From NCBI GenBank assembly GCA_035771175.1, contig CM069598.1:3393931-3457930 (forward strand): DNA of 64,000 nt. Reading direction: 5' to 3'. Origin of the DNA: Paratinospora sagittata. Lineage: Eukaryota > Streptophyta > Magnoliopsida > Ranunculales > Menispermaceae. Of this stretch, positions 1 through 64,000 are shown one piece after another. The notes beneath the pieces were generated by a model. The model had not been told where the DNA came from and ran no database searches. It was given only the letters and a program-made list of their open reading frames with translations. Numbering within the stretch: the stretch's first letter is position 1; each line of letters starts with the position of its first letter. The translations under genes and the position numbers were made by a program.

Positions 1-3000
1 CGAATGTGATACTTCATCTTCTAAGGGACCTACGCCATAAAAGTCTTTAGCTCAGTAGAGTGCTCACAAAATTATTTATTAAATTTCTCTCTTTAATGTA
101 ACTTGAACCCTTATGCATTATGATTTAGACCACCAACGAATCGTAAAAAAATATCAAAGTCTCTTTTAAAAATGAAAATATATTAATTTTGTTACAATTA
201 TACATACATAAATGTATATTAGGACTTACTTATCAAAATATAAGTAATTGTATTAAGAAGAAATTAGGACGTAGTCAATAATGCAGACTTAGCCTCAGTG
301 GTAGACTTATTGCACACCTAGCACCAGAAGCATAAGCAAAATCCACAAGCTATATATTAGCATGCAAGAACCCTTGAATTTTATTGCAATATTTAGTTCT
401 TGAATAAGTAAATATTTTGTAAATTGAAATTTCCAAAATGGTTTTTTATTTTTATTATTTTTATTTTTATTGTTGATAATGAAATCTCATCCTAGGCATG
501 ATCATGATCACCATCTTCATCCTAATCTTACGTAGTCTTGATATGAGGTTGAAATAGTAGAAAAAAATACGTAGAAAGATGAAAAAGAGGAAGAGAATGA
601 TCGAGCATGTGGAATACACATAGCTACTAATATAATAATAAAGCTTCCACAAAACCTCTGTATGACTTATTAATTAAGTAATTTCAACAGTAGATAAAAG
701 TTTCAAACATTAAATGATTTTGACGAGATTATCTGTCTATATTATTATAATATGATGCATTTGAAGAACTCAATGTACGTATGAAGTCAGTTAATGAATA
801 ATAAGTCTACTTTCAATGTAAACAAATGCATGTATTTTCTTCTACTACAGTATAACATTGTTGAATATAACCAATTAGTCAAATTTAAATACATTAGAAA
901 TACTTCTCCACTTATTTTGGAAGAAGAAATCCAAGATCTGTATATAGAAATATTATATATAAACCACATAACAAAATTACAGAGCGATTAAAACTCGTGT
1001 TCATGAATTTTTTACATGCGTGTGGGCATCTACAAATCGATTGAAGAGAGGCCATTCTTTTTCTTCACTTGGCCATTCTTTTTCTTTGGCTTAAGGAATA
1101 TTAATACTTGAGGAATATTTCAACCTTTTGTAAGAGTCAATATTTAACCTCACGACCCTATTTACTCTTACTAAATCAAATTAAATAATTAAAAAAAAAG
1201 AAAAAGAAAAAGGAACCATAGAGTGTCGCCATCGTTGGTTGGTGTAGATGATCAGCCGTGACGTGCCATTTCCGCTTTTGCTTTCCAGGAAACGCGTGCT
1301 GGTTGGCTATTTAATTCCCATTCATATATTTTTATTTTTTTCCAAGAAGACAAAGACTACCAACAATAGGCTAATAGTCTAATAGTCGGGGCTCTATGCG
1401 TTAATGAAGAATTAAAATCAAATTAAACTATACAAGTTGTCAATTTAGACCGAAACTACAACAGGGGACGAAAGGAAAACAACAAAATAACCGCTGGCAT
1501 CCGGTTTAACAACGGAGAAGGTATCTCGGTGGCACCGCCGCTGGCCCGCACATAGGCCACGTGGTGGACGGAGTCGCTGTAGCTGCACCAGCATCTCGGT
1601 TCAACCGCATCCCACCAGCACAAGCTCGTTATGTATAGAATAGTTTTGGTTTGGTGTGGTTTAGTTGCGATTTTAAAAAGTGACGTTTTCGATACGAGGG
1701 GGCGCTGTTCCTCCTCAAAACACGCTTTCCTTGTCACCTTTGCATGTTACATTTTCATAATAATAGAAAAAGATGTCAACATTTTTTTGATTACTATGAT
1801 GTTACTGTTTTATTATATGGGGCTGACGTGTTACTTATAAGATGAAAAATATATTAATTAACTGATAATTAATGTAAAATTTTATCAAATTAGTTATTAA
1901 CATGAATCTAATTTATAAACAAGATGAAGGACTAATTAATTAGCAAGAGATGTACTGCAAAGATAACTTGCAGTACAATGATAATCAATAAAATGACGAC
2001 CCCACATGTCTTTTTAAGATAAATTGGTAATATGAAAAAAAAATAAAAAATACAAATAATTTTAAGACAAGTGGAGTGATGCATATGGGTAATGTATATT
2101 CATCATTATTGATGCCCCCACTTTATGTCAATATATTCATAAATGTTTTCACAAGTATATATTTAATTAGTGATGAGGTTAATTACTAATTACTAATTGA
2201 TTATTTGATGTTTTATGCCAATATATACACTTCTTTATCAACAATGTTTCAATGTTTTTTTTCATTATTCTTTTGTGGCTTTGTTTTTATTTATTTGTTT
2301 TTGAGAAAAGACATTATTGTATGAAATTAAAGAAATCTTTAGGCCGTATAGAACTATTCCCTAAGATACTTACGTATTCCAATAAATTGCAATCTATGCA
2401 AAATTAAGTAACATTGCAACTAATGAAGTAATGATGCTAGATTGTGAACTAGCTTGATGTATACAATAAAAGAGTGAGGAAGTTGGTGAACAACCATTTC
2501 ACTTATACTATCTACCATATTAATAACTATGATGTTTGTGTTATATTAACATCTTAATTTCTTGATGTGGTAGTCATGATGCAGATTAAAGATAAAAAAC
2601 CTCTCTAATCCAACGTTTAACATGTCTCTTAATAGCCTCAAGCATTAGTTGATTTAGCTAATTAATTATATACAATTCCACGTGTCTCTCTCTACATATA
2701 TATATATATATATATAATGCGTGTAGAATTACTATCTACTACTCAAGGTTGTTAAATGACGAGTACACTTTGAATGTATATAATACATGTCACTTTAGCT
2801 TTTTTTTATTTAAATATGACGATACTTAAGAAAGTATATTACTATAAATATAAGAAGGCAGCTATTTAAATCACAAAAAAAACTTTCTTTCTGCCACATC
2901 TTATTTCTACTACAAAATATAAAAAATTGATATTTTTACCACATTAAACTTTTCAAAACACCCTTATCATTTTCTCTCATATTTCAACCATTTTCAAAAC

Positions 3001-4560
3001 ACCCTCTTCAACTCCCTTTCTATTTTTTTTTAATTTTTAACACTCAAAACCCTAAATCATTACACCCAAAACCTGAAACCACTACAAAAATCTTTTACTT
3101 CATTTCTATAATCTACTCTTCAACGAAAAAAATCACTAAATTAGTAAGAGATTTGTTGTTTTTTTAATCATATTTAGTATTTAGATTACGTAAAATCGAA
3201 TGTTTTAGTGTTTTTATTCGCGAAAAGCGTCGTCAAAAGTGGAAGAAAACCAGTATGTAATACCGAACCAATCATGATAGGTTCTGTTAGAGATGACCGA
3301 ACCTATTGTTTTATGTTATGTCATATTTGACCGAACAGTTAAAAAAAAAAATACATTTGGTTCGGTCTTGTGCGATCGAACCTAGCTAGAACATTTGGTT
3401 CAGTCACGTAAGACCAAACCCATGACCAAGAAATTAAAAAAAAAAATTTTAATTGGAAAAAAATATAAAAAAAAGAAATATTTTGGTATAATAATAAGGA
3501 TATTATTGAAAACTGAAATTAATGGTTTGTTTTGGTGTAAAGAGGGTTTTTTTTGTGATTTAATTAACATCCCTCTAAATATAGCCATCCTGATTTTTTC
3601 CTAAAACAAGACAAAAAGTTCTATCATAATTTTATTTTATTTATAAATTCTACTACTTTCATGAAGTTTATATCTGACAACCCCGAAATGCAAGACTAAC
3701 ATTTATATCACGGGAACCAATTCATTCACAACTTTTACCATAATTATTTTTTTCTTATTTTGGTGGTTACGTATCACTTATGTATACTAAATCTTTTTTT
3801 TTTTTTGAAAGGTATACTTAATATATATAACTATAGAGTATCTGTTATCATTTCCAAATGTATGTTGACAATTGACATCCATCTAACAAATTATAATCTA
3901 AACTAATAGAAAATAACTTCATGAGCATGTGCTACCCTATAATAATAATAATAATAAAAAGTTATATAAAATATTCTTTTTTTTCTTTAAAAAAAAAAAC
4001 GATGAAATAAATATAAACCCAATTTCCAAACGTAAAGAAATTCCTTCTTTACGGTTGGAATGGGAACAAAAGTCCCACTTGGAATAGGAACAAGTCTAAG
4101 GCCACGTTCCCCAACCCTAACCTTGAAAAAGTAGCCGTTTAAGAGGAAATGATTTAGTGGTCTCGATACCACTTGAACTTCGATACTCCCATCACACTTG
4201 GCACTGTCCCATAATCCGTGGCTTGTTCAGTATATCACGATAGGACTAGGAGAAACTTTCTGCTTTTTTAAATGAAAAAGCTGACAATTTTAAAATGTCA
4301 CGTGGCATTAACTACTATTATTAAATGATGGGCCGTGCTGCAGGGGATCACGAGTCTTTAATAGGTGAGAAAGCAGAGAGGGAGTTGTTGAGGAAGTCGG
4401 AAGTAACAAGGAAACAGAAAACCAAACAATAAATAAAAGAAAACATTCAAAATTAGAAATTATAATACTGATTTTTAGAAACTTCTAATGTGCCGCCCGG
4501 CTTAGTCAACAACTCCTCCAACTCCAACTCCTAAATTTTCTCTTTTAAAAACCATCTTAA
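1..4560. other. AT-rich intergenic region without a supported gene
   Basis: No ORF here has recognisable homology or a plausible exon chain. The stretch holds poly(A)/poly(T) runs, a (TA)n tract near 2697-2716 and a GC-richer island at about 1485-1625 that stands out from its surroundings but gives no family I recognise. Around 2880-3600 there is low-complexity DNA with repeated 'ggttcgg...cgaacc'-like words, similar in style to the 12.04-12.93 kb segment, suggesting decayed transposon sequence. A CACGTGGC (ABRE/G-box-like) word lies at 4299-4306, about 690 bp upstream of DOMON gene 1. Confidence 0.5.
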
Positions 4561-4617
4561 CCTTTACTTTCTTCTCAAATTTTGCAGATCTTCCCATCTA
4601 TCTATCTCCCTCTGTTC

Positions 4618-4951
4618 CATTTCCAAAAGCCTGAATTTTTCATCCCAATTTCACATACCCAGTTCACAAAAACCTGTTTTTAGATCAATTCACATCATTT
4701 CAGAGATATCCTGATCTTTAAACCTGGTTTTCATCATTTGATCTCATCTGGGTTCTTCAAGTTCCTCTATTTTCCCTCAGTTTCATTTCCAAAAAAACCG
4801 GATTTTTTTCATCTTAATTTCACGTACCCAGTTCCGAAAAACCTGTTTTTTGACCAATTTATATAATTTCGGAGGTGCCCAGATCTTCAAAACTGGTTTT
4901 CATCACCTGATCTCATCTGGGTTCTTCAATTTCTTCTGTTTTCCTCAGTTT
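4618..4951 (+). repeat. Two-copy tandem duplication in the leader of DOMON gene 1
   Basis: Units of about 167 bp (4618-4784 and 4785-4951) lie head to tail just before the gene 1 start codon. Each carries the same ordered words: 'atttccaaaa', 'cacatacccagtt' or 'cacgtacccagtt', 'aaacctgttttt', and 'gatctcatctgggttcttca'. The last word also occurs in the leaders of genes 2 and 3 (near 8617 and 18688), so it belongs to the shared leader of the family and has been duplicated only in gene 1. Confidence 0.75.
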
Positions 4952-4986
4952 CTACTGCAGGGGAATTTGCTCTGGTTTCTGTAACC

Positions 4987-7192
4987 ATGGTGTTCAAACC
5001 GGTTCTTCTTTTCTGTTTCATTTTTGCTTTGATTTCTTCTTCCAGCGCTCAGACTTGTAGGAATTATAGATTTAATAGCAACAGGGTTTTCAGCACTTGC
5101 AATGATCTACCTGTGTTGAACTCTTTTTTGCACTGGAACTATGATTCATCTACCAGAACTGTAAATCTGGCGTATCGACACCGTATTGATTCCAGAAAAT
5201 GGGTTGCTTGGGCGATTAATCCAACTGGTAGAGGCATGATTGGATCGCAAGCACTTGTAGCTTTCCAGCAATCTGATGGAACTATGCGTGCTTACAGAGC
5301 TCCAGTTAGCGGTTATAACACACAATTGCAGGAAGGAAACCTGTCTTTTCCTGTTCCTACTGTTGAAGTTGAATCCAGGAACAACGAGATTGTAATCTAT
5401 GCTACTTTGACGCTTCCTGGAAACAGTGCTGCTGTTAATCAAGTTTGGCAAGAAGGCCGTCTTGATGGTAATACTCCTCGAATTCATGAGATGAATCCAG
5501 CTAACAGGCAGTCCACTGGCATTATAGATTTTCAGTCTGGGCAATCTGGCAATGGAGGAATAGTTGATCCAAGGCTTAAGCGCAAAAATGTAAGTTATAA
5601 ACTTAATTTCTTCCGGAGACTTTTTTTTCCTTTGTTGGTTTGGGTTGATTTCATTTCATTTCTTGTGTCTTACTATTTTTTAGCTAGAAAGTCTCTTTCC
5701 AACATGCAATTCAAATTGTTAACTATGGCCCGCTCAGCCAGTTGACACCTCTCCCTGTTCACAACTGGGGAGGGGAAGTCCCCTTACCAACAAGCAACAG
5801 GTTGCTAGTTTTCTACGGTCTTGTTGTGGGCTTATGGTCTTGTTGTTAGGCTCTACGTGCCCTTAGTTGTGAGGACTTTGGTTTCTTTTCCTTCGGCCTT
5901 TCACATAGGCCTTATGTGCCCACTATGACCCATTTTGGTACAGCTTCTGGGTTTGGAACGAAAATCACTTCTTTTTCCTCAAACACAATGTCAAACGCAA
6001 AGCTCATGGGGTCCAGCTTCAATAAAACGCTCAGAATTGTGTTTTTTTTTTTTTTTGTCGTAAACGCTGATCTCGGGTAAAAGTTGCCTTTGAGCCAAAA
6101 CCTGCCGCAACGCTGTTCTAACCATCTATAGCCTCTTTGGGGGCAACCTGTTTTTTGTGCGTGCATGTTCTTCAAAATAATTCATGATCATCTCTATAGC
6201 CTCTTTGGGGCTACTTATTTTTTTGTATCTACATGTTCTCAAAATGATTCATTATGTCGTTGGCAAGATCTACTGGAGAAATGAAAATTTATTATGGTCA
6301 CGCCAGAGAAAAAAGAAAGAAAGAAAAGAAAATGTAATTTAAGGTCTGACTCAATTGAATGATACACTTTTCAGGTTCATGGAGTGCTGAATGCGGTGAG
6401 TTGGGGAATTCTTATGCCCCTCGGTGCTATAATTGCAAGGTACTTGAGGGTGGCCAAGTCAGCTGACCCAGCATGGTTTTACCTACATGTTGCTTGCCAA
6501 TCTTCAGCTTATGCTATTGGCGTTGCTGGATGGGGAACTGGTCTTAAACTTGGCAGTGATTCTCCTAGTGTTCGATACAATCCCCACAGGAACATCGGCA
6601 TTACCCTCTTCTGTCTCGGTACACTTCAGGTATATATATATATGTAACAAATACTCCTATTCAGGAAAAATTACAAGTCCATTGGTTAATATAGTATCTA
6701 ATATCATGTGTATTTGGTATGTCATAAACTTGATGATATTTGTTTATCTCACGCAAAAGCATCCTCTACTAATTTACATTTCTAGAAATATAGCTATGGA
6801 GCATAGTTGCTATGGCAAGCAAGTAGCTTTGATAGAGTTCTCTTCTAACTAGCTTTTGGATTGAAATGTAGGTGTTTGCCCTGTTACTGCGACCTAAGCC
6901 TGACCACAAATTTAGATTTTATTGGAACATTTACCACCATATCACGGGGTATGCGGTGATCATTTTGAGCGTCGTCAATATATTTAAGGGTTTCGACATT
7001 CTAAAACCGGCTGACAAGTGGAAGCATGCGTACATTGGCGTTATTATAGCACTTGGCGCTGTAGCTGTCTTCTTGGAAGCTCTAACATGGATTGTATTTA
7101 TAAAGAGGAAGAAGGATGGAGAGAAGAGTCACCACGGCACGAACGGGGTCAATGGCCGGAACGCATATGGTGCAAGGCAAGAAATGGCATAG
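4987..7192 (+). CDS. DOMON gene 1: cytochrome b561 and DOMON domain-containing protein
   Basis: Membrane redox protein of the plant CYB561/DOMON (auxin-responsive AIR12-related) family, thought to pass electrons across the plasma membrane using ascorbate. Three exons fit: 4987-5589, 6375-6629 and 6872-7192, giving about 392 aa, the usual family length. Residues 1-22 form a signal peptide ending SSSAQ. The DOMON domain (about 45-165) contains 'LHWNYD', '[22 protein letters not shown]' (split over the domain) and 'TLPGN'. Exons 2 and 3 supply the five-helix b561 domain with the expected haem histidines at about H203, H239 ('YLHVACQ'), H272 ('NPHRNIG') and H308 ('YHH'). Intron phases are all 0, shared with genes 2-4. 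It is the most diverged intact copy of the cluster, with a charged 'KRKKDGEK' tail facing the cytosol. The exact electron donor and acceptor are not known. Confidence 0.93.
6126..6253 (+). repeat. Short tandem duplication in intron 1 of DOMON gene 1
   Basis: Two diverged copies (about 6126-6185 and 6192-6253) share 'ctatagcctctttgggg' at the start and 'catgttct..aaaat.attcat' at the end. The intron (5590-6374) is otherwise without features, apart from a T-run at 6041-6057. Confidence 0.6.
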
Positions 7193-7199
7193 ATTCATG

Positions 7200-8107
7200 A
7201 GGCGTGATTATTCTTGCCGTTTCAAACGTGGGTCTCTTATTTTTATGTTGCATCTGCTGTTGTATTTGTTACCTTTGCCATGAGAGCAGATCATATATAT
7301 TAGGTTTTGCCTCATGTATTGAGCGAGCTAGTTAGGTTAGAACCACATTCTTTGTTAGAGTAATAGTTGGGAGTGGTGTTGGTTGTTTTAGCGTGGTTGA
7401 GCCTGCTATCTGGAGATACATGTATTTTTTTGTTTGCTTGTTTCTGTCTATGTATTTTTTTTTTTTTACTTTGACATATTTATATACACTCCATGAAAAG
7501 AAGCTTATCTGCTTCATTTCATCCTACACTTTATTCTTGGATTTGTAGCTTTTGTTTAATTTTTCTTTCTTAGGTGTTTATGTTTTATTGTTTAAACTTG
7601 TAAGACAGTTGGGTTTTCCATTGAAAAACTTGGAATTGATCATGAAAAGAAAATTGACTAAAATGGTAATGGTTGATTTCTTGAGGCAAGTCTTTCAATC
7701 TTATAACATAATTCTATAAGGCACTTTGTGTAGAACTTAAAATAAACACAAATCGTTAACATCAAGCTTTAGATCACAACTTGCATGATTTCACAGATGC
7801 AACATAACATGTCTAATAATATCGAAAACTGCACGCGAAAATCCAAAAACTTGGTCACTATTTTTAGCTCTTCTTGACCTTGGAAAGTTTAGCGGAGTAT
7901 TTCTGTTATTGGTTGGAATAGAAAATCTGCATATTTGAGATTGAAATTTATTGGCTTGAGTCACCATGAGATAGAATGCTTCTTGAATTTGCAGCACAAG
8001 AAGACCCTTTTTCATGGAATTGAAAAGCAAACCAAATGAAATTCAGCAGGAAAGAGAAGTTAAAAACTAGTGTTCTGTTCTGAAATTCTTGATCGAAATT
8101 AACTTGG
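7200..8107. other. Intergenic spacer between DOMON genes 1 and 2
   Basis: Holds the presumed 3' UTR of gene 1 (to about 7540) and AT-rich spacer. No gene is seen. It ends exactly where the 10 kb tandem duplication begins, at 8108. Confidence 0.5.
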
Positions 8108-8500
8108 CAGTTCTTTTGCAAGTAACACCAAAAAAAATATAATTTTTACCTTTGCTCATAGCATATTATAGGCGTGCGTGCTACATTAATTCCTTAACAC
8201 CACTTGATTCTCCATTGGGTTGAGAATCAATTGAATTATTATTAAGGCCCAAGTTGTGGGAACAGGAAGTAATATTAAGGCGACATTTCAAATATTTTTC
8301 AAGTGTAAAAAATACCTTACTTTTTTTTTATTTTAATGATACCATCGGTTACGCGGAATCCGGATTGTAGAACAAACAGGAAATTATTAACGAAATCGAA
8401 GCTGACCATTGAAAAATAGAAAGAAAAATAAAATAAGAATTAGAAACAAAATAACTATTCCGATTCCTACTACAACTCCAACACCTGACTCCAAAATTCT

Positions 8501-8508
8501 TATAAAAA
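8501..8508 (+). promoter_or_regulatory. TATA box of DOMON gene 2
   Basis: TATAAAAA lies about 190 bp upstream of the gene 2 ATG in a C/T-rich leader context. The same sequence sits at 18573-18580 before gene 3, so the proximal promoters are shared by descent. Confidence 0.6.
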
Positions 8509-8694
8509 ACCCACTCTTCCCTCATTCTCTACTCACACTTTCAAGAGCTTTCGTCTCCTCCTCCTCTGTTTCACGTAAGCAAATCACTCCCTCTATTTTT
8601 TATATTTTTGTCATTGATCTCATCTGGGTTCTTCAGATTCCCCTGCATACTGATTCATTCTAGTGTTAACTTTCTCCTCTGATCAATCACCACC

Positions 8695-10128
8695 ATGCCC
8701 GGTTCGTCGTTAACACCGCTTCTTCTTTTCTGTTTGCTTTTCACTTCCTTTTCCTTAGCCACTACTCAAACTCAAACTCAAACTTGCGGGAACTATAAAT
8801 TTACTAGTAACAGAGATTTCAGTTCCTGCAATGACCTCCCAGTTCTGAACTCTTTCCTACACTGGAACTATGATACTTTTACGAGAACTGTGAATCTAGC
8901 ATATCGACATACCAACATAGATTCCGGTAAATGGGTCGCTTGGGCAGTCAATCCAACCGGTCGAGGCATGGTTGGAGCACAATCTCTTGTAGCTTTTCAA
9001 AATTCTAATGGAGTTATGCAGGCTTACACGTCGCCCATAAGCGGGTATCGCACACAGTTGCAGCAAGGAAACCTGTCTTTTGCGGTTGGTGAGATCAAAG
9101 CTGAGTTTAGCAACAACGAGATCATTATCTTTGCTACTTTAACACTTCCGGGCAATACTTCTACTGTGAATCAAGTGTGGCAAGATGGCCCTGTTAATGG
9201 TAACATTCCAGGAATTCATCAGATGGATGCAGATAACATGAAGTCCACAGGAACTGTAGATTTTGAGTCTGGCCAGTTGAAGACTTCGGGAGAAGTAACA
9301 GATCCAAGGCGTAAAAGCAAGATTGTAAGTAACTGATTTATAACTAAACGATATTTCTAAATTGGGTTGCTTTTATTTCATGAATGAATGATCTAATGTT
9401 TTATATAAATTCAATGGATATCTTCAGATTCATGGCGTTCTGAATGCTGTGAGCTGGGGAATTCTTATGCCGCTCGGCGCGATAATTGCTAGGTACTTGA
9501 GGGTGGTCAAGCCGGCTGATCCTACTTGGTTTTATCTTCACGTCGCTTGCCAATCTTCGGCTTATGCAATTGGGGTTGCTGGATGGGGAACCGGTCTCAA
9601 ACTCGGGAGCAATTCTTCTGGTGTTCGATACAATCCTCACAGGAACATTGGCATTGCTCTCTTTGTTCTGGGCACACTTCAAGTAAGTATCTTTTCCGGT
9701 CTTTTAATCAAAATCACATGTAGATTGGTAATGGCTAATGCAATAGAAGATGTGTTTATATGTCATGGTTTTGCTAGGGTTTTTTTTATCTAACAGGGCT
9801 TTTGTATTGGAATGTTTAGGTGTTTGCTCTGGCGCTACGACCCAAGCCTGATCATAAGTACAGAATTTATTGGAACATTTATCATCGCGTCACAGGGTGT
9901 GTTGTGATCATCCTCAGCGTCGTTAATGTCTTCAAGGGTATTGATATTCTGCAACCTGATAAGATGTGGAAGCAAGCGTACATTGGTGTTATTGCGGCGT
10001 TGGGTGTCATAGCTTTCGTCTTAGAACTACTTACATGGATGGTTATTACGAAGAGGAAGAAGGATGCAGAGAAGCTCCAGAATATCACAACTGTGGTAAA
10101 TGATGGAGTAATGACTGAGCAAGTGTAG
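8695..10128 (+). CDS. DOMON gene 2: cytochrome b561 and DOMON domain-containing protein
   Basis: Exons 8695-9324, 9428-9682 and 9820-10128 join in phase 0 to a protein of about 397 aa. The signal peptide is followed by a short Gln-Thr repeat (residues about 25-32) before the first conserved Cys. The DOMON domain has 'NSFLHWNYD', '[13 protein letters not shown]' and '[13 protein letters not shown]'. The b561 domain has four candidate haem histidines at H212, H248, H281 and H317, and it ends in a basic, Lys-rich cytosolic tail. The likely role is transmembrane electron transfer, as for gene 1. Introns are short (103 and 137 bp). It differs from gene 3 by a two-residue QT indel and about six substitutions (for example F/V in 'DTxTRT' and M/K in 'DGxTEQV'), so the pair arose by recent duplication. 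The ATG sits in an 'accaccATGCC' context. Confidence 0.94.
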
Positions 10129-10218
10129 ATTGAGAGGCTTTCTTTGTCTGTTTTACTTTTACATTAGATAGTTTGGCTGTGTAAGTTTTTTTTTTTTATT
10201 GTTTTGCCATACGAGCAC

Positions 10219-11467
10219 AGATCACTGATATGTGGTTAGAATGAAGTTCATTGTTAAAAACGAGTATCAGTACAATGTCCTTTCGGCATGGTAGAGCCAG
10301 CTATGTAGAGATACATGTGTAGTAATATACATATTTTAATGCAATTCATGATATTTCATTCTATCTATTCTACTTCATTTAATAGTACACTTAATTCCAT
10401 TTCATAGCCTTTTTTGGCCTCTTTAATGTTTCTGTTCCGTGGTTAATTTTGTATTCAAAGATAATTATCATGGCTCAAGGTTTTCTATTTAGCTGCGTAG
10501 ATGTAAAATCAATGATGTAAATTCCATAGAGACACGTTCTCGAGTTTAGATGAGAATGCATGGCAATGCCAGCTAGGCTACAGATGTCAACGCTATTTTT
10601 AGACCTTGGCATCCAGCCTCGATTCAATGTTTTAGGAATACATATATATATTTGGGGATATTACGTAATATATGTGTATTTTCAAAAAATTAAAGGAAAT
10701 TGGGTGTCAGTGTCAAAAAATAGCGTTAAAACCCAACGTATATTAAATATTTTTCTAAATTTTATTTGTTCCTTTTATCTTTATGTTTATTTATTTTTAT
10801 CCGTCTATAATTTGCAAAAGTTTTTCAACATTAATATAATATTATAATCATTGATTATACATGTGTTACACATAATCTCAATGTATTAGCGGATGATTCA
10901 ATAATTATAATAATGTAATTAAACATGTAGTTAGCATTTTTTATACTTAAAAATAATATTTTTTGTATAAATGACTGGAAATTAATATTCAAATTGATCG
11001 TGACAATAATCTCGCACTATATATATGCACAACTATTTTATAAATTATTATTATTGTTGTTGTTGAACTATAGTCTTGGAGTCGAGAGCTTAAAATCGGG
11101 ACTATCTAACTCGGATTTAGAAACACTAATAACTCAGTATTTAGGATCCATTGAGGTAAGGTTGATATTATCTTAAAGAAGATATTAAAAAAAAGACGAT
11201 TTAATAATAATAATAATTATTATTATTTAAATAAATGGAAGAAGATTTGAAAAGAAGATTGGAGTAGAAGATTTGAAAATAATAATAATAATTATTATTA
11301 TTAATACTTGTTTATAGGCTCGTGCAATGCACAGGTTTGTTATAAGATAAAGTAAAGGATTTTATAAAATGTAATAAAGGGCAATAAAAATAGGAAGAAG
11401 ATTTGAAAAGAAGATTGGAGTTGAAGACGATTGAAGATCTCACATTAAAATTAAAATTTGACATCTC
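10219..11467. other. Copy-A-only intergenic DNA
   Basis: AT-rich DNA missing from the corresponding position of copy B. It holds a MITE-like element (10586-10742), and ATT/AAT triplet palindromes near 11200-11230 and 11278-11302. Repeated 'gaagaagatttgaaaagaag' words occur near 11238 and 11396. No gene is seen. Confidence 0.5.
10586..10742. mobile_element. MITE-like palindromic element
   Basis: The ends are imperfect inverted repeats: 'aacgctatttttagaccttggcatccagcct' at the left and 'gggtgtcagtgtcaaaaaatagcgtt' at the right. Related elements lie at about 25121-25265 and 28958-29104. No coding capacity is seen. The family is not one I can name. Confidence 0.45.
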
Positions 11468-11482
11468 AAACAATATTAAGAA

Positions 11483-11992
11483 TTGAGAGAGCTATGACAT
11501 CTCAAATAACTTGGATGGAAGAGGCTTTGTGGGCATTGGTATCATAGCGAGAGATCATTACAGCCAGGTTATTGCAACAATGGCAGATAAAGAACATGGT
11601 GGTGCACAAGTTGATGCAGTCGAAATGTGTGCTATAAGAACGGGCATGGAATTTGCAACTGAAACGGACATACCATTGGATGTGCTAGAGGGTGATTTGG
11701 CTGGGGTAATGAATGAACTTAAGAGAGGGGAGCGAAGTATCACAGAAATTGGAGAGCTAAGGGAAAACTGCATACATCTTTTTCACCGGTGGCCAAATCC
11801 ATTTATTTAGATTGTGCCAAGAGAATGTAATAGAGCTGTTGACAGGCTCAGTAAACTAGGACTATACTCACCTTGTACTCAAATATGAATAGAGGAAATC
11901 TCACCTCTTATTGCTGATCTTGTAATTGAGAAGACGTCTCCTCTCTATTTCCTTTGATTGATAATATATCCAAGTGGACTTTCAAAAAAAAA
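11483..11992 (+). mobile_element. 5'-truncated LINE fragment encoding a broken RNase H domain
   Basis: From 11511 the plus strand encodes an RNase H-like (RVT_3 type) fold: 'GRGFVGIGIIARD', 'DAVEMCAIRTGMEFA', 'LEGDLAGVMNEL' and 'GERSITEIGEL'. A stop at 11808-11810 is followed in another frame by 'VPRECNRAVDRLSKLGL', the usual end of this domain, so the reading frame is broken. The fragment ends in an A-rich tail. It is flanked by AAACAATATTAAGAA (11468-11482) and AAACAACATTAAGAA (11993-12007), a 14/15 target-site duplication. This is typical of target-primed reverse transcription. Confidence 0.75.
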
Positions 11993-12039
11993 AAACAACA
12001 TTAAGAAGAAATAATTCATTCAATTTAAATTTTGCGACC

Positions 12040-12935
12040 ATAAAAAATGAGGGCTACTAGTTGAACCCCACGTATCCCTATCATCACCCCACAAAACCAA
12101 AAAAATACCCTCCTGTCAAATGACCAAAATAACCTTATTTTGAATTTTTTTACCATCTCTCCCACCAACCCACTAAACCTACCCGCTCTTCCTTCTTCAA
12201 TCACTTCTCTAATCTACATATTCTTTTACTTATAAGCACTATTTCAAACCTCTAAGATTCATCTTTGAAAGGTGTAAATCATTTTAAGAAGATTTTAAAA
12301 TGTTTTTAGTTTCCTTTGAAAAAGTTAGGGCATTCAAAAACTTCCACCAACACATTTTGATAGCATTATGACATAAGCATCAAGCTATCGAGTGACGACG
12401 TACATCAAGTAAAGTTAAGTTTTTGATGTATTCGAATGATTCTTTAATTTTTTTTTTTTTGGAAAAAATTGCATTCTGTTTCAGTCCTGTGTGGCCGAAC
12501 TATACACAGTCGGTTCGGCCATGGCGAACTTCGGGATGCTTTTTTCACACAAAAAACACGTATAATCAGCCATTTCATGAATAAAATTGCATAGAAACCC
12601 AAAAAAATAATAAAAACATACATTTCTTACTGAATCAATGGATCTAGCAACGAAAATCTTTCAAAAAAGAACGAGTGTTGTTTTGCTCTCTTGGAGGGAG
12701 GAGGAAATCACGGCACACAAGAAAATGATGGGAAATGAAGAGAGAGAAATAAGAAAATGGTGAAAACCTATGGTTTTGGAGTTAGGGCGTAGGGTTTTAG
12801 GGAGAAGAAAATGATGGGAGGAAAAATGGGAAGGGTAGTTTAGGTTTCCTTGGTTTTTTGGGTGGGGTAGGAATAGTATTAAGGGTTTGGGTGGTGTAGT
12901 CTTAGCAATTGAGACGATGATAAGTGATATGCGGC
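12040..12935. repeat. Possible decayed transposon with C-rich left end and G-rich right end
   Basis: The left part has runs such as 'accccacaaaaccaaaa' and the right part has 'ggttttttgggtggggtagg', so the ends are loosely complementary. A partial copy occurs at 20283-20709 with an internal deletion. No clean terminal repeat or target duplication could be set, and no gene is seen. Confidence 0.3.
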
Positions 12936-14508
12936 TAGGGGTGGCAATTCAGGCCATTCGACCAGGCCCGGCCTGGTCCTGCCATATATAGGAATAGTCG
13001 GGCTGGCTGACATTAAAAAAGCTTAGCCCAAGCCCGACCCAAAAAATATATAGACCACCAATGTAACCAAATACATATTTTAATTCAATAATTAAATAAA
13101 AAATATTATTTATTAATTTCCAAAGAAATAACAAATAATTTCCAAATATTACAACAAATTTCCAAATAAACAAAAATAATTTCTAAACCTAAACTTCTCT
13201 AATTTACTATAAAATTCTAAATATTAGAATGTTACAACAATTTTTCAAACACTACATTACAACTTATTATTACAAATTAAATAAAAAAAATAATACAACT
13301 TATATAACAATTATTAAAAAAATATATAACAATACAATGTTTTAAAAATAAATTACTCAAGGTCTTCATCAACATCAAATAATTGTTCGATTCTATCTTT
13401 TTAATTGTACTAACACTCTTGATTATATTTTTTTCTTTCATTTTGTAAACTCTTATATATATATATATATCAGTGTGTGTGTATGTATAATATATTATCT
13501 TAAATCTTAATTATATTTTGTTTTTGTCATTTCATAGTCTAATGATATACTATATATACTCTAATTATGAAATAGACTAGGTACGTGGATTATTTATTTT
13601 ATTTAATTTATCTTAAATATGTGTTGATTCATTCTAATCATTAAAATGAGTGAGTTTATATATATAGTTGGATAATGTCTTAATTTCTTTCATAATTGTT
13701 ATCCAACCCATGTTATTATAATTTTGTTAAATTCATTATATATTTATATCTAGTTCTGCATGCTTTTAAAGAGTATACTTAATAAAACATACTTGGTAAA
13801 TCTTTTTATTTTTTATTTTTAGAGAGTATATTCAATAAAGTTTAAATGCAGAAAAATGAAAAGGAAACAATATGATATAAACTATATATATAATATCTTA
13901 GTTGATAATATGTACTCTTTTTTTCGTATTATATATTTTATTGAATATATTCTTAATAATGTATATATAATACAAATATATATATATATATATATAGTTG
14001 AATAATGTCTTTATTTCATAATTGTAGCCCAACCCATGTTATTATAATTTAGTTAAATATATTCATTATATATTTATATCTATCCCTACATACTTTTAGA
14101 TAATATACTTAATAAAGTTGAAATGTAGCAAAACAAAAAGGATGTAATATAATATAAACTTTATATATATAATCTTAGTTAATTATGTGTAATCTTTTTT
14201 CATATTATATATTTAATTGAACATACTCTTAATAATGTATATATAATACAAATATATACCCTTAATTATATAACACTCTTGACTTAATTAAATATATATT
14301 ACACACACTTTATTTACTCTTAATTGTAATAACTAATGGCATACACTTAATTATGTTTTTTTTTGTCATTTTGTGAACTCTTTTATATATGTGTGTGTGT
14401 ATGGTATGTATGTAGTATTTTTTTTTACACAATGTATATAGTATGTATTATATATACTATATATGTTTTAATTATATAACACAATCTTAATTATGTTTTA
14501 TTTTTTTC

Positions 14509-14578
<70 letters not shown>

Positions 14579-14898
14579 TTATTCTGAAATATATATATGT
14601 CAATGTGTATGTGTTAATTTTTAATTAAGAATAGTTTACACGTACACATGTATTTATTTTATAATATAAATATAATATATATACACTTAATGTGTAATTG
14701 GGCCTAAGATCGGACATTTGGGTCGGGCCTTTGAATCAGGTTAACGGGACGGGTCAGATCGAGTGATCACAAACTCGTTTAATAAGTTTTGAGACCAGGC
14801 CAAGCTAGCTCATATAATAGTCGGGCTCGAATCTGAATTGAGTCATTTATAGCGGGCCGGGTCAGGCCCATGGGCCTCAGACCAAATTGTCATCCCTA
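12936..14898. mobile_element. hAT-like nonautonomous element, copy A
   Basis: The ends TAGGGGTGGCAATTC (12936) and the complement of TAGGGATGACAATTT (ending 14898) are inverted repeats of the 'AGGGGTGGCAA' type common in plant hAT elements. Both are followed by GC-rich 'ggcccgg' subterminal words. The interior is very AT-rich and has no transposase. It includes a (TA)31 tract at 14511-14572 and internally repeated blocks around 13.7 and 14.05 kb. No convincing 8 bp target duplication was found, so the exact ends are uncertain. Confidence 0.45.
14511..14572. repeat. (TA)n microsatellite
   Basis: About 31 TA dinucleotides without interruption, inside the AT-rich element. The matching position in copy B (near 22372) has only a few TA units. 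Confidence 0.9.
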
Positions 14899-15711
14899 TA
14901 TATATATAGGGTTCAAATAGTTGTCCTCTAAAAAATTTTCAAATAATTGGAGATATGAGACCATAACTGTAATTTCTTGAATTTGTACTAATTAGGTTCA
15001 TGTCAAAGAATTTTATTGTTAAACACCATACATAGATATTCATCTAGTAACAGATAATGGTGATCAATGAAAAAGGAGGTAAAAAAGGAAAGTTGCTAGG
15101 TTCAAATATTAATGTGAGAAAGAAGAAAAGAGAACTTGAGGAAAAAGTAATAAAATTAATTTTTTTTATTAAAAATAATAAGTTGATATTTTCTTTAAAT
15201 AATAGGATTAACTTTTTATTAAAATAATAAAATTGACTTCTTAATAAAGTAATACAATTAAAATAAATAAATTTGATTTTTTTAAACAATAAATTATATT
15301 TTATTAATACTAAATTTTATTGGGGGTTCATGGGTTTCTTTGTTTCCTTTTAGGAAAAAAATACCTTAATTTTTAATGGAAATTAATTTTTTCGAAAAGT
15401 GAATACCACCTATATCGATATGAATCACCTTCCCATCGTCTGTGAAAAAAAAAAATACAAAAAAGGAAACAAACATGAATTTTTAATATTCTCAACATAC
15501 GTTACCCTGTACCATACATCTCCTAAGAAGATACGAGTAAACAATTAGAAACTATTTTGTCATGGAAGATGGTGTTTAACTTTAAATTCAAATTCAATCG
15601 GGTGATTAAAATATTAGAATAAGTAGTTATATTAATATATATTATTCAAAATACTCCTTTATAGTTGAAAAAGAAATAGTTAAATTGAATATATTAGTCA
15701 AAGAAGAGTAT

Positions 15712-15870
15712 GGTGATGTCGTAAGAGATTTGCACGCCAAATACGATTGATACTAATAGTATTACTAAGAAGGATTAAAGTTGCCAACGTGACATTAATA
15801 TTCAACGTATATAAAATATTATTCAACAAACATAAAATATTTTTTAATCATTAAATATTTTTCAAACATT
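15712..15870. repeat. Degenerate single unit of the DOMON-derived repeat
   Basis: Contains 'gtatggtgatgtcgtaag', then 'cgccaaatacgattgata', 'tagtattact', 'ggattaaagttgccaacgtg' and 'acataaaatattttttaa' in the same order as units of the 17.6 and 24 kb arrays, but with many changes. It lies in a segment that copy B lacks. Confidence 0.55.
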
Positions 15871-16238
15871 TGAAAAATGTTAAAGGTCCTCTCTCTACGA
15901 CGCTTATTCTACCGTTTTCAACCCTTTTTTTACTCTCCATCACATCATTTTTTTTTTTTTTATAAGATTCAGACCGTCACATCCTTCACCCTTTTTGCCC
16001 TTGCCCTTTAAAAAAAAAAAACCCTTTTTTTCAATAATTAAAACTAATATAATATCTACACCTAATAAATCGTTAAAAAGAGATATAGATATTGTATAAC
16101 ATTTTAGTTTTATTATATTATACAAAGGCACAAAACTTAAACCCATTAAAATTAGAATTCTCTATACGCATTCAAAAAAACAGAAAAGGTTAATTTCTCC
16201 AAAATTAATGAAATTTATAAATATACAAAAATAAATAA

Positions 16239-16322
16239 TTATTATAGTAATGTTCTTCATTATTATAATAATGAAGAACATTATTATAATAACACTCACT
16301 CAATATATGAGTGAGTGTTATT
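16239..16322. repeat. Two adjacent palindromes
   Basis: The first, centred at about 16265, is a perfect palindrome over 16248-16283 and extends to roughly 16239-16292 with one mismatch. The second has 15 bp arms at 16288-16302 and 16308-16322 with a 5 base loop ('actcactca...tgagtgagt'). The word 'gttcttcatt' of the first palindrome recurs near 16387, 16413 and 16430. Confidence 0.8.
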
Positions 16323-16675
16323 TTTTTCATTAGCTTAGAAAGTTGGCTAATTTTAATTTAATTGTGCTCCTTGTATTATTTTTTTGTTCTTCATTATTTC
16401 AATGATATTTTTTTGTTCTTCATTTTTTTGTTCTTCATTATTTTTTTTCCTATTTTAACAAAATATAAACTTTATAATGTAAACACATTGAAAATATAAA
16501 TGAAATAAATAACACATCTAAAATATAAATGAATAATCAAAGTTTCTACGTCAATATATTATAGTCTTAAGTCCATTGTATTTATAACACTTAAATAGAA
16601 TTACAATTAAAATCAACCAATTAATTAACTTATCAAAGGGTAGGTGGGGAATATCATTTTTTTCGGGGGGCATGA

Positions 16676-17264
16676 TGTTGTATTTTGGCTCAAACATGAA
16701 TTACTTGTTGTTTTAGAATATGAAACGTATTTAGAAAGTAATTAGAACTTTCTAAATATGGATGAGTGTTTTATGATCTAATTGTATTTGAATAAGGGAA
16801 CCATGCTAGTGTAGAATGAGGAATCCTTGTTGGTCACGGTTTCTAACTATTATGGCTAAAAAGTCTATATATAGGAGGTCCTTCATTGTTTAATGATCAT
16901 CCAACTAGTGAGTGAGATCTAGAAGAAGGTGAAGTTTGGTCCTTGGAAGCTTTGTGAAAGAGTGTAAAGTTTAAAACTTGTGCGGGTAACGCGGTTGAAG
17001 TTCTAATTTTCTCTTGAGTATTCTCTTTCTGTTATTCTTCTTTACCAAAGTCTAAGATCTGTGTACTATCTGATATAGAAGTACTTGAAGTGTTTAATAT
17101 ATTCAAGGTACTTATTATATTGATAGTGGATTGTTTTTGTCCGTGGTTTTTTTCTTGATTTTAGGGTTTTTTCACGTATATCTTTGAGTTGTGGGTGTTG
17201 ATCTCTATTATTTTTTTCTTTATTGAATATGTGATATTGGAGGGTTTGGGTGATTTTTCTAACA
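16676..17264 (+). mobile_element. Putative solo LTR (589 bp), present only in copy A
   Basis: The segment starts TGTTG and ends AACA (TG...CA ends). It is flanked by CATGA (16671-16675) and CATGG (17265-17269), a 4/5 target duplication. Inside are a TATA-like TATATATA (16866-16873) and a downstream 'gggttttttcacgt' region of the type seen in Ty1/copia LTRs. The aligned copy B (near 23670) runs on without it. No internal retrotransposon domain follows, so it looks like a recombined solo LTR. Confidence 0.6.
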
Positions 17265-17299
17265 CATGGGTGGGGAATATCTTATATAAGTTGGGTTTA

Positions 17300-17640
17300 A
17301 TCAACTTATGGAAGGGTGGGTGGGGAAAGGGAGGAGGAGGGTGTGGAGAGAGGAAGGGGGTGGGTGTGCCGAAAGTAGAAGACGGGTTTGAGGATGGGGA
17401 GGTTTTTGGGGGTGATGATGGGGCTGTGGAGGAGGAGTTGGTGGGTGAGATCGAGGAGGGTTACCATGTGGCCTTGGGGCTGGTTATGGAAAGACGAGGG
17501 TTTTTTCGGGGGGAGGGAAGAGGGGTATGAGGATGGGGAGGGAGGTGGTGAGAACGGTGATGACCGGTGAGGCCGCAGAGTAGGAGTTGGTGGGTGAGAT
17601 TGAGGAGGTTTTGGAGGGGGGAGGGGGGAGGGGGGAGGGG
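17300..17640 (+). repeat. G-rich low-complexity tract with a G-quadruplex-type motif
   Basis: Nearly all of one strand is G/A-rich. It ends in four consecutive G runs separated by single A residues (17615-17640: G6 A G6 A G6 A G4). Related but rearranged G-rich DNA lies at 23675-23940 in copy B. The long open frames here are caused by composition and match nothing. Confidence 0.75.
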
Positions 17641-18172
17641 AACAAATACTTTGAACCGTTTTTTAACATAAAACGAGAGAGTATGGTGGTGGTGTCATAG
17701 GAGAGTTGCAAGGAGAGAGAGAGGACCACGTCAACACGCCAAACATGACACTGGTAGTATTGCTGGGAAAGATCAAATTTGCTAAGGTTAGTATTCAGCA
17801 TACATAAAACATTTTTCAACCATTGAATACTGAACACATTGGGGGGAGGACAAATACTTTGAACCGTTTTTTAACATAAAACGAGAGAGTATGTATGGTG
17901 GTGTCGTAGGAGAGTTGCAAGGAGAGAGAGAGGACCACGTCAACACGCCAAACATGACACTGGTAGTATTGCTGGGAAAGATCAAATTTGCTAAGGTTAG
18001 TATTCAGCATACATAAAACATTTTTCAACCATTGAATACTGAACACATACTTTGAACCATTTTAAGATAAAATAGTTTTCACATAAAGAGAATACGCAGA
18101 GCTGCACAGAAAGAGAGATCGAGAGAGAGAGAGGGCCATGTCAACACGCTAAACATGACTAACATTGGCTAA
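17641..18172. repeat. Tandem repeat array A carrying antisense DOMON exon fragment
   Basis: Units of about 205 bp begin near 17641 and 17845, with a third, partial unit ending at 18172. Each unit has 'acaaatactttgaaccgtttt', a GA-rich stretch, 'ccacgtcaacacgcc', and then 'aaacatgacactggtagtattgctgggaaagatcaaa' (over two words). The last part is the reverse complement of DOMON exon 1 coding for 'ATLILPGNTT..VNHVW' (compare 26452-26500 of gene 4). The array stops abruptly at 18172, where copy B of the tandem duplication starts. Confidence 0.8.
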
Positions 18173-18572
18173 CAGTTCTTTTGCAAGTAACACCAAAAAA
18201 AAATATAGTTTTTACCTTTGCTCATAGCATATTATAGGCGTGCTACATTAATTCCTTAACACCACTTGATTCTCCATTGGGTTGAGAATCAATTGAATTA
18301 TTATTAATGCCCAAGTTGTGGGAACAGGAAGTAATATTAAGGCGACATTTCAAATATTTTTCAAGTGTAAAAAATGCCTTACTATTCCTTTTTTTTTTTT
18401 TTTTTTAATAATACCATCGGTTACGCGGAATCTGGATTGTAGAACAAACAGGAAATTATTAACGAAATCGAAGCTGATCATTAAAAAATAGAAAGAAAAA
18501 TAAAATAAGAATTAGAAACAAAATAACTATTCCGATTCCTACTACAACTCCAACACCCGACTCCAAAATTCT

Positions 18573-18580
18573 TATAAAAA
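18573..18580 (+). promoter_or_regulatory. TATA box of DOMON gene 3
   Basis: TATAAAAA, about 187 bp before the ATG, in the same context as in gene 2. Only about 590 bp of upstream DNA is shared with gene 2. Beyond that, gene 3 is preceded by the repeat array, so distal regulation may differ. Confidence 0.6.
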
Positions 18581-18766
18581 ACCCACCCTTCCCTCATTCT
18601 CTACTCACACTTTCAAGAGTTTTCGTCTTCTCCTCCTCTGTTTCACTTGAGCATATCACTCCCTTTATTTTTTATATTTTTGTCATTGATCTCATCTGGG
18701 TTCTTCAGATTCCCCTGCATACTGATTCATTCTAGTGTTAACTTTCTCCTCTGATCAATCACCACC

Positions 18767-20194
18767 ATGCCCGGTTCGTCGTTAACACCGCTTCTTCTTT
18801 TCTGTTTGCTTTTCACTTCCTTTTCCTTGGCCACTACTCAAACTCAAACTTGCGGGAACTATAAATTTACTAGTAACAGAGATTTCAGTTCCTGCAATGA
18901 CCTCCCAGTTCTGAACTCTTTCCTACACTGGAACTATGATACTGTTACGAGAACTGTGAATCTAGCATATCGACATACCAACATAGATTCCGGTAAATGG
19001 GTCGCTTGGGCAGTCAATCCAACCGGTCGAGGCATGGTTGGAGCACAATCTCTTGTAGCTTTTCAAAATTCTAATGGAGTTATGCAGGCTTATACGTCGC
19101 CTATAAGCGGGTATCGCACACAGTTGCAGCAAGGAAACCTGTCTTTTGCGGTTGGTGAGATCAAAGCTGAGTTTAGCAACAACGAGATCATTATCTTTGC
19201 TACTTTAACACTTCCGGGCAATACTTCTACTGTGAATCAAGTGTGGCAAGATGGCCCTGTTAATGGTAACATTCCAGGAATTCATCAGATGGATGCAGAT
19301 AACGTGAAGTCCACAGGAACTGTAGATTTTGAGTCTGGCCAGTTGAAGACTTCGGGAGAAGTAACAGATCCAAGGCGTAAAAGCAAGATTGTAAGTAACT
19401 GATTTATAACTAAACGACATTTCTAAATTGGGTTGCTTTTATTTCATGAACTAATGATCTAATGTTTTATATAAATTCAATGGATATCTTCAGATTCATG
19501 GAGTTCTGAATGCTGTGAGCTGGGGAATTCTTATGCCGCTCGGCGCCATAATTGCTAGGTACTTGAGGGTGGTCAAGCCGGCTGATCCTACTTGGTTTTA
19601 TCTTCACGTCGCTTGCCAATCTTCGGCTTATGCAATTGGGGTTGCTGGATGGGGAACCGGTCTTAAACTCGGGAGCAATTCTTCTGGTGTTCGATACAAT
19701 CCTCACAGGAACATTGGCATTGCTCTCTTTGTTCTGGGCACACTTCAAGTAAGTATCTTTTCCGGTCTTTTAATCAAAATCACATGTAGATTGGTAATGG
19801 CCAATGCAATAGAAGATGTGTTTATATGTCATGGTTTTGCTAGGATTTTTTTGATCTAACAGGGCTTTTGTATTGGAATGTTTAGGTGTTTGCTCTGGCA
19901 CTACGACCCAAGCCTGATCATAAGTACAGAATTTATTGGAACATTTATCATCGCGTCACAGGGTGTGTTGTGATCATCCTCAGCGTCGTTAATGTCTTCA
20001 AGGGTATTGATATTCTGCAACCTGATAAGATGTGGAAGCAATCGTACATTGGTGTTATTGTGGCGTTGGGTGTCATAGCTTTCATCTTAGAACTACTTAC
20101 ATGGATGGTTATTACGAAGAGGAAGAAGGATGCAGAGAAGCTCCAGAATATCACAACTGTGGTAAATGATGGAGTAAAGACTGAGCAAGTGTAG
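18767..20194 (+). CDS. DOMON gene 3: cytochrome b561 and DOMON domain-containing protein
   Basis: Near-identical twin of gene 2. Exons 18767-19390, 19494-19748 and 19886-20194 give about 395 aa, two residues shorter in the Gln-Thr repeat after the signal peptide. The b561 haem histidines are at about H210, H246, H279 and H315, and every splice site of gene 2 is kept. The exon 2 proteins are identical. Substitutions in exon 3 are conservative (A/S, A/V, V/I) apart from M/K near the C-terminus. Shared descent from the 10 kb tandem duplication explains the match. Both copies look functional, since no stop or frameshift is seen. Homology to gene 2 ends about 85 bp after the stop codon, so the two 3' flanks, and perhaps poly(A) sites, differ. 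Confidence 0.94.
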
Positions 20195-20282
20195 ATTGAG
20201 AGTCTTTCTTTGTCTGTTTTACTTTTACATTAGATAGTTTGGCTGTGTAAGTTTTTTTTTTTATAGTTTTGCCTATGAGCAC

Positions 20283-20709
20283 TATTTCATCTTTTTCGTC
20301 TTCTTCCTTCTTCAATCACTTCTCTAATCTGCATATTCTTTTACTTATAAGTACTATTTCAACCGTCTAAGATTATCTTTAAAATGTTTAAATTATTCAA
20401 CGAAAATCTTTCAAAAAAGAACGAGTGTTGTTTTGCTCTCTTGGAGGGAGGAGGAAATCACGACGGACAAGAAAATGATGGGAAATAAAGAGAGAGAGAA
20501 GAAAATGGTGAAAACCTATGGTTTTGGATTTAGGGGGTAGGGTTTTAGGGAGAAGAAAATGATGGGAGGAAAAAGAAGAATGGTGGTGTTGAGATGAAAA
20601 TGGGAAGGGTAGTTTAGGTTTCGTTGGTTTTTTGGGTGGGGTAGGAATAATATTAAGGGTTTGGGTGGGGTAGTCTTAGCAATTGGGACGAGGATAGGTG
20701 ATATGTGGG
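20283..20709. repeat. Shortened copy of the 12.18-12.93 kb segment
   Basis: Matches 12181-12285 and then 12648-12935, joined at 'attcaacgaaaatctttc'. Sequence equivalent to about 12285-12645 is missing. No gene is seen. Confidence 0.65.
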
Positions 20710-21228
20710 TAGGAATGGCAATTCGGGCCATTCGGCCCGGCACGACCTGGTCCTGCCAGATATAGGAATAATCGGGCCAGGCCGACATTAAAAAACCTTG
20801 ACCCAAGCCTCACTCAAAAAATATATAGACCACCAATGTAACCAAATATATATTTTAATTCAATAATTAAATAAAAAATATTATTTATTAATTTCCAAAT
20901 AAATAACAAATAATTTCCAAATATTACAACAAATTTCCAAATAAACAAAAAATAATTTCTAATCCTAAACTTTTCTAATTTACTATAAAAATCTAAATAT
21001 TAGAATGTTACAACAATTTTTCAAACGCTACATTACAACTTATTATTACAAATTAAATAAAAAAAAATTAATACAACTTATATAACAATTATTAAAAAAA
21101 ATATAACAATACAATGTATTAAAAATAAATTACTCAAGGTCTTCATCAACATCAAATAATTGTTCGATTCTATCTTCTTAATTGTACTAACACTCTTGAT
21201 TATGTTTTTTTCTTTCATTTTGTAAACT

Positions 21229-21266
<38 letters not shown>

Positions 21267-22703
21267 TGTGTGTATGTGTATGTGTATGTATGTATGTATA
21301 ATATATTCTCTAATTATATATTCTCTTAAATCTTAATTATGTTTTGTTTTTGTCATTTCATAGTCTAATGATATACTATATATACCATAATTAAGAAATA
21401 GACTAGGTACGTGGATTATTTATTTTATTTTATTTATCTTAAATATGTGTTGATTCATTCTAATCATTAAAATGAGTGAGTTTATATATATAGTTGGATA
21501 ATATCTTAATTTCTTTCATAATTGTTATCCAACCCATGTTATTATAATTTAGTTAAATTCATTATATATTTATATCTAGCCCTACATACTTTTAAAGAGT
21601 ATACTTAATAAAACATACTTGGTAAAGCTTTTCATTTTTTATTTTTAGAGAGTATATTCAATAAAGTTTAAATGCAGAAAAATAAAAAGGAAACAATATG
21701 ATATAAACTATATATATAATATCTTAGTTGATAATATGTACTCTTTTTTCGTATTATATATTTAATTGAACATATTCTTAATAATGTATATATAATACAA
21801 ATATATACCTTTAATTATATAGACTCTTGACTTAATTAAATATATATATGTAGTTGAATAATGTTTTTCTTTCATAATTGTTGCTCAACCCATGTTATTA
21901 TAATTTAGTTAAATATATTCATTATATACTTATATCTAGCCCTACATACTTTTAGATAGTATACTTAATAAAGTTGAAATGTAGCAAAACAGAAAGGATG
22001 AAATATAATATAAACTTTATATATATAATCTTAGTTAATTATGTGTAATCTTTTTTCATATTATATACTTAATTGAACATACTCTTAATAATGTATATAT
22101 AATACAAATATATACCCATAATTATATAACAGTCTTGACTTAATTAAATATATATTACACACACTTTATATACACTTAATTGTAATAACTAATGGCATAC
22201 ACTTGATTATGTTTTTTTTTTGTCATTTTGTGAACTCTTTTATATATGTGTGTGCGTGCATGGTATGCATGTAGTATTTTGTTTTTACACAATGTATGTA
22301 GTATGTATTATATATACTATATATGTTTTAATTATATAACACAATCTTAATTATGTTTTATTTTTTTCATTGTATATATATGTCAATGTGTATGTGTTAA
22401 TTTTTAATTAAGAATATTTTACACATACACATGTATTTATTGTATAATATAAATATAAAATATATATATACACTGTATGTGTAATTGGGCCTAAGATCGG
22501 ACCTTTGGGTCGGGCCTTCAGGCGGGGCCTTTGAACCAGGTTAGCGGGACGGGCCAGGTCTAGCTATATGATCAGAAACTCGTTTAATAAGTTTTGAGAC
22601 CAAGTCGGGCCAACTCATATAATAGTCGGGCTCCAATATGAATTAAGTCATTTATAGCGGACCGGGTCAGCCTCATGGGCCTCGGACCAAATTGTCATCC
22701 CTA
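20710..22703. mobile_element. hAT-like nonautonomous element, copy B
   Basis: The same element as at 12936-14898, with ends TAGGAATGGCAATTC and the complement of TAGGGATGACAATTT. It was duplicated with the 10 kb segment rather than inserted independently, since the flanks also match. It has its own (TA)n tract at about 21231-21262. Confidence 0.45.
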
Positions 22704-23670
22704 TATATGGGGTTCAAATAGTTGTCCTCTAAAAAATTTCCAAATAATTGGAGATATAAGACATAACTGTAATTTCTTGAATTTGTACTAATTAGGTTCA
22801 TGTCAAAGAATTTTATTGTTAAACACCATACATAGGTATTCATCTAGTAATAGATAATGGTGATCAATGAAAAAGGAGGTAAAAAAGGAAAGTTGCTAGG
22901 TTCAAATATTAATGTGAGAAAGAAGAAAAGAGATCATGAGGAAAAAGTAATAAAATTAATTTTTTTTTATTAAAATTAATAAGTTGACAGTTTCTTTAAA
23001 TAATAGGATTAACTGTTTATTAAAATAATAAAATTGACTTCTTAATAAAGTAATACAATTAAAAAAATAAATTTGATTTTTTAAAACAATAAATTATATT
23101 TTATTAATACAAATTTTATTAGGGGTTCATGGGTTTTTTTGTTTCCTTTTAGGAAAAAAATAACTTTTATTAATGGGAATCAATTTTTCGGTAAAGTGAA
23201 TATCACCTGTATGGATGTGAATCACCTTCCCATCGTTTGTGAAAAAAAAAAACGCAAAGAAGGAAATAAACATGAATTTTTAATATTCTCAACATATGTT
23301 ACCCTATACCATACATCTCCTAAGAAGATACGAGTAAACAATTAGAAACTATTTTGTCATGGAAGATGGTGTTTAACTTTAAATTCAAATTCAATCGTGT
23401 GATTAAAATATTAGAATAAGTATTTATATTAATATATATTATTCAAAATACTGACCCTTTATAGTTGGAAAGGAAATAGTTAAAGTTGAATTAGTCAAAG
23501 AAGAAAAAATAAATAACACATCTAAAATATAAATGAATAATCAAAGTTTCTACGTCAATATATTATAGTCTTTAAAGTCCACTGTGTTTAATAACACTTA
23601 AATAGAATTACAATTAAAATCAACCACTTAATTAACTGAGCGAAGGGTAGGCGGGGAATATCATTTTTTT
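22704..23670. other. AT-rich spacer equivalent to 14.9-16.67 kb
   Basis: Matches copy A closely until about 23497, where the roughly 0.79 kb palindrome-bearing segment of copy A is absent. Short open frames are not supported by any homology. Confidence 0.5.
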
Positions 23671-23770
23671 TTTTTTGGGGGGGTGGGGGGGTGGAGGGAG
23701 GAGGGGAGCGAGGGAGCAGGAGGGTGTGGGGAGAGGAAGGGGGTGGGTGTGCGCGGAGAGAAGAAGACGG

Positions 23771-23940
23771 GTCTGAGGATGGGGAGGGAGGTTTTTGGAG
23801 GTGGCGAGAACGGTGATGACCGGTGAGGCCACGGAGGGTAGTATTGCGAAGAGGGGTCTGAGGATGGGGAGGGAGGTTTTTGGAGGTGGCGAGAACGGTG
23901 ATGACCGGTGAGGCCGCGGAGGGTAGTATTGCTGGAAAGG
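23771..23940 (+). repeat. 85 bp tandem duplication in G-rich DNA
   Basis: Two near-identical units (23771-23855, 23856-23940) share 'gtctgaggatggggagggag' and 'gagaacggtgatgaccggtg'. Both end in 'gtagtattgc', the entry into the DOMON-derived repeat. Confidence 0.8.
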
Positions 23941-24570
23941 ATCAAAAGTTGCTAACGTAAAACATGGCATTAGCATCGAACCTACATAAAACATTTTTCA
24001 ACCGTTGAATACCGAACACATACTTTGAACCATTTTAAGATAAAACATTTTTCACACAAAGAGAATACAGTGGTGTCGTAGGAGAGCCACACAAAAAGAG
24101 AGATAGAGAGAGAGGGCCACGTCAACACGCCAAACATGACTGACAGCGGTAGTATTGTCGAGAAAGATTAAAGTTGTCAACGTGAAAAAATGACGTAGAC
24201 AGTCAACATACATAAAATGTTTTTTTCAACCCTTAAATATTGAACAAATACTTTAAACTGTTTTAATATAAATCATTTTTCATGCAGAGAGAGTATGGTG
24301 GTGTTGTAGGAGAGTTGCACAGAGAGAGAGAGGACCGCATCAAAACGCCAAACATGATTGACACTGGTAGTATTGCTGGGAAGGATCAAAGTTGCTAACG
24401 TCAAAAAATGGCGTTAACATTCAGCGTACATAAAACATTTTTTAACCATTGAATACGAAACAAATACTTTGAACCATTTTAACATAAAACATTTTTTACA
24501 CAGAGAATATGGCAGTGTCGTAGGAGAGTTGTACAGAGAGAGAGAGATAGAGAGAGGGCCACGTCAACAC
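23923..24570. repeat. Tandem repeat array B carrying antisense DOMON exon fragment
   Basis: Three units of about 220 bp. The exon-derived word 'gccaaacatga' recurs near 24132, 24349 and 24571, and the first unit is truncated at 'gtagtattgctgg' (23923). The non-exon part ('taacgtcaaaaaatggcgtt...acataaaacattttttaacc...actttgaaccattttaa') also matches single-copy-like DNA upstream of gene 4 (about 25229-25320). The array runs directly into the inverted exon fragment at 24571-25041, whose end is the likely founder of the repeated 49 bp. Confidence 0.8.
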
Positions 24571-25041
24571 GCCAAACATGATTGACAGAGGTAGTATTGC
24601 CGGGAAGGATCAAAGTTGCAAAGATGATAATTTCCTTTTTCCCAAGCTCAGCCCCAATCTTAGTAACAGGAAAAGAAAGATGTCCATGTTGCAACTGGGT
24701 GTCATAACCTTTGATTGGAGCTATGTAAGCAGTCGTCCTTCCATCGGATTGCTGGAATGCTACGAATGCTTGAGCTCCGATCATGCCCGTCCCTGTTGGA
24801 TTGATAGCCCATGTAGCCCACCATCTTGATTCAACACTGGTATGTCGACACGCCAGATTAAGAACTCTAGTCGTAGGATAATAATTCTAGTTCAAGGTGG
24901 CCTTCAATCCCCTCAAATCTTGGCAACTAGGAAACACAATTTTTTCGGAAGAGAACGTGAAGCCACCGCAATCTTTTTTGGTGATGGGAATATAATTGAT
25001 AGATTAACAAGAATGCAGAACATTAGTGACTACGACTTCAT
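24571..25041 (-). pseudogene. Inverted DOMON exon 1 fragment, broken
   Basis: On the minus strand this follows exon 1 of gene 4 from its second Met (25041, like 26038) to 'VNHVW' (24571), about 470 bp. It keeps 'TRVLNLACRH', 'WAINPTGTGMIGAQAFVAF', 'LSFPVTKIGAELG' and 'LPGNTTSVNHVW'. An in-frame stop at codon 4, further stops and frame changes in the 5' half mean it cannot encode the domain. It is more diverged from gene 4 than the copy at 27921-28240, so it is older. The minus-strand frame then runs into GA-rich repeat sequence. Confidence 0.85.
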
Positions 25042-25120
25042 GGTGAAGACAACGTAAGATAACACAAATCCTCACGCACATTTGAATATTTGAATCTTAA
25101 AATCTTTAAAGTAATGTGTT

Positions 25121-25265
25121 ATGTACGTTATGGTGCTAACGTCATTTTCTAACACTAACACCCAGCCTCCGATGAATGTTAAGAATGTTGGGTAATATAC
25201 ACGCAACTCTAAAATATCAAAAAGAGTTAGATGCCAACGACAAAAAATAGCGTTGGCTGGTACAT
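25121..25265. mobile_element. MITE-like palindromic element in the left arm
   Basis: Left end 'ggtgctaacgtcattttcta' and right end 'gccaacgacaaaaaatagcg' are imperfect inverted repeats, with 'atgtac' and 'gtacat' at the borders. Copies lie in the right arm (about 28958-29104) and at 10586-10742. Confidence 0.45.
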
Positions 25266-25788
25266 AAAGCATTTTTTAACCATTAAATACTCAACAAATC
25301 CTTTGAACCATGTTAAAATGAATGTTAAACACTGGGTTGCAAATATATTTTTTCAACTATTTTTTTTTTATAAATGGGGAGGCATGGGGCTCTTGTCCAC
25401 TAGGCCAACATTAGTATTTTTCTAACTTTGAATGATCCCCGCCACTTAATAATCCTTTTTCTTGAAGTATTTTTTTGTTTTTTTTTTTAAAGAAACAACT
25501 GAAGGCCTCTAACCCGTTGGACACCTGGCCCGCCATTATCCGTGGGGTGAATCCTTTTCTTAAAGTTAGATACTATGTTAATTATTTTTTTTCGTTCATA
25601 ATGTTTATTTTCCTGAAAACTGATACTTTTGTAAAAATCAATCAATCAAATTTATATAAATTAGAGGGCAATACAAAAAAAAAGAGTCAATTAATTAGGA
25701 GTGAGGGGAGATTGGGTTTTAAAAGCCAGGATTTGGAGTTGGAATTTATTTATTTATTTATAAAGATATGAGGGCTCTTTGCCAAAAT

Positions 25789-25854
25789 GATGCCCGGTTG
25801 CATGAAATCATAACATTTGTTGTACATAATCTTGATGCCATGCAACCAGGCATC
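25789..25854. repeat. Small hairpin about 140-200 bp upstream of gene 4
   Basis: GATGCCCGGTTGCATG (25789-25804) pairs with CATGCAACCAGGCATC (25839-25854), one mismatch, 34 base loop. The right arm carries the same hairpin near 28379-28444. Confidence 0.75.
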
Positions 25855-26937
25855 ACTAACAATAATAGGCACAACACCATCCAAACTCCACGTCACATTA
25901 TAAAAAAATAAAATAAAAATCGAATGCTATAGATAAAATAGAAAATAAAAATGAACCGCCAACCCAAACAAACCCATTAGTTCAGAGAGACGATGAAGTG
26001 GGAATCTCCCTCCGTTCGATCTTCTTTCGTCTTCACCATGAAGGCAGCGCCGTTCGTGTTCTTCATTCTTGCTAGTCTATGGATTCCGATCACCAGCAAA
26101 GGCTGCCTTCACTACACGTTCTCCTCCGAAAAAATTACGTTTCTTAGTTGCCAAGAATTGAGGGGATTGAGCGCTGCGTTGTACTGGAATTACGATGCCA
26201 CGACCAGAGTTCTCGATCTGACGTGTCGACATAGCGGTGTTGAATCAAGACGGTGGGCTGCATGGGCTATCAACCCAACAGGGACGGGCATGATCGGAGC
26301 TCAAGCATTCGTCGCATTCCAGCAATCCGATGGAAGGACGACTGCTTACACAACTCCAATCAAAGATCACGCCCAGTTGAAGCAAGGAAATCTTTCTTTT
26401 CCTGTTACTAAGTTTGGGGCTGAGTTTGGGAAAGAGGAAATCATCATCTTTGCAACTTTGATCCTTCCCGGAAATACTACCACTGTCAATCATGTTTGGC
26501 AACGAGGGCGTCTCAATGGCAACGTTCCTCAAATTCATGCCATGAGTGCGGCCAACAGGGAATCAACGGGCTCCATCAATTTTGAGTCGGGGCAATCTGG
26601 GGGGACGTCAGGAGAGCCAGTGGATCCAATTTCAAAGATCAAGAATGTAAGCCTCTGATTACATTAATCTTGTCAATTTATTTATTTTTGAACAGAAAAA
26701 TTCTTGTTTATATAATTCTTTTTCTTTTTCCTTTTTTTTTTTTTCTTTCTGAAGAAAGCTTGTTAATTCGGCCGACTTCATGTTATTTTCATCATGGGCA
26801 ATTTTCCCTGGTTATGATTTTTGAATTTTATGAGTAAAATCTTTAAAAAGTATTTTTGAATTTGATCAACCATAATTATAGCAGCAGTTGGGACTGTTTC
26901 CTTTGCAAGCATATGCTATTAATGTTTCCTCAAATAC

Positions 26938-26967
26938 ACCATACCACCATACCACCATACCACCATA
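26938..26967 (+). repeat. Minisatellite in intron 1 of gene 4
   Basis: About four copies of 'caccatac' in a row. Too short and without spacers to be anything else. Confidence 0.8.
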
Positions 26968-27017
26968 ATCGACCTTTCTAAAGAATCTTTGTCAACTGAG
27001 AGAAGAATTATGTGTTT

Positions 27018-27195
27018 GTGGTTTGTTTAGCTTTATTGTGCTATCTTTTGTGGCTGTAGTTTGTTTGTTTGTATCTTGATCTTGGGTATACCCTGCCATA
27101 TGAGTATTGCTGGTACTCTGTTTCTTCACTGTGCTTACTCTCTTTGCATTATGAATATAAAGTAAATGTACTTTGTTTCTTCTCAAAAAAATAAA
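27018..27195 (+). mobile_element. Very short LINE 3' end in intron 1 of gene 4
   Basis: The 178 bp segment has the T/G-rich 3' trailer and A-rich tail seen in the other LINE fragments. It is flanked by AGAATTATGTGTTTG (just before 27018) and AGAATGATGTGTTTG (after 27200), 14 of 15 identical, a probable target duplication. No coding sequence remains. Confidence 0.5.
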
Positions 27196-27199
27196 AAGA

Positions 27200-27430
27200 G
27201 AGAGAATGATGTGTTTGAAGGCGCCATATTCCAACCTTCTGAGGATGAATTTATTTTTCAGTAACTTAAAAGACTTTGTTTCCATATTTCTCTGGGACTT
27301 TGTTAAGTCCCATGTTAGAGATTCCACCTCTAAATTACAAACTCCACATTGAGCAGATTTTACAACTTTCCTTTTCCATAAATTTTCATAAGTAGGAAGA
27401 GAATGATGAATCAACTTCCAAAACACTTGT
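27200..27430 (-). mobile_element. Fragment of a reverse-transcriptase zinc-binding domain
   Basis: The minus strand reads 'FWKLIHHSLPTYENLWKR' and then 'CGVCNLEVESL', the start of the zf-RVT domain of plant LINE polyproteins, followed by unrelated frame. It is a small decayed LINE piece in intron 1 of gene 4, interrupted by the 3' fragment listed at 27018-27195. Confidence 0.6.
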
Positions 27431-27920
27431 TTTAATTCTTTGGTTTCCAGGGCTTTTCATATATTTGTGCTATTTTTTTTCTCTTTCTGAAAAAGAAATA
27501 CAAAATCTTATTGAATGCATTTCAGGTTCATGGAGTACTCAATGCTGTGAGTTGGGGAGTCAGTATGCCCCTTGGTGCCATCATTGCTAGATACTTAAGG
27601 CTGGTGAAGCTAGCTGGTCCAGCATGGTTTTATCTTCATGTTTTTTGCCAATCTTCGGCTTATGCAATTGGGGTTGCTGGATGGGGAACCGGTCTTAAAC
27701 TCGGGAGCAATTCTTCTGGGGTTCAATACAATCCTCATAGGAACATTGGCATTGCTCTCTTTGTTCTTGGCACACTTCAAGTATCTTTTTCACTCTTTTA
27801 ATCAAAATCACATGTAGATTGGTTATGGCTCATACAATATGTGTTTATATGTCATGGTTTTCTAGGATTTTTATTTATTTTTTAATCTAATATTGGACTT
27901 CTGTATTGGAATGTTTAGGT

Positions 27921-28240
27921 ACGAATGCTTGAGCTCCGATCATGCCCGTCCCTGTTGGGTTGATAGCCCATGCAGCCCACCGTCTTGATTCAACACCGCT
28001 ATGTCGACACGCCAGATCGAGAACTCTGGTCGTGGCATCGTAATTCCAGTACAACGCAGCGCTCAATCCCCTCAATTCTTGGCAACTAAGAAACGTAATT
28101 TTTTCGGAAGAGAACATGTAGTGAAGGCAGCCTTTGCTGGTGATCGGAATCCATAGACTAGCAAGAATGAAGAACACGAACGGCGCTGCCTTCATGGTGA
28201 AGACGAAAGAAGATCGAACGGAGGGAGATTCCCACTTCAT
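27921..28240 (-). pseudogene. Inverted 5' fragment of DOMON gene 4 exon 1
   Basis: On the minus strand it begins at the same ATG as gene 4 and runs to 'GAQAFV', 106 codons plus two bases. It has only a few differences (for example T to M in 'LHYxF' and T to A in 'DLxCRH'), so the inversion-duplication is recent. The frame then enters the former intron 2 and cannot continue the domain. Confidence 0.9.
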
Positions 28241-29142
28241 CGTCTCTCTGAACTAATGGGTTTGTTTGGGTTGGCGGTTCATTTTTATTTTCTATTTTAT
28301 CTATAGCATTCGATTTTTATTTTATTTTTTTATAATGTGACGTGGAGTTTGGATGGTGTTGTGCCTATTATTGTTAGTGATGCCTGGTTGCATGGCATCA
28401 AGATTTTGTACAACAAATGTTATGATTTCATGCAACCGGGCATCATTTTGGCAAAGAGCCCCCATATCTTTATAAATAAATAAATAAATTCCAACTTCAA
28501 ATCCTGGCTTTTAAAACCCAATCTCCCCTCACTCCTAATTAATTGACTCTTTTTCTTGTATTGCCCAGTAATTTATATAAATATGATTGTTTGATTTTTA
28601 CAAAAGTATCAATTTTCAGGAAAACAAACATTATGAACGAAAAAAAATAATTAACATAGTATCTAACTTTAAGAAAAGGATTCACCGACGGATAATGGCG
28701 GGTCAGGTCTCCAATGGGTTAAAGGGCCTTCAGTTGTTTTTTAAAAAAATACTTAAAGAAAAAGGATTATTAATTGGCTGGGGATCATTCAAAGTTAGAA
28801 AAATACTAATGTTGGCCTAGTGGACAAGAGCCCCATGCCTCCCCATTTATAAAAAAAAAATAGTTTGAAAAAATATATTTACAACCCAGTGTTTAACAAC
28901 ATTCATTTTAACATGGTTCAAAGGATTTGTTGAGTATTTAAGGGTTAAAAAATGCTTTAAGTACCAGCCAACTTTATTTTTCGTTGTTGGCACCCAATCT
29001 CTTTTGATATTTTAGAGTTGTGTGTATATTGCCCAACATTCTCAACATCAATTGGAGGTTGGGTGTCAGTGTTAGAAAATAACGTTGGCACCCAACGTAC
29101 ATAACATATTACTTTAAGGGTTTTAAGATTCAAATATTCAAA
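27921..29142. repeat. Right arm of 1.2 kb inverted repeat around gene 4
   Basis: Inverted copy of 25081-26312, beginning immediately after intron 2 of gene 4. From right to left it carries a MITE-like element, upstream DNA with the small hairpin, a start codon at 28240 and 320 bp of exon 1. The duplicated upstream DNA faces left, so any promoter it contains would drive antisense transcription into gene 4. Confidence 0.9.
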
Positions 29143-29146
29143 TATT

Positions 29147-29340
29147 GGCTCGGTCGTAAGGCGAATGTGAGGTTAAAGAGGTCTCAAGTTCGAATCTTGA
29201 TTTGACGAGTTTTCTACCTTAAGTATCCTCACTAATACGTGTAGGTATCAGTAGATTAGTTAGTTACTAGGATTAAATAACTCTCCTCAAAAATATAAAT
29301 GAAAAAATGATTAAATAACTCTGCTCAAAAATATAAATGA
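29147..29340 (+). mobile_element. Possible tRNA-derived SINE remnant
   Basis: 'tggctcggtcgtaagg' and 'caagttcgaatcttg' resemble the A and B boxes of a tRNA-type polymerase III promoter. They are followed by A-rich DNA with a 40 bp tandem repeat ('ttaaataactct.ctcaaaa', 29273-29349). It begins just outside the right arm of the inverted repeat. No cloverleaf can be drawn, so it is not a tRNA gene. Confidence 0.4.
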
Positions 29341-29431
29341 AAAAATTAAAAAAATAATATAAACATGCTTTAAATTAATAAGGCAATACATTCTCTCTTA
29401 AAAAAAAAATACAATATAAAATAAAAGATTA

Positions 29432-29577
29432 TGGGCCTATACGCCCAACAAAGACCATATTACATCTTAATAAAACGGGCGAGTGTTTAACAAAAAGCCC
29501 AGGGCTATTTTCGTAATTTCGAAAGTAGGGTTTTAAAAGACGAAGCAATCGCCATATATGATCTCTTGAAAACCCTA
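29432..29577 (+). promoter_or_regulatory. Site II and telo-box promoter elements of RPS8
   Basis: TGGGCC at 29432-29437 and the complement of TGGGCT at 29496-29501 are site II words. A reversed telo box (29526-29533) and a forward AAACCCTA (29570-29577) follow, about 55 bp before the ATG. This pairing is the known signature of plant ribosomal protein promoters and agrees with the downstream gene. Confidence 0.75.
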
Positions 29578-29631
29578 GTTCTTGCAGCAGCAGAATCCAG
29601 GGGTAGCTTCCTTCAACTCCTCGGCGCAACC

Positions 29632-32211
29632 ATGGGTACGAATCCCTTTCATTCACCGTTTGTTTTAATCGTTCCCTTCTGTTTTGTTTTTCCTTATTTT
29701 CTCTGGTTTTAATGGCGAAAAATGTGATCTTTCGACAGGTATTTCACGTGATTCCATGCACAAGAGGCGCGCCACTGGAGGCAAGAAGAAGGCCTGGAGG
29801 AAGAAACGAAAGTACCTTCAAAACAGAAACCCTAAACCTAATTTTCTCAACCACATTGAATTGCATCTTCGATCCCTCTCTGATTTCTTATTATTTTGAT
29901 TTCTTATTACAATTTCTCATGTTATTCGTTTATTATTTTGATTGATTTAAGGTACGAGCTCGGAAGGCAACCGGCGAACACGAAGTTATCGAGCAACAAG
30001 ACGGTTCGCAGAGTTAGGGTTCGCGGAGGGAACGTGAAGTGGAGAGCTCTGAGGCTTGATACGGGGAATTATTCGTGGGGAAGTGAAGCGGTGACGAGGA
30101 AGACTCGTATTTTAGATGTGGTTTACAACGCATCTAATAATGAGCTTGTGCGTACGCAGACATTGGTGAAGAGTGCGATTGTTCAGGTTGATGCGGCTCC
30201 GTTCAAGCAGTGGTATCTGCAGCATTACGGTCTTGATATTGGGAGGAAGAAGAAGACCGCTGCTGCTGCTGCTGCTGCTGCTGCCACTAAGAAAGAAGGA
30301 GAGGTATTAAATAATGTTTTGTTTTACTTATTTTGTATAAGGAAATAGATTTATTTTAGGTGTTTGTGTCAGTTTATGGTGTGAAAAATTTATGAAATGA
30401 CTGATTAATCTGCAGTAGGTTTTAAGCTGAAATAACTTAATTGGTATGGATTAGTTTAATTGTGTGGTTTTCTTAAAAAAATTGCTAAAAAAAGTTAGAT
30501 GGATGTTCTTGTAGGTTTTTGTAGTGGAAACAGTGAAGATAAGTTAGTGTTTTATTTTTAGTGGATTAAAACTGTCTGTGATGATTTTCATTGGGATGAA
30601 CCGGATGTTTGTATCTATAATACTTTACATTTGTTTTACCATAATGGTTGTTTTTTTTATTTAATGTTGTTTAGTGCCATAGGTTTTGGTGGTTATTTTC
30701 TAATTATTGCATCTAGATCTTTGGATTGAACTTCTCTAATTTAGTGAACCTTCGTTTAGTAATAGATCTAAGAGTCTTGTTCTGAAATCTCAATATTTGT
30801 TATTTGGTTTGGGTAATGGAGGTATATCTGTAAAAGGGTTTCTTCTAATCTGGTGTCACTGATCCATTGATGCCTTGCAAAATATGTTGGTTTCACCTTA
30901 GCAGTTGACATGATGAGTTTTTCTACTCTCCTATACCAGAATAAAATTTTAATGCCCAATTCCCTTGTCTTTGCTTTTCTTATGTACCTAGGCTCCAATA
31001 TCTGGGATAGAAATATGTTGTATTACTTTTCCTTGTTAATTCACTAGTAACGATTGACCTATGAGCAGATTTAGACATTAGCTCTATGCTTTCCCTATGT
31101 TTGGTTCTTATTTCTTATTGCTGCCTGTCCTGATATATGCTTTGCAATTATATAATCAGTTCATACACATGGTCCCCTGCTTCTGCAATATTTGTCAAGC
31201 TGTAGGTATAACTATAACCCTACACATTAGGGGTATTGTTTCCAAATGTCCAATGTCAAATAATATTTTGTATTAAAATTTTCATATAATACCATTTCTT
31301 TCCAAATGGACATTTGTTTTTGTTTTTGTTTTCATGTTTTTGTTTTTCATGTGACTATATTATAACTAATTATGCTTCTTATGTGCTACATGATATTTCT
31401 CATTTCCTTCCAAATTACTTTGACATATTATTGTGTCTGTATTATGTTCTTTCCTGATCAGTTAATATTCTTGTGTTCCCTGTGACATGATTCTTTACCC
31501 GAGGCCATAAGAAATAAGAATGTTTTGCAAGCAGCATTTTTTATATTTCTATGTGGTTTCTCTAAGTTTGGCTCCCTTTGTATTGATTTCTTTTAATAGG
31601 AAGGTGATGCTACTACTGAGGAAGCAAAGAAAAGCAACCATGTCTTGAGGAAGCTTGAGAAGCGTCAACAAGATCATAAGCTTGACCCACATCTAGAAGA
31701 GCAATTTGGTAGTGGCCGTTTATTGGCTGCAATCTCTTCCCGACCTGGTCAGTGTGGTCGTGCAGATGGGTATGTGATGTTTTCTCCACTCAAATTTTCA
31801 CTTCTTTTCTTACAAAATTAGTGAATCTGTTATTCCTGGCCTTACCTCAAGAGCTCGCCCCACTCCCCCTCCCTCATAAAAAAACACAAGTAACGTGCAA
31901 ATATTCCATTAGTTATATGTGACAAGTTGTTAAATCCTTGTTACTAAGTGCAACGAAGGCCATGGGGGGTGGGTAACTCTCAGTTATATTTCTCTTTTCT
32001 GATGATCCCTATTCTTTTTTGACTTGTTTCCAATTTGTTCTCTAATATCATTCAATTCTAGAAAACATTTTTTTTAATAAACTGCAAATAGGAACTAATC
32101 TTAATTAATTTGATATGTTTTACTGACAGGTATATTTTGGAGGGCAAAGAGCTTGAGTTCTATATGAAGAAACTCCAGAGGAAGAAGGGCAAGGGTGCAG
32201 GGGCTGCCTAA
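29632..32211 (+). CDS. RPS8: 40S ribosomal protein S8 (eS8)
   Basis: Component of the cytosolic small ribosomal subunit. Five coding exons fit: 29632-29635 (only ATGG), 29739-29811, 29952-30303, 31600-31769 and 32130-32211, giving 226 aa, close to plant S8 proteins. The N-terminus '[20 protein letters not shown]' is the S8e signature, followed by '[12 protein letters not shown]', '[15 protein letters not shown]' and '[10 protein letters not shown]'. The C-terminus has '[20 protein letters not shown]' and '[14 protein letters not shown]'. A run of nine Ala (30261-30287, mostly GCT codons) in the variable region is coded by a triplet repeat. Intron 3 (30304-31599) holds nothing recognised. The first coding exon ends one base after the ATG, so the start was fixed by frame and by conservation of 'MGISRD'. 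Confidence 0.96.
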
Positions 32212-33381
32212 TTAGAATTTTATTTTATAGAAAATGGTCTTGAGAGTTATTTTTTCCCTTTTTGGTTATTTGTGTTATCAAACATAGGGTTGTTAGTTGG
32301 ATATTGTGATTGGATTGAAGTTCTGTTCTACCCTTTGGAATTTTCAAAGAATTTTGATATCTTTGCCAAACTCCTTTCTATAAACCCAATTTGATTGCTA
32401 TTAGTTGGATAACATTGTATGCTGCCATTCCCATATTTGACGGATGTTAGAAATATGTTTTTTGAATCATGAAACTGGTACATGACACGATCTTTAAAAT
32501 GTGCAGAAGTCCACTTGCTTTGCAATGGAAACTTACTGAATTTGGTTAAAAGATTGTGATCTTATATCACAACGTCTTGATGTATATGAATTATTCATTA
32601 TAGAATGCCGAACTTAAGAACCGTAGACCCTGAAAAGTTTAGACTGTATCTTAATAAGGACTTGGACTACAAGCGGCTCACAGCAGGTGCATGTTGTGAA
32701 TGATTTTACAATGTTTTATTTCACTTTTTAATGATTTGTGAACAAATTAAGCACATTTAAAATCAGTACAGATCTTAAAAAAACACAGTATAAATCTACA
32801 CTTACTTTGAATAAAGAGCCTACCCTCCGCAACTGCGTGACTCGTGAATAAATTCGAAGTTTGAGCCTTTCTGTTTCACACAATGACGCCGTTGGAGGTG
32901 AGCTCCTCAATACCCTTACATCAAAAAAAGGTGTTAAAAAGGTGTTTCGGGAACTCGAGAAGTGTGCTCACCAAAAGTGTATTAAGTGGCTCCATGTTAT
33001 ACAGTACACCTTCAGAGTTCAGTTTCTGACTCTCCATCATGATCCTTGCGATAATTCAGAAGTTCAATAAATTTCAATCATACACATTTTTGGAATAAAA
33101 ATTCACAACTTTTATCAAACTTGGATTTTCTTTATAAAGAAGCCTTTGATATCAGTAATGGAATTTGAAACTCATGGCGTTGTACAATTTGCCACCAACA
33201 GATTTACATGTGGTTCAATTGCTCTACCAATGAAAAAGAGAAGGCTTAGTCTCATCCAACTGCAGCCATATTGGAACCAAACAATTGATTTGTGGAAATG
33301 GCATACTTAGCAAATCTAAAATTTACATTAAAATCGACAGCGGCTTATATATTATATATATAGAAATTGGTTCATATATTC

Positions 33382-36300
33382 TCATGGGTGATCTCTGGGC
33401 TCCAGAGCAGCAATTTCTTTTATAACCTGTGCTTTGTCTGCCTCAAATTGTTCATCCTCTGTCCAAAAATATAAAGAGAGAAACCCATTTAATTATATGG
33501 ATTGCAAAGAAAATACTGAAGCAAAGCCTATAATCAACACCAGTAAAAGAAAAGAGCTCTGTACCTTTGTCAACCTTAAAGTTGCCAAAGAATCGGAGAA
33601 GCTTGCTTCTATTTGCAACGAGTATGGTAGCTATCTCAGGAGGCTTATTTTGATTGGCAGCAAAAAGCTATTAATAAAAAAATAAAAATAAAAACTATCA
33701 GATCCCCCGAAAAAACATAAGTAAATGGCCAGAAAGTGAATCACCTCATATTAGTCATTTGCATACAAAACATCATACCTTGAACACATGAAATGCTTCC
33801 AACTGGATTGTCTTGCTTGATTCCTGAAAATGAATGAATCCCCCAATTTATGGGAAAAAAATTTATTTATAGCCCTTGATGTAATGTTCTTTTGTACATT
33901 ATCATATAAAACAATAGCAAACCAATACTATGCTAATAATAAATTAACAATAACAGGAAAATAGTCTAGCAACTGCAACTGCAACTTCAGAAATGGTCAT
34001 GAAAATCAATTAAAAATTACAAGATAATTACAGCAAAGAAGACGGGAACTAGCATCTCAGCTTCCCTTATTTCATCTCTTACTCTATTTTTTAGTGGATG
34101 AATATACAATTTTATACATTTGTTGACTAGCCCATTAATATCAAAGGGAGGTAGAACAAAACTCTTGCTTCCTAAGCAAACAAAAGTTTAAGGATTTCAA
34201 CCTTGAACAAAACAAAAAAAAAGAATATTTAAGGGCAAAGATAGAAAATAATTATAAGGTAATAGGGGATAAAGTTTCCCTTGATGAATAAACCAAAGGG
34301 AAAAACAAATAAACAAAAGTTTGTTGTTGTCTCTATTGAAGCATGACCAGCAAAAATCTAGAACTTTAGCGTCTATGAATATGCAACCCGTGTTATTAAG
34401 GCGTTGGCTTGGCACAAGGCATCACTAGGCATTTTTTCGGTTCTCTGTACATTTTGAAACTTTCATCAGTTCACTATACTTAGCAATTCAACCTACCTCA
34501 TAAAAAAATTCTTTTAAGAAGGTATTATTGTTGTATAATGTTTTAAGATCAGAAACACCCTTTCTAGAAGGCTTGATAGATGGAAACATTCTCTTCTTTC
34601 AAAAGGGGGGAGGTTGGCTTTGATAAGATCAGTCCTTCTTGCCATTCCCTCCTATTTTCTATCTCTATTCAAGATTCCCATTGGAGTGGCTTCCTCCATA
34701 GAGGGGAAAATTAAACAGTTCTTTTGAGGGGGGGGGGGGGGGGGGGGGGGGGGGGCGGGGGGAGAGGGGTATGTGGTTTGAGAAATCTGGTTAAGTGGAA
34801 GACAGTGCAGAAGCCGGTGGCAGAGGGGGGTCTTAACATTTGGGAACATTTCAAGGAGGAATATTGATTTATGTGGTAAATGGTTATGGAGATTCATGAA
34901 GGAGCAAGAATTGATTTGGGCTAGAGTCATCACTAGCCGTTACAGCAGGTTGAATATTCTTGGGGGTGGAATCAGAGTCAGGACATCAAGGAGATTGACA
35001 TTGAGGGGTCCTTGGAGGTTTATTGGATCTCTTACACCCGCGGTTGCTCCTTTCATCTCATTCATGGTGGGGAATGGGGAGCTTTTTAGATTTTGGGAAG
35101 ATAGCTGGCTTGGTCCTCGACCATTGGCAGAATCCTTCCCGAAACTATATAGATTATCCGTCTTACATAATCAGCTTATAAGAGATTTTTTAGCCCTTGA
35201 TGAAAATTCACATACATTCCCTTCCCCTCTTCCTTGGAACTTCCATTTCTCTAAAGCATTAACTATTAGGGAACATGATGAAATATTAACCCTCCTTTCA
35301 ATTCTTGACCAAATTAGATTATCATCACAATCCAATAAGATCATTTGGTCTCTTGAACCGATGGGTTGTTTTCTTGTAAATCTCTTCAGGCCATCCTTAA
35401 CAATCAGTCTACTGCATCACAGTTTCCATTTGCACCTATTATTTTGGCAGTCGCGGATTCCATCAAAAATTAAAGTCTTCGGTTGGATACTGGCTCACCA
35501 TCATCTGAATACAATGGATTTATTGCAGAAAAAACTTCCTAATACATCTATCTCTCCCCATTGTTGCTTGTTTTTCCATCAGGGTTGCGAATCTTTGGAA
35601 CATATTTTCCTCCAATGTTCCTATGCCCGCAACTTGTGGGCGAGGTGGTTATCTTTTTCTGGTAACAGGTTCTTGCCTCCCCATACTATAGATGATTGTT
35701 TCTCTTTACCCCTGAACACTATCGTATCAGGTTCTGTTAAGGAAGCACCGTTATGTGCTTCTTTTTCAACATTATGGCTCATATGGCTGGAGAGAAACAA
35801 TAGAGTGTTCAATGATAGGTCGAGGGGTGTCGCCTCTCTTTGGGAGATCATTAAGTTAACGGCCAGCTCGTGGACTCATGCAGCTAATCTGGCTCAAGGA
35901 CTGTCCATTTCTGATTGGATTGGGGATTGGAACCGATGTTTGCATTGTACTTAATGGTTTTTTTTTAGGATCATTACAAGACTTTGTGTAGTTTGTTTGT
36001 CTTGTTTTCGCACATGTTTGTTCTGGTTTGTTGGGTTTTCTTAGCACAGCTTGTGCTGTTTGTTTGCTTCGTTATCACCATATTTGATTATTTAATAAAG
36101 CATATGTTTCTGCTCAAAAAAAAAAAAATATCAGAAACACCCTTCAAAAAAAAAAAAAAAATTCTCCTCAAGAGATATATCGGTTGTTTAAGTTTTAAAA
36201 CCTTAAAAATACTTAATATTATATGTAGAAAGATTATATGTTTATTTTGTGCAAAATACCTAATGGTAAGCACCACCTCATTTTAAGTAGGATAAGTTAC

Positions 36301-39300
36301 CTAGGCATCACCTCCGGGCTTTGCCCAACTAATCCCTTGAGCCCCTGGTTGCTCAAGTGGGAGAGGTCCCTGGCGGCCATCAAAGTCCTGTGCTTAGCAT
36401 TAGGCCCTCCTCCTCGATGTAGGTGGTGAGACTTGAACCTAAAACTTCTGGGTTAGAGTTGCTCTTAGTTACCACCACACCATCGCTTAGATGGTTCATG
36501 CATCATTAGGCCTTCTCCCCAATGTGGGTGGTGAGACTTGAACCTAGGACTTCCGGGTTATAGTTGCTCCAAGTTACCACCACACCATCGCTTGGATGGT
36601 TTAGGCATCACCTTCACAATAGACAATACAGTCTATGCAACTAAAAGTCTTAGTTTCTATTAAACACGTGCCATTGCATTCCTTGTAGAAGCACCAACAA
36701 GCACGGGCCTAGGTCAAATTCCTGTGATGAGAATGTTTTGCTGCAATAATTTTTTAGTTATTGTGGAAATTAACTCTCTTTACTAGAACACCAATTTTCC
36801 ATCCAAAATGGATGCTCTAGAAACTATAGAAACAATGTACATCATGCAGCCTTATCCCAACTATTTGGGATTGGCTACACATATCTTGTTCCATCACTAT
36901 CTTAGGTGCAAAAAGAACAGATGTAGTCTATATTTTTGTACTTAGATTAGCACCTCTGTAGGATTATTCTGATAAGAGTACAAGTACGTAAGAGAATCAA
37001 CAAACTGACTTTCATGTCTACATGCACTGGAACACACGTTTGTTTTCTGTGCCTGGAATATGCAGAAAACATCAGGAAAAGTTCTATAGACAACTGGCAC
37101 TGATATTGGAACAGGGGGGATGGCCAATCAATCAATAAGAGTTAAACATTACTATTTCTAGATCGGAAGTGGCACCTATGAAATGGGAAGGGAAAACAGA
37201 AAAATCCTAAACTAACATTCTAACAAATAAAATCATAGGAAGAGTGGTGCATCGAGGAAACTGTAAAAATATCATACCCTTAGAAGATTCATTAGGATCC
37301 TCAAGTTATCTTTTGAGCTGACGTAACGCATCATAACACCAGAATTCGCACGATCCAGTAACATGTCTCCTAAAAGCTGGCAAATTGCGAAAGATGTTAG
37401 CCAAGGGATATTATAAGAAGTTCTCCTAAGAATTGTAAGCACATTAATTCTCAAGCATATGAAGTATCAGTAAGATCCGCCACTTCATTTAAATAATGAA
37501 AGAAACTGCAGTTCCCAAATGCATTAAATGTTCTAAGTTACATCTGCAATAAGGTTTTAATTCAATAAGTCACTGGAATAAACTATAGCCATGGTCATGA
37601 TGATTTATGACAAGCATTTCAGACTCTCATTATCTTGAAGTATGCAAGATCTTAACATCAAAATTGATGTCAGGCATGCACTACAATTTCCATACAAGTA
37701 GATTGCACCATAAATATGATATCTAGACATCTGAAAAAAGGAATGTTCACATAGCTATATCAAAATACAAAATTTCTTTGTCTAAAGATTAGACTTTGTG
37801 CAATAATAATTCTCATGCTAATAATTTAATTATTATTACTAATATTATTTATAACTCTTGAATGTGTAAGTGGTGGGATTTGACCATAACCTAAAGTTTG
37901 CATACCTATGTCAAACCATGGAGCCAAGGCTTCAACCCAAGTAAATTATTAATGTTACCCACGAAGAAGAGAACAAATAGGAAACTACCTTCACAGCTTG
38001 CCGTCTGGTGATGTAATTGGACGATTCCAGCAGCTTCAAGTTGTATTCAGCAAAAAACTGCAGCAGAGAAGTGGTTAACATTGTATTCCAATGTACTAAA
38101 AATCAGTTAACAAGTTAAAACTAGTAAAAATTAGAGAAAATCTTAAGAATACAAAGAATCCAATCAATCACATTCCATTGCAAGAGAGGAGTTTCAAGAG
38201 ATTGGAATAAACATTGATAACAGGAACGTGAAGCAATAACAAATATAGAAATGCATCCATCTGATAAAGCAAGTAATATCACTATTTACAAAATAAGAAC
38301 GTATATTAATCAAATTATACATATTTTTATGGATAGGAAGAGATTAAACTAAAGGATTCTATAGTTAAAACAAGAGATAAGTCAGTTAATCAGGGCAACT
38401 CCAACCCAAAGAAAGGTGTCAAATTAATGTGTTTCCTCCTACATACACTCCACCCTCTGTGTATGCTACCCCACCAGAAGCCACGTGCCATAAACTGAAT
38501 TCAGCTAGCTTCCAAACCAGTGAAATGCATTTTAAGGTCCCTGCATAAACTGTACTAGATGCAGCCTTCTGATGGTAGAATAGATCTTTAAGAATCTTTA
38601 CAGAACTACGTATCTACAATGCTACCTAAGACTAAAATCCCACTCCTTATGGAGCATGCACTCTTTAGTCTTTACGCGAGAAGTTCTAGATTTCTCCATA
38701 TAGTTCTGAAGTTTTTCAAAGCTTATGGGGTTTCTGCACTTTTCCAGCTTTCTCCAGACCATGTAAAAAGAGGAACATCAATTTGAACACTCAACATATA
38801 CGACAGCCAATATTGCATTGAGTTCTCGTTTGAACCTTGAAAGAAAGCTGTCCAAAAATTCAGAAAAACTGATTTTCAAAACATTCATGTGAGTTAGTCC
38901 ACTGTAAATAATGGAACCATTAGAAAGCTTTCATGAGGATCGGATCAGTAAATAAATAACCAATGTGTTATATTTCCTTTCAACATTTTTTGCAAATATC
39001 ATTTGTAAGAAAAAGAGAAAAAAAAGAAGTTAAATGTTAGATTAGCATCAACTAAGTGTGTTATCATGTGCACCCTTCTTTGTAGGGAGTGCCCCATGTC
39101 TCATTCATTATATGTATATAAATGTTATACTTACCCAGTCATAATTTTTAGTAAGAAATTCAGCTACAGTTGACTTATGCCGAGTCAAGAGCTCCTGCAA
39201 GAAGAAAAGACAACATCAGAACTGGTACTGCACCTTATGATTGCTAATGTAAGAAAAGTTCAGTAATACAACTATCAAAGAATACCCAAGTTCACTTAAA

Positions 39301-42300
39301 GCCTTTCGAATATGTTCAAAACATGGTTGAAGTTATTGTTGAACACAAAAAGTACAGAACATGCGTACAGCTTGCTTGATAGTAAATCAATTTGAAGAGT
39401 AAGGAATGGAAAAGGATCCAACAAACAGACACACACACTCATGCAAACCCCTGAAAAAAGATTTGATGCAAAAAATAGTTTGCATTAGATAGAATCAATC
39501 ATAATTTTTTTCTAGGCACAATTAACCTTAAAAGTTGCCGATGCATCTGATGCAATGTCAAAATTTGGAAGTTGTATGTAATCAAAAAACTTCTTCATGT
39601 GCTCAGACTCCAAGACGTATCTGTGAATAAATGACAAAGTAAAGAAGTTAACAACAAATAAGGGTGCCAAATTGCATTTTAACTTGAATTAGATTAATTT
39701 CAGTTCTCAATCCACATAGTAGGCAAATGAACGGATAGATGAGAGCAGATCACAAGTTATCACTTGGAAATGATAGAATATTGGAAACAAGTTAAAAGAA
39801 AAAACCCAACTCATCAGTGTTTAAGTTGGTCCATAAATAACCAAACAACACAGTATTAAAAAAATGATTATATATGTCTAAAGGTGATTGAATGAACAGT
39901 TCCCATCCCATATTTTATCACTGTCGCTTTTTTGGCCAAGTAGTAGATTGATTTATTGCTCAACATCTCAGAGACAATCATGTGTAACAGACAGTCAAAT
40001 GAGAAAAATTGATATCTATGGGCACTATATGACCTGGAATAATATGTTTATATGAAACTGACCAAGGCAGACAAGCATGATAATCAGTTAATCACAGTTT
40101 CATATCTTAACACTGAGATGGCATCTGCATTCAATGGATCAAAACCTACACCGAAACACGTCTGTATCATTATACGCAGAACACAAATATAATCTTATGG
40201 TTTTCCTTTCATGTCTTTAAATATTTATCAATCAATTTTATTTTCAATCAAATTTGGGGTAAAAAAAAATTTTAATCCTATTTCTTATCCTCTAGATCAT
40301 GTCAAAGCTCTTCAAATTCTGCTTCAGCTAAGAGTAGGTTCTGTCATAAAAGAACCATATACCTGCATATTCATTCTATGAACATGTAAAGCTTGCAAGT
40401 AAAGAAAGAAAGCAATGAAGATTTCAAATAATAAAGATCCAAAATCACCTCATGCATACGAAAAAAATAAGTCCAACCAATCTACAGACAATAATCTAAA
40501 ATCAAACCAGTGCGAAATTATTGGCAGACAAATAAAATTTCCCATAAAACTCTTCAACAATGGGATTCTGGGATTTTTCAAGTCATGCAATAGCTTCACT
40601 TGATTAATACACATACCTAGCAATGGTTTGATGACGAATACACTCCCTCAACATTGCCCCATAATGCAAGGCAAGGTCAGTGTTTTCATACCTAAAGAAA
40701 TACAGGATGGAAGTTATTAAATAAATACAATACAAATTATCCAAAAAACAATAAGCTAACAAGATAGTCTAATTTAATGTTTCGCCATTAAGAACCACAT
40801 TGCTCAGTCAAAACATGAACCCAATTGAGACTGCAAAACAAGGAATCATGGAACTTTTAGAAACTGAAAAGAATAAGAATCCAATGGTTTACAAGGAAAT
40901 GGATCTAACATCTTTAAACACCTAAACCAGCCCTTTCTTCTTCTTCTTCTTTGTTCATTTCTTTTTCTTTTGATCATTTAGAAGAATTTTTTTGGAAAAA
41001 AATATCACATTTTTAGTAATTAGATATTTAGATGTGCCACAATTATCTATACCTGTTCCTCTAATTCTTCCAAAAAAGTTACTCTTCCAAGTAAAAAGAA
41101 ATTTATCAAGGGCATGGCTTGAGGCAGGATGCAATCTAGGTGTCTTGATAGGCACCCAAGTGAGGTAACAACCTTTGGTGTGTGCCTAGGTATGCCTAAG
41201 TTGACCTAGGCCCAAAAGGTGCTAACTTCAGTTATCTAGGCCCTTTTTCATGTGCGCCTAAACCCACAATTTTGCTAAGGTTGAGGCTGTCAAAACCTTA
41301 ACCGAAACACTCCTTATTGCAAATGCCTCTTAAAATCTAAACTAATTATATAGATTACTGGGAATTTTTAATTTACATGCTTGAAACTTTTCAACATTAG
41401 ATTATTATTAGACATACCTTAAGGGAAACCTTTGACATAACAGTTGAGGTTGCTCCATTGTGATCTAGAGGTCACAAATTCAAATCCAAAAACAACCTCT
41501 TTGATTTGGAGGTAAGCTCACATACATTGTTCCTTCCTCAGACCGTGCAATGGTGGGATCCTCATGCATCGGGTACACCCTTTATTATTATTACACCTTA
41601 TACTTTTATTCTACATCATTTTAAAACTCAGTACTATAATTTTTGCATATTGCATTTTAATTTTGGGTTAGAAAGTTATATGCCAATAAGTTATATGTAT
41701 CAATTTTGTAATATGCTTATAGTGTTATGTAACAGTAAAATCATTCACTTTTGTTAAAAAATTATTTTATTTTTAGTATTTTTGTTCAAAGTGGAAACAT
41801 AATTAATAAAATATGCATTTGCCATTATTATTTATTATATTAAAATGTTTATAATTTTGCATCTTGTTTCACTGAGGTGTGAGTCGTGACCTTGCACCTT
41901 AGGTGTCAAGGGGTACATTGCCTCGAGTATGACTTGTACCTTTTAATTACTGTAAGTAAAAGCAAGGATGCAGAGGAAGATAACGAAGCCAGAATAGTAT
42001 TATAAGACATTGAAATGCTAACAAAATCAACCAAAAAAGTAAGAAAATTAGCATACACCCCAATGAGCATTCCAACACTTTTTTTTCTTTTTCAAATTCA
42101 AGGACAAAGCAGTCAGTAAAGTGTACCCTGATATCAAAAGATCCATAAGATCTTTATTAGCTTCCAAGTAATCAGATGCAATCAACCGTGACTGAACCTG
42201 TTGCCTTTGCAAATTTGCAACAACTTGAGTGGCATCTTTACGAGTCTACAGTAACCATTAAGAGCAATAAAAGATTAATAGGAAGTAGGCATGTCATTTT

Positions 42301-44795
42301 TTAATCCAAAATTAAAATGTATTTGAAACCCTTAATGCAAGTACCTCCTTGACCAAAAAAAAAAAACCCTACTATTGAATACCACTTGATATTTCACTTT
42401 TTGCAAATAAGAGAGATTCAAAGCTTACCTCCAAGCTCAACTTCGGCAGACAAACGATCAGGAGACGTAATGTGTTCTCTCTAAAAAATTCCTGAGTCAG
42501 TTGTGCACAAGCTTCTGAGACTGGTTCAGATTCACTATTTCCATAAAGAACAGACTTTAACTCCCGGATGAGTTTGCTTAATTCTTGCATCTGGAGAAAT
42601 TGGATGAAACAATTTAAAATATGGAGCTTCAAATTGGCAAAAAAATAAGCGAACCCAAGCTACTGCCTTAATGAACCATTCATGAACTTTTGATGAGAGA
42701 AATTATGTCCCACATTCTCAACAAGAAAACTAATCGTGTATTCTATGACTGACAAGTGCCTAACTAACATGTTATGATGGCTTTTTCTTAGCACAATTTT
42801 AATGGTCCGTGTGGCAGCTAAATAATATAAATTAGTTTTGATTAATATTGAATACATACACACACTCACATATATATAACCACACAAACAAAAGATGCTT
42901 GACTAGATGTGATGGCTACTTTTGTGATTGATTGATGTGTAGTTGTAAAGGATTTCCTAGTCCACACTTGCATAGACATATCACGCATAAAAAGCTCGCA
43001 CAATGGCAGTAGTTTTTTTTTTTTTTGTGTGTGTGTGTGTCACATGTATACATGTATCATAAAAAGCTTTGTCTTGATGAGACGCTCTCAGTCGCTGAAT
43101 AATTTGAATGGTCATATAGACTTAATAAAGATTTCTTTTTTCATTGATCAGTTTTACAGTTACAACATGTGTACAGCTGAATACTACTGTAAGTCTGTAA
43201 CTGATATGTACCAAAATATACCAAGGAAAATTTACATAGGTCAACGCATTACAGTAAAGACTCAAATCTTGATTCTCGCATGTTTCAAAATTTTTAGGAT
43301 TCACTCAGGATTTTGGCATTAGATTCCCATATTCTAAATTCATGGATTTGACTGGAACTATTAAAACTATGGTTCTGTGTCTATGGAAGTGAAAAAGGGG
43401 CTTTTGAACGAAAGGAAGAGAATCTTCAGGTCGTGGTAACTAGCATAAAGTAAGCTCATGTTTCAAGTCCACAATCAATTTTAGAGATGTTATGTCTCAA
43501 AATTCTCTCCCAAAAACTGGATGCTATTGAGATTACTGGTAATTTCTATTTGTTAAAAGAGTAAAAGTTACAGCAGTCAAGGGAAAGACATGAAACTCTA
43601 GGATATGATTGGAAATATCACAGTTCACATGCTCAATGACACCCGAATTTCAGAATTTGTTATTGGTCAACTGGCAGACCTTGTATACTATAGATTTGAT
43701 CATATTTAATATTATATGGCCATATTATAGTCATATAATCTCTATGTCCTCCATATTGCACGCCATCGGCACTTAAACATCTCGTGTCATTAGAAGTCTC
43801 TATCCAATCAAGATATGCAATTAAAAAAAATTAAAAAAAATTGTTACTTTTACTAAGAGAAATTACAGGTGAATCTATCCCACGTAGAAGTCATAAAAAC
43901 ATCATGTCTCAATCACAGTGAATAAAAAAAGTCCCATGCAATATAAGACACTTTAGCAATTAACACAAACAATGTAACCAACATCAATAAAACTAAGGAA
44001 TTAGAATTGGTTTTACAAGAGGAGCATGAAAAAAAAAACAACTATTTCCAAAAAGTGAAGAAGAAATTTGTAGTGAACATGGCTAATTTTCTTATAACTG
44101 AACAAAAACAATCACCTGAACATTAATTTGGTAATGAAAAATCCATATAACGGTTCTTTTAACTTGAAACGCCACATATCTTTTAAAAAAAAGGTATATT
44201 TAAATATTCAGCCATAACTCCTTCAAGGCCTAAAGTAACCTAATATGCAGCTTTTACCAAAAACTAAAGATACAATCAGAATTTAAAAAAATAAATAAAT
44301 AAAAGTGAACTTTTACACTCGTTTACAATTAAACTAGAAAAATTCTGCAAAATTCTCAACTTCTACAGATTATTCGACGAAGAAACAGAATAAGAAAATC
44401 CAAACAATTTTTATTTATTTCATGTCAGTCTTCAAGATCATGAACTAAAATTTGAAGTCTTGGACCAAAAAAACACTTCCCTCTTAATTGGCGACCCCAA
44501 TCACACCAACCATAACAAAAGCATCTGGATTTATTTAACGCAAAAACTCAAATCAGCCTAATTCTCAAAACAACGGATCCAGAATCCACTTAACTGCACC
44601 GATGAATCAAAATCAAAACAATTAAATTGAAGGCACAAAATAATTTCAAAAAAAAACCCAAAAAGGCGTAACCTTCTCTTCGCGCTTGGCTTCACGGACC
44701 CCAGAAGAGCTGTTATCGACATAGATGAGGAGCTCGCGAGTCTGGCGAACGAGCTCCGCCGGCGTCTTGGGCTTGGACTTGAAAAGACCCTTCAT
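33382..44795 (-). CDS. MO25: Mo25-like protein (CAB39 family scaffold)
   Basis: Mo25 proteins are helical-repeat scaffolds that bind and activate STE20/germinal-centre kinases. Plant members are linked to cell division and polarity. Eleven exons read in transcription order: 44795-44673, 42590-42429, 42245-42127, 40691-40617, 39620-39527, 39194-39135, 38057-37989, 37376-37278, 33823-33779, 33667-33565 and 33458-33382, total 1026 nt or 341 aa, the normal family length. Landmarks: '[18 protein letters not shown]' at the N-terminus, '[15 protein letters not shown]', '[13 protein letters not shown]', '[16 protein letters not shown]', '[13 protein letters not shown]', '[18 protein letters not shown]' and '[17 protein letters not shown]'. 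No frame damage was found. Intron 8 (33824-37277) holds a LINE and SINE-like repeats. Intron 3 holds another SINE. Confidence 0.95.
34563..36129 (+). mobile_element. 5'-truncated LINE in intron 8 of the Mo25 gene
   Basis: Bounded by ATCAGAAACACCCTT at 34548-34562 and again at 36130-36144, an exact 15 bp target-site duplication, with a poly(A) tail just before the second copy. It inserted on the plus strand, antisense to its host gene. The coding remnant starts in the reverse-transcriptase thumb ('[20 protein letters not shown]'), is interrupted by a G28 run, and continues from about 34896 as a 352-codon frame with the zinc-binding domain ('[19 protein letters not shown]', '[18 protein letters not shown]', '[13 protein letters not shown]'). 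Endonuclease and RT core are missing, so the element cannot move by itself. Confidence 0.9.
34728..34755 (+). repeat. Poly(G) tract inside the LINE
   Basis: About 28 consecutive G residues followed by C and more G. It lies between two in-frame pieces of the LINE polyprotein and breaks the frame. The true length may be affected by sequencing error. Confidence 0.85.
36401..36601 (-). mobile_element. Duplicated tRNA-like (SINE-type) unit in Mo25 intron 8
   Basis: Two units (about 36401-36498 and 36507-36601) share 'ggtggtgagacttgaacct', 'acttc.gggtta.agttgctc' and 'taccaccacaccatcgctt'. On the minus strand they read as an A box-like 'gatggtgtggtggtaac' then a B box-like 'ggttcaagtctc', the arrangement of tRNA-derived SINEs. 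Confidence 0.5.
41430..41592 (+). mobile_element. tRNA-derived SINE in Mo25 intron 3
   Basis: The order 'ttgaggttgctccattgtga', 'aggtcacaaattcaaatcc', 'aacaacctctttg', 'gaccgtgcaatggtgggat', 'catgcatcgggtacaccctt' is that of a widespread plant SINE family (Au/TS-like; recognised from memory). It ends in a T-rich tail. It lies on the strand opposite the Mo25 gene. Confidence 0.65.
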
Positions 44796-47700
44796 CTCTG
44801 CTCTTCTCCTCCGCCTAACCTACCACCACGCTACGAGCTCGCCTGCGGACCCGCAAGCCCCCCTTGCGAACCACAGCTCTGAGCCTCGTCCACGCAGCGA
44901 GAGAGATCGAGACACCAACAACAAAGATTAAATTTTGGTCACCAATTTCTCTTTCTCTCTCGCTGATCGATCGTGGCCCTAGGGTTTGTATTTTAAGGGA
45001 AAATTAGGATAAAAGAAAGAGAAGAAAGAGTTGTTATTTTTAGGATGTGTGTTGCTAAGAAACAGGGAGACTATAAAGATGCAAAATTCTACGTGGGACG
45101 AAGGTGCTTCTACGTCAGTGCTTGGAGTCAAGAGGGCTGGACATTTCGGCTGGTACGTGATCTTGGGTAACACCCACCATCAAATTTCACAAAAAGACAT
45201 TGACATCTCACTAATAGTATGACGACACGTCAGAGGTTACATTTTTAAGCTGATATTTTTATTTAATTTACTTATTATAATACTGATTTTTTTTAATAGT
45301 AAGTTTAGTTATATAATTATAAAAAAGACAAATTTAATGCACGATACTCTCCATAGTATTGAAGATAATTTATAATACATTTTTTTTCTTAATCTAATTT
45401 GGAGAAATTCATCAAATACTATTCCATGTTTTATTTTAAGTCCTACTTTGAATGTAATTAGGCCAAACGTCATTGAAGTTGATGACAACTTCGAAGACAA
45501 TTTGCCAATTGGTTGGCTCTTTGTAGTTGGGAAAGAAGGTTTGTAATTTTGAGATGGAATATACCACCGCATTGCTACTCAATTCCTTTTCTTGCTTTGT
45601 AATTTTGGATGCGTTAACTTTTGAAAAAGCAAATGTCAATTTGCAAGGAATCATGATAAAAGGACTCGGAAGCATATTCATAGAAGGTACTTAGGACACT
45701 CAAACCCACTAGATCAACACGGAACTAGGCACCTAAGTCTTTTGACCAATATAGAATCACAACAATATTGTTTACTATATGTGTCTCGTGTTTATTAAAG
45801 GACTTAAGATCAGTAGCAATCTAGACTTTTAATCTTAAAAGTCAAAACAAAAATATATAACATAATTGCCACGTCTGGGTTGCACACAGTGTCCCTTATT
45901 CAGGGTGATGAGTACCCTGTATTTTTGTTCCTCTTCTTCTTTTATATACTCAATTCACATAATTCAACTCTAATTTTTAACTTGTAAGTACTCATATAAG
46001 ATGATCTCATATGTATCATCTTCATTTAATACATTTATTTACTAATCATACAAAAGCATATTTAGCTCTTACGTATAAAATACATATTTAATTAAATTTA
46101 CGAGGTGTTACAATAACATAACTATAATTTACAAAGATTTTTTAAAAAATGTTAAGAAACGAATAATAATAATTTATTAATTTTTTTATAACATAGCATA
46201 ATTATAAATAATTTTTTAAAAATAATTTCATGATTGACACATTTTCTCTTTCCCAAGTAGAAATGGTTAATTGCTCCGACCAACAAAGTATGGAGTTGGC
46301 CATGGTTGATTTTCAGACCGTCTTTGAGTCATGTATCATTCGATGTGTTGGTCGAAATAAAAAAAATAGTATTATATAGATACTTCCGGACTTGGATGTG
46401 AACTCGTCTAATAAACTCTCCCATGCTCAAGTCTCTCAGATTGTCTAAAAATTGTTTAATGCATGTGACTCTAAGATGATGGAAGAGACTCAAATATGTA
46501 AGTACACTAGCTGAGTTTAGTTAATGAGTTCATTTTCTCAAAAAAAAAAAAAAAAAAAAATCTCCAACGCAATACCATGTTTCGAAGGGCCCACAAAAGA
46601 CCCTTTAGACTTTACATTACGGTGAGAGTCACCCCACAACCTCTTTATTTAATGCCAGTTAAAGGGCCAATGTGTGCTCAAACTATACCTCTTTTTCCAC
46701 TTCATAAGTCACATGCCTTTGCTCTCCACATTCAATTACCCTTAACCTCATCTACCCTTCTTTTCTTTTCTTTTTTCTCCCCCCTCATATAAGTAATTAT
46801 TTGAATACCCTTTAAAGCATTTTTCCTCTATAATATTCTCCAAAAATGCAAATTAAAGCAACATCCACCACCCATTTCACTTGAGGCTCTGGTTCACTTC
46901 CATGGCATCTTGTAGACTTGTGTAGTGCCCGACAATAGGATTGTCGGTCCCTTGTAATTGTTGCAGTTTCAGTACTAGATCATCATTTCTTTCTCCAAAA
47001 ACATGAACAGTGATGGTTACCATTGATATTTAATGCCTTCTAGATGTTTGACAAATTCTCTTATCAAGTTTATGGAGATGGTGATTTTGTGTTAGGTTAA
47101 GATTAAGAAGAAGACAATTTAATAAAGTCTTCACTTGAAATATTAATTCTGCTACTTAATACCCATTGTTGTCTGCACTTGCAAGAGTTTTTATCCACAA
47201 ATTAAAATTTTAATTAATTAATTTATTACGTAGACTGAATTCACTTCAGCAACTCTAGTCAATGCCGGCAGATATTGGATTTCTATTTTAACTACTAACT
47301 AATGAAATCCTGACTAAAATTTTACAATTTTCGTTTCAAACGTATTGTTATTCAAAAATGTGTTTTTTTTCTTATATGCTTGCTTGGATTTTGAGTTTTT
47401 AAGTAAAAGTTGAACTGAAAGTTGGGCAACTTTTTTTTTTTTTTTGTTGGCATTATTAATCATAATTTATTTTTAAATTTGGATTAATCACGTACTAATT
47501 TTGTGTTTTTTATATGTTATTATGAACTAATTATAAAAGTGTGGTAATTTTAGAGGTAAAAAGCTTAGATGGTGAGGAAAAAAATCTTAGACTATGTTTG
47601 GTTCGTAATTCAAAAATTAGAATACAACTCAAAAAAATAAAAACTCAGAAAAGAACATTTTGTTGTTTCCTAAAAACAACTTGTTTTCTTTGTAAATTTT

Positions 47701-48759
47701 TAAAAAATATTTTCGGATCTCAATTAACCAAACGTGTTTTTCAATGTTTCAAATTTTTAAATACAGTAAACTATACTAAACCAAGTCAATTTAAGTGCAT
47801 AGGGGATGTTTGAAATATTGGTGAGGGGCCTCTTTCAAGTAATACATGTGTCTAGATTGGTATGGACATATGGACATTCTTTAGGGAAAGCTGAAGCTAT
47901 TGGTTTCAACAGCTTCCTCACTTATCTTTCATCATTTATTTTTCTAAATTTAATGATCAGTGATCATGCTTACATGCGTCACAACCTAATCTATTTTTTC
48001 AAAGGTAGACCTTCCTTCCTTATAATTAAGGTGAAGGGCAAATCTAATTAAGCTAGCTCATAAAAATTATTTATCTTACATTATTTTACATGCACTATGC
48101 ATGAGTTCTTCCATTGACGCTTTCATTCATTCTTTAAAAAAAAAAAAAAAAAAAAAAAAACATGTGAATTATTTAAACAGCCCAAAGTATGTACAGATTT
48201 CCACAAGCCTATGTCATGGCCACTTATTTATATTTTTTGTAAATATTTAGAACTAATTAATTGTAGATCAAATGCCTGTTCAAAGGTATTATTATATCCA
48301 ATAGATTATCTAGCAAATTTCATTATTACTTCACTTACCAAATGTATAGCTTAGGCGCTCATTTTATAATGAATTGTTGCAGTAGATCGTTGTTCTTCAC
48401 CTAGCTTATCTTCTAAAATAGCTCCATTTGTATTTTTCAAGTGAATAAATATTTCATGATGACCCACCCCATTCCTTGAACCCATTCCTTGAACTACAAA
48501 CTATTCAAAAACATGATGAGAAATCATCGTTCAAGTGGAATTCTTGCTAGTTTGAAGTTGCGTGTTTGATCAAATAAATTTAAGATAATATTTGAATCTA
48601 ATTTCTTAAAGACTTAGATAAAAGACTTTCTAGTTAACTTGAGAAAATGTTTGAATGCAAAACTCAATTTAACTAAGTTTTTTCTTAATTACATAAGATT
48701 AATTATATGAATATGTTTCTTCTATTCTAATTTATTAATGGCTAAGTTGATATTTAAAT

Positions 48760-48792
<33 letters not shown>

Positions 48793-49479
48793 CATAATCC
48801 AATAGGATGAAGACAAATTTTATGTTATTTATTTAAAAGGAGAGGTTAACATTGAAACATAATCCAATGGGATGGAGAGATACAAATTTTATTTTATTTA
48901 GTTAAAAATGAGGGAAACCTCCTCAATTTAACTTTGAAAAGGATAAAGTTGACACCAAAAAACTTAGGCCACTTGTAGCTTAAGTAATAAAACACCTCTA
49001 ACGAAGTTAGTTAGAAACGATTTTGTCTAGTAGTTTTGGGTAATGATAGTATCCATTTGGCAACAATCCACTTCATGAAGCATGAGTTTCAATCACTTTA
49101 CTATCTTGTTAACTCAATCTCGAGATTTAAACCTTAATCTTACTCATACTCAATTTTTTAACTAAATCAACTGAGTTACCACTGTTGATATGTTGATATT
49201 TATGAATATTTTGTATATATAGTTGATCCGATTTTAAAATTTAAAACTTTTTATTTTATTTTATTTTATTGTTATTTTTATTTTTATTTTATTTTTGACG
49301 CGAGCGATATGACCGAGTTAATTAGGCTGAAACTCAGAAAAATCTGAACTCAGTCAGTCAAGTGGCGCTAAAGCATTTCCGCGAAAACTCGTTATCCACC
49401 ACACAACACCAACACCAACACCAACACCAACATTAACGCCATTCATCACTTCATTTAGTAGTAGCAGTGCGAAGAAGCC
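44796..49479. other. Intergenic region between Mo25 and threonyl-tRNA synthetase
   Basis: The Mo25 leader and promoter lie at about 44796-45000 (pyrimidine/GA-rich, with 'ccctagggttt' near 44976). The rest is AT-rich DNA with A-runs at 46540-46560 and 48137-48160 and a (TA)n tract at 48765-48790. A MITE-like element lies at about 47585-47790. Short frames here show no homology. Near 49396-49430 is a (CAACAC)n stretch in the likely 5' leader of the synthetase. Confidence 0.5.
47585..47790. mobile_element. MITE-like element, member 1
   Basis: Starts near 'tgtttggttcgtaattcaaa' and ends near 'accaaacgtgttttt', giving short inverted 'tttggt/accaaa' ends. The interior ('attagaata', 'aaaaacttag', 'tttttaaaaaatattttc') matches a second copy at about 58460-58665. 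Confidence 0.45.
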
Positions 49480-52400
49480 ATGCTTGTTCTTCACAGAATG
49501 GCCGCTTCGCACTTTCTCTTGGCTTCTTCTCTTCGATTAGATTCAGCTAAAACCTCTCTCTTAAACCCTTACTCGTTGTTTCTACCATCTTCGCCATTGA
49601 AGAAGAATTTCTCGTCAATTCCGAGAAGGAACTTCGTTAACAGAAGTAGGGTTTACGCGAAGAATGGTTCTAAGGATAGAGGGTTATTGCCCTCTTCTGC
49701 GCTCGCTGTTGATTCGAGGGAGGAGACAACAGCAGCAGAACCCGAAGTGGAGATAGGGAAGGAGAAGGTTGTTCTTCCCACCAATGAGTCCTCGGAGAAG
49801 TTGCTGCGAATTCGGCATACTGTAAGATTGATTGATTTCTTTTTCTTTTTTTCTTTTTTTCTTTTTCTGTAAATTTGATGAATTTCGTGTTCGATTTCTG
49901 TTTGGAGATTTAAGGGTGGGGGAAATGATGGAATTGTGTTAAAAATGCTATTTTGATACGAATTGGAACACGTCTGCAACTGTTCAATAGGATTCTCATT
50001 ACTTGTGTCTTGTAATTTTTTACCTAATTTTTGTTTAGGAAATGGAAAATTGGTAGCCCACCTTGGCTTCCTTAGGAAAATTCATCCTTTTAACTGATAT
50101 GTTTTTGTAATGTCCAATATGAATGAATACTAATATAAAAGGAAACGTGCCATCTTGCAAAAATGTTGTTCTTAATTCGGCATAAAAAGAGAGATTCATT
50201 GTTTCAATTTATGTGTTAAATTAATTTCATACTGTATGTATGTAAGAGATTTTACTTTTATTGAATCTATGCGTTAAAGTTTTTCATCATTGTTTCATGT
50301 CATGCCTACAATCATAAACATATTTTCACTTGGTGGCACTGGCACTGGTGTAATTTATCTGTGATACATTGCAGTGTGCACATGTAATGGCAATGGCTGT
50401 TCAGAAGCTCTTCCCAGATGCAAAAGTAACCATTGGACCGTGGATAGAGAACGGGTTTTATTATGACTTTGATATGGAACCTTTAACTGACAGAGACTTG
50501 AAGAGGATAAAAAAGGAGATGGTAAGTGAAGTCTGGTTATTTGCTTCTTTTTTTTTTTTTAATTTGTGTTTACTATGGTTGAAAAAATATTTATTAGCTT
50601 ATGGTTTCAGGGTATGGAATTTATTTCTCACATCATCTGTAGGAACGTATCATCAACCGAAATTTACCATTGATAAGAGAAGAGGTTTCCAGAGGTGAAG
50701 CTGGAAAGAGAATAATGGCTGTAAATGAACCTTACAAAATTGAAATTCTGGAAAGTATCAAGGAAGAGCCCATCACCATCTATCATATTGGTTAGTATCC
50801 TGACTTCATCTTTTTTTTTTATTCTCTTTGGTTTCTTAATTTGGTAGTTATTAATTTCTTTATGTTTCCATAAGTAAATACCACTTGAAATTTTATAAAT
50901 AACAATGTGATCAGCCATGTTATACAGAGCATAATTATGGGCAAGTAACAAGTAACACAACCTAGGAAGATTATGATGATGATAAGATCGTTAAGGCTGA
51001 TGGTTGGGCAAACTAGAAGATAAAATTGTGAATAAACTTATATATAATGTGGATTCCAGGTAATGAATGGTGGGATCTCTGTGCTGGGCCTCATGTTGAT
51101 TCTACTGGGCACATAAATAAGAAAGCTGTTGAACTTGAATCTGTTGCTGGGGCTTACTGGAGAGGGGATGAAAAGAATAAAATGCTGCAGAGGATTTATG
51201 GCACAGCATGGGAGACAGAAGACCAGTTAAAAGCATACATTTGCTTCAAGGAGGAGGCAAAACGCCGAGATCATAGACGTCTTGGGCAAGAGCTCGATCT
51301 GTTTTCTATACAGGTAGCTTATTAGAAATGCATTTGAACTTTGTCGTTATCTAGTGATATATACTTCAAAAGCTTTACTATATTATAGATATCATGAGTT
51401 GCTTATGATTTGCAGGATGATGCCGGTGGTGGGCTAGTGTTTTGGCACCCAAAGGGTGCCATTGTTCGGCATATCATAGAAGATTCATGGAAAAGAATGC
51501 ACATACACCATGGTTATGATCTGCTGTATACTCCCCATGTGGCGAGAGCGGATCTCTGGAAGATAAGTGGCCACCTTGACTTCTACAAAGAGAATATGTA
51601 TGATCAAATGGAAATCGAGGATGAATTCTATCAGCTGCGACCTATGAACTGCCCTTACCACATTCTAGTTTACAAACGAAAGTTGCATTCTTACAGAGAT
51701 TTTCCTATTAGGTTTGCTGAATTGGGAACTGTGTATAGATATGAGCTATCTGGAAGTTTACATGGCCTATTTCGTGTTAGAGGTTTCACACAGGTATGCT
51801 CTTATCTATGATTTCTATCATGTACAAGTCATTCTCTATTTAGATACTGACGTCTCAAGTTTTAGTTGTTAGAGTTGGAAATTTCACTGGAAGACAAGTC
51901 ACCGTAGTATATATAGAATATCTTATTTGGAATAACATTGTGTTTGATGCATGACTTTACCATGTATAGTATAATTGATCCTACTTCTTCGATCTATTGC
52001 AGGACGATGCACATATATTTTGTTTAGAGGAGCAAATCAAAGATGAAATCAGGGGCGTCTTGGATCTAACAGAAGAGATCTTACTGCAATTTGGCTTTGA
52101 CAAATATGAAGTGAACCTCTCCACGAGGCCCGAGAAATCTGTGGGAGGCAATGATATATGGGAAAAAGCAACTGCTGCCCTTAGAGATGCTTTAGATGAT
52201 AAGGGCTGGGACTACCAAATTGATGAAGGCGGGGGTGCTTTTTATGGGCCAAAGATTGATCTCAAGATCGAGGATGCTCTTGGAAGGAAGTGGCAGTGCT
52301 CAACCATACAGGTGACTTCTTTACTTTATGCTAGCAACACCATCTGCAAGTATTAACCCATGTTTTAATTACATGCTGGGGGATTACGATATGATCTAAC

Positions 52401-53039
52401 AAATACCAAATGCCTTCTCTGCTATGTTAATAGGTGGATTTTAACTTGCCTCAGCAGTTCGATATTACTTATGTTGGCTCTAACTCAGAAAAGAAGCGGC
52501 CTATTATGATCCACAGAGCAGTGCTTGGATCATTGGAACGCTTCTTTGGGGTCCTCATAGAGCATTATGCTGGTGATTTTCCACTATGGCTTTCCCCAAC
52601 CCAAGCCCGAATTTTACCTGTCACAGACACACAGGTCTGTCTTAATTATTCCAGTTCTGCTAAGCTAATTCAGCTTTTTATCCATTGTTATTGAACTATT
52701 TAACATGACATCTTCTCTTTCTCTTGATGTAAGATTGCCATTTCACTTTGAAGCTCACATCACATATGCATTTTTCAGCTTGAATACTGCAACGAGGTGG
52801 CTAGCCAACTAAAAGCCAATAATATCCGAGCTGAAGTTTGCCATGGCGAGCGGTTGCCAAAGCTCATAAGAAACGCAGAGAAGCAGAAGATTCCATTAAT
52901 GGCAGTCGTGGGGCCCAAAGAAGTTGAGACTCAATCTGTTACTGTTAGATCTAGGTTTGCTGGGGAGCTTGGAACCATGAACGTTGACGACTTCATAAGC
53001 AGAATTAAATCCGCCAATGAAAACAGAAGTTCATTTTAG
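49480..53039 (+). CDS. Threonyl-tRNA synthetase, organellar (chloroplast/mitochondrial)
   Basis: Charges tRNA-Thr in plastids and/or mitochondria. Eight exons: 49480-49821, 50375-50521, 50643-50790, 51060-51313, 51416-51793, 52003-52311, 52434-52634 and 52779-53039, giving about 679 aa. The Ser/Arg-rich first 75 residues look like a transit peptide. The editing domain follows ('[18 protein letters not shown]', and '[10 protein letters not shown]' with Cys and His ligands). The class II catalytic core has '[15 protein letters not shown]', 'MNCPYH' (C376), motif 2 '[14 protein letters not shown]' (H427) and motif 3 '[14 protein letters not shown]' (H553). C376, H427 and H553 match the zinc site of bacterial ThrRS. 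An anticodon-binding domain starting '[15 protein letters not shown]' completes it. No TGS domain is visible before the editing domain. The closest named match from memory is Arabidopsis At2g04842. A second Met at codon 7 is an alternative start. Confidence 0.95.
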
Positions 53040-53549
53040 ATCAGATCTTGCAGCAGTGGATGGAAATCCTGATAATTAGCAGGACCCATTTGTGGGATTA
53101 TTTTTTGATTTACTGTAAAAACAGAGAGAATAATAAATAGAAAAAAAATTATTGAGAAGAAAAGCATTGTATATAAGATACCTTGAAATATTTCTTTATA
53201 ATTCATATGCATCTTTGAAATGAGACTTATCTTGGTAGCCAATAGCCTATTCATTTCAATTTTTTGGATTGGAAGGAAAATTTTTCTTCTTTTACACCAA
53301 GAATAAGAGGTTAAAGGCAGTAACTTTGCTACTGATCAAGAAGAAAAAATTAGATACATAACATTGGAAAAACTTTGTATGGTAAACATGCTCAATCATT
53401 CTTAATATTGAAGACATTTAACGAAGCAGCATACAAAATAGGGTAGACAAAAGAAGCCACTCTGTATGTATATGTGTATTTATATGAACAAAAAGAACTG
53501 CTGAGTCTCCTAATTTCATGTTTCACTTCTTCTGGTGTACCAAAACTGC

Positions 53550-56235
53550 TTAGTGATGGAACTTGAACTGCCTGCCAAAGTTCATCCATTGTTCTACTGG
53601 TTCATTTGTCCCAAAAACATAGACTCCTGCAAATAACAAAGAGTATATATATCACATACCTTCATATTTACATAAAAACAAGGGAAATAAGAGATTAATC
53701 TTCAAGCAGAAAACAGAGCACCCTGCAACTTACCCAGTGAAGGCATTAAAATTGCTAGTATTAACATTCCAGCTATTTTAAGTGGCAACCCAACCTTGAT
53801 CATGTCTTTCACCTCAATATGCCCAGTGGTAAATCCTACTATATTTGAAGGTGTACTTGTTGGCATTAAGTATGCAAATTGTGCTCCAATTGCTCCTGGA
53901 ACCATGAGGAATAATGGGTGTACATGCATAGTTTTTGCTACTTGGATAAGAAGAGGAAGAACAAGAGTCGTGGTTGCGTTGTTTGATGTGAACTCAGTGA
54001 TGATCCCGCTTATAAGACACACAGCCGGCGCAATTGTAAGATAAGGAGCTTTCTCCAAGAAGTCAAGACTAGCAGATAAAATGTTTGCGAGGCCGCTAGT
54101 TCGGACACCGTCGGCAATGGCAAAACCAGCTCCTAGTAGCAATATTACATTCCATGGAAGCTTCTTGCACTTGTTCCAATCCATCAACTTCTCTCCCTTT
54201 TGCTTCCCATTCGGGATTATGAATAGCAAAGTTGCCATCAAAACCTGGTTTGAATGGAACAAACCTGAATAATGAATTACTTCATTATTTATAAGTAAGT
54301 GTTTTATATAGGATCTTGATTTTACTTACACTAGCAGTGCCATCACCGACGCGTCCATGAAAGAGAGCACCCCAGCCAGGAATATCTTCAGTTATGTTTC
54401 TTGTCATCCATAAAAGTACAAGCAACTGGAATCAAAACACAGCTCAAGTTACATATCAGTGTTGTAAAATATGACACTTTAATCTGCAATTTATTTTTCT
54501 TAGAATCCCAACTTACAGAAAACACAGCTACCACCATCTTTTCTGCAAAAGACATGGAACCTGCAAAACACAGCTCTCTTGGATCAAAAACAGAAGTTCA
54601 CCAATATGGGCCTCAACAGATGCTCAATATAAAATTTAACCAATTATCCAAAAATAAGAATTTCTCATCAAGATGTCCATAATATATTTTTGCATTTATC
54701 CTAGTTATGTGTAAACAGAGATATGCATCATAACACCATAAATCATAAGTAATCAAAGAAGTGTAAGCCACATCTAGTTCTCGGGGTAAGACACCTCACC
54801 CACCTTCAATAAGGTTAGATTTCAAGTTTTTTTTTTCTATGGCAGTAAGTCGAGTACATATTCTCCTGGCCATCGAACTTACTTATTAGAGTCCCAATTA
54901 TCTTTGATCATTCCAATGTTGGAAGTAAATGAAAATTAAAAGGGTATTGGATAGACACATGATGGGCTTTTCGACCGCACGTATCAACTTCGGATTGGGC
55001 TTTGTTGCCCACTTAAGGACACCAAACCTTTTGGGACAATGTACCTAGTCTTACCTTAATTATAAATATATATGTATTTCGAATTTGAAATAGTTTGGAT
55101 TTCACATATATTATATTAAAATTTGCTCAATTTTGTTTCCAAGGAAAATTAAGGTCCTTACCAAGCATTTGAAGCTCCCTTCTCAAATGGGCTTTATCCA
55201 TGTAAGGAGAAATAGCATTTGCAGTACCCTTTGAGCAATACAAGAGGCAAAGTATCACCCACAACACAACAAACAATAGCACAGCCATAGGGACTGCAAA
55301 GAAAGACCATGTTGCAAAGCTAATTGCCTTTGCCTCTGGGAAATAATTCTTCCACATCCCCACCAATATCAAATTCACACCAGTACCAGTCAGTGTGCTT
55401 ATCCCACCGATTGCCGTCGCATATATCACTCCTAAAACCACCCCTTTGCAGTACTTCCTTACTGTCTCCTGCCCGTCTTCCCCCGACGGAAGCCTCTGCA
55501 ATATCCCTGTCGCCACCGGCATCATGATCACCGCCGTAGTGACGTTGTGCATCCACATACTAACAAAAAATGTCGTTGCACATATACCCAGCAGCAGTAG
55601 TTGTGGATTCAAAGGGTCTCCACAGAACAACAGAGTAATCTGTGGTAATAATAAATCAAAAACAACAAGACCCATAAAGAAAAGAAAAAAATCTGTAAAA
55701 ACCAATAAATTAACACAGAAAATGAAAATTTCAATTACTACAAATTAAGGGTACTTATTAGTTAATCAATTAATTGATTTGAACTTACATTTAAAGCCAG
55801 TCTTCTATGAATATTGTAATGCTCAACAGCAAGAGCAAGGATGAAGCTTCCAAGAACAAGGGCAATAACATCATCCATGTAAGTTTTTGCAACATCATCA
55901 GCTGAAGAAATTCCAAACAGAGGGAACAGATACAAAGGAGCCATGGAAGTCACTGGCATTGGTACTGCTTCAGTGATCCACCACAAGAACACCCATGCAA
56001 GCACTGCTAACATGTTCTTGCTGGTTTCAGGAGCATCAAATCTAACACAGAAAAAGATTATCATGCATGACAAGGGTCCCAAAAGAATGAAGAAAGTATT
56101 GGGTGTAAAAATGGATTTCAGATGTGAAATGCAGCTCTGATGAGAGCTTGTTTCAATGTTGTCATGTTCGTGAAGTGGTAGAAGAGGAGATTTTGAATCA
56201 TCTGAGATTGATTGAAATCTGTGATCTCCATTCAT
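53550..56235 (-). CDS. TDT: Tonoplast dicarboxylate transporter (DASS/SLC13 family)
   Basis: Moves malate and related dicarboxylates across the vacuolar membrane, affecting cell pH and organic acid storage. Exons in transcription order: 56235-55789, 55639-55162, 54560-54517, 54425-54330, 54244-53734 and 53626-53550, total 1653 nt or 550 aa, close to Arabidopsis TDT (At5g47560). About a dozen hydrophobic helices are seen. Family motifs are '[12 protein letters not shown]', '[18 protein letters not shown]', '[13 protein letters not shown]', '[16 protein letters not shown]' and '[16 protein letters not shown]', covering the two substrate/sodium-site repeats. The N-terminal 45 residues are hydrophilic and cytosolic. 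The short last exon adds 'YVFGTNEP' and a basic tail. It converges with the synthetase gene, the two stop codons being about 510 bp apart. Intron 2 (54561-55161) has AT-rich, possibly inserted DNA. Confidence 0.95.
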
Positions 56236-56539
56236 TTTTTTGGTAGAGAAAGAAACAGAGAAAAAGATGAGGAACAAAAGGAAGCCAATTTTGCTTTTTT
56301 TGTAGCTCAATGAGGAACAAAAGTATGAAATGAAGACCGTGAAAAAAAAATTCGAAGTCAAAGTTTAACTGATATAAGCTAATTTTTGGACCATTGAATT
56401 CTAAATGGATGGTTCTGATTGTTTATGAATGTGTCGATTTGATAAAAGTTTTACTCAATTCATACGTGGCGCTCTTAGCTTCATTTCTGCCAAGTCAGCT
56501 TTTTTGCTTGAAAGAGTTGGGGGGGCAATGAGGAGCTTA

Positions 56540-56632
56540 CACGTGGTGGGTACCCACATCATTCATTACAAACAATAGTAAGGTGTGCATTATTATGGCT
56601 GGCGGGTTTTAATTGACAACAGAGTACACGTG
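56540..56632 (-). promoter_or_regulatory. Two CACGTG (ABRE/G-box-like) sites upstream of TDT
   Basis: CACGTG words at 56540-56545 (CACGTGGT context) and 56627-56632 (CACGTGTC context) lie 305-400 bp upstream of the TDT start. They could mediate abscisic-acid or light responses. This is inferred from motif and position only. Confidence 0.35.
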
Positions 56633-57600
56633 TCAACACAGGAGTGGTTGGGATTCAATAATTCTTCCTAGTAATAAGTTGATTGCTAATTATTAGTAAA
56701 GGACAACGCGAAACATATCTCCCAGATGCATGGATCTTCAACGAGTGGCTCAGCTTTCTGCCACTTGGCTGAATAAATAGTTCAATCATCAATCATAGAG
56801 ATCAGTTAGTCAAAATTCTCGTATTAATCAAGAACCGCCAATGGTCTAATTATGTATTTAATTAGTTATTGTAGAGATATATGTCTTGTAACCATCAAAT
56901 GATTCTATTGGAGATATTGTACTTTTATAGATGAAATATTCACAAAATTTTGCAACCATAAAAGTTTTGTTTTAAATATTTGTGTGACGATCACATATAT
57001 TGATGGCTCAAAAATTTAATTCTATGTCAATATTTCAATGTGCATAAAAATTTGCAGAATAAATAAATAATTTTTGTTTGATATATGATTGACCTTCATG
57101 CATATATATCATTATTGAAGGTAAAAATAATTTTTAATTTTGCTTAACAATCAATTTTAAGAGTTTTATTATTTTCCTCAATTATGGATTTGTCCGTTCA
57201 ACTTCTCTTCTTAAATTTAAAATAATAATATAACTTTTGAGTAAGAAGAAGTTTTGAACATGATAAGGTTTGATAATATAATTTGACTGATTGAATTTCG
57301 ATTCAAAAGATTAAAAGTTTATTAGTTTTTCTAAAGGTTGAGGTTATAGAGAAAGTGATTGAAAAGACAACTTAATTTTAATATTAAAGGGGATAACACA
57401 TCATGATTAGCATCAACGAAACCTAAACAATTAATATTAACTGATAACGCACGAAACTATATAATTTAATATGTAAGGTGGTCCTTCCCATTAATCAACC
57501 ACAAGGCAACAATCGATTTCGCAAGGTCACAAGAAAGACAGATTTCTTTTCTTTCTATGACGTCTTAAGTTTGAATATTAGGAAGAGACTTATTTTTATG

Positions 57601-57728
57601 GTATGAGTGGGGTGAGGCAGCCTTAACGTGAGTTGAAGCCCTTGTCTTATGGGTACGTACGAGGGTATGAGTGGGGTGAGGCAGCCTTAACGTGAGTTGA
57701 AGCCCTTGTCTTATGGGTATGGACGAGA
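57601..57728 (+). repeat. 64 bp tandem duplication
   Basis: Units 57601-57664 and 57665-57728 are identical except near their ends ('cgtacgag' against 'tggacgag'). Both contain 'gtatgagtggggtgaggcag' and 'cccttgtcttatgggta'. Confidence 0.9.
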
Positions 57729-58459
57729 ATACTTATACATTACTGAATAAGATACCATTATATTTTTTTAATGGCATTCATTTACCTAAGGTGAAGCCTC
57801 GTATCGTAGCTATTAACTAAGATATTATCATATATCTTGAAACTCTTGTATTGTGACTACGTGTGGACGCTAATATATTATTAAGTAAGATATTTCTGTA
57901 AGATATTTCTTTAATAGGCATACGTTTCGGTAGATTAGGCGATTTGATGTGTAATACCTATACCACTTGAATTTTAAAATAAAAAATTATTATTATTATT
58001 ATCAATTAATTAAGATTTACATGAAATATATGTGTACAAGTGCCACGTCATAATAGTCTACGAAGCTGGCCTTTTCATGTGACCTAAACAATAATTGATA
58101 CTTGGCGATATGAAGTTGCATTATTTTTATACATATCCATCCATCCATCCATCCTTGTTGTAATGCTTTCTTTGGATAATTGAAAACCACGTAGCCGAAA
58201 GCAAGCGGTTCGACACCTACAATGAAAATAATAATGCATTTTTCGGTAGTTCCTTTCATCCTTTGGCTTGGCTCTCTCGTACCAGACAATATGCTTTAAT
58301 GTGAAAGCTTGTTACCCAAATCTTCGTCATCACATAAAATACAAGTTAAACCATATCTTACATGCATTAATTAGTATCTATAGGTCACAAAATTTTGCAA
58401 CAAGTTACTCCTTGGACTATGCCCATATATCTAAAATACCAAACTTGAGTGTAAGACCA

Positions 58460-58665
58460 ACGCTGCATTTAGTTGGGGATTTAAAAATTAGAATATAGTT
58501 AAAAAGTAAAAATTTAGAAAATGATTTTTTGTTATTTTTTAAAACAATATGTTTCTTTTGTTAAATATTAAAAAACTATTTTTCAATCTATCAAACCAAA
58601 AAAATTTTCTATTTTTTAAAATTTGAAATAAAAATAAATAAATTTAAACTCCAAACCAAACGAGA
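58460..58665. mobile_element. MITE-like element, member 2
   Basis: Begins near 'tttagttggggatttaaaaa' and ends near 'ccaaaccaaacgagat'. It shares 'aattagaata', 'aaaaatttag' and 'aaacaatatgtttcttt' with 47585-47790 in the same order. Confidence 0.45.
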
Positions 58666-58777
58666 TTTTGTAATACAAAGTTCAATCTTTCTTATCTAGA
58701 ACTTTTTGTAAGGATAGCTTTGTGTATTTATTTTAATTATATAATATATAGCTTGAGGTCCTATTATATAAGACATT

Positions 58778-59067
58778 ATGCCGCAGCTTAGCCTTTCCAA
58801 CTTGGTAAATGAGTGTAGAAGACTCCTTCAAAGAGATTGGATAGTTCAAGTTGAGCACATTTACAGAGAAGGTAATAAAGCAGCTGACTATTTGGCTACT
58901 GAGGCTTTGAAGTTCAATCGGGGAGTGTGTATCCTGTCTTCCCCTCCCCGTGGGTTATTCAATATTTTGAGGGAAGATGCAACTGGGGTTACTTGGCCTA
59001 GGAGAGTTCGAGATGTAGTGTGCTAGTTGTTCTTATTGGGTATTTTCCCTCTTTTTCTTTCCAAAAA
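58778..59067 (+). mobile_element. Very short 5'-truncated LINE fragment (RNase H end)
   Basis: An exact 12 bp target duplication, ATATAAGACATT, lies at 58766-58777 and 59068-59079. The 290 bp between encodes the C-terminal part of an RNase H-like domain ('LVNECRRLLQRDWIVQVEHI', 'YREGNKAADYLATEAL') and stops at 59024-59026. A short A tail precedes the second repeat. It is a dead-on-arrival insertion. Confidence 0.85.
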
Positions 59068-59079
59068 ATATAAGACATT

Positions 59080-60648
59080 TGAGGATATATTATGAATTTA
59101 AAAAGCATCGAGGTCTATAATTTTATGAAACATAGTACATAGGAAGACGCAATCTATAACTTAAAAGTTTGATTTATTTTTTATTTTTTATTTATAAATA
59201 AGTTGAATTTGGGCTCATGGGTCTTGAACTATCCATATCAGCTCATGGCTCATGGGTCTAGAACTAAATGAGTTGAATTTGGGCTTGTTAAAGCAATCCA
59301 GTGTCATATTGGGCCCCCAACCAAAGCCTGCAAGGCTATTCCAAATTCTAGGGCGTTGAGATAGGAATTTTCAGCCAGTTACGGACTTACGGTTCAGTCT
59401 AATGCCTGTTAATATTAAATGTATATTAAAAAGTTATATAAAATGTTTATATTATATATCAACAGTGGTAACAACGTTTGTTAAAAAATTTAGTATAAAT
59501 AGAGTTGAGATTCTAGTCTCAAGTTCGAGTCTGGGTACATTCTCATTTATCCATCTCTATTGGGAGGGTCATCCTAAACGCCTATGTCATGCTCTAGTAC
59601 GAAAGGATTACTTTTGCCTAAAGAAAAATATGACACTTCTCGAATACTGAAAAATCGGTAATAAAAAAAAAATATTGTGTAAATTTGTGGTTGTGTTCCA
59701 ATTGGAAAAATATGTTTATATGCAGTATTTGAAACTTGGGTTAGAAATTGATTTGTATGTTGTGTCATAATTGAATAATATGTATGGAAATACAATAAAA
59801 TTGGTGATGCTCATAAGGTGTCTTGATTATTGCCCATTAGAGATGTTTCTTCTTAGAACTCTTTGATAATTGTTACAATAAAGAATGGACTAATTCCAGC
59901 AGCTTGTTTCTAATTTTTATGCATTTATTTACTTTTAGTCAAACTTGGTCGAATGTCTACGATGGGTTAAGTTCTCCAAAGGCCTTAATAAATGGGCACA
60001 AGGGGATGTTACTTTTATCATAAATTTTAAAATTACTCACCACTTTTAAATATAAAATTGTCTAATAATTTTATATAAAAATACTTTTATAGGTAATTTG
60101 ACAATAAAGTACAATTTTTTTTCTTTTGTAATGTTAGTAAATAAAAGACTTATTTTAAGAATTTTTTTTTTTTGTAATTTTTAGCCTCTTTTATTTTTAT
60201 TTTTTTAGTCAGTTTAGCCCTTTTTTATTTTATTTTTTATTTATTTTTTTACTTTTGGCCCCTTTATTTATTTATTTATGTTTTGGTAACTTTCAACTAC
60301 ATCCTCCCCTTTCAAATACATAGATTAACCATGGATTTTGGTAATTAATGAGATCCTAATCTTTTATATTTTTCACATTTAATGAAATCACACAACTTTT
60401 TTTTAATAGAGAAAAATGATATAATATATAACTCGATGTATGATGGTTGCATTAATCAAATAGCAATGTGGGCTTGAGATGGGTCTCATTCAAAATTTCT
60501 TGAGCACAATCCCAAATAATAAATTTGTATATAACGCATTATATTTTTCTAATAAATAACAACCAATACAACTTTTATTTCATTACCTTGCATAAAATAA
60601 ACCCCGCAAACCCCTAAAAAAAAAAAACAATTAATTAAAGAAAATTAA
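59080..60648. other. AT-rich intergenic region downstream of pirin
   Basis: No supported gene. 59200-59290 repeats 'gggctcatgggtct' and 'agttgaatttgggct'. Near 59510-59535 'ctcaagttcgagtctggg' resembles a tRNA-type B box and may mark a SINE remnant. 60180-60290 is T-rich low complexity. Confidence 0.45.
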
Positions 60649-62755
60649 TTAGAAATCATCAAGCCCAGCCTGCCCCGATGATCTCCAATGCTTGGCTTTC
60701 TCAAACCCATTAACAAAATAGTTATAATCATCAATAGTCTGATTGATCTCTTCATCTGTGTTCATCACAAATGGACCCAATTGCACCACTGGCTCACCCA
60801 ATGGTTCACCTCCCACTAAAATGAACCTAACACTCTTAGTAGAAGACTTATTCCATGCTTCAACCATGGTGCCTGATCCTAATATCAACAGGTGATGAGC
60901 TGCTATTGGTCCTGATTTTGGATTGCCAAACACACCTTCCCCTTCCAAGGTGTATATGAAAGCATTCCATGTATTAGGGATTAGTTGCTGAAGATGAGAG
61001 CCTGGTTTTAAAGTGAAGTCCAAATACATGGTGGGTGTCCTTGTGTAAACTGGTGATTTTGTGCCCATTGACTCCCCTGCTATTACTCTTACTTTCACAC
61101 CATCTTTATCCACTTCTGCTATGTCCTCACTTTGTAGCTCCTGGTAACTTGGCTCAACCCTAATTAATATCAACATGAAAAAAAAGGAAATTATTTAAAT
61201 TTATGTAAATGAAAAACAAATTTTATGTCAACTTCCTAAATATTTTTTTTATATTAGTATAAATGAGTAGTATATATTATGCCATCCCATGAGATAGATA
61301 CTTGATATATATGCATGGTGAGGCAATTTTTGAAGAAATACTTTTGAAAAAAGTTGATTCTTTCTAAATTCTTTTAAAGATAGTAAACTATTTTTTTTTA
61401 GCGCAATTTTGTCAGAAGCAGATATTGTCAAACGCATTTAAAATAACTCGGATAAAGGGCATTAATACTTTTTATTTTAAGGAAGCCCACTTAATATAAA
61501 TAGATGCATATACTTGGGAACATGGGTGGGAACATGTGGTGCAATTTCAGTTCTGGAATATCTTGCACCTCTAGTGAAATTTCGAATGTTTTCTCAAAGA
61601 TGATATAAGAAGTGACGTCAACTTTTGTTGCATTTAAGTGTCAACTTTTTGCATTTAAGTGATATACACTAAACATGACATCAATGTCATTTTTATTTGA
61701 TTTAATAGATTTCATCATCCTCCCAACTACAAATCATCCAAACAATGCATCTATGACATAGAGATTGGGCCCATATGTATATAATAACTTGAAAATTGAG
61801 TTATATATAACTTGAGATTTTTTTTATTCCTATTTTACCAACTAAAATCTAATATAAATGGGGCCAAACCAAATCATTGGCTGCCGGCCTGCTTTGGTCA
61901 ATGTGACCCAATGGGTTGAGCTGGAATTTGTCAAATTTCCATTTGAACTTATCTTGGTAGTAGAAAATAGACCCAGCAGCAATATTATAAGAAAACAAGA
62001 GATCTTACATTTTGTTCTTTGAGGAAAGATTGATCCATAACTGAAGACCCTTTTGAGTTCCATGATCAGCTGGCATTTCTGAGTGCACTATCCCTCTTCC
62101 TGCAGTCATCCATTGCAAATCCCCTGTTCTTATGGTGCCTTTGTGTCCTTCAAAATCCTCATGTGTCACTTCTCCATGTAACATGTAGGTGACCGTCTCA
62201 AATCCTGAAATTCATAAGGAAAGAAATGCAAATTAAGGATCAAACTCCAACCATCTTCATGAATCTCTTTAAAAGTAACTTCTCATTTTAAAAGAAAAGA
62301 GCATCAAGTTCAAACCTCTGTGTGGGTGGTCAGGAAATCCAGCAGGAGCCGAAACTGCAACAATTGAAGAAGAAGAAGAAGAAGCAAGAAAATATAATTA
62401 AACACAACTAATCAAACATGCAACTACGTCCATGAGATAAATTACAAAACCAAATCAAGCCCTAAGAATATAATAGATCATACCAACCTGAGAATTCATC
62501 CAAAAGAAGAAAAGGGTCGAAGTATTTCAACTCAAATCTACAAAAAACAATAATCAATAATCCCATTTAATTTCAAATGTGACTAAAGTTTCAAGGAATA
62601 ATAATACCCATATCTACTTTTAAAAAAATAAAATAAAAAATTAATGGGTACCTGCCAATGCTTCTCCTGACAACAGCTCCATCTCCTTCACTTTGAGGCC
62701 TAGCCTGCAACTTCTTCATCACAAGACGACGTTCTGACCCATTGTCTTCAGACAT
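60649..62755 (-). CDS. PRN: Pirin-like protein
   Basis: Bicupin, iron-binding protein. Plant pirins interact with G-protein alpha subunits and CCAAT-box factors, or act as quercetin dioxygenase-like enzymes. Exons in transcription order: 62755-62652, 62537-62488, 62354-62316, 62204-62009 and 61159-60649, total 900 nt or 299 aa, the usual length. The N-terminal cupin has 'DPFLLLDEF', 'FPDHPHRGFETVTYMLHG' and 'GDLQWMTAGRGIVHSEMP', giving metal ligands H61, H63, H105 and E107 as in human pirin. The C-terminal cupin follows from 'VRVIAGESMGTKSP' to 'GPFVMNTDEEI'. All catalytic-type residues are present. A TATA box fits at 62868-62861. The Arabidopsis relatives are the PRN genes (from memory). Which paralogue this is cannot be told. 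Confidence 0.94.
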
Positions 62756-62860
62756 TTTTCTCTTTTTTTTCTTGTGTGTTGATCTGAAATAACTAAGATT
62801 CAGACAAACAAAATAAAATATATGTTAAGAATAGTTGAAGTTGGAGGAATTGGTTTGTGA

Positions 62861-62868
62861 TATTTATA
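62861..62868 (-). promoter_or_regulatory. TATA box of the pirin gene
   Basis: TATAAATA on the minus strand, about 105 bp upstream of the pirin ATG. Confidence 0.6.
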
Positions 62869-62939
62869 GAGAAAACAAAGTTAGAATCAAAACTGTAGTT
62901 GTCTGTCTGTCTTTTGTTATTAATTATTAATATTAGGAA

Positions 62940-64000
62940 GAGTCAAAATGGTTGGGTTTCCTTTGTCACACACCACACAGGACACGGCAAGGGGCAAAGC
63001 AAGTCCAACTCCAGCTTCCTTGAGATCCAGGTTTTGTGATTCTCTGTGCTGAGGTCACCCTGTCGCAATGCTGATCCCATTCTGATCTTCTGTTTTTGAC
63101 GCTGCAAAAGGTCACAAGTGGCCCACTTTGATTTGAACATGCCCAGAAGCTTTCCCTGGATTGTTAAGGTATTTTATTTATTTTTTTGCAGCTTTTTGGG
63201 TCAAATGTTTTGGTCCAATAAGGTTTGATTTCGCCACGTGGGATTCAGATATTTGAGCCGTTTGGTACGTCATGACAGCGTGGGGCTTCAACATGTGTGG
63301 CGTATAAGGTGCATCAGGGTGCATCGAGGTAAATGATGTTTGAGGTGGGACGAGTTGCCAAGTCTCCACTAGGGGAGCGTTGGTTCACTATAAAAGTGTG
63401 TATATGTGGGTGACATCTTTGCTACAAAAGCATGACGTCAAAGGGCGTCTTTTTTGGGTGTTATCACTGTTATGACAGCTGGAGACCATGTGATCCTCAA
63501 TAAAACGTGTCCCTTTTTTATTAATTTATCTATTTTTTAGACCTAAGTAAATTTTTATTAAAAATAATTATAGTTATTAATTTTTTTTTGAATTAATTAA
63601 CTTTAAAAAATATCATGGAGGAACATGAAGGAACAGATTCATTGAATTGATTTATTTGATTGATAAATGACTTGAGTTGAATACAATTGAAAATAATTTT
63701 AAATTTCTATTGCACTTAATTGTTATTAGTCTTTGTTTAGTATGATATTAACTTTATGAATTACTTGACCTATAAACTATAATGTAGAAGTAAAGGTCCA
63801 ATTATATATATTAAGTAAAAATTATAAATATTAACACTCTTGTTCACATGCATAATAGTAAGGAGATTTTTCAAGAAAGATTTTTTTTATATTTTTTTTA
63901 AGATCATGGGTATCGATGATCCCTCTCTCCACTAATCTCATGGGGCCGAACATAATTCAATAGTACATGTAGCCAATAAATGGTCAGAGACATATATTCG
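62940..64000. other. Terminal intergenic region with promoter-like motifs
   Basis: No coding sequence is supported. On the plus strand 63213-63440 has in order CCAAT, CCACGTGG (63234-63241), a TATAAAA at about 63388 and TGACGTCA (63433-63440). The last 450 bp are AT-rich without recognisable content. Confidence 0.4.

Follow-up and report, generated by a model that had tools for sequence, protein, structure and literature searches.

In the window (the whole stretch of 64,000 nt of Paratinospora sagittata DNA analysed here), gene 4 is a member of a DOMON / cytochrome b561 cluster and a broken paralogue, in which the 3' end has given way to an inverted copy of the 5' end, including the upstream region. 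The inverted repeat is real and we propose, with a probability of about 0.47, that it makes gene 4 a locus that shuts itself down or is kept low by its own double-stranded RNA. The features of the locus are:

23922..24619, no strand assigned: tandem array, 3.1 x 218 nt, containing antisense pieces of gene-4-lineage exon 1
24571..25050, minus strand: antisense copy of gene 4 exon 1, older and decayed (BLAST self-comparison, exon 1 tree)
25080..26312 (1233 nt), plus strand: left repeat arm, made up of upstream DNA plus the initial 320 nt of the gene 4 exon 1 frame (BLAST self-comparison, alignment)
25828..26116, no strand assigned, partner 28117-28405: mismatch-free block of 289 nt (mismatch list of the arm alignment)
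25899..25905, plus strand: TATA-like TATAAAA, putative in function, with a copy at 28328-28334 on the minus strand
25993..26646, plus strand: gene 4 exon 1, open, matching PF04526 (DUF568) with E 6.8e-27, its end set by GTAAGC at 26647
26647..27525, plus strand: gene 4 intron 1 (predicted)
26995-27456, minus strand: LINE-like fragment within intron 1 (zf-RVT, E 5.1e-6, scoring exactly at the cut-off)
27526..27780, plus strand: gene 4 exon 2, with an open frame, assigned to the b561 type by homology
27781..27918, plus strand: gene 4 intron 2 (predicted), acceptor TTTAG retained, alignable with the second introns of gene 2 and gene 3
27919..27963, plus strand: fused third exon, coding VRMLELRSCPSLLG then a stop, translated from inverted exon 1
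27921..29143 (1223 nt), minus strand: right repeat arm, in which the upstream region and the exon 1 start recur in inverted orientation (BLAST self-comparison, alignment)
28475..28488, plus strand: three AATAAA motifs that overlap one another within the right arm, putative 3' end of the plus transcript

In the BLAST self-comparison, the two arms, which are separated by 1608 nt, show 94.6% identity over 1240 columns (24 of them gapped, E value given as 0.0). A whole-window search that served as the chance control (E up to 1e-5, at least 60 columns, low-complexity filter on) returned nine inverted pairs, among which the gene 4 repeat is the longest and the most identical. A sequence-only reading of this DNA had announced a 1.2 kb inverted repeat over 25081-29142; the repeat is indeed there, but each end was placed one base off. 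The near-perfect pairing that it described between 26312-25993 and 27921-28240 corresponds to 317 identical positions out of 320. The ends of the repeat are sharp, and the DNA outside the left end differs from that outside the right end. Furthermore, an open frame on the minus strand of the right arm (28240-27890) runs on into the spacer. The outer arms also hold a short repeat that is present elsewhere in the window.

The identity between the arms is a mosaic. The inner 637 bp carry 7 substitutions, and the outer 0.6 kb carry 41 substitutions (29 of them transitions) and 22 gap columns. For noncoding DNA, 539 columns are the same, 41 different and 22 gapped in the outer arm, versus 313 the same and 4 different in the inner part (Fisher p = 4.5e-5, gap columns excluded). 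The 289-nt perfect block extends over the TATA-like box, the two candidate start codons (the second ATG of exon 1 being at 26038) and a start that, judged by eye, resembles a signal peptide.

The reading frame is unbroken from exon 1 through exon 2 to the fused third exon, which adds a 14-residue tail before the stop. A complete CYB561-DOMON gene combines a DOMON-type exon with a complete b561 core; gene 4 has the PF04526 exon 1 and has kept exon 2, but has lost exon 3, which is present in genes 1-3. As the sequence-only reading had proposed, exon 3 is replaced: the inverted joint sits 2 nt past the intact intron 2 acceptor TTTAG (AG at 27917-27918), with microhomology of at most 1 base (at 27920, the right side has the base of both the older copy and the exon 3 side). 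Exon 2 shares 88% nucleotide identity with gene 3 and 87% with gene 2; searched alone against Pfam it gave no match, and its homologues carry PF03188. Its pairwise dN/dS versus genes 1-3 is 0.13-0.16, a value that averages both lineages and is consistent with constraint before the break.

Exons 1 and 2 of gene 4 share at most 58% identity with the best 120 of 1130 proteins (E at or below 1e-3), from which 22 were chosen by organism name for the trees, P0062 and P0022 being left out. In the exon 1 tree (25 rows), a branch supported at 98/98 separates the five rows from the window, together with two Stephania proteins, from all others; within this side, gene 4 is paired with the older copy (100/100, long branch). 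The grouping suggests a plant close to Menispermaceae, the family of Stephania. In the exon 2 tree (24 rows), which leaves out this older exon 1 copy, gene 4 groups with genes 2 and 3 at 87/73.

The older copy (85% identity to 26500-26029) was absent from the sequence-only reading. It has one in-frame stop over 24994-24569 and a start-like ATG that is out of frame with that stretch. At the three coding differences between the arms, it sides twice with the right arm and once with the left one; therefore, the right arm need not derive from the present gene 4. Since this decayed copy and tandem arrays adjoin the locus, the stretch appears prone to rearrangement. To the right of 29143, a tRNA-like sequence was noticed by eye only, and ARAGORN found no tRNA in 28900-29500. 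A search of plasmid records gave no match, as expected for a plant.

The near-perfect repeat is present in the DNA, and a single transcription unit crossing it can be modelled from splice sites and motifs. The fold model of the spliced RNA, which was computed on the actual sequence only, with guessed ends and two retained intron bases (26647-26648), gives 379 arm-to-arm pairs in register, i.e. a stem of about 380 bp. The predicted spliced loop is 591 nt (26313-26646, 27526-27780 and 27919-27920), in agreement with the 0.6 kb announced. Both arms contain the TATA-like block and the 0.9 kb of DNA that precedes the start, and the right-arm copy of the upstream region is oriented towards exon 2. 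Hence, the sequence supports both the hairpin-forming anatomy and the upstream duplication that would make convergent transcription possible, as previously claimed. The promoter, transcription start and transcription end of gene 4 are guesses from motifs. Moreover, AATAAA motifs at 27870-27879 on the minus strand, ahead of exon 2, and at 27190 on the plus strand, within intron 1, could stop either transcript short of the second arm. A MIRNA gene, with its short foldback and one precise duplex, does not correspond to a modelled stem of about 380 bp, and the whole window gave no match to Rfam at gathering score.

Silencing of the relatives, genes 1-3, by the stem had been suggested with some doubt, and the doubt proved justified. 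We compared 363 stem 21-mers with the coding exons in the window (ungapped, 21-mers only, G:U counted as a mismatch). For genes 1, 2 and 3 respectively, 1, 0 and 0 of the 363 match within three mismatches and 5, 0 and 0 within four, versus means of 0.0, 0.1 and 0.0 and maxima of 0, 3 and 0 within four mismatches for 30 first-order Markov draws of the stem. The match to gene 1 thus exceeds chance yet is small. The coding part of the stem shares 58, 54 and 50% identity with genes 1, 2 and 3 for the left arm, and 59, 55 and 55% for the right arm aligned by codons. On these mismatch counts and identities, silencing of the coding exons of genes 1-3 by the stem was rejected, none of the three being a closely similar target in trans. 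By contrast with the stem, exon 2, which sits in the loop, is a far closer match to genes 2 and 3: of its 236 21-mers, 0, 43 and 64 are perfect to genes 1, 2 and 3, and 101, 139 and 149 lie within three mismatches. For the rest of exon 1, the latter counts are 22, 18 and 18 of 316. Against the older copy, 18 of the 363 stem 21-mers are perfect and 133 within three mismatches. The upstream part of the arm (25080-25929), compared with the rest of the window outside 24000-30000, gives 0 of 830 perfect 21-mers and 10 within one mismatch; matches at this level are short tracts, in the tandem array (24426-24436) and at 62618-62619, 48130-48134 and 3979-3982. The hairpin would most likely act on the damaged gene 4 itself rather than on its intact neighbours.

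In the mechanism that we favor, the firing of either promoter would produce RNA that folds into a double strand of about 380 bp or pairs with RNA from the opposite promoter. DICER-LIKE enzymes would process this double-stranded RNA into RNAs of 21-24 nt, which would act chiefly on the gene 4 locus and its decayed copy. Methylation would then extend to both promoters, so that the locus would shut down or stay at a low level. We infer that self-silencing is the likeliest outcome because both arms include upstream DNA of the gene itself, in contrast to the promoters reported for PAI1-PAI4 and GmIRCHS; a promoter farther to the left of the repeat is conceivable. Excerpts of a study on hpRNA transgenes (PMC9263138) describe methylation of perfect repeats and the adjacent promoter, with self-silencing, which was blocked by mismatches in the repeat (designs including 1 in 4 and 2 in 10). 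Compared with these mismatched designs, the inner arms of gene 4 are far nearer to perfect, whereas the outer arms carry the substitutions and gaps given above. For the inner arms, the CpG observed/expected ratio reaches 0.96 and 0.92, compared with 0.56 for the whole window, and the left and right outer arms have values of 0.74 and 0.49; therefore, the inner arms bear no sign of long methylation and the outer arms give no clear answer. The arms may be too young for CpG depletion. These inner-arm ratios, the AATAAA motifs before the second arm and the diverged outer arms speak against self-silencing. As to origin, the simplest view is that two gene 4-type copies stood tail to tail, that the middle was lost by end joining and that conversion between the arms followed; an inverted insertion would look identical.

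Other explanations have to be weighed against self-silencing. It is conceivable, though rather unlikely, that gene 4 is an inert pseudogene in which the inverted duplication is a by-product of cluster rearrangement and transcription is too low to matter. The loss of exon 3, the rearranging stretch indicated by the decayed copy and tandem arrays, the inner arms without CpG depletion and the almost complete lack of matches between the stem and genes 1-3 would all fit, but exons 1 and 2 remain open, and the 289 bp with the TATA-like box and the starts are identical between the arms. We regard as distinctly less probable a silencer acting in trans, for which convergent transcription or spreading would yield small RNAs from the exon 2 loop on genes 2 and 3 (less on gene 1), or the stem would act on paralogues elsewhere in the genome. 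The many exon 2 21-mers matching genes 2 and 3, those of the remaining exon 1 and the upstream-region copy facing exon 2 argue for it; however, exon 2 is not in the stem, the stem scarcely matches genes 1-3, and the minus-strand AATAAA motifs come before exon 2. A combination of both behaviors seems improbable: near-identical promoters facing each other across exon 2 would make their own double-stranded RNA, become self-methylated and switch between an on and a silenced state, exon 2 small RNAs tuning genes 2 and 3 in the on state.

The continuous frame could also encode a functional truncated protein made of the DOMON domain and part of the b561 core with the new tail, which is very unlikely given that exon 3 of genes 1-3 is missing and that the mRNA would terminate in its own antisense. 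Even less credible is an assembly artefact (caused by a read that folded back or by haplotypes joined in error), to which the 99% likeness of the inner arms might point: the mosaic identity, with diverged outer arms, argues against an assembly foldback, as do the 1608 nt between the arms and the different sequences of the two outer flanks. Least probable is the capture of the gene fragment by a transposon bounded by long terminal inverted repeats, in spite of the sharp repeat ends and the recurrence in the window of the short repeat of the outer arms, since no target-site duplication flanks the element. A TIR DNA transposon or Pack-MULE was accordingly rejected, no direct repeat being common to both ends (CTCACGCAC on the left, ATTGGCTCG on the right).

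Small-RNA genes and dominant silencers can arise from natural inverted gene duplications, which supply their raw material. At the gene 4 locus, the obvious neighbours are poor stem targets, and the promoter region within the repeat, together with the mosaic arms, would offer a system to ask if such loci self-silence before finding targets in trans. Among the open-licence papers returned by a search for a DOMON inverted repeat, none dealt with one, judged by title and abstract start, but comparable inverted-repeat loci are already known in other plants. For instance, at the rice Lgc1 glutelin locus, a deletion between tail-to-tail paralogues leads to read-through into the antisense copy. The same deletion origin is favored for gene 4, the undeleted form not being observed here.

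The earlier comparison with PAI and CHS loci holds for the shape but not for the promoter, which is reported as foreign there, whereas gene 4 has its own upstream DNA in both arms. As described in excerpts of PMC3203196, PAI1-PAI4 of Arabidopsis Ws consists of tail-to-tail genes fused to a heterologous promoter, whose start site precedes the methylated part by about 500 bp; the locus acts on singlet genes that share identity with it, and PAI RNAs of 21-24 nt occur at low levels in Ws. Both loci are natural inverted repeats of endogenous genes in a small duplicated family, with palindromic RNA there and possibly here, but genes 1-3 are poor targets. Soybean GmIRCHS, as described in PMC13051633, is tail-to-tail with a 78-bp spacer and joined to a promoter part of a DnaJ gene. 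Like gene 4, it is a pseudogene-made inverted repeat (about 1.1 kb) adjoining a family member; unlike it, gene 4 has a 1.6 kb spacer with exons and introns.

Another parallel is the relic SRK gene of Arabidopsis. According to excerpts of PMC7075917, the inverted repeat of Col-0 suppresses SRK transcripts and an SRKb transgene with which it shares 89% identity, whereas recoding of the transgene to about 66% lets it escape, and small-RNA reads map to SRKIR(Col-0) and the putative SRKIR(C24). These repeats, like that of gene 4, lie within a relic, pseudogenised gene, and the 502 bp of SRKIR(Col-0) are comparable with the modelled 380-bp stem. Finally, in the inverted-duplication model of miRNA origin (Allen et al. 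2004, as described in part of PMC3237417), a segment of a coding gene is duplicated in inverted orientation; gene 4 likewise would be a candidate young small-RNA gene, with arms that are long and near-perfect instead of the short foldback of a miRNA.

The sequence-only reading had described gene 4, the broken member of a DOMON / cytochrome b561 gene cluster present in the window, as an inverted repeat in which the start of exon 1 replaces exon 3; this structure was confirmed and extended. BLAST of 24500-30000 against the window paired the left arm (25080-26312, plus) with the right arm (29143-27921, minus) at 94.6% across 1240 columns, 24 of them gap columns, and a repeat finder delimited an inner core of 637 nt at 99%. 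A whole-window search retrieved nine inverted pairs of at least 60 columns. Besides the gene 4 arms, they link an older, decayed antisense copy of exon 1 to gene 4 exon 1 and to genes 1-3; the rest are three repeats, each 62-63 columns long, and a palindrome. The inverted repeat of gene 4 is far beyond chance.

Genes of the cluster (predicted from homology and splice motifs), exons of gene 4 and tandem arrays
about 4.98-7.19 kb: gene 1
about 8.70-10.13 kb: gene 2
about 18.77-20.19 kb: gene 3
from 25993: gene 4
25993 (or 26038) to 26646, plus strand: gene 4 exon 1, open
27526-27780: gene 4 exon 2
17642-18048: tandem array, 2.0 x 209 nt, antisense pieces of gene-4-lineage exon 1
23922-24619: tandem array, 3.1 x 218 nt, antisense pieces of gene-4-lineage exon 1

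A Pfam search placed exon 1 of genes 2 and 4 in PF04526. Single-exon queries gave no Pfam match for gene 4 exon 2 nor gene 3 exon 3, which are labelled b561 because their homologues carry PF03188. A segmental duplication (8108-10218 / 18173-20282 and 12648-15707 / 20398-23504) gave rise to genes 2 and 3. Identity is 97% across the genes; downstream, two overlapping matches give about 89%. An imperfect palindrome occupies 13815-13960 (72% across 152 columns). A CYB561-DOMON protein record from a different plant, Ilex paraguariensis, shows a tandem doubling of its exon 2 segment; this may be genuine or an annotation error.

In gene 4 exon 1, a signal-peptide-like sequence, judged by eye, starts at 26038. 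The exon joints are in phase 0, in line with those of genes 1-3, and intron 2 retains its acceptor TTTAG. After this acceptor, genes 2 and 3 carry GTGTTTGCT whereas gene 4 carries GTACGAATGC, and the fused third exon contributes VRMLELRSCPSLLG, then a stop. The exon 3 / inverted-arm joint shares one base at most; its probable origin is end joining that used hardly any microhomology, or none. Intron 1 contains a minus-strand LINE-like zf-RVT fragment scoring at the Pfam cut-off (26995-27456); a second zf-RVT frame lies at 34782-35951. Directly beyond the right arm, 29144-29260 looks tRNA-like by eye and may be a SINE; ARAGORN found no tRNA in this stretch.

Gene 4 itself may be chimeric. Its exon 1 shares 60-61% nucleotide identity with genes 2 and 3 and 64% with gene 1, against 87-88% and 82%, respectively, for exon 2. 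Intron 2 aligns with introns 2 of genes 2 and 3 within the same BLAST match, and the exon 2 tree groups gene 4 with these genes at 87/73, under the program's strong mark. Pairwise dN/dS is 0.13-0.16 for exon 2 and 0.11-0.30 for exon 1, the latter unreliable since dS exceeds 1.2.

The older copy (24571-25050, minus strand) matches 26500-26029 at 85% (BLAST), a third copy of exon 1. One in-frame stop interrupts the stretch 24994-24569, and the start-like ATG lies in a different frame from that stretch. In the exon 1 tree, this copy is sister to gene 4 (100/100), with a long branch common to both. Among 21-mers from 23922-24570 and 17642-18170, 52/629 and 24/509 match gene 4 RNA at <=3 mismatches; 0/629 and 0/509 match genes 1-3. 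Judging from the older copy and the antisense pieces in the two arrays, inverted copies of gene-4-lineage exon 1 arose more than once in the cluster.

The arms are mosaic: the outer part (25080-25675) has 539 identical, 41 different and 22 gap columns, the inner noncoding part (25676-25992) 313 identical and 4 different, and the inner coding part (25993-26312) 317 and 3. Outer and inner noncoding divergence differ (Fisher p = 4.5e-5), and 25828-26116 is free of mismatches. This pattern suggests conversion of the inner part between arms, or a composite origin, rather than a single clean duplication. An assembly foldback is unlikely, because the outer arms differ from each other. Of the three coding positions at which the arms differ, the older copy shares the right-arm base at two and the left-arm base at one. 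The right arm is therefore open to two readings, a sister copy or a copy of gene 4.

The hairpin-silencer interpretation stands in part. A plus transcript of 1556 nt was modelled (25930-26648 + 27526-27780 + 27919-28500), its start guessed from a TATA-like box (25899) and its end from AATAAA motifs (28475-28488). Its predicted fold, at -1003 kcal/mol, contains 379 in-register arm-to-arm pairs. Models retaining intron 2 or using the unspliced minus transcript give 380 and 382; such pairing results from the inverted repeat itself. Genes 1-3, which the sequence-only reading itself doubted as the closest targets, are a poor match for the stem (the paired arm portion): only 1, 0 and 0 of its 363 21-mers match them at <=3 mismatches, and 133/363 match the older copy, 18 perfectly. 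In a study of SRKIR(Col-0), an Arabidopsis inverted repeat, a target at 89% was suppressed and one recoded to about 66% escaped (PMC7075917). By that yardstick genes 1-3 would escape, because their identity to the coding stem is 50-59% (two alignments). The 236 exon 2 (loop) 21-mers match genes 1, 2 and 3 perfectly in 0, 43 and 64 cases, and in 101, 139 and 149 at <=3 mismatches; for the 316 remaining exon 1 21-mers, the latter counts are 22, 18 and 18. These regions would become double-stranded only with an active right-arm promoter copy and RNA running past the minus-strand AATAAA motifs at 27870-27879, or by spreading.

For hpRNA transgenes with perfect repeats, PMC9263138 reports methylation of the repeat and adjacent promoter, and self-silencing. 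Because the arms include the upstream region of gene 4 itself, the expectation with most support is a weak hairpin locus that would silence itself, acting in cis. The inner arms top the 15 rows measured for CpG observed/expected, at 0.96 and 0.92 (outer arms, 0.74 and 0.49; whole window, 0.56). These inner-arm values lend no support to long methylation; they either count against self-silencing or mark youth.

The gene 4 locus belongs to a known class, natural inverted duplications of genes whose RNA could form a hairpin. PAI1-PAI4 of Arabidopsis Ws is reported to be constitutively transcribed from a heterologous promoter, with a start some 500 bp away from its methylated part (PMC3203196), and soybean GmIRCHS to carry promoter sequence from a DnaJ gene (PMC13051633). 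In contrast to both, as so described, gene 4 has its own upstream region duplicated within the arms. Two features make the locus worth testing: its arms include the promoter region, and its neighbours match the stem too poorly to be good targets.
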